Source: an uncultured Alcaligenaceae bacterium
Lineage (GTDB): Bacteria > Pseudomonadota > Gammaproteobacteria > Burkholderiales > Burkholderiaceae_B
Length of the DNA stretch: 24,875 nucleotides
Assembly (NCBI GenBank): GCA_937897265.1
Contig: CALCPT010000216.1
Location: forward strand, 1-24,875
Direction: 5' to 3'
Part shown: piece after piece, positions 1-24,875 of the stretch
Numbering within the stretch: the stretch's first letter is position 1
Layout of the letters: each line of letters starts with the position of its first letter
Notes under the pieces: model-generated
The model's database searches: none
Told to the model about the DNA's origin: nothing
Seen by the model: the letters and a program-made list of their open reading frames with translations, nothing else
Program-made: the position numbers and the translations under genes

Positions 1-176
1 TCACCGTGTCGATCGAGAATGCGCATGTCAGAGGGCTCATGAGAGGCTTTCACCTCAGCAAAGGACGGTAATCCCTCAGCACCCGCATTACCCGCGACGA
101 TGCCAACCCCCAGTATTGACAGACAAAGCACCCCACGGATGGCGTTCCAGGGCCAGCGGGTAGGGCGCGCAGTCAT
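1..176 (-). CDS. pbpC: Penicillin-binding protein 1C, N-terminal fragment
   Basis: The gene starts at the ATG at 176-174 and runs off the left edge, so only about 58 residues are visible. The reading shows a short basic N-terminus, a hydrophobic segment (residues about 14-30) that would act as a signal anchor, and then LPSFAEVKASHEPSD followed by ILDRHG. That is the characteristic opening of the PBP1C family just after the membrane anchor. PBP1C proteins are inner-membrane bifunctional peptidoglycan glycosyltransferase/transpeptidases with a C-terminal biPBP_C domain; none of those catalytic parts lies in the window. The ATG overlaps the stop of the upstream alpha-2-macroglobulin gene (ATGA at 176-173), so the two are probably translationally coupled, as in the yfhM-pbpC pair of enterobacteria. 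The family call rests on a short segment plus this conserved neighbourhood. Confidence 0.85.
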   Translation of the reverse strand, partial: MTARPTRWPWNAIRGVLCLSILGVGIVAGNAGAEGLPSFAEVKASHEPSDMRILDRHG

Positions 177-3100
177 CGCACGACGACTGGTGGGTTTGGT
201 GTTTCGCCAAACATTTCAGGGGCGTACATTGCCTCAACGCGTGAGGCGGGTAAAGCGAAGGTTCCCGAGTTATTCAGACGGATGGTGTATTGAAGCTTTG
301 AAACACCCTCAGGTACGTACTCGTAATACGCTTTGAGCGCTTCGAGACCGCGCTCTTGAAACGCCAGCCATGCATTCGTTGGTGCTTGCTCTCCCGTGGT
401 CGCCATTTGCGAGTCACGACCTAAGCCACTGCCAAGAATCGTTGCACCCGCTGGAATAGCATCCGTTAAGGCGACCCAGGTCATCGCGCTTGAGGCGTTG
501 AACTCAAGGGTGATTCGCAAGATATCGCCACGGCTAAAGGTGCCCGGCGGTAGCGTTTTGTCTGCTTGCTCAATGGCGGTGACCGAGCGTTTGATTTGAA
601 AGCCTGCAGAGCGGGGGGCTGTGATTGGTATCGCTGCCAACGATTGAATGCCGACCCAGGGGCGCCCCGTGCCCAGCGGGGTGATCTTTAGCGTCTCGGC
701 TTGGTCACCGAGTGGCCAATTGAGTAGCATGCTGCCAGAGCTTTCTGTAGATAAGTCAACCATCGCTTGTGTCGTGCCAAGATTGGCGCTCACTTGACCG
801 GTCACAGGTGTCGACTCGTGGACTTTGGCAAATTGTTCGAGTGCCAAGCTACCCCACAAGTTAGCAGTGGTGGTTGACCAGGCTCCTTTTTGTTGCCGTG
901 CGATGAGCCCAGTGATTAAGCGCCCTGAGTCGGCTTTCCAGGCGGGATCCAACTCGGTCAATAAAGACAGACGGGCAGCGTTGACGTCGCCATTTTGCAT
1001 CAGCCACCACCAAGCATCATCACGCTCAGTGCTAAAGCCTGCGCGTGAGCCTTGAAACACTAGGCGGCTGCGCAAAACCTGATTGGCTTGCGCGCGATAC
1101 TTTTCACGGCCTTTGATATTTGGCGTGCGATTGAGGATGTTGAGCCAGTCAATTAATGCGTGCGTTGGCCATTTTTTTGGTGAGATCTCGATTGAGTCGA
1201 GCATTTGAGCTTGGGCCTGACCGTAACGCGAGAGCGCCTCGAGCGCAGCCAACTTACGTACGTCTAGGTCTGCCAGCGTGCTCCAGGATTGCCGTTCGAT
1301 CTTTCCTTGAACAAAATCGCTCAGGCCCTCGAGCATGGGGGCAGTCAGGCTCGGTGGGATCGCAAAGTTGGAGTCGAGGGTGCTGCCCTCATGTGCAGCA
1401 CTTAATAAATAAGCCGTTAAGGTATCACTACCGCGGTTGCTGTCGCCAATTCTGGTCGGAAAGTAAGTCGCTAAGCCATCGCTATCAAGGTAGCCTGGCA
1501 ATTGTGTCAGCAGATCAGACCAAAGTGCATGGTCACGCATGCCGAGTGCCTTGCTGGCACTCTGTTCAAGACATGTAAACGGGTAGCTGGCCAACCATGC
1601 TTGCACGCTGGGTAGCCCTTGCGCCAAGCTACGACTGAGCGACAGTTTGATGCCGCCGCGCTGTGCGAGCGCAGCGCTTGGCGCCTTGATCTCAAGTGAG
1701 TGTGTCCCATCCAGTTGTAGCAGTGTCGCCTGTTGAACGCTTATAGGCACTGCAGGTGTCACGCGCTGGTTCACTTTCAAGGTATCTTGGGTCTGACTGA
1801 GCGAATCTTTCGCGCGAATCTGCCAGATGAAGGTGTCCAATATTGGTTGGGTGGTTTGATTAGCAACCGCCACTAGCCAGCTGACTTGGCCGGCTGCGCG
1901 CGGCTCAAGCTCTAGCGACTGAGATGGCAAGCTTAAGCTTTGGTGGTTGGCCTCAACCACTAGCTTCATCGGTTTGTCAGTGGTGTTACGCAAGGTCACC
2001 TGAGCTTGGTACTGATCGCCTTCGCGCACCAAGGGTGGCAAGCCGCTAATGATTTGCAAATCTTGCGTACTTTGAATAGTAGTTTTGCCGGTCCCAAACA
2101 AGCCTGTCGAGACATCAGCGATCGCAACAATTTCAAAAGTGGTGAGCGCATCATTCAACGGTACGGTCACCTGTGCCTGGCCTTTTTCATCCAACACAAT
2201 TTTTGGATTCCATAGCAATAAAGTATCCAAGAGCTCTCGGGTCGGATTGCGCCCGCCACCACCACCTGCTGGCACTGCTTTACGCCCATAATGACGGCGT
2301 CCAATAATTTCCATCTGCGCGGTTGAAGTCGCAACACCCCAGGCTCGAGGGACAAGCATCCCTTCCAGTAAATTCCAACTTTTGTTAGGCATCAACTCAA
2401 GCAAAGCTCGATCGACGGCGGCAAGGGCAATTTCAGCATGTGCAGCCGGCTGTTGATTTGGTAACGTCACCGTGACCGTGACTTGGGCTTTGTCGCGCAC
2501 CGAGTAGCTCGTGCGATCAGTTTGCACCTTGACGTTTAAGCGATGAGCGGCATCACCCACTTGAATGGAGCCCATGCCAAACCGGTATGTGGGCTTGCTG
2601 AGATCAACCATCGAGGTTGGCGCAACAAAATCGTCGTTATCGGGGTTTGAGTAGTCTGCCCACCACTTAGACGGTGCGCGATAGCCCCAGGTAAAAAAGC
2701 TATACCAAGGCACCACGCGTAAGCGACCGCGCAAGGCAAGCACGCTGACATAGACGTTGGGGCTCCAGCCAGCTTTGACCTCAATCGCAATGGTGGGATC
2801 ATCGCCCTTGAGTTCGACCACACGGGTTTCTAAGATACCTTCTCGTTCAATCGCAACCAAGGCGGTCGCTTGGCGAAAGGGCATGCGCACCTGAAACTTA
2901 GCAAGCTCGCCCGGTTGATACGTTTTTTTCTCAGGAAGGACATCCATTCTGTCGTGATCGTCAGCGCCAAACCAGATCTCTCCTTGACGCGTCACATATA
3001 CCGACGTGGCGGCTTGAATTTGATTGCCAGAGACATCTTTTGCAGTCACAATTAATTCGACTTCACCTGGCTCGTCGAGTTTGGCATTGCATGTCAGTAC

Positions 3101-6079
3101 GCCGCGCGAATCACTGGTGCCACGACAGACTGTGCCCAGATCTTTGGTGATGGTTTTGTTGTCATAGCTGTAAAAACCGCCCACCATACGCTTGCGCGAT
3201 GATTCAACTTTACGCGAGATCGCACTGACTTCAAGGGCGACCTTAGCTTGAGCCTGGCCTGCCAAATCCAGTGCTAAGGCCTGAAGCTTAAGCGACTGAC
3301 CGACTGAGACCCAACTCTCTGTCTTAACGCCAGCAATCACTTGAGCAGGCCAAAGTGTTTGCACTTTCTGTAGGGTTTGCACCTCACCGCTTGGGTCTGC
3401 GTAAGTGGCCTCGAGTAGTAGCTCTTTGATCTCTTGAGTTGTCGGGATCGATCCGATCGTCAACTTACCGTTGCCTAGCTTATCAAGCGTGAGTGGCATT
3501 TTATTGGCGATAAGGCGTTGGCTTGGTTGCGTTTCTGAACTCGCTGTGTTCACTCCAGTGCCAGACTGCAAGCCTTTTGGAGCCTTAAAACTAAAATCTT
3601 CATAGTTTGAAAAGGCGAGCGTCTTCTCGCGCACCAGCGCAGAGACTTGCACTGGAAGATTTGAGGCTGCACCTCCTGAGACATAGCCGACCTGCACATC
3701 GACCGGCAATGTTTGCGTACGGACGAGTGGTGCGTTGGAGTCAGGTTTGATCTGACCGGTCAAGATGGGTAATCTAAACTCTTCGACTCTAAATTCACCC
3801 GAATCGCGCAGTTCGTTTTTATCGATCATTGCAACTCGATAGAGCCCTAATTTGGCATTGCGAGGTAATTGAAAGGTGTTTTGCGCCGATTGACCACCCG
3901 TGGCGCTGGTTGACCACAGCACCTCGCCTTTGTATTGTTGACCGCTGCCCACATGCGTGATCGAGTATGACGAAGGCGGGTTCGCTACACGGTCAAAGCC
4001 GCGACTGGTCTCAGCGCGTAAGATATGTTTCATTGATACTGTGTCACCCGCGCGTACTAGCGTTCGATCAAAGATGGTGTGTATACGTTGATCGGGTGTT
4101 GCAGCTTGACTCGTTGGTGCCTGAAAGCGCCACGGCTCAATGCCTTTGTCCCAATTGCTCCAAGCAAAAGCGATATCCTCGACTTCAGGTGCGTGACGCG
4201 TCAACGTCCTAGGCTGCGGTGCCCGCGCGCTGACAAAATACGCTTGCATATACTCTGAGTCGGTACGGCACAACGGCGCTTGAGGTGAAAGCCCTTTGAA
4301 ATTTGCGATGCCCGCTGCGTCAGTGACAGCCTGTGCCAGCGCGCGACCATGGCAGTCAGAGATTTGTACGTTTGCACCTGCGACGGGTTTGCCTTGATCT
4401 AGGGTTGTGACCCACGCGACCGAGTTTTCTCGGCCAAGCTTGAAGTGCACGCCCAGATTTGTGACTAACGCTGAAGTTCGCACATACATCGTACGTCCTT
4501 CACCGTACTGCTCATTGAGCAAGCGTTGACCAAGTTGCTGTGAGGCGATTTCTACAACATGAAAGCCTGGCGTCAATGGTATTCCAATCACTTCGAAGGG
4601 GCGTTTATCGGTTGCGGCACGGCCGGGTAGCTCTAATTGCGCAGTCGAATCAATTTGCGAGAGCAAAGAGATGCTGCGGGTTTCGACTACACCCTCTGTC
4701 TCTTTAGAAATGACGGGTGGCAAGGGCGACTTGGCATCTTGTTGAGCCAGCTTGCGATCAATCCAACCTGAGTTGTAGGTTAAGGTCTTGCGATACCAAG
4801 CGATGATGTCGGCATCTGAGTTCAACCGCAGGTCGGTGACCTTGCCACGCTTTTGCGTCACCGGCAACTCTTTAATATTGAGTTGTGCCTCAACGTTACG
4901 TACCGTTAGCGGCAAGATACCAACGCCTTGTTGGTCTGCTAAACGTTCAATCACGCCAAAGGGCGACGCTGAAAATTTAGCTAACGCCGGCATTGCACCG
5001 GTATTGACCTTGAACGGAAACGATGTCGCATTGCTTAAGGGGCGATTTGAGTCGTCTTTTAGCGCCTGAGGCAATTCGATCATGAACTCGGTGTTCTCGG
5101 GCAGTACTCCAGAAAACTGCACGGCCGTGGCGTAGTCAGACGCTTGCATAGCATCCATACTCACGCCCGAGTCATCGCTCAGCATCGCTGGGTATGTCGC
5201 CGTGCCAGAGGTTAAACGAATGCTCTTGAGCAACGAGGCTGAAACAGGCGCATTGAAATTGAGTGTTAGAGGCAATATGGGAATGCAGCCGCTGCGCGCG
5301 CTTTCGCGCTCACAAGTAAAGTTTGCGCGAAAGGGCTCGCGAACGGTGAAGTCTAAGCGCTGCTCGGTTGTTGTTTTAAGCTCTGTACTCGATTTGATCG
5401 CGCTAATAATCCCTCGTCCGTACACAAGTTGGATGTTCGCTGAGGCTGGCAAGCGTCGATTACACGCCAGCGTGACGACGCTTAAGGGGTCTTTTTTAGC
5501 TTCACGTTGAAGAGAACTCGCCTCAATGATGGCATCGCGATCTACCCCAGAGATTAAGCGAACGGGTACGCGCTCACCGAGGCCTTCGACGGCACACCAA
5601 ACGTGGGCGCGAAGGCTGGCAAGCGTGGCGGGGCCCGAAAGATGCAGCACAAAGATTTGATCTTCAGCAATCGGGCCATAACGCCCAGGCTGTGCGCGTT
5701 CAATGATCGGTCCGCCGGTGTGAAAACTGTATTGAGCCTCACCTTGAATCGAACCACCCAAAAAGCCTGAATCTTGTGGTTTGAGCTCAGCTTGGCACAC
5801 GACGCCTACTGGCACTTCATTCACAAAGTCATAAGCCCAACTGCGCTCATTGAGCCAACGACCTGAGCCTTCAGCGGCGCTATCTAAAGAACACTGCACT
5901 TCAACAGGGGCTGGTAATTTTGCTTCGCCGAAGGCCACGGCTGCGCGATCAAAGTCAACGACGATTTGGCGTACACCATTGCTGGGGCCTTGGGGCGTGA
6001 AACGCGTAATGGTTGCCGCTTGCGACACGCTTGCGCAGCAACAGAATATGACAAAGGTAAGAAATTTAAGCGTGTTCAT
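173..6079 (-). CDS. Bacterial alpha-2-macroglobulin family protein (YfhM-like, thioester type)
   Basis: This gene encodes a 1968-residue periplasmic protease-trap protein. The start is placed at the ATG at 6079, where the protein opens with a Sec signal peptide (MNTLKFLTF, then a cysteine-containing hydrophobic stretch ending ASVSQA before ATITRF). A start 14 codons upstream would add an Arg-rich stretch that spoils the signal. I see no convincing lipobox, unlike E. coli YfhM, which is a lipoprotein, so this one may be soluble. The chain carries MG-domain-like regions, then the GLPPLVREGD region typical of the A2M domain. The thioester motif is CLEQ at residues 1503-1506 (Cys codon at 1571-1573). 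An intact thioester places it with the YfhM class rather than YfaS. It is about 300 residues longer than E. coli YfhM (1653). Its stop overlaps pbpC. These proteins are thought to trap proteases that breach the outer membrane while PBP1C repairs peptidoglycan. Confidence 0.93.
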   Translation of the reverse strand: MNTLKFLTFVIFCCCASVSQAATITRFTPQGPSNGVRQIVVDFDRAAVAFGEAKLPAPVEVQCSLDSAAEGSGRWLNERSWAYDFVNEVPVGVVCQAELKPQDSGFLGGSIQGEAQYSFHTGGPIIERAQPGRYGPIAEDQIFVLHLSGPATLASLRAHVWCAVEGLGERVPVRLISGVDRDAIIEASSLQREAKKDPLSVVTLACNRRLPASANIQLVYGRGIISAIKSSTELKTTTEQRLDFTVREPFRANFTCERESARSGCIPILPLTLNFNAPVSASLLKSIRLTSGTATYPAMLSDDSGVSMDAMQASDYATAVQFSGVLPENTEFMIELPQALKDDSNRPLSNATSFPFKVNTGAMPALAKFSASPFGVIERLADQQGVGILPLTVRNVEAQLNIKELPVTQKRGKVTDLRLNSDADIIAWYRKTLTYNSGWIDRKLAQQDAKSPLPPVISKETEGVVETRSISLLSQIDSTAQLELPGRAATDKRPFEVIGIPLTPGFHVVEIASQQLGQRLLNEQYGEGRTMYVRTSALVTNLGVHFKLGRENSVAWVTTLDQGKPVAGANVQISDCHGRALAQAVTDAAGIANFKGLSPQAPLCRTDSEYMQAYFVSARAPQPRTLTRHAPEVEDIAFAWSNWDKGIEPWRFQAPTSQAATPDQRIHTIFDRTLVRAGDTVSMKHILRAETSRGFDRVANPPSSYSITHVGSGQQYKGEVLWSTSATGGQSAQNTFQLPRNAKLGLYRVAMIDKNELRDSGEFRVEEFRLPILTGQIKPDSNAPLVRTQTLPVDVQVGYVSGGAASNLPVQVSALVREKTLAFSNYEDFSFKAPKGLQSGTGVNTASSETQPSQRLIANKMPLTLDKLGNGKLTIGSIPTTQEIKELLLEATYADPSGEVQTLQKVQTLWPAQVIAGVKTESWVSVGQSLKLQALALDLAGQAQAKVALEVSAISRKVESSRKRMVGGFYSYDNKTITKDLGTVCRGTSDSRGVLTCNAKLDEPGEVELIVTAKDVSGNQIQAATSVYVTRQGEIWFGADDHDRMDVLPEKKTYQPGELAKFQVRMPFRQATALVAIEREGILETRVVELKGDDPTIAIEVKAGWSPNVYVSVLALRGRLRVVPWYSFFTWGYRAPSKWWADYSNPDNDDFVAPTSMVDLSKPTYRFGMGSIQVGDAAHRLNVKVQTDRTSYSVRDKAQVTVTVTLPNQQPAAHAEIALAAVDRALLELMPNKSWNLLEGMLVPRAWGVATSTAQMEIIGRRHYGRKAVPAGGGGGRNPTRELLDTLLLWNPKIVLDEKGQAQVTVPLNDALTTFEIVAIADVSTGLFGTGKTTIQSTQDLQIISGLPPLVREGDQYQAQVTLRNTTDKPMKLVVEANHQSLSLPSQSLELEPRAAGQVSWLVAVANQTTQPILDTFIWQIRAKDSLSQTQDTLKVNQRVTPAVPISVQQATLLQLDGTHSLEIKAPSAALAQRGGIKLSLSRSLAQGLPSVQAWLASYPFTCLEQSASKALGMRDHALWSDLLTQLPGYLDSDGLATYFPTRIGDSNRGSDTLTAYLLSAAHEGSTLDSNFAIPPSLTAPMLEGLSDFVQGKIERQSWSTLADLDVRKLAALEALSRYGQAQAQMLDSIEISPKKWPTHALIDWLNILNRTPNIKGREKYRAQANQVLRSRLVFQGSRAGFSTERDDAWWWLMQNGDVNAARLSLLTELDPAWKADSGRLITGLIARQQKGAWSTTTANLWGSLALEQFAKVHESTPVTGQVSANLGTTQAMVDLSTESSGSMLLNWPLGDQAETLKITPLGTGRPWVGIQSLAAIPITAPRSAGFQIKRSVTAIEQADKTLPPGTFSRGDILRITLEFNASSAMTWVALTDAIPAGATILGSGLGRDSQMATTGEQAPTNAWLAFQERGLEALKAYYEYVPEGVSKLQYTIRLNNSGTFALPASRVEAMYAPEMFGETPNPPVVVR

Positions 6080-6248
6080 CGTGTTCCGTCTTAAGAGGAG
6101 TCGTCTGTTGCAGTGACACAAGGTGCCATCGCTCTAGCATAAACCTATCTGAGTACGATAGGCGTCTGCATCCAGCCTTTCAGGTTTCTCTAGGCGGCGG
6201 GCTGGGGGCTGCTGAGCCTACGCAGGCATTTGAACAAGATCTGCAAAA

Positions 6249-6314
6249 ATGACGCTAAAGTATCAGTCTGTCGCCGATCCCGCCGATCGGCTTGTTGAAA
6301 CAGGGCGCGAATGA
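6249..6314 (+). other. Short ORF overlapping an alternative start of the dehydrogenase gene
   Basis: A 21-codon reading frame begins at the ATG at 6249 and ends in a TGA at 6312-6314 that overlaps an in-frame ATG (6311) of the following dehydrogenase frame. It contains a perfect 7-bp inverted repeat, GCCGATC / GATCGGC (6273-6291, 5-nt loop). No ribosome binding site is evident before it. It could be a leader peptide, the worn 3' end of a lost gene, or chance. An in-frame stop lies just upstream at 6231, so it is not the tail of a longer visible frame. Confidence 0.15.
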
Positions 6315-6337
6315 GACGCCTTTCGGAGACTGCCTGT

Positions 6338-7501
6338 ATGACACCTTCAATTCACTGCTTTAACGCCACAGAGCGGATCAGTTTTGGCGAACCTGCGACC
6401 ACAGCCGTGATCAAAGAACTCGACCGCACAGGTAGCCAACGAGTCTTCGTACTGGGGAGTCGCTCTGTTGCACTGACACCGTCTTATCAGGCAATCATTC
6501 GAGCCCTGGGCTCGCGTTGTGTGGGACAGTTCACAAACATTACAGCTCATGTGCCGCAAGCTTGTGTTCTAGAGGGCGCGCAGGCAGCGCGCGCGGCAAA
6601 CGCTGATGTGTTGCTTGCGATTGGAGGGGGCTCGGTCATTGACGCGACCAAGGTCATGTTGGTGGCCATGAAAAAAGGGTTGTCTACACCCGCCCAGTTG
6701 CACGAGGCTGCCGGCTTTGCGGCAACGGATGGCAGTGTGCGGCCAAGTGATACTGACGACTGGCTGAGAATGATTGCCGTGCCCACTACGCTGTCAGCAG
6801 CGGAATTTACCTGGTTTGCAGGATGTTCAGACACGACGGCACGTGTCAAAGAGATTTTCGGTTACCCGATGACCGCACCACGAGCCGTCATTGTTGACCC
6901 GTTGGTCACTCTCGATACGCCAATGAATCTATTTCTCTCAAGCGGCATCAAGGCGGTTGACCATGCGGCTGAGTTTATGGCGATGTTAAATGTTGATCCC
7001 TGCGTTGATGCTTTTGGGACTGCGGCCTTAGGGCTGTTGTCTAAAGGGTTGCCGCGGGTGTTGGCGAACCCCACTGATCTAGACGCACGGCTTGATTGCC
7101 AGCGCGGCATGGCGATGTCGATTCGTATCCTTGAGTTTGGTGCCCGCGTAGGTGCCAGTCATGCAATTGGCCATGTCTTTGGCGCGCACGCTGGAGTCGG
7201 GCACGGCTATACCTCCTGCGTCTTGCTGCCCGCTGTCATGCGTTACAACAAAGTCGTCAATGCACTCAAGCAGCAAATGATTGCGCAGGCGATGGGCTGC
7301 GCGGGGATGGAGGCGGCTGACGCGATTGAGCAGTTGGTGCGAAGCTTAAATTTACCGACCCGCATACGCGACGTTGGTGTCAAGCGTGAAGACTTTTCCA
7401 TCATCGCTGACAAGGTGATGCATGACTTTGGCATTAAAAATAATCCAAGGCCAGTGACGCAAACCAGTCAGCTTCTAGAGATACTAGAGTCGGCCTGGTG
7501 A
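6338..7501 (+). CDS. Iron-type alcohol dehydrogenase, maleylacetate-reductase-like
   Basis: This 387-residue protein is a group III (iron-type) alcohol dehydrogenase, a family that reduces or oxidises alcohols, aldehydes or maleylacetate with NAD(P)H in the cytoplasm. The nucleotide-binding signature is AIGGGSVIDATK (residues 94-105) and the C-terminal half has SSGIKAVDHAAE and a His-rich SHAIGHVFGAHAGVGHG stretch (274-290). The start at 6338 is chosen because GGAG at 6325-6328 sits nine bases upstream; an in-frame ATG at 6311 would add nine residues. In the classical family the first metal ligand is an Asp four residues before the conserved His (D194/H198 in FucO). By my hand alignment that position is Lys205 before His209, so metal use may differ. 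Maleylacetate reductases also depart at this position. The gene stands alone, convergent with the operon to its right. Substrate unknown. Confidence 0.8.
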   Translation: MTPSIHCFNATERISFGEPATTAVIKELDRTGSQRVFVLGSRSVALTPSYQAIIRALGSRCVGQFTNITAHVPQACVLEGAQAARAANADVLLAIGGGSVIDATKVMLVAMKKGLSTPAQLHEAAGFAATDGSVRPSDTDDWLRMIAVPTTLSAAEFTWFAGCSDTTARVKEIFGYPMTAPRAVIVDPLVTLDTPMNLFLSSGIKAVDHAAEFMAMLNVDPCVDAFGTAALGLLSKGLPRVLANPTDLDARLDCQRGMAMSIRILEFGARVGASHAIGHVFGAHAGVGHGYTSCVLLPAVMRYNKVVNALKQQMIAQAMGCAGMEAADAIEQLVRSLNLPTRIRDVGVKREDFSIIADKVMHDFGIKNNPRPVTQTSQLLEILESAW

Positions 7502-7532
7502 ACGCACCCAAAGACATTTTGTTGGCTGCTGA

Positions 7533-7568
7533 CTGAGCAGTTTCAAAGATCTTTGAAAATCTGTTCAG
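7533..7568. repeat. Near-perfect 36-bp palindrome between convergent genes
   Basis: The core TTTCAAAGATCTTTGAAA (7541-7558) is an exact 18-bp palindrome. It is flanked by CTGAGCAG (7533-7540) and CTGTTCAG (7561-7568), inverted copies with one mismatch and a two-base offset. It lies in the 110-bp gap where the dehydrogenase and the Gfo/Idh gene converge, so a bidirectional transcription stop is one reading. There is no T run after it and the stem is AT-rich, so a protein-binding site is also possible. Confidence 0.5.
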
Positions 7569-7611
7569 ACAGCGCGTTCAATGAAATCTTTGCTCGCGCT
7601 CAGTGTGGGTT

Positions 7612-8757
7612 TTAAAGCGTGATTTCTGGCAAGTCAATCCAACGGCGTTCGGCGTTGCTGCGATAACACGCGTCGACTAACTGGATCCCTTTTGCGCCCG
7701 CCTTTAAGGGCGACGCAAAAGGTGTGTCGTCAAGCACGTGTTTTAAAAACGACTCCCACCCTGCGCGATACGAATTTGTGTACGGTGCGACATCAGGTAC
7801 CTCAAGCCACTGCGCATCAAAGTCTTCGCTTGTGGGCACTTCAATACTCCAGACTGGCTTTGGAGTCGCCGCCATAGGTTGAATAAAGCAGCGATATAAA
7901 CCGCACGAGGCAGAGCCTTGTGTGCCGTCAACTTGTAAAGTCAAAATATCATCGCGCTTAATACGTGCGGCCCACGAGGCATTGATTTCAACCAAAGCCC
8001 CATTGGCTAGCTCAAGGGTGGCTAAGACGACATCTTCAACGTCTACGTCATAAGGCTTGCCTTGCTCATCGCGACGTTTGGCAATGGCAGTTTTCGTGCG
8101 GCAAGACACAGATTTCACTTCGCCGAGCAACGTATCAACGATGTAGCGCCAGTGTGGAAACATATCCAACACTAAGCCACCTCCGTCGCGCTTGCGATAG
8201 TTCCAGCTTGAGCGTTGCGCAGGGTGGATCTCGCCATCAAACACCCACCAGCCAAAGTCGATTTTGGCCTGAATAATGTCACCAAAGAAGCCCGCTTCTT
8301 TGACTTTGCGAAGCTTGTGCAAGCTCGGCAAAAATAGTTTGTCTTGCACGGTGCCGTTCTTGAGTTTCAAGCGCTCAGCCATACGCGCCAATTCAAGGGC
8401 TTCGTCCAGCGACTCGGCGATTGGTTTTTCTAGATAGATATGTTTGCCGGCCTGCATCGCAGTTTGCGCACGCTCAAAGCGGCCAGCGGTGACGCTTGCA
8501 TCAAAATAGATTTCATTATTTTTGTCGGCAAGACAGGCAGCGCGATCGGTTGACCAAGCGATACCGTGCGGTTCAGCCAGGGCCTTCAGTTTGTCGGCGT
8601 TACGGCCTAGCAGCACAGGCTCGGGGATCAGTTTGTCGCCATTTTTAAGCAACAACCCGCCTTCTTTGCGAATGTTCAGCAACGAGCGTAAGTGTTGCAT
8701 ATTACCCAGGCGCCCAGTCGCGCCTTCGATAATGATCTGAATTTTTTTTGTAGACAT
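7612..8757 (-). CDS. Gfo/Idh/MocA family oxidoreductase
   Basis: This 381-residue cytoplasmic NAD(P)-dependent dehydrogenase belongs to the family that acts on sugars, inositols and related polyols. It opens with a beta strand and a dinucleotide-binding loop, EGATGRLG (residues 11-18), and has the family hallmark EKP at 110-112 within YLEKPIAESLDEA. The C-terminal half (from about residue 140) has the alpha/beta Gfo/Idh/MocA_C fold, including DFGWWVFDG and GGGLVLDMFPHW. It is the last gene of the minus-strand operon, 45 bases after the C45 hydrolase gene. The length is normal for the family. Codons 3-5 form an eight-A run (8742-8749 as T on the plus strand), which could allow slippage. An imine, ketose or sugar-like substrate is plausible given the upstream amidohydrolase, but nothing in the sequence fixes it. 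Confidence 0.88.
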   Translation of the reverse strand: MSTKKIQIIIEGATGRLGNMQHLRSLLNIRKEGGLLLKNGDKLIPEPVLLGRNADKLKALAEPHGIAWSTDRAACLADKNNEIYFDASVTAGRFERAQTAMQAGKHIYLEKPIAESLDEALELARMAERLKLKNGTVQDKLFLPSLHKLRKVKEAGFFGDIIQAKIDFGWWVFDGEIHPAQRSSWNYRKRDGGGLVLDMFPHWRYIVDTLLGEVKSVSCRTKTAIAKRRDEQGKPYDVDVEDVVLATLELANGALVEINASWAARIKRDDILTLQVDGTQGSASCGLYRCFIQPMAATPKPVWSIEVPTSEDFDAQWLEVPDVAPYTNSYRAGWESFLKHVLDDTPFASPLKAGAKGIQLVDACYRSNAERRWIDLPEITL

Positions 8758-8802
8758 TTTTGAGTCTTTTGAATTGGCTATGACAAGTCAGTTGCGCAAC
8801 GT

Positions 8803-9936
8803 TTAGCGTTCAGCAACAGAGTAAGCAATAAATGGAAATTTGCACGGTGGCCCATCGGCCACATGCATCACACGACTTTCAAGGTCAATCAATACCGCGC
8901 CTGTTGTCATCGTTTGCTTGGCTTCGGCTTGGCGCGGATCAGGATGACGACATAGAGAGTGCGGCTCACTAAAGTGATCGCTCATGACGGCCGTCATTGT
9001 TGCTACGTCAATCTGCTTACCACCGCGCTCTAGCAAGCGACGCATGCGCGAAGCTCTGAACAAGGTGCCAGGGCTGACCTTTTCCATTTGCGACTCGCCG
9101 TGTCCGCTTCCCATAAAGTGATTTGAGTGCGTGACGATACCGTTGACAGGATTGATATAGGTAATGTGATTTGGGCTGGTTTCAAAATCAACGATTTCGC
9201 CTTGCGCGCCGCCAATCACAAAATTACCTGAGCAGGTGCGTTTGGTTGACACGATTGGCGTCAGCGCATCAGCATAGCGATCGGCGTCAAGTACTTCGCG
9301 ACACCGCATATGAAACGGCTTTTGGTACGGGTTACAGCCATCTAAGTGCGACGCCAGGCCGTTTTCAACCAAGCCAATGCCGCACTCGTTGACCCCCATT
9401 TTGCCGCCCACAATGCCGGCCTCGGTCATGCAGACAAGGCTTGGCTTATTTGACCGTTTAATACGCAACACAATCGTGCGTTGGTGCACGCCCGCGATCC
9501 AATCCCAATTTTGTCCAAGCCAGGTGTGGCCGTCGGCGGTGACGTCTGATAACAAACCAAAGGTTGTGCAGCCATCGGTTTCGCCCGTGGCTTGCTGCAA
9601 GGCTTGCTCTTGCTTGCGCGCGTCTTTGCCAAAAATCATAAAAGCAATCTCGTAGCGCGCATTCAATAGTGCGATCGCGGCTGAGGATTGTTCTGCACCT
9701 TTAGCGATACCCAGCATTTCTTCGGCGTAATCCGCGTTTTGGCTTTGCATGGCTGTTTGCCAACGCAAGGCTTCTTCTAGCGCCTCGGCGCGCGCCAGGC
9801 CCGAAGCCTCAAAACGGCGTAAATAGGTTTCAAGGTTTGCTGCCACATCCGCAGCGAAGGTTTTACCGTGGGCGACGCCACGCTCAAAGGCGTTGTCACC
9901 CACAGTCAGGCAGGGCATTTTGTCTCGTTTGCTCAC
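8803..9936 (-). CDS. C45-family peptidase / acyl-CoA:6-APA acyltransferase-like Ntn hydrolase
   Basis: This 377-residue protein resembles the C45 family (isopenicillin N acyltransferase, carcinine hydrolase and relatives). These are made as precursors that cut themselves before a Cys, which becomes the N-terminal nucleophile for amide hydrolysis or acyl transfer. The visible hallmark is DGCTTFG with Cys123, preceded by about 122 residues containing FERGVAHGK, typical of the A-chain. GQNWDW follows at about 135-142, a conserved region of the family. The start is GTG at 9936-9934, overlapping the ATPase stop (GTGA), with AAGG about ten bases upstream; an ATG six codons later is an alternative. 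No signal peptide is present, so it acts in the cytoplasm on a substrate probably imported by the co-transcribed ABC transporter. The exact amide substrate is unknown. Confidence 0.85.
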
Positions 9937-10760
9937 AGCAGCATCACCTTATACAGTTCGCGATTGATCTCACCCACTAAGCGAATAAAGTCGTCGGATA
10001 AACGCGTGTCTTCAGTGCGTGGGCGGGGTAGATCAATGTCATAAATTTTGTGAATACGACCAGGGCGTGCAGACATCAGCACGACTTGATCGGATAAAAA
10101 TACGGCTTCGGCAAGTGAATGCGTCACAAAGATCACGGTCTTGCGATATTGTTGCCAAATACGCATCAGTTCAAAGGCCATGCGATCGCGGGTGATCTCA
10201 TCAAGTGCGGCAAACGGCTCATCCATCAATAAAATCGAGGGATCAAGCGCCAAGGCACGCGCGAGCGCGGCCCGTTGTTGCATACCGCCTGACAACTGAT
10301 GAGGAAGTTTTTTCTCAAAACCTTTTAGACCAACGACCTCAAGCAGCTGCTCAACGCTTTGTGCTGTCTGCGAATTTTGTACCCGAGGCAAGTCAGTCGC
10401 GCTTTTGCTCTTTGCTTGCACCAACTCTTTCAGTAGCTTGACGTTTTTTTCAATCGTCAGCCAGGGCATCAAATTCGCTTGTTGAAACACTAAACCAATA
10501 CGACCTGCTTGTCGCAAAGCGCTGGGTGGCAGCCCGTTGATCGATACTTGCCCTTGAGTGGGCGGCATTAAATCTGCCAATACTTTTAGTAAGGTGCTTT
10601 TGCCGCAGCCAGAAGGGCCAACAAGTGAAACGAAGGCGCCATCGGCGACTTCAAGGTCAACCGGCGCTAAGGCTTGAACGGCCTGCGCCGAGCCAAGCCC
10701 ATAGGTGACCTGAATGCCCGCGATTGAAATGCCACGAGATGAAGACTGCACAGCACTCAT
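9933..10760 (-). CDS. ABC transporter ATP-binding protein, SsuB/TauB type
   Basis: This 275-residue ATPase energises a nitrate/sulfonate/taurine-type importer. It shows Walker [10 protein letters not shown] (residues 48-56), a Q-loop in [10 protein letters not shown] (91-100), the signature LSGGM (156-160), Walker B with ILLMDEP (176-182), a D-loop in FAALDE and the switch His214 in [16 protein letters not shown] is typical of the SsuB/TauB/NrtD subfamily. The length is usual, with no fused regulatory domain. The start ATG overlaps the binding-protein stop by ATGA (10760-10757), and its own stop overlaps the C45 gene, so the three are tightly coupled. The imported molecule is not deducible from the ATPase. 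Confidence 0.95.
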
Positions 10761-11824
10761 TTCGCGGGTTGCTTCACAAGTTTGGCCAGATCTTTTGCTT
10801 CATCAATGCTGTTGATGATGGCATTGGTGTACATGCTTTGCGCGGTCGGTTTTTTAGGCAAATCGCCACCGCTTGCCAAAATGTCGATTGAAGATTGCCA
10901 TTTTGCATCGGTCATCAAACCAAAGCGTTCAGCATAATCAGGCGTATTGTAAAGGTCGTAAATCATGCGAAGCTTGCGCGATTCAAGCTTAAGTTCGCGA
11001 TCAGGCGAAACCGCAACGATTTCTTTCATTGCTTCTTCAACATTGCCGTGAGTCCAGATTAAGCTCTTGATCGTTGCGCGTACAAAGCGCTTGACCAAAT
11101 CTGGGTTGCTTTTTAGCAGAGCCTCATTGGTATAAATCACTGTGCCGTAAAACTGTACGCCATAATCACGTACCGGCATCACGTTAACCGGAAACCCTTT
11201 GCCCTCAAGCGTCAACGCCTGGCCAAACGAATAACCAAATAGCCCATCGACCTGACCTGCAGCCAGCATCTGCACCTCAGCACCGCGTGCAACCGTCACA
11301 AAATCAACATCTTTACGGGTTAGACCGCCTTTGGCCAATACCGGCTCAATTAAGCCCATCACATTGGCTTGAAACCAGGCAAGTTTCATACCTTTCATTT
11401 TTTCTGGGGTAGTGATGCCCGCCTTGACTGGCGTGATGACTGAAAACGGATTGTCAGGTTGATCAGCCATCACAGCTACGACAGGCAGACCACTACCTTT
11501 TGCTTTGACAAAGGCGTCAGCATTGGTCACGCCAAATTGCTCGCGACCAGTTGCGATCATGACTTCGTTTTGTTGCCCAGCGGCTGGTGGACGAATTTCT
11601 AGATCAATACCCTCTGCCTTATAAAAACCTTGCGCACGACCACCAAAATATTGAGCGTGCATCCCCCAGGGTGTGAAGTTGATGCGCAGCACGACCTTAT
11701 CCAGGGCGAGGGCAGGGGCTGAAGAGAAGGCCAAGGTGCAGAGTGCGAGAGCGCTAAGGAAGGCGTGTTTGCTCAGACCTTGAATTGGGTTTAGACCTTT
11801 AAGTGAGTAGAAGCTTTTCATCAT
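10757..11824 (-). CDS. ABC transporter substrate-binding protein, NMT1/SsuA-like
   Basis: This 355-residue periplasmic receptor has an N-terminal signal peptide (hydrophobic segment about residues 22-40, AxA-type cleavage near SSAPALA). After it come [20 protein letters not shown] and [12 protein letters not shown], the opening of NMT1/THI5-like and SsuA-like receptors. The motif [20 protein letters not shown] is the usual ligand-site region of the family. Proteins of this family bind pyrimidines, sulfonates, nitrate, taurine or riboflavin, so the ligand cannot be named. Translation probably begins at the first of two adjacent ATGs (11824); GAAGG lies six bases upstream and only three bases separate it from the permease stop. 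It is second in the operon, and the enzyme partners downstream suggest an organic nitrogen or acylated ligand. Confidence 0.92.
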
Positions 11825-11827
11825 TTT

Positions 11828-12652
11828 TTACCTTCGTGAAGTCGAATCATTCAGACCAGTGCGCCACGACACCCGCGCTTCAATCCATGACATGAAATTA
11901 AAAAATACTGTGCCGATCACTGCGAGCGAGATGATCGCAGCAAACGAGCGGGCTGTATTAAAGTTAAAGCTGCCCGATAGCACTAAGTATCCTAGACCAT
12001 TAGACGCAGCCAGCCACTCGGCCACGATCGCCCCAAGTACGGCCAGAGTCGTCGCGATCCGTAACCCTGCAAAAATATACGGTATGGCATAAGGTAGCCT
12101 CAGCCTAAAGAGCAACTGCCGTTCGTTGGCGTCAACTGAACGAAACACATCCGCTAAGCCGCGATCTACCTCTTTAAAGCCCGCCATGGTGTTGATTACG
12201 ATCGGGAAAAAAGCAATCGACATCACCACGGCAATTTTTGATCCCATGCCTGCACCCACCCATACCAAAATCAAAGGTGCAATCGCAATTTTGGGCACGC
12301 TTTGCAAACCAACAAAAATGGGCATGATTAAGCGTTCAAGCAAGCTAAAGCGAATCATCAGGGCCGAGACGATCAAGGCAAACACTACCGCTGTCACATA
12401 GCCCGTTAAGATCGCCCAAATCGTGGCAAGCGAGTGCATTTGAATTAACGACCATTCATCAACAAACAGCTGCGCGATTTCGGTTGGAGCCGGGAGCAAG
12501 AAGTTAGGCACTTCAAAATACCGCACGCCCGTCTGCCAGAGCAGCAGCAGTACGACGATTAAAATTCCTGAACTCCAGCTTTCAAGCAGTCTGCCTAAGC
12601 GCGAAGCTTTTGCAGAGTGTTCGAGCGACGAGTTGTCAGTGCGACCAGACAT
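11828..12652 (-). CDS. ABC transporter permease, SsuC/TauC type
   Basis: This 274-residue inner-membrane protein forms the channel of the importer. About six hydrophobic segments are visible, starting at residues about 28-45 (GILIVVLLLLW), then about 80-100, 108-125, 132-152, 195-215 and 235-255. The ATPase-docking EAA-type loop is in the region of DVFRSVDANERQLLFRLRLP, followed by IPYIFAGLRIA, typical of BPD_transp_1 permeases of the SsuC type. It is the first gene of the operon. A ribosome binding site GAGGG (12660-12664) lies eight bases before the ATG. The upstream region holds a candidate sigma-70 promoter and the divergent deacetylase gene. Confidence 0.94.
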   Translation of the reverse strand: MSGRTDNSSLEHSAKASRLGRLLESWSSGILIVVLLLLWQTGVRYFEVPNFLLPAPTEIAQLFVDEWSLIQMHSLATIWAILTGYVTAVVFALIVSALMIRFSLLERLIMPIFVGLQSVPKIAIAPLILVWVGAGMGSKIAVVMSIAFFPIVINTMAGFKEVDRGLADVFRSVDANERQLLFRLRLPYAIPYIFAGLRIATTLAVLGAIVAEWLAASNGLGYLVLSGSFNFNTARSFAAIISLAVIGTVFFNFMSWIEARVSWRTGLNDSTSRR

Positions 12653-12680
12653 CCAAAATCCCTCAGTTGTTTAACTTGCT

Positions 12681-12710
12681 AACATATCTGACAGAGCTTA
12701 CTGTAGTCAA
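12681..12710 (-). promoter_or_regulatory. Candidate sigma-70 promoter of the ABC/C45/Gfo operon
   Basis: On the minus strand, TTGACT (12710-12705, five of six matches to the -35 consensus) is followed after 18 bases by TATGTT (12686-12681, four of six matches to the -10). It would start transcription near 12674, about 22 bases before the permease ATG. The divergent deacetylase start is only 28 bases from the -35, so one regulator could act on both genes. Confidence 0.45.
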
Positions 12711-12737
12711 CGTATTCTGGCCTTTAAAGGATTTGCT

Positions 12738-13568
12738 ATGCCACGCCACATCGTTTGTTTGACTTATGATTTTGATGTGCAATCTGGTTTTATCTCACGA
12801 GGGATGACTTCACCCACGCCCTTGTCGCGTGGCGAATTCGGGGTCGTGGGCTCAAAACGCATCCTAGATTTAGTGAAAGCGCACAGCATCCCCACTACTT
12901 GGTTTGTGCCAGGCTTTACGATTGAAACGTACCCTGCGGCCTGCGAGGCTGTGCTGAAGGGCGGTCACGAGATCGGCCACCATAGCTGGGCGCATATCCC
13001 GCCAGCCAGCCAAACTCTTGAAGAAGAAGAGTCTGACATGCTGCGCGCTAGTGCCGCCATCAAACAGCTCACCGGGGGTAGGGCAGTTGGCTATCGCTCG
13101 CCCTCATGGGATTTGAGCGAAAACACCTTAAATCTGTTGCTGAAGTATGGTTTTGAGTACGACAGCAGCATGATGGGTGGCGATTATCATCCTTACCCAG
13201 TGCGGGCCGGCGATCAAGTCAAACTTGGCGAACCCGTCAAATTTGGTAAAGAGACCAGCCTGATCGAAATGCCTATTAGCTGGCATTTGGATGACCACCC
13301 TCATTTTGAATACTGGCGCATGCCCACCACCGTCAACCCCGGCCTGCAAAGTGCCCGTACCGTGATGGAAAGCTGGCTAGACGAGTTCAGGTATTTCAAA
13401 AAGAGTACCGATTTCGGCATCCTGACCTACACCATGCATCCCTACGTTTTAGGTCGCGGCAACCGCATGCTGGCCTTTGAAGGCTTTGTTGAAAGCTTGA
13501 TTAAAGAGGGGGCCGAGTTTATGACGATGCAGAATGCTCTGACAGCAGGCAGAGGATTGTTGTACTAG
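12738..13568 (+). CDS. NodB-type polysaccharide deacetylase family protein (PuuE/HpPgdA/imidase-like)
   Basis: This 276-residue protein has the NodB homology fold. Motif 1 is TYDFD (Asp11, Asp13), motif 2 is HSWAH (His82, His86; the HxxxH metal pair), and motif 3 is GYRSPSW (Arg120, Trp124). TYDFD in place of the usual TFDDG, and HEIGHHSWAH, resemble the cytoplasmic PuuE-type allantoinases, HpPgdA and cyclic imide hydrolases rather than exported chitin or peptidoglycan deacetylases. There is no signal peptide, which supports a small-molecule or imide substrate inside the cell. AAAGGA (12726-12731) lies six bases before the ATG. It diverges from the ABC/C45/Gfo operon across an 85-bp gap and probably belongs to the same pathway. 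The substrate is unproven. Confidence 0.82.
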   Translation: MPRHIVCLTYDFDVQSGFISRGMTSPTPLSRGEFGVVGSKRILDLVKAHSIPTTWFVPGFTIETYPAACEAVLKGGHEIGHHSWAHIPPASQTLEEEESDMLRASAAIKQLTGGRAVGYRSPSWDLSENTLNLLLKYGFEYDSSMMGGDYHPYPVRAGDQVKLGEPVKFGKETSLIEMPISWHLDDHPHFEYWRMPTTVNPGLQSARTVMESWLDEFRYFKKSTDFGILTYTMHPYVLGRGNRMLAFEGFVESLIKEGAEFMTMQNALTAGRGLLY

Positions 13569-13740
13569 TTAAATAGTAATAGATGTACTATTTTTATTTG
13601 ACTAAATAATTGATATAAATTGTTTTAATTTAAAAATACAATATCTGCACATTAAGCAATAAAAATACGACATTGTATTTTTATATCCGGCAATAAAAAA
13701 CGATATTGTATTTTTATTGCCGGATATAAAAAATTTAAAT
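13569..13740. repeat. AT-rich island with repeated ATAAAAATACAATATC units
   Basis: From just after the deacetylase stop to about 13740 the sequence falls to about 19% GC (32 of 170 bases over 13571-13740), against about 50-55% nearby. The unit ATAAAAATACAATATC recurs: near-exact at 13630-13645 (plus), exact at 13702-13717 (minus), and diverged at 13659-13674 (plus) and 13671-13684 (minus). Two near-identical 28-29 bp direct repeats run 13656-13684 and 13690-13717. At its left edge AAATAGTA / TACTATTT (13571-13593) followed by T-rich sequence could act as a weak terminator for the deacetylase gene. No coding sequence is apparent. Confidence 0.7.
13678..13732. repeat. 22-bp perfect inverted repeat with 11-base loop
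   Basis: The arms 13678-13699 and 13711-13732 are exact reverse complements, each with a central TATCCGGCAATA core bounded by T5 and A5 runs. The loop 13700-13710 is ACGATATTGTA. It could extrude as a cruciform or fold as a strong RNA hairpin on either strand. The A/T runs are inside the stem rather than after it, so it is not a textbook terminator, although the gene on the right (Bug receptor, minus) ends only about 57 bases away. Confidence 0.75.
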
Positions 13741-13788
13741 GCACTTCTGGCCTTCTCTGCAACAGTGCTGAGTGACTGCTCAATAACG

Positions 13789-14772
13789 TTACTCAGCCAG
13801 CTTAATGTTGCCCTTCTTAATCACCTCGGCCCACTTTAAGGTCTCGGCGCTGACAAACGCCGACCACTCGGGCAGGGGTCTTAAGTCAGGTGTTGAGCCA
13901 CGCTGCGCCAGGGCTTGTTGCACACTTGCCTCGTTCAAAATCTGATGTACATCGTCAGACACCTTTTTCACAATCGCAGGCGCAGTGCCCTTAGGCATAA
14001 ACAAGCCCGCCCAACCCACGCCAACAAACCCAGGATAGCCTTGCTCGGCAATCGTTTGCACCTCAGGCAGTTGCGAGGCACGCTCGCTTGACAGTGAAGC
14101 AATCGCTTTTAGTTTGCCCGCTTGAATATGTGGCAACGATGAAGCCATCGTGTCAACCGCCAACATAATGTGCCCGCCCAATAAGTCATTCATCGCTGGG
14201 CCGCTGCCTTTGTATGACACGCCCGTGATGTCAATTTGCGCGCGTTGCTTGAAAAGCTCGGCAGCTAATTCAAGTGCGTTCGCACCATAACCCCAAGTGA
14301 GCTTGCCGGGCGCTTGCCGCGCAGCCTCTATTAAGTCTTTTAAATTGTTATATGGAGCAGACGGGTTCGCAAGAATCAACCAAGGTTGCGTAAACACTCC
14401 TGCAACCGGGACGAAATCGCGTTGCATGTTGTAGGGTAGTTTCGGATACAAGGCTTCGTTGACAGCAGTGGTGGTGCTGCTGGCAAAGGTAATGGTGTAG
14501 CCGTCAGGTGGGGCCTCTTTGCCGACCAGCATGCCAGGGATGCTGGCACCACCGCCTTTATTATCGACAAATACCGGCTGCCCCCAGCGTTGCGTTAAAC
14601 GCTCGGCTAACAAACGCGCGATGATGTCAGTGGCTTGCCCGGCCGGAAACGGCACCACCAAGCGAACCGTTTTATTGGGATAGGTTGCTTGTGTTTGCGC
14701 GGCTGACTGCGCTGAGGTCAGCGATAAGAGCGCTAGGGCGCCAGCGTTTAGTACTTGCAGAAATCGTTTCAA
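13789..14772 (-). CDS. Bug/TctC family periplasmic substrate-binding protein
   Basis: This 327-residue receptor belongs to the tripartite tricarboxylate receptor (Bug) family, expanded in Bordetella and other Burkholderiales. A Sec signal peptide (MKRFLQ, hydrophobic core, cleavage near SAQSAAQ) is followed by YPNKTVRLVVPFPAGQATD (the family opening; the usual loop is PFxxGGxTD, so Gln replaces the second Gly), APPDGYT and VSYKGSGPAMNDLLGGH. The start codon is TTG (14772-14770), supported by GAGG six bases upstream. No membrane TctA/TctB genes are nearby, the usual orphan state of Bug genes. The ligand is unknown; family ligands include carboxylates, amino acids and nicotinate-like acids. The gene stands alone between an AT-rich repeat island and tRNA-Asn. 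Confidence 0.92.
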   Translation of the reverse strand: MKRFLQVLNAGALALLSLTSAQSAAQTQATYPNKTVRLVVPFPAGQATDIIARLLAERLTQRWGQPVFVDNKGGGASIPGMLVGKEAPPDGYTITFASSTTTAVNEALYPKLPYNMQRDFVPVAGVFTQPWLILANPSAPYNNLKDLIEAARQAPGKLTWGYGANALELAAELFKQRAQIDITGVSYKGSGPAMNDLLGGHIMLAVDTMASSLPHIQAGKLKAIASLSSERASQLPEVQTIAEQGYPGFVGVGWAGLFMPKGTAPAIVKKVSDDVHQILNEASVQQALAQRGSTPDLRPLPEWSAFVSAETLKWAEVIKKGNIKLAE

Positions 14773-14847
14773 AGCTTGCCTCAGTTGTTATGGTGGTTTT
14801 AACGTGAATGTACCTTGACGCGCGCCCTGTGGCGAGTCGGGCTTCGT

Positions 14848-14877
14848 TTGGCTGAAGTATGTCAACTATGCTATAGT
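14848..14877 (+). promoter_or_regulatory. Candidate sigma-70 promoter of tRNA-Asn
   Basis: TTGGCT (14848-14853) and TATAGT (14872-14877, five of six matches) are separated by 18 bases. Transcription would begin near 14884, giving a leader of about 70 bases before the mature tRNA. That leader contains the AT-rich repeat copy at 14911-14934. Confidence 0.5.
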
Positions 14878-14910
14878 CTTGGACATCGCTGAGTTTGCAC
14901 GGCAGTTGTC

Positions 14911-14934
14911 TTTTTTATAAAAATACAATATCCG
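14911..14934 (+). repeat. Copy of the ATAAAAATACAATATC repeat in the tRNA leader
   Basis: Bases 14917-14932 match exactly, inverted, bases 13702-13717 of the island on the other side of the Bug gene, and match 15 of 16 with the direct unit at 13630-13645. It is preceded by a T run forming the small palindrome TTTTTATAAAAA (14912-14923). It lies between the tRNA promoter and the tRNA. Confidence 0.6.
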
Positions 14935-14953
14935 ACCGATTTTCAACGACAAT

Positions 14954-15029
14954 TCCCTGATAGCTCAGTCGGTAGAGCGACGGACTGTTAATCCGCAGGT
15001 CGCTGGTTCGAGTCCAGCTCGGGGAGCCA
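14954..15029 (+). tRNA. tRNA-Asn(GTT)
   Basis: A complete 76-base tRNA with genomically encoded CCA. The acceptor stem TCCCTGA pairs with TCGGGGA (one T-G wobble). The D-arm is GCTC...GAGC, the anticodon loop CTGTTAA carries GTT at 14987-14989, and the T-arm is GCTGG-TTCGAGT-CCAGC. The base pair at the top of the anticodon stem (position 27-43) is an A-C mismatch. The fold is otherwise regular, so the gene is probably functional. Confidence 0.97.
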
Positions 15030-15085
15030 AATTACTTCTGATAGCCGTTTCCGGCGGAAGGCAGGGCTCTAGGCTCTAATACAAG

Positions 15086-15118
15086 GGTCTTGAGGCAATT
15101 AGCCCCAAGGCCTTTTTT
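15086..15118 (+). terminator. Rho-independent terminator after tRNA-Asn
   Basis: GGTCTTGAGGC (15086-15096) and GCCCCAAGGCC (15102-15112) form an 11-bp stem with one G-T wobble and one mismatch around the loop AATTA, followed at once by six T (15113-15118). It lies 57 bases after the tRNA and ends its transcript. Confidence 0.8.
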
Positions 15119-15188
15119 GTTGAGAAAGAAACCCTACACACCCCAGTTCAGACTTAATCCTTTGTTTAAGATTTGGGGTAATTCCACT

Positions 15189-15890
15189 TCACGCTTGCTC
15201 CATGAAGCGCAGCATCAGGTGCGCCACACGTGCACCATCGTGGCCAGAGTGCAAGCCCGACAAGGCCTCATGATAGACCGCCTCGCCATACTGGACCCGG
15301 CGTTTTTCCAGCAAAAACGCGCTGTACTCTGGGTCAAACTCTGGATGGGGCTGTAAGCACAGCACCTGCTGACCTATGGCATAGGCCGCAATCGGACAGT
15401 GTGAATTGCTGGCCAGCAAACGCGCGCCTGTGGGCAGCTCTAACACCTGGTCCTGGTGACTGGCCAATAGACTGACTTGCTCTGAGCATTCTTCAAAATA
15501 CTGCGGCTCATGCCAAGTGTAGGTATGACGTCCCAGGCACCAGCCATGAGGGGCGCGGTCGACCTTGGCACCCAGGCAATGCGCGATCAGTTGATGCCCA
15601 AAACAAACACCAATGAGACGCTTTTTTTGCTTTAGCAAAGCGCTCACGCGCGAGCACAAGTCCAGCACCCAAGGCTCTTTTGAAAACGCATCTGCACGGC
15701 TGCCCGTCAGCAGCACGACATCGTAAGCATCAAACGAACCGGGGTACTGCGCGTGGCGTGCACTGAAGGTTTCGACATCGCCCTGAAAGCCCGCATCCCG
15801 CAACAAGCGCTCAAACATGTTGGCATAACTGCCCCAAATCGGTACGGCAGCTGGGTCTAAGTCATCGTTATCGAGAATGCACAGTTTCAT
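15189..15890 (-). CDS. Class I glutamine amidotransferase-like protein
   Basis: This 233-residue protein has the class I GATase fold. The nucleophile elbow is GVCFGHQ with Cys96, and the rest of the triad is His182 and Glu184 in QPHPEF. LLTGSRADAF (60-69) matches the oxyanion-side region of stand-alone GMP-synthase-like amidotransferases. It has no synthetase partner domain, so it may hydrolyse a gamma-glutamyl amide, as PuuD does for gamma-glutamyl-GABA, rather than deliver ammonia. The start codon overlaps the stop of the gamma-glutamyltransferase gene (ATGA, 15890-15887), so the two are translated together, which favours a gamma-glutamyl substrate. The specific reaction is an inference from context. 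Confidence 0.85.
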   Translation of the reverse strand: MKLCILDNDDLDPAAVPIWGSYANMFERLLRDAGFQGDVETFSARHAQYPGSFDAYDVVLLTGSRADAFSKEPWVLDLCSRVSALLKQKKRLIGVCFGHQLIAHCLGAKVDRAPHGWCLGRHTYTWHEPQYFEECSEQVSLLASHQDQVLELPTGARLLASNSHCPIAAYAIGQQVLCLQPHPEFDPEYSAFLLEKRRVQYGEAVYHEALSGLHSGHDGARVAHLMLRFMEQA

Positions 15891-17569
15891 TTAGTTTCAG
15901 GCAAGAAGCGAACACCTTTGCGAGCCAATCCACCACCTATGCCGATAGGCGTGCCGTCTGCCCGCCAGCAGGCGGCACCCTCGAGGGATCTATCGTCATG
16001 GAATTCAATCGCGTTCATGCCGCCGCCCACATTGGGTACGTGCACAACGCGGTGACCACGGGTTTGAAGTGAGGTGTGCAGTGCCTCAGAAAAGGCGGGC
16101 TCTAGCTCTAGCTCGAACCCTTGGGTCCAGATGCGGGGTGCCTCAACCGCCTCTTGCAAGCTCATGCCATGATCGATCAGGTTGATCACGGCTTGGAGCG
16201 CAGAAGTAAAGATCCTCAAGCCGCCAGGCAAACCGAGCGCGTAGCGGGGCTCACCGTCCTTGATCACCATTAAAGGTGCCATGGACGAAGTCACTCGCTT
16301 TCCGGGGGCCATTGAGTTGGCGCGGTCAGGCCTCGGATCGAGAACGTACAGATAATTATTGGGAATCATGCCAGTGCCTGGCACCATGTAGCGCGCACCA
16401 AACACCGAATTGATGGTCTGCGTGGCACTGACAATGCGCCCTTCACTGTCAGCTACGGTGATGTGGGTGGTGTTTGCGCTTTCAGCAGGCGCCAGGCCTG
16501 GGGACCACGTTTGTGCTTGATGCAGGTTTATTTGCTTGCGGCGCTCGGCAGCGTATTCGGCAGACAACAGTTTTTCGATGGGGACATTTACAAAGTCTGG
16601 GTCTGCAGTGACCGCAGAGCGATCTGTAAAAGCCATTTTCATGACCTCCGCGAGCAAGTGGACGCCTTGTTCGGTTCCGAAGCCGATGGCTTTTAGATCA
16701 AAACCTTCGAGCACGTTCAGCATTTGCCCGATGTGCAAAGGTCCTGCGCACGGTGGTGGCGGACCGATGATTTCAAAACCGCGGTAATCGCTACGTAATG
16801 CAGCGGGATGACGGGTGTTGTAGAGGCGTAAATCTTCTAGGCTTAAAAAGCCCTGTTGACTTGCAATGTCGGTACACAAGGCACGGCCGAGTGCCCCGCT
16901 GTACAAAGCGTTGGCACCTTCTTGGGCTACCAGCTTCAGGGTGTCGGCATAGGCGCCTTGCACCAGCAAATCGCCTTTTTGAAGCGCTTGACCTTGGGGC
17001 AAGAACAATCGAGAAATTTCGGGGTCTAGCGACAAATCAGCCGCGTTTTCGGTAATGCAGTCACTCAAGTATTGCGTGGCCCTGAAGCCACAAGAGGCGT
17101 GTTTGATGGCCGGCGTAATCACCTCTGACAAAGACATGGAACCATGCTGCGAAAGCATTTGGCACCAAGCCATCAGGTTGCCGGGTGTGGCCACGGCCTT
17201 TCTGCCTAAGCTGTGTTGGCGACCTACGCTTTCAAGCGAACCGGCAGGGGCTAACGCGTCGTGCGTGAAGGTGTGTGGGCCAACCGCTTGCGGACACGTG
17301 CCTTGGCCTTCCAGGATGGTGTGCGTCCCATCGGGATGACGAAGGTGTGCAAACCCGCCGCCGAGCAGGCCAACCATCATGGGTTCGACCACACTCAACG
17401 TGAACAGCGCTGCTACGGCTGCGTCGACTGCGTTGCCACCTGCGCACAACATTTCTGAGCCAGCAGCAGAGGCCAGGGGATGGTTGGTGACCACCATGCC
17501 ACGCGAGGCGCGAGCCGGTTGTTTTTCGGTGACAAAAGAGGTCCCGCAGTGATCTGTCCAATGGTTCAT
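15887..17569 (-). CDS. Gamma-glutamyltransferase family Ntn hydrolase
   Basis: This 560-residue protein belongs to the gamma-glutamyltransferase / cephalosporin acylase family, which is cut into two subunits by its own catalytic Thr. The cleavage and nucleophile site is NTTHITVADSEG with Thr367 as the first T of TTH. Downstream are QTINSVFGA and MAPGKRVTSSMAPLM, the usual small-subunit substrate loop. Near the N-terminus GMVVTNHPLASAAG and GGNAVDAAVAA mark the family. The start chosen is the ATG at 17569 because the 39 codons before it are Tyr/Phe-rich and not family-like; neither start shows a strong ribosome site. No clear signal peptide is visible from that start, so the enzyme may be cytoplasmic, unlike E. 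coli Ggt. It is first in a pair with the amidotransferase gene and diverges from the nitrile hydratase genes. Confidence 0.9.
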   Translation of the reverse strand: MNHWTDHCGTSFVTEKQPARASRGMVVTNHPLASAAGSEMLCAGGNAVDAAVAALFTLSVVEPMMVGLLGGGFAHLRHPDGTHTILEGQGTCPQAVGPHTFTHDALAPAGSLESVGRQHSLGRKAVATPGNLMAWCQMLSQHGSMSLSEVITPAIKHASCGFRATQYLSDCITENAADLSLDPEISRLFLPQGQALQKGDLLVQGAYADTLKLVAQEGANALYSGALGRALCTDIASQQGFLSLEDLRLYNTRHPAALRSDYRGFEIIGPPPPCAGPLHIGQMLNVLEGFDLKAIGFGTEQGVHLLAEVMKMAFTDRSAVTADPDFVNVPIEKLLSAEYAAERRKQINLHQAQTWSPGLAPAESANTTHITVADSEGRIVSATQTINSVFGARYMVPGTGMIPNNYLYVLDPRPDRANSMAPGKRVTSSMAPLMVIKDGEPRYALGLPGGLRIFTSALQAVINLIDHGMSLQEAVEAPRIWTQGFELELEPAFSEALHTSLQTRGHRVVHVPNVGGGMNAIEFHDDRSLEGAACWRADGTPIGIGGGLARKGVRFLPETK

Positions 17570-17703
17570 ACAAATGATGGTGAGGTGGGGGCATGGAAAG
17601 TAGAGATACAACTTAGTCTGAAAATGCACTAAAAACAAGGTTGAATCCTGACCACCATAGGTGCGACGCCGACTAAACCCTAGCAAAAAGCTGTCTTAAT
17701 TTT

Positions 17704-17732
17704 TTGCTTCAAAATGTCCGCCCGGATATACA
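17704..17732 (+). promoter_or_regulatory. Candidate promoter of the nitrile hydratase operon
   Basis: TTGCTT (17704-17709) and TATACA (17727-17732) are 17 bases apart and would start transcription about 27 bases before the alpha-subunit ATG. Both hexamers are only moderate matches. The gap between this operon and the divergent gamma-glutamyltransferase gene is 197 bases, and nothing else in it stood out. Confidence 0.35.
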
Positions 17733-17766
17733 CTGACTCACTCTTGGTGTTTAGAGAAATATAACA

Positions 17767-18372
17767 ATGGACGAAGACGGCATGAATTCCAACAAATCTG
17801 CATCCGTAGAAGATCGTATGAATGCGATCCAGTCAGTGCTGGAAGCGCGCGGTATGGAACCGGCTGCCGCTATTGACCAAGCCTATCATCGGGCCGAAGA
17901 AGACTGGGTACCACGCAACGGTGCCCGGATCATCGCCAAAGCCTGGACTGATCCGGCGTATCGACAGCGGCTTTTGGCGGATGGTAAAGCTGCAGCTGCT
18001 GAGCTAGGCTTCGACATGCCGCCCCATCATCGTTATCTTGTCGCACTTGAAAACACCTCGAAGATTCACAATGTGATTGTTTGCACATTGTGCTCTTGCA
18101 CTGCGTTTTCGATTATTGGATTGCCGCCTGATTGGTATAAGGATCTGGAATATAGGGCACGTGTCGTCAGAGAGTCTCGCACAGTACTCAAGGAAATGGG
18201 TCTTGATCTGCCTGCGACCACCGAGATCAAAGTGTGGGATACCACCACGGATACTCGATACATGGTCGTTCCACATCAACCTCCAGAAACAATAGGCTGG
18301 CCAGAGGATCGGCTTGTGGAAATCATCACAAAAGAATCAATGATCGGCGTTGCACGCTTAATGGGGAGCTAG
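17767..18372 (+). CDS. Nitrile hydratase alpha subunit, cobalt-type motif
   Basis: This 201-residue subunit carries the metal site that hydrates nitriles to amides. The metal-binding claw is VCTLCSC at residues 105-111, with Cys106, Cys109, Ser110 and Cys111 as ligands. Thr107 is the residue associated with cobalt rather than iron enzymes. It is followed by TAFSIIGLPPDWYK, where most family members I recall read [TY]PWP-VLGLPPDWYK, so the Pro-Trp-Pro next to the metal is missing. WVPRNGARIIAKAW and the GLPPDWYK end of the region are family-typical and the length (about 200) is normal. AGAGAAA about ten bases before the ATG is a weak ribosome site; Met6 is an alternative start. The beta gene follows three bases after the stop. 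Thiocyanate hydrolase gamma subunit is a related alternative. Confidence 0.93.
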   Translation: MDEDGMNSNKSASVEDRMNAIQSVLEARGMEPAAAIDQAYHRAEEDWVPRNGARIIAKAWTDPAYRQRLLADGKAAAAELGFDMPPHHRYLVALENTSKIHNVIVCTLCSCTAFSIIGLPPDWYKDLEYRARVVRESRTVLKEMGLDLPATTEIKVWDTTTDTRYMVVPHQPPETIGWPEDRLVEIITKESMIGVARLMGS

Positions 18373-18375
18373 AAC

Positions 18376-18993
18376 ATGGACGGTGTACACGATATGGGCG
18401 GTCGCCAGGGGTTCGGCGTCATCCGCTATGCGCCCAATGCATCAGTATTCCACGCAGAATGGGAAAGAAGAGCCAATGCGCTCTACGGCCTTGCTGTTCG
18501 TCATGGCATCTTCAACATGGACGAGTATCGTCATGCCATTGAGCGCATGTCGCCATACCATTACATGTCAGCAAGTTACTACGAGCGCACACTGACTAGC
18601 CTTGCGACGTTGCTCGTCGAAAAAGGAGTGACGACCCGGGAGGAACTCGAAAAGCTGGCGAAGGGGGCATTCCCTCTCGCAGGGCCAAGCGCTGCGGGCC
18701 GCAGTAATCTGCCTGATCGGCAGCAGTTCAAGCCCGGTGACCGTGTACGTGTGCGCAATGAGTTCTTCGCAGGGCATATCCGCATGCCCGCCTACATTCG
18801 CGGCAAGCAAGGTGTCGTCGTGCGAGAAACACCTGCCTACCCATTTCCCGATGCACATGCCCACGGCATTCAGGCTGAGGACGAACCGACATACGATGTC
18901 GCCTTTCGCACTGAGGACTTATGGCCCAATGCGTCGGACTCTGCGCAAGTGCATGTGGGGGTATTCCAAAGCTACTTGCAAAAAGAGGACTGA
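18376..18993 (+). CDS. Nitrile hydratase beta subunit
   Basis: This 205-residue subunit completes the alpha-beta nitrile hydratase. It begins with the hallmark MDGVHDMGG and continues QGFGVIRY and FHAEWERR. Arg52 in YRHAIERM and Arg150 just after GKQGVVV fit the two conserved arginines that contact the oxidised cysteines of the alpha subunit. The C-terminal SH3-like barrel contains FKPGDRVRVRN (118-128), YPFPDAHAHG (155-164) and YDVAF. GGGAG at 18363-18367 lies eight bases before the ATG. Alpha-before-beta order also occurs in Pseudomonas putida cobalt enzymes, but there a P14K activator gene follows. Here a Bug receptor follows after 70 bases and no activator is seen. Confidence 0.95.
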   Translation: MDGVHDMGGRQGFGVIRYAPNASVFHAEWERRANALYGLAVRHGIFNMDEYRHAIERMSPYHYMSASYYERTLTSLATLLVEKGVTTREELEKLAKGAFPLAGPSAAGRSNLPDRQQFKPGDRVRVRNEFFAGHIRMPAYIRGKQGVVVRETPAYPFPDAHAHGIQAEDEPTYDVAFRTEDLWPNASDSAQVHVGVFQSYLQKED

Positions 18994-19063
18994 GCGCGAC
19001 AAGCTACAGCAGAGCTGAGTATTGAATCTTGATCTCAGGTAAAAAATACCAACAGGAGTCAAC

Positions 19064-20041
19064 ATGAAATTTCCTCGCCGCTCATTTTTACAAATGGCTA
19101 TGGGTGCCTCTGCTTTGTCGCTGGCTAGCCGAATCAGCTGGGCGCAAGCCTATCCTTCACGGCCGGCTCGCATCGTTGTTGGCTTTGCTGCTGGAGGAGC
19201 CACCGACATTCAGGCTCGCTTGATGGGCCAATGGCTTTCGGAACGTCTTGGCCAACAATTCATAGTAGAAAATCGAGCAGGCGCAAGCGGCAACATTGCA
19301 ACGGAGGCAGTCGTCAAAGCTCCGCCCGATGGCTACACTCTTCTACAAATCGTTACACCGCATGCAATCAATGCGGCTCTGTTTACTAATCTCAATTTCG
19401 ACTTTATGCGGGACATCACGCCTGTCATATGCTCTGCGCGACTGCCTTACGTTGTAGTCGTTCATCCATCAGTCTCGGCCAAGACGATGCCAGAGTTCAT
19501 CGCATACGCCAAGTCCAACCCTGGCAAGATCAACTATGGATCTGCTGGTCAAGGGACACCGCAGAACATTACTTGCGAACTTTTTAAGATGATGACTGGC
19601 CTAAATCTAGTCCATGTGCCGTACAAGGGAGGCGCAACCGCTGTCGCAGATCTGATCGCTGGTCATATACAAGTGGTGTTCGCGCCCGTGTCGGAATCCA
19701 TTCAACAGATTCAAGCTGGAAAACTACGTGCCCTCGCTGTGACGACGGCATCCCGTTTGAGTATTTTGCCCGATGTGCCCACAGTGGGTGAGTTCGTTCC
19801 CGGCTATGAGGCTAGTGGTTTTGCTGGAATCGGCGCCCCAAAAAATACCCCAACTGAAATTATTAATTTGTTGAATAAAGAACTTAACATGGGGCTTGCC
19901 GATAGCAATATTCAAGCCAATATTACTAAGCTTGGCGGGACTGTGCTTGGTGGAACCCCCGCAGAGTTCGGGACTATCCTTTCCGAAGCCACGGAAAAGT
20001 GGACAAAGGTGATTAAGTTTGCAGGCATCAAGGCTGAATAG
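19064..20041 (+). CDS. Bug/TctC family receptor with Tat-type signal
   Basis: This 325-residue periplasmic binding protein follows the nitrile hydratase beta gene and probably shares its transcript. The N-terminus MKFPRRSFLQMAMGA holds a twin-arginine motif (RRSFLQ) before a mild hydrophobic core and an AQA cleavage site, so export by Tat is likely; most Bug proteins use Sec. Next come YPSRPARIVVGFAAGGATD, APPDGYT and VPYKGGATAVADLIAGH, all family hallmarks. AGGAG (19054-19058) lies five bases before the ATG. Its linkage to nitrile hydratase suggests it binds the nitrile, the amide or the acid product for uptake or signalling. No TctAB permease is present here. Confidence 0.93.
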   Translation: MKFPRRSFLQMAMGASALSLASRISWAQAYPSRPARIVVGFAAGGATDIQARLMGQWLSERLGQQFIVENRAGASGNIATEAVVKAPPDGYTLLQIVTPHAINAALFTNLNFDFMRDITPVICSARLPYVVVVHPSVSAKTMPEFIAYAKSNPGKINYGSAGQGTPQNITCELFKMMTGLNLVHVPYKGGATAVADLIAGHIQVVFAPVSESIQQIQAGKLRALAVTTASRLSILPDVPTVGEFVPGYEASGFAGIGAPKNTPTEIINLLNKELNMGLADSNIQANITKLGGTVLGGTPAEFGTILSEATEKWTKVIKFAGIKAE

Positions 20042-20058
20042 CCATTAAAGATGGGTAA

Positions 20059-20175
20059 CAGCTCGGCACTCGACAAGCCCTCGTGTTGACGAACAAAGAA
20101 TTCAACAAGCTTGGTGATGTTTTGGTTGCTCCAATAACTCAAGGTGGCGATTACGCGAGCTATGCGGGATTTGCC
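20059..20175 (+). pseudogene. Remnant of a ChpB/PemK (MazF-type) toxin gene
   Basis: One continuous frame of 39 codons reads QALVLTNKEFNKLG and then LVAPITQGGDYASYAGFA, closely matching the central part of ChpB-type endoribonuclease toxins (recalled E. coli ChpB: PALVLSVQAFNQLG...LVAPITQGGNFARYAGF). The N-terminal strand with GDIV is absent, cut off by the region just after the Bug stop (an in-frame TAA is at 20056-20058). The C-terminal NQVRxxD part is also absent; the frame runs on into antisense of the response regulator gene. No antitoxin gene is adjacent. This is a scar of a toxin-antitoxin locus, not a working toxin. Confidence 0.7.
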
Positions 20176-20220
20176 GCTACGCCACACAGTCACGCCGAAC
20201 ACAAAGGCCTCACAGCGCTC

Positions 20221-21093
20221 TTATTCAGGGCTAAAGCGCGCACCAATCGCTGCGGCGGCCGAGCGAGTTTCAACACCGAGCTTGTTAAAGATATGTTCAA
20301 GGTGTTTGTTGACGGTGCGCGGGCTCATTCCAAGTATCTCAGCGATGTCGCGGTTGGTTTTTCCTTTTGCAAGCCACGATAAGACTTCGCTTTCGCGTTG
20401 TGTAAGCGCGGCTTGTTGTAAACGAGCCGAGTCTCCACCGGTTATTGTTGCCTGAGCAAGCAAGAGCATGGTTTCACCCAGGCCCACCTTGCCCAGATTA
20501 CGGACCGAAAGTTCTGGATACCCTGAGAAGGTTAGCCGTTCGCTGCCAGTTTTAAGTAGTGCCGAAAGATCTAAGGCCGACAGGTCCTCTTTTAACCACA
20601 GCCGCGCTCTTGGGGAGTGCCAGGCGATACGCCCTATAGAGTCAATCAGTACGACGCCAAAGCCTGCTACATCGACAGCTTCTCGTGCCAGACGGGCAAC
20701 ACGGGCGTTACGGATATGCACTTGTAGCCTTGCCAGCACCTCTTCGGCTTTGACTGGCTTGACAACGTAATCTACACCCCCGCTATCAAAACCGCTCACA
20801 AGGGCATCGGTTTCAGATAATCCTGTCATAAAGATTACAGGCACGTGGCTAAAGGCGGGGTTGGCTTTGATACGTTTGCACGTTTCAAAACCTGACAAGC
20901 CAGGCATCACTGCGTCAAGCAGTACCGCATCGACTAAAACCATCTCAAGTCGCTCGAGCGCCACCTCGCCGCTGAGTGCGACCACCACGTCATAGCCCGC
21001 AGCCTCAAGCGATTGGTAAAGAGGCCCTAGGCTGCTGGGCACGTCATCCACCAGCAAAACGATTGGACGCATGGCAGACAGTTGCTCAGTCAT
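20221..21093 (-). CDS. LuxR/NarL-type response regulator with receiver domain
   Basis: This 290-residue regulator has an N-terminal receiver with acidic Asp16/Asp17, phospho-acceptor Asp60 in VLLDAVMPG, Thr90 and Lys112 in VVKPVK. The middle (about 140-215) looks like a short PAS-related segment ([20 protein letters not shown]). The C-terminal LuxR helix-turn-helix (229-285) contains [20 protein letters not shown] and [18 protein letters not shown]. Canonical NarL proteins are about 210-220 residues, so the middle is an extra module of roughly 75. The start ATG lies inside the end of the permease-kinase gene (8-base overlap, 21093-21086), which makes that kinase its likely partner. Target genes are unknown; the nitrile hydratase operon and the allophanate-hydrolase-like gene are candidates by position. 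Confidence 0.93.
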
Positions 21094-24000
21094 CGTGGGG
21101 CTGTTTGGTCAGTTTGAGTAACGACTCGAAATCAAAGCGTAAGACCATTGCACGCAAGCTTTGCGTCAAGGACAGATGAGACGGTTCGTGTTGCGCGTGG
21201 CGGTCCAACAGGTTGAGTAATCCCTGCACATGACCGGTTTTAAGTAGCTGCACCATTTTTTCGCGTAGAACCTCTGGAATACTTTCTTCAGTCAAAGCAA
21301 CTTCTGTGCCAAATTTTGAAGGTAAATCAACGCCGCTGAGTTCGGCTGAGATCCATTCGATACCCAGATAGCGCCCTAATACCCCGATCAGTTCAGACTC
21401 AAGGACGGGCTTGCTCACAAACGCCTGACAATTAGCCAGAGCGAGTTTGTCAGCGTGATTGTCAAAGAGATTGGCCGATACCATGATGATTGGGATGTCT
21501 ATGTATCCACGAGCACGAATCGCTTTTGCAGTCTCCCAGCCGTCCATTTCGTCCATCGAAATATCTAGCAAAATGGCGTCGGGTTTATGATCGCTCAAAC
21601 TTTCAAGGCACTCGCTACCGCTAGCCGCTTCGCGCATGTTGAACCCCAAGGGGCTCAGAAGTGCGGCGAGCATTTGTCGTTGATCCGCTTGGTCATCAAC
21701 CGCCAAGAGGGTGAGGCGCTTGCCTGTGTATCCAGATACCGCACCCACCGCCGGCATTTGAGGGCCGGGATGGGCAGCGTGTGGCATGTAGAGTTTGACA
21801 GTGAATGTGCTCCCTGAATTTTGCTGGCTCGTCATTGATAAATCGCCGCCCATCATCGACGTCAATAAGCCAGTGATCGTGAGGCCAAGCCCTGTGCCCG
21901 GCTCGCCGCGCAGACGTGCAGCACCGCCGCGCTCGAAAGGCAAGAAAATACGCTGCTGGTCTTGCGGCGCAATGCCCACCCCGGTGTCTTCGACATGAAA
22001 TTGCAAGACTTGGGTACGTGCATCCACACGCAACGTCACGCAGCCTTTATCTGTGAATTTGATCGCGTTGCCGAGCAAGTTGATTAAGATCTGAGTGAGG
22101 CGCTTTGCGTCACCTTTGACCCACGCGGGGAGTTCACCGTTCAGTTGATAGACAAATTCAAGACCCCGCGCTTGCACTTGAGGTCGCACCATACGTACGA
22201 GCTCGTCGAGCAGTTGAGGTAGCGGTATCGCAGTGGTTTCAAGCCGCAGTCGGCCTGATTCGATGTGCGCCAAATCCAGTAAGTCATCAATGAGGCCTGC
22301 CATATGCGAGCCACTGCGCTTGACGGTTTCAAGCGCCTCGCGTTGCGAACGCGCAAGAGAGTTGTCTTTAAGCAAAATATGCGAGTAACCAAGAATGCTG
22401 TTTAGCGGTGTTCGCAATTCGTGAGTCATGCCTGCAACATAGCGGCTCTTGGCGCGATTAGCGTGTTCAGCTTGTTCTTTTGCCAACTGAAGTGCTGCAT
22501 CAGTGCGCCTGAGCACCTCAACTTCGCGTTGTAGTAAACGACTTTGTGCGTTGGATTCTTCTTGAGCCAGCCGACGACTTTCGCTGATTAATACGACCCA
22601 CCAACTACAGACTGCGACTAACAGTAGGAGCATTAAAAATACTCTCAAAAAAACGTTAGCTTGAAAGGTGTAAGCAGTGTTTTCAAACGAATTATCCTGA
22701 CTTAAGGCAATACCCATGACAGTCGCCAGAACGACAGTCAATGAAACGAAGACCAACAGAAAACGTGCAGCCCGTGATTTAAATTTTTCAGAAAAAACAT
22801 TGGGTAAAAGATGGATCATCCAGTCTGAGGCTTGCTGGTCGAGTCGTGAGCCTACTTTGCATGAGTCGTGGCAACGCGAGTCTAACGAACAGCACAGAGA
22901 ACAGATTGGTGCCCCATAGGCGGGACAGTGAGCCATGTCAGGAAGCTCAAATGGGTTTTCGCACACACTGCACTGAACAATGCCATTGACGCTTGCCAAG
23001 GAGGTTGGGCGCCTGGCGCTGTACCAGCGACTGCGTGTGAGCCAGGCAAATAGGGGCGAGAGTGCGATCGAGAGCACGAGCGCGATGAAGGGCGCAAAGG
23101 CCTTGGCGGTATCTCCAAAGAGGCCGTTATAAGCTAGCAAGGCGAGGGCCGCAGCGCAGAGCATCGCACCCAGACCAACTGGATTGATGTCGTAGAGGTG
23201 AGCGCGTTTGAATTCTAAGCCTTTAGGCGAGAGGCCAAGCGGTTTATTGATCACAAGATCGGCCACCAACGCTCCAATCCAGGCGATCGCTACGTTGCTA
23301 TATAGCCCCAGTACATGCTCAAGTGCTCGAAACACACCCAAAGTCATGAGTAAGGTGGCAATTAATACATTGAAGATGAGCCACACAACCCGACCTGGAT
23401 GGCTGTGGGTGAGGCGAGCAAAAAAGTTAGACCAAGCGAGCGAACCGGCATAGGCATTTGTCACGTTAATTTTGATCTGCGAAACGATGACGAATAGCGT
23501 TGTGATCCCTAAGACCCAGCGCGTATCGTCAAACACATAACTAAAACCCGCTAGATACATACGCGTCGGTTCGCTTGCGATCTCGGTTGGTAGCTCAACT
23601 TGAAGCACTAGAAAGGCAAGAAACGCTCCCCCCATCATTTTTGCCATGCCGGGAATTATCCAGCCAGGCCCCGCGATGATGACCGCGGCCCACCAACGCA
23701 CGCGATTAACAGAGGTTTTTTCAGGCAAAAATCTCAAGTAGTCGACTTGCTCCCCAATTTGCACCACGAGTGAGCAGGCTACGGTCGATGCTGCACCAAA
23801 CATGAGCCAGTCAAAGTCACTGCTCCCTGACAGCTGACCACTTAAGCCCGTGAAGGCTTTAAAGGCAGCGGGGTCTTTCAAGGCGATCGCGATATAGGGG
23901 CTGACCAAGAGCACGAGCCACAGTGCTTGTGTCCAAATTTGTAGCTTTGAAATCAACGTGATGCCGCGCACCACAAGAGGGACCACGACCAATGCGCTGA

Positions 24001-24490
24001 TGATGTAACACCAGACAATAGGCCAGTCGAGATACAACTGTAAAGCAAGCGCCATGATAGCCGCTTCGAGTGCAAAAAATATAAAGGTGAAGGCAGCGTA
24101 AATGAGCGAGGTGATGGTTGACCCAACGTAGCCAAAGCCTGCACCGCGCGTCAGCAAATCTATATCAACCCCGTAGCGCGCGGCGTAGACGCTGATGGGC
24201 AGGCCGGCCAGAAAAATAATCAGCCCGGTGGCCAGGATGGCCCAAAACGCGTTGGTAAAGCCGTACTGCACCAGCAGCGTGGCGCCAACCGCCTCCAGAA
24301 TCAGGAACGAAGCCGCACCAAACGCGGTGTTGGCCACGCGGAACTCGCTCCACTTGCGCGCCGAGCGAGCGGTGAAACGCAGTGCGTAATCCTCCAGCGT
24401 TTCGTCGGCCACCCAGGTGTTGTAGTCGCGGCGGATCTTGATGATCCGCTGCTCCTGCGGTGCTGCATGGGTGGTGGGGCTGGTGCTCAT
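21086..24490 (-). CDS. NCS1 permease-histidine kinase-receiver fusion (hybrid sensor kinase)
   Basis: This 1134-residue protein joins a transporter to a sensor kinase. Residues 1-490 are an NCS1 (purine/cytosine/hydantoin/allantoin) permease with about 12 membrane segments; [32 protein letters not shown] and [10 protein letters not shown] are family motifs. Residues 507-545 hold eight Cys (507, 510, 522, 530, 533, 534, 540, 545) and two His, probably a zinc site. Two more membrane segments (about 576-597, 613-635) and a coiled coil (about 638-680) precede HisKA with His690 in [12 protein letters not shown]. The ATPase has Asn807 (NLLGNAIKF), DTGVGI and GTGLGL. A receiver follows (Asp932/933, Asp976, Lys1027), then a helical tail (1050-1134) without an obvious phospho-accepting His. 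The layout recalls CbrA, where an SLC5-type transporter is fused to a kinase. It likely senses or carries a nucleobase-like or hydantoin-like nitrogen compound. It overlaps the regulator gene by 8 bases. The first ~110 codons are much GC-richer than the rest. Confidence 0.95.
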
Positions 24491-24536
24491 GGCCCGGTAA
24501 CAGGCGCAAGAACCGCGCCTCGACGGTCGTCACGGC

Positions 24537-24554
24537 CTACGTCAGATGACGTAG
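24537..24554. promoter_or_regulatory. 18-bp palindrome, possible activator site
   Basis: CTACGTCA and TGACGTAG form a perfect inverted repeat with a GA centre. It lies 47 bases upstream of the permease-kinase ATG and about 75-92 bases upstream of the predicted start of the sigma-54 promoter on the other strand, a usual distance for an enhancer-binding protein. A second perfect palindrome, ATCGGCCGAT, is at 24563-24572. Confidence 0.4.
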
Positions 24555-24602
24555 CCGGCGCGATCGGCCGATGGGACGCCGGCGATCGCGACGGCCGATC
24601 CT

Positions 24603-24617
24603 TGGCATATCGCTTGC
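24603..24617 (+). promoter_or_regulatory. Sigma-54 (RpoN) promoter candidate
   Basis: TGGCATATCGCTTGC matches the -24/-12 consensus TGGCAC-N5-TTGC at all positions but one, with exact spacing; GG is at 24604-24605 and GC at 24616-24617. Transcription would start near 24629 toward the allophanate-hydrolase-like gene. Sigma-54 control would fit a nitrogen-scavenging enzyme. The ATG at 24624 would lie upstream of this start, which argues for the TTG at 24666 as the translation start. Confidence 0.6.
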
Positions 24618-24635
24618 GACGTCATGAATCCTTGT

Positions 24636-24645
24636 TTGTATACAA
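24636..24645. promoter_or_regulatory. TTGTATACAA palindrome, GntR/FadR-type operator candidate
   Basis: A perfect 10-bp palindrome that fits the TNGT-N(0-3)-ACNA half-site pattern of the FadR/FCD branch of GntR repressors. It sits just after the predicted sigma-54 transcription start and before the likely ribosome site, where a bound repressor would block transcription. No GntR gene is in the window. Confidence 0.35.
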
Positions 24646-24665
24646 CAACGGAGCGGACCCCTGCC

Positions 24666-24875
24666 TTGGCTCTCGATGTCTCTTCTGCTTCCCTGACGTC
24701 GGCGCCGCGCGCGGCCGCTGCCGAGGCGCGGCTGTCCGCCGCTTCGCTGCAGGCCGTGCTGCGCGCCGGCGGCCTCAGCGTCAGCAGCCTGATGCACCAC
24801 TTTCTGGCGCAGCGCACTGCAGTGGCGCGTCCGGACGTCTGGATCGCGCAGGTCCCGGATGCCGAGGTGCTGGCC
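24666..24875 (+). CDS. Probable allophanate hydrolase (amidase family), N-terminal fragment
   Basis: The frame is open to the right edge; about 70 codons are visible from the TTG at 24666. SAASLQAVLRAGGLS followed by RPDVWIAQVPDAEVLA resembles the N-terminus of allophanate hydrolases of the AtzF type, where a helix ending in a short turn precedes a WI..LP..E.L segment before the amidase-signature domain. Such enzymes split allophanate to ammonia and CO2 in urea, biuret or s-triazine breakdown. The catalytic Ser-Ser-Lys core is outside the window. GGAG at 24650-24653 lies 12 bases before the TTG; an ATG at 24624 is in frame but would precede the predicted sigma-54 transcript start. The segment is very GC-rich (about 82% over 24721-24780). 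It diverges from the permease-kinase gene. A general amidase is the alternative. Confidence 0.55.
   Translation, partial: MALDVSSASLTSAPRAAAAEARLSAASLQAVLRAGGLSVSSLMHHFLAQRTAVARPDVWIAQVPDAEVLA

Follow-up and report, generated by a model that had tools for sequence, protein, structure and literature searches.

Carriers joined to kinases are already known from CbrA, CrbS, and Ks-Amt5, as is the general principle by which such proteins work as receptors. Like the protein analyzed here, CbrA and CrbS (with CbrB and CrbR, respectively) combine a LeuT-fold carrier and a histidine kinase in a single protein. CrbR, the partner of the SLC5 sensor CrbS, belongs to the LuxR family and needs an inverted repeat (excerpts of PMC5715377), and the structure of CbrA has K196 in the Na2 site (excerpts of PMC13022988). 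Ks-Amt5 is similar in that a nutrient carrier was made a receptor by joining a kinase to it, but its carrier part is a trimeric Amt domain and its ligand is ammonium (excerpts of PMC5764959). Mhp1, CodB, and MetT resemble the carrier part of our protein by fold and by distant sequence kinship (compared for Mhp1 and CodB) but contain no kinase. AmiC and AmiR control amide use, as is proposed here for the fusion, but they are a ligand-binding negative regulator and an antiterminator, respectively, not membrane carrier-kinases. Both are reported as not found in the fmdA-urt locus of P. veronii (available part of PMC13209695).

No characterized member of the family and no described NCS1-kinase fusion was found among the matches listed in the open-licence literature, which agrees with the earlier note on this DNA. 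AruS of P. aeruginosa, considered as a characterized relative, was dropped on the basis of an abstract, in which the kinase is investigated for its activation through solute-binding proteins. The ammonia sensor GrtK/GrtR was also rejected, since GrtK is described in the available excerpt as a 427-aa six-TM PilS-like kinase, which is another family.

The window, i.e., the whole analyzed stretch of 24,875 nucleotides from an uncultured Alcaligenaceae bacterium, contains one open frame of 1134 aa in which a carrier, a Cys module, two additional membrane helices, and a hybrid histidine kinase follow each other (Table 1). The earlier note had described such a joined frame; it is encoded by the minus strand, and many stops close the other strand over the same interval. 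The kinase domains claimed in that note were all located by Pfam, with conserved phospho-acceptor His and receiver Asp residues. Its Cys cluster and extra membrane segments were also recovered, hydropathy giving 12 hydrophobic segments (56-482) before the cluster and 2 after it. No STAC linker was reported by Pfam for the stretch after the carrier, which consists of the Cys module and the two TM helices. In the structure model, the last TM segment and the HisKA helix are parts of one unbroken helix (605-707). The next gene after the fusion, overlapping it by 8 bp, encodes a NarL/FixJ/LuxR response regulator with a receiver and a GerE domain.

TABLE 1. Features of the carrier-kinase locus, given as positions of the window and residues of the encoded proteins.
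Feature	Position	Strand	Basis
LuxR/NarL-type response regulator, receiver 12-123 and GerE 229-281	20221..21093	-	ORF and Pfam; regulator match in 71/80 named and 38/40 sampled loci
Carrier-kinase fusion gene, 1134 aa	21086..24490	-	Single open frame and full-length relatives
Receiver domain (Response_reg), residues 929-1035, D976	21386..21706	-	Pfam; D976 in 56/56 full-length relatives
HATPase_c, residues 793-901	21788..22114	-	Pfam
HisKA, residues 680-746, phospho-acceptor H690	22253..22453	-	Pfam; H690 in 56/56 full-length relatives
Two extra TM helices, residues 578-596 and 617-635	22586..22759	-	Hydropathy; structure model
8-Cys module, residues 507-544, probably zinc-binding	22859..22972	-	Cys conservation; small model
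NCS1-type carrier domain, about residues 33-494, 12 TM	23009..24394	-	
K340, matched to Na2-site residue T313 of Mhp1	23471..23473	-	K in 121/121 rows; profile alignment
Suspected chimeric contig end, first ~110 codons and upstream; junction about 24105-24190	24105..24875	.	Step in GC and GC3, change of closest relatives, clade-diagnostic residues
Exact 16-bp dyad TACGTCA-N2-TGACGTA, candidate operator	24538..24553	.	In suspected chimeric end; family-wide enrichment

The full-length NCS1 permease announced by the earlier note is invisible to a direct Pfam scan but is supported by profile-profile comparison and by the structure model. The window protein had no PF02133 match over the cut-off, 1 of 20 alignment members was matched directly (E 8.5e-8), and direct Pfam and PDB sequence searches with the carrier part gave nothing useful. 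Comparison of the carrier part of the fusion family with the canonical NCS1 profile by hhalign gave 99.2% (E 1.3e-19, 386 columns), and a repeat under another column rule gave 99.0% (E 3e-18); the canonical profile recovers CodB and Mhp1 in PDB. The four solved folds nearest to the model are all NCS1 (CodB 34.2, Mhp1 29.9, then 27.7 and 27.1), followed by Nramp with 24.0; this fold ranking was the comparison made with non-NCS1 carrier families.

In Mhp1, S312/T313 belong to the Na2 site, and N318 is the substrate Asn. Ser/Thr residues at this site, as in Mhp1, are not universal among NCS1 carriers. The comparison with Mhp1 proposed in the earlier note had a divided outcome: in the profile alignment (numbering from the Mhp1 chain sequence), N318 is matched by N345, but S312/T313, Q121, and W117 are replaced by I339/K340, E142, and F138, respectively. 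Seven residues, K340, Q244, E247, Q248, D250, N342, and N345, are invariant in all 121 rows; the placement of K340 at the Na2-equivalent position comes from the alignment and may be off by one residue. E66 in TM1 is present in 120 of the 121 sensors, the remaining row having a gap, and is replaced by Q and F in two free carriers. Both free carriers also have K340, and thus the Lys marks the carrier branch, not the receptor role. Given K196 of CbrA, two carrier-kinases of different families seem to share a Lys at this site.

The eight Cys residues of the module are highly conserved, six being present in all 56 full-length relatives and two in 55 of the 56, with one gap. The module is probably zinc-binding; that it is treble-clef-like is our guess. 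A small model of the module (pLDDT 71.5) had a best Foldseek E of 0.47, and its resemblance to RING, FYVE, PHD, and LIM, which were among the top rows, is weak. Pfam gave weak matches in 5 of 37 members, the best with E 0.018 to Prok-RING_1, and none for the window. The PDB profile matches of the module are short and finger-like.

A protein search with the fusion gave at least 8000 matches at E 0.001, and the best 120 of these have 62-92% identity over 97-100% of the query. Matches to the fusion were found in 18 of the 369 genomes of a class sample, together with two kinase-less relatives (L021 and L017). In a sample of Pseudomonadota genomes, the fusion was found in 52 of 398 genomes, with 58 matches in total. 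All but one of these matches lie in open frames of at least 894 aa, the other being a 29% match in a 552-aa frame. Thus, permease and kinase are normally encoded by one gene, and the possibility raised in the earlier note that homologues always occur as separate genes does not apply. The carrier-kinase fusion is real and widespread.

Neighboring genes, whose tabulation had also been suggested, were analyzed in 80 named loci (of at least 578 confirmed) and in 40 of the 58 matches from the phylum sample. Neighbors were scored by tblastn with reference genes, which NCBIfam names UrtA-D, formamidase FmdA, aliphatic amidase, and urease alpha; this procedure replaced a clustering of greedy ORFs that had counted antisense shadow frames. 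Besides the regulator (Table 1), the named loci contain UrtA (54 loci), FmdA (30), AmiE (18), and UreC (24), with at least one urea/amide gene in 69. The corresponding numbers for the sampled loci are 36, 31, 17, and 3, with at least one such gene in all 40; the loci are related by descent, so these counts are not independent. No urea/amide gene was found on the stretch examined in 11 of the 80 named loci, and 9 of these stretches are longer than 12 kb. Most loci are of two kinds, having the sensor either divergent from an amide-type urt-fmdA-fmdB-amiE set or together with urease or a urea-type urt set. The transport genes beside formamidase in Bradyrhizobium have been argued to carry amide, not urea (excerpts of PMC3098086).

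Some UrtA match was found in 168 of the 398 genomes. Amide-type UrtA (at least 69% identity to the L063 protein) occurs in 37 genomes, every one of which also has the fusion (Fisher p 2e-40, ignoring kinship). Urea-type UrtA, with 37-45% identity in most rows shown, is widespread and mostly occurs without the fusion. By a labeling rule of our own, the 121 rows include 67 amide, 41 urea, 1 both, and 12 neither, the window being among the last. The amide and urea labels need 4 changes over 108 labeled rows on a FastTree tree, in which 28 of 118 inner branches are weakly supported and seven rows without a start motif were cut at a fixed offset. The body of the window protein groups with L023 and L024, both amide-labeled, with starred support. 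The clades are separated by columns 64 (A vs. I/V), 148 (L vs. Y), and 406 (G vs. mostly M), and such columns are candidate specificity positions.

Kinase-less carriers of the same branch were found beside the enzymes in two loci. The order in L264 is regulator, fusion, dyad, free carrier, FmdA, FmdB, and AmiE; the free carrier, which the dyad separates from the sensor, occupies the usual place of the ABC transporter. In L263, the free carrier is located between urease genes (UreC being a tblastn match) and a protein read as a NixA-type nickel permease; the labels nickel permease, UreF, and UreG are our own reading. These two cases connect amides and urea with the carrier fold as such.

NarL-type regulators read a 7-2-7 inverted repeat. 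The exact dyad upstream of the fusion gene has this form and is the sole copy at no more than one mismatch in the window genome assembly; the intergenic region of L023 showed TACGTCAATTGACGTA. Of the 121 loci, 55 have a site with up to three mismatches to TACGTCA-N2-TGACGTA in the roughly 320 bp preceding the fusion; for random stretches taken from these loci, the figure is 1 of 605. At up to two mismatches, the 2.32 Mb examined contain 80 sites. The region upstream of the fusion accounts for 56 of these; 12 lie no more than 140 bp from fmdA, 2 from amiE, and 8 from urtA, and the last 2 are elsewhere. The core TACG-N8-CGTA has 104 sites in the 126,848 bp upstream of the fusion, urtA, fmdA, or amiE vs. 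8 in the other 2.20 Mb. Amide loci have this core in 60 of 67 cases and urea loci in 17 of 41; it was also found in the single mixed locus (1/1) and in 2 of 12 unlabeled loci but not in L263, L183, or L191. Upstream of urtA, it was found in 27 of 30 fusion-bearing genomes vs. 0 of 20 genomes without the fusion; many of the 30 regions are the same intergenic regions as in the fusion-upstream count, and the 20 were hand-picked and have the urea-type urtA, the amide type having been found only together with the fusion.

We propose, with a probability of roughly three in four, that the fusion arose from an NCS1-type carrier and serves as a receptor kinase for amides or urea, switching on uptake and hydrolysis genes through the regulator and the dyad. 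The carrier domain would bind a small amide in its central site, of the formamide/acetamide class in the clade of the window and urea in the sister clade. The resulting conformational change would pass through the 8-Cys module and the two TM helices to the long helix continuing into the HisKA dimerization helix. Autophosphorylation would follow at H690, and the phosphate would move via the protein's own receiver to the neighboring LuxR/NarL-type regulator. The latter may then bind TACGTCA-N2-TGACGTA before urtA, fmdA, amiE, and the sensor gene and turn on uptake and hydrolysis of the same compound. If so, the operator would be a ready reporter, through which ligand and mechanism are directly testable.

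The contig reaches 385 bp past the fusion start codon in the upstream direction, and its GC content rises from about 0.5 to 0.64-0.72 in the last 0.6 kb; GC3 of the fusion gene is 0.80-0.85 in codons 1-100 and 0.45-0.75 thereafter. Residues 61-100 have 97.5% identity to protein P0195 and others and 59% to P0001, and residues 141-660 have 92-95% identity to P0001. Clade-diagnostic positions 60, 64, 88, and 95 are of the urea-clade type and most from 148 on of the amide type, and nucleotide identity changes from urea-labeled loci to L023 near codon 105-130. The best-matching loci for 24300-24490 are mixed, including amide-labeled L039, which leaves the clade of the 5'-end donor uncertain. By these sequence features, the first ~110 codons and everything upstream to the contig end seem to come from a GC-rich family member, making the gene a chimera; we read this as misassembly in a conserved stretch, recombination being the alternative, and thus the 5' end of the window copy is untrustworthy. 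That the whole frame is a mere assembly artefact, as the earlier note had considered, is nevertheless hardly credible: more than 1.1 kb of consistent sequence separates the carrier-kinase joint from the suspected end, and relatives from the protein collection, named genomes, and sampled genomes have the same joint. The suspected chimeric end also contains a truncated plus-strand frame of 84 aa (24624-24875), whose reading as the start of an allophanate hydrolase or amidase-signature enzyme was unsupported by NCBIfam (81 residues), plasmid tblastn, and tblastn to the loci.

The strongest competitor concerns transport: the NCS1 domain may be a working transceptor, still transporting amide or urea while signaling. 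The carrier domain is full length with its 12 TM segments, free sister carriers adjoin the same enzymes, and N345, aligned with the substrate Asn N318 of Mhp1, is kept in all 121 rows. CbrA, with a Lys in the Na2 site, is reported to take up histidine (excerpts of PMC13022988), but Ks-Amt5 lost transport (excerpts of PMC5764959). An ABC transporter is usually encoded beside the sensor (UrtA in 36 of 40 sampled loci), so uptake need not come from the sensor, and E66 is kept in the sensors and not in the free carriers; we regard the transceptor as unlikely, though worth serious attention. Considerably less probable is a response of the carrier domain to ammonium, to membrane energy, or to some other general nitrogen signal, the neighbors simply belonging to a nitrogen-scavenging regulon. 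Amides and urea both give ammonia, and the Lys at the Na2-equivalent position could make a carrier proton-responsive, but the sensor clades split by the substrate class of their neighbors, and the differences at 64, 148, and 406 are those expected for substrate specificity. The inference of the earlier note that the permease reports nucleobase-, hydantoin-, or allantoin-like nitrogen sources follows the characterized NCS1 carriers Mhp1, CodB, and PucI, which move such rings (excerpts of PMC13390362). It is very improbable, since amide/urea neighbors were found by tblastn with the urea/amide reference genes in 109 of the 120 loci outside the window; moreover, one NCS1 carrier, MetT, takes metformin, a compound without a ring (same excerpts).

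New relative to the systems described above are the carrier family, the ligand class, the operator with its regulon, and the Cys module. On a wider proposition our judgment is evenly balanced: carrier-kinase receptors may have been invented separately here, from an undescribed amide/urea branch of NCS1 marked by the Lys at the Na2 position and the 8-Cys (probably zinc) module. This branch would be the source of free carriers and, by fusion, of widespread receptor kinases split into amide- and urea-sensing clades, which would be the missing regulator of fmdA/amiE/urt operons across Pseudomonadota. If so, about one in eight sampled Pseudomonadota genomes (52/398) senses formamide, acetamide, or urea via a former carrier, and a regulator is supplied for amide-use operons without AmiC/AmiR. 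NCS1 would join SLC5 and Amt as carriers recruited into kinase receptors, and Lys-at-Na2 receptors of two carrier families (K196 in CbrA, K340 here) would be comparable. The free sister carriers make carrier and receptor versions of one fold comparable.

In the window, a nitrile hydratase is located beside the sensor; it was found in 0 of the 120 other loci and is therefore not counted as a part of the system. Next to the sensor, the window has neither an amide ABC gene nor an amidase gene, but its genuine upstream flank is missing. No PF02133 match was found in the window genome, whose assembly is 89% complete. Contig C516 of the same genome contains a urea-type urtA, and contig C650 carries urtC'-D-E-fmdA-amiE with 87% DNA identity to L023 over 1.9 kb.

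The Cys module, an eight-cysteine stretch following the carrier domain of the sensor (the NCS1-type carrier-histidine kinase fusion), was also found in carriers without a kinase. It is complete and C-terminal in the kinase-less carrier of locus L021 and kept in part in that of L017; thus, its occurrence does not depend on a fused kinase. The fusion frames of L183 and L191 comprise only 894 and 899 aa, respectively, and are perhaps receiver-less sensors. In both loci the gene for FmdA (formamidase) adjoins the fusion, and no urtA, the ABC transporter gene of the urea/amide sets usual beside the sensor, was found close to it.

Amides are the product of nitrile hydratase, genes for which lie close to the sensor gene in the window and close to the sensor in none of the 120 other loci. 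The alpha chain contains CTLCSC, which we take to be a cobalt-type motif. The second FmdA-like gene, detected by genome search, has two stop codons within the matched stretch.

A gene run concerned with amide bonds and uptake occupies 8803-17686 of the window. The tRNA gene there is flanked by a TctC-type gene and an amidotransferase-like gene. The 84-aa frame sits inside the suspected chimeric part of the contig, and the 1982-aa frame reads like a putative bacterial alpha-2-macroglobulin-type protein.

Features of the window and of a second contig of the same genome
Feature	Position	Strand	Remark
1982-aa frame	173-6121	-	
C45-type acyltransferase	within 8803-17686		
ABC transporter	within 8803-17686		sulfonate/nitrate kind
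Polysaccharide-deacetylase-like protein	within 8803-17686		
Amidotransferase-like protein	within 8803-17686		
Gamma-glutamyltransferase	within 8803-17686		
tRNA gene	14954-15026	+	Rfam RF00005, 69 bits
Nitrile hydratase alpha and beta genes	17767-18993	+	
Truncated 84-aa frame	24624-24875	+	divergent from sensor; leaves contig at its end
Second FmdA-like gene	L120 (window's own genome), contig C578: 2731-3897		37% identity to the query
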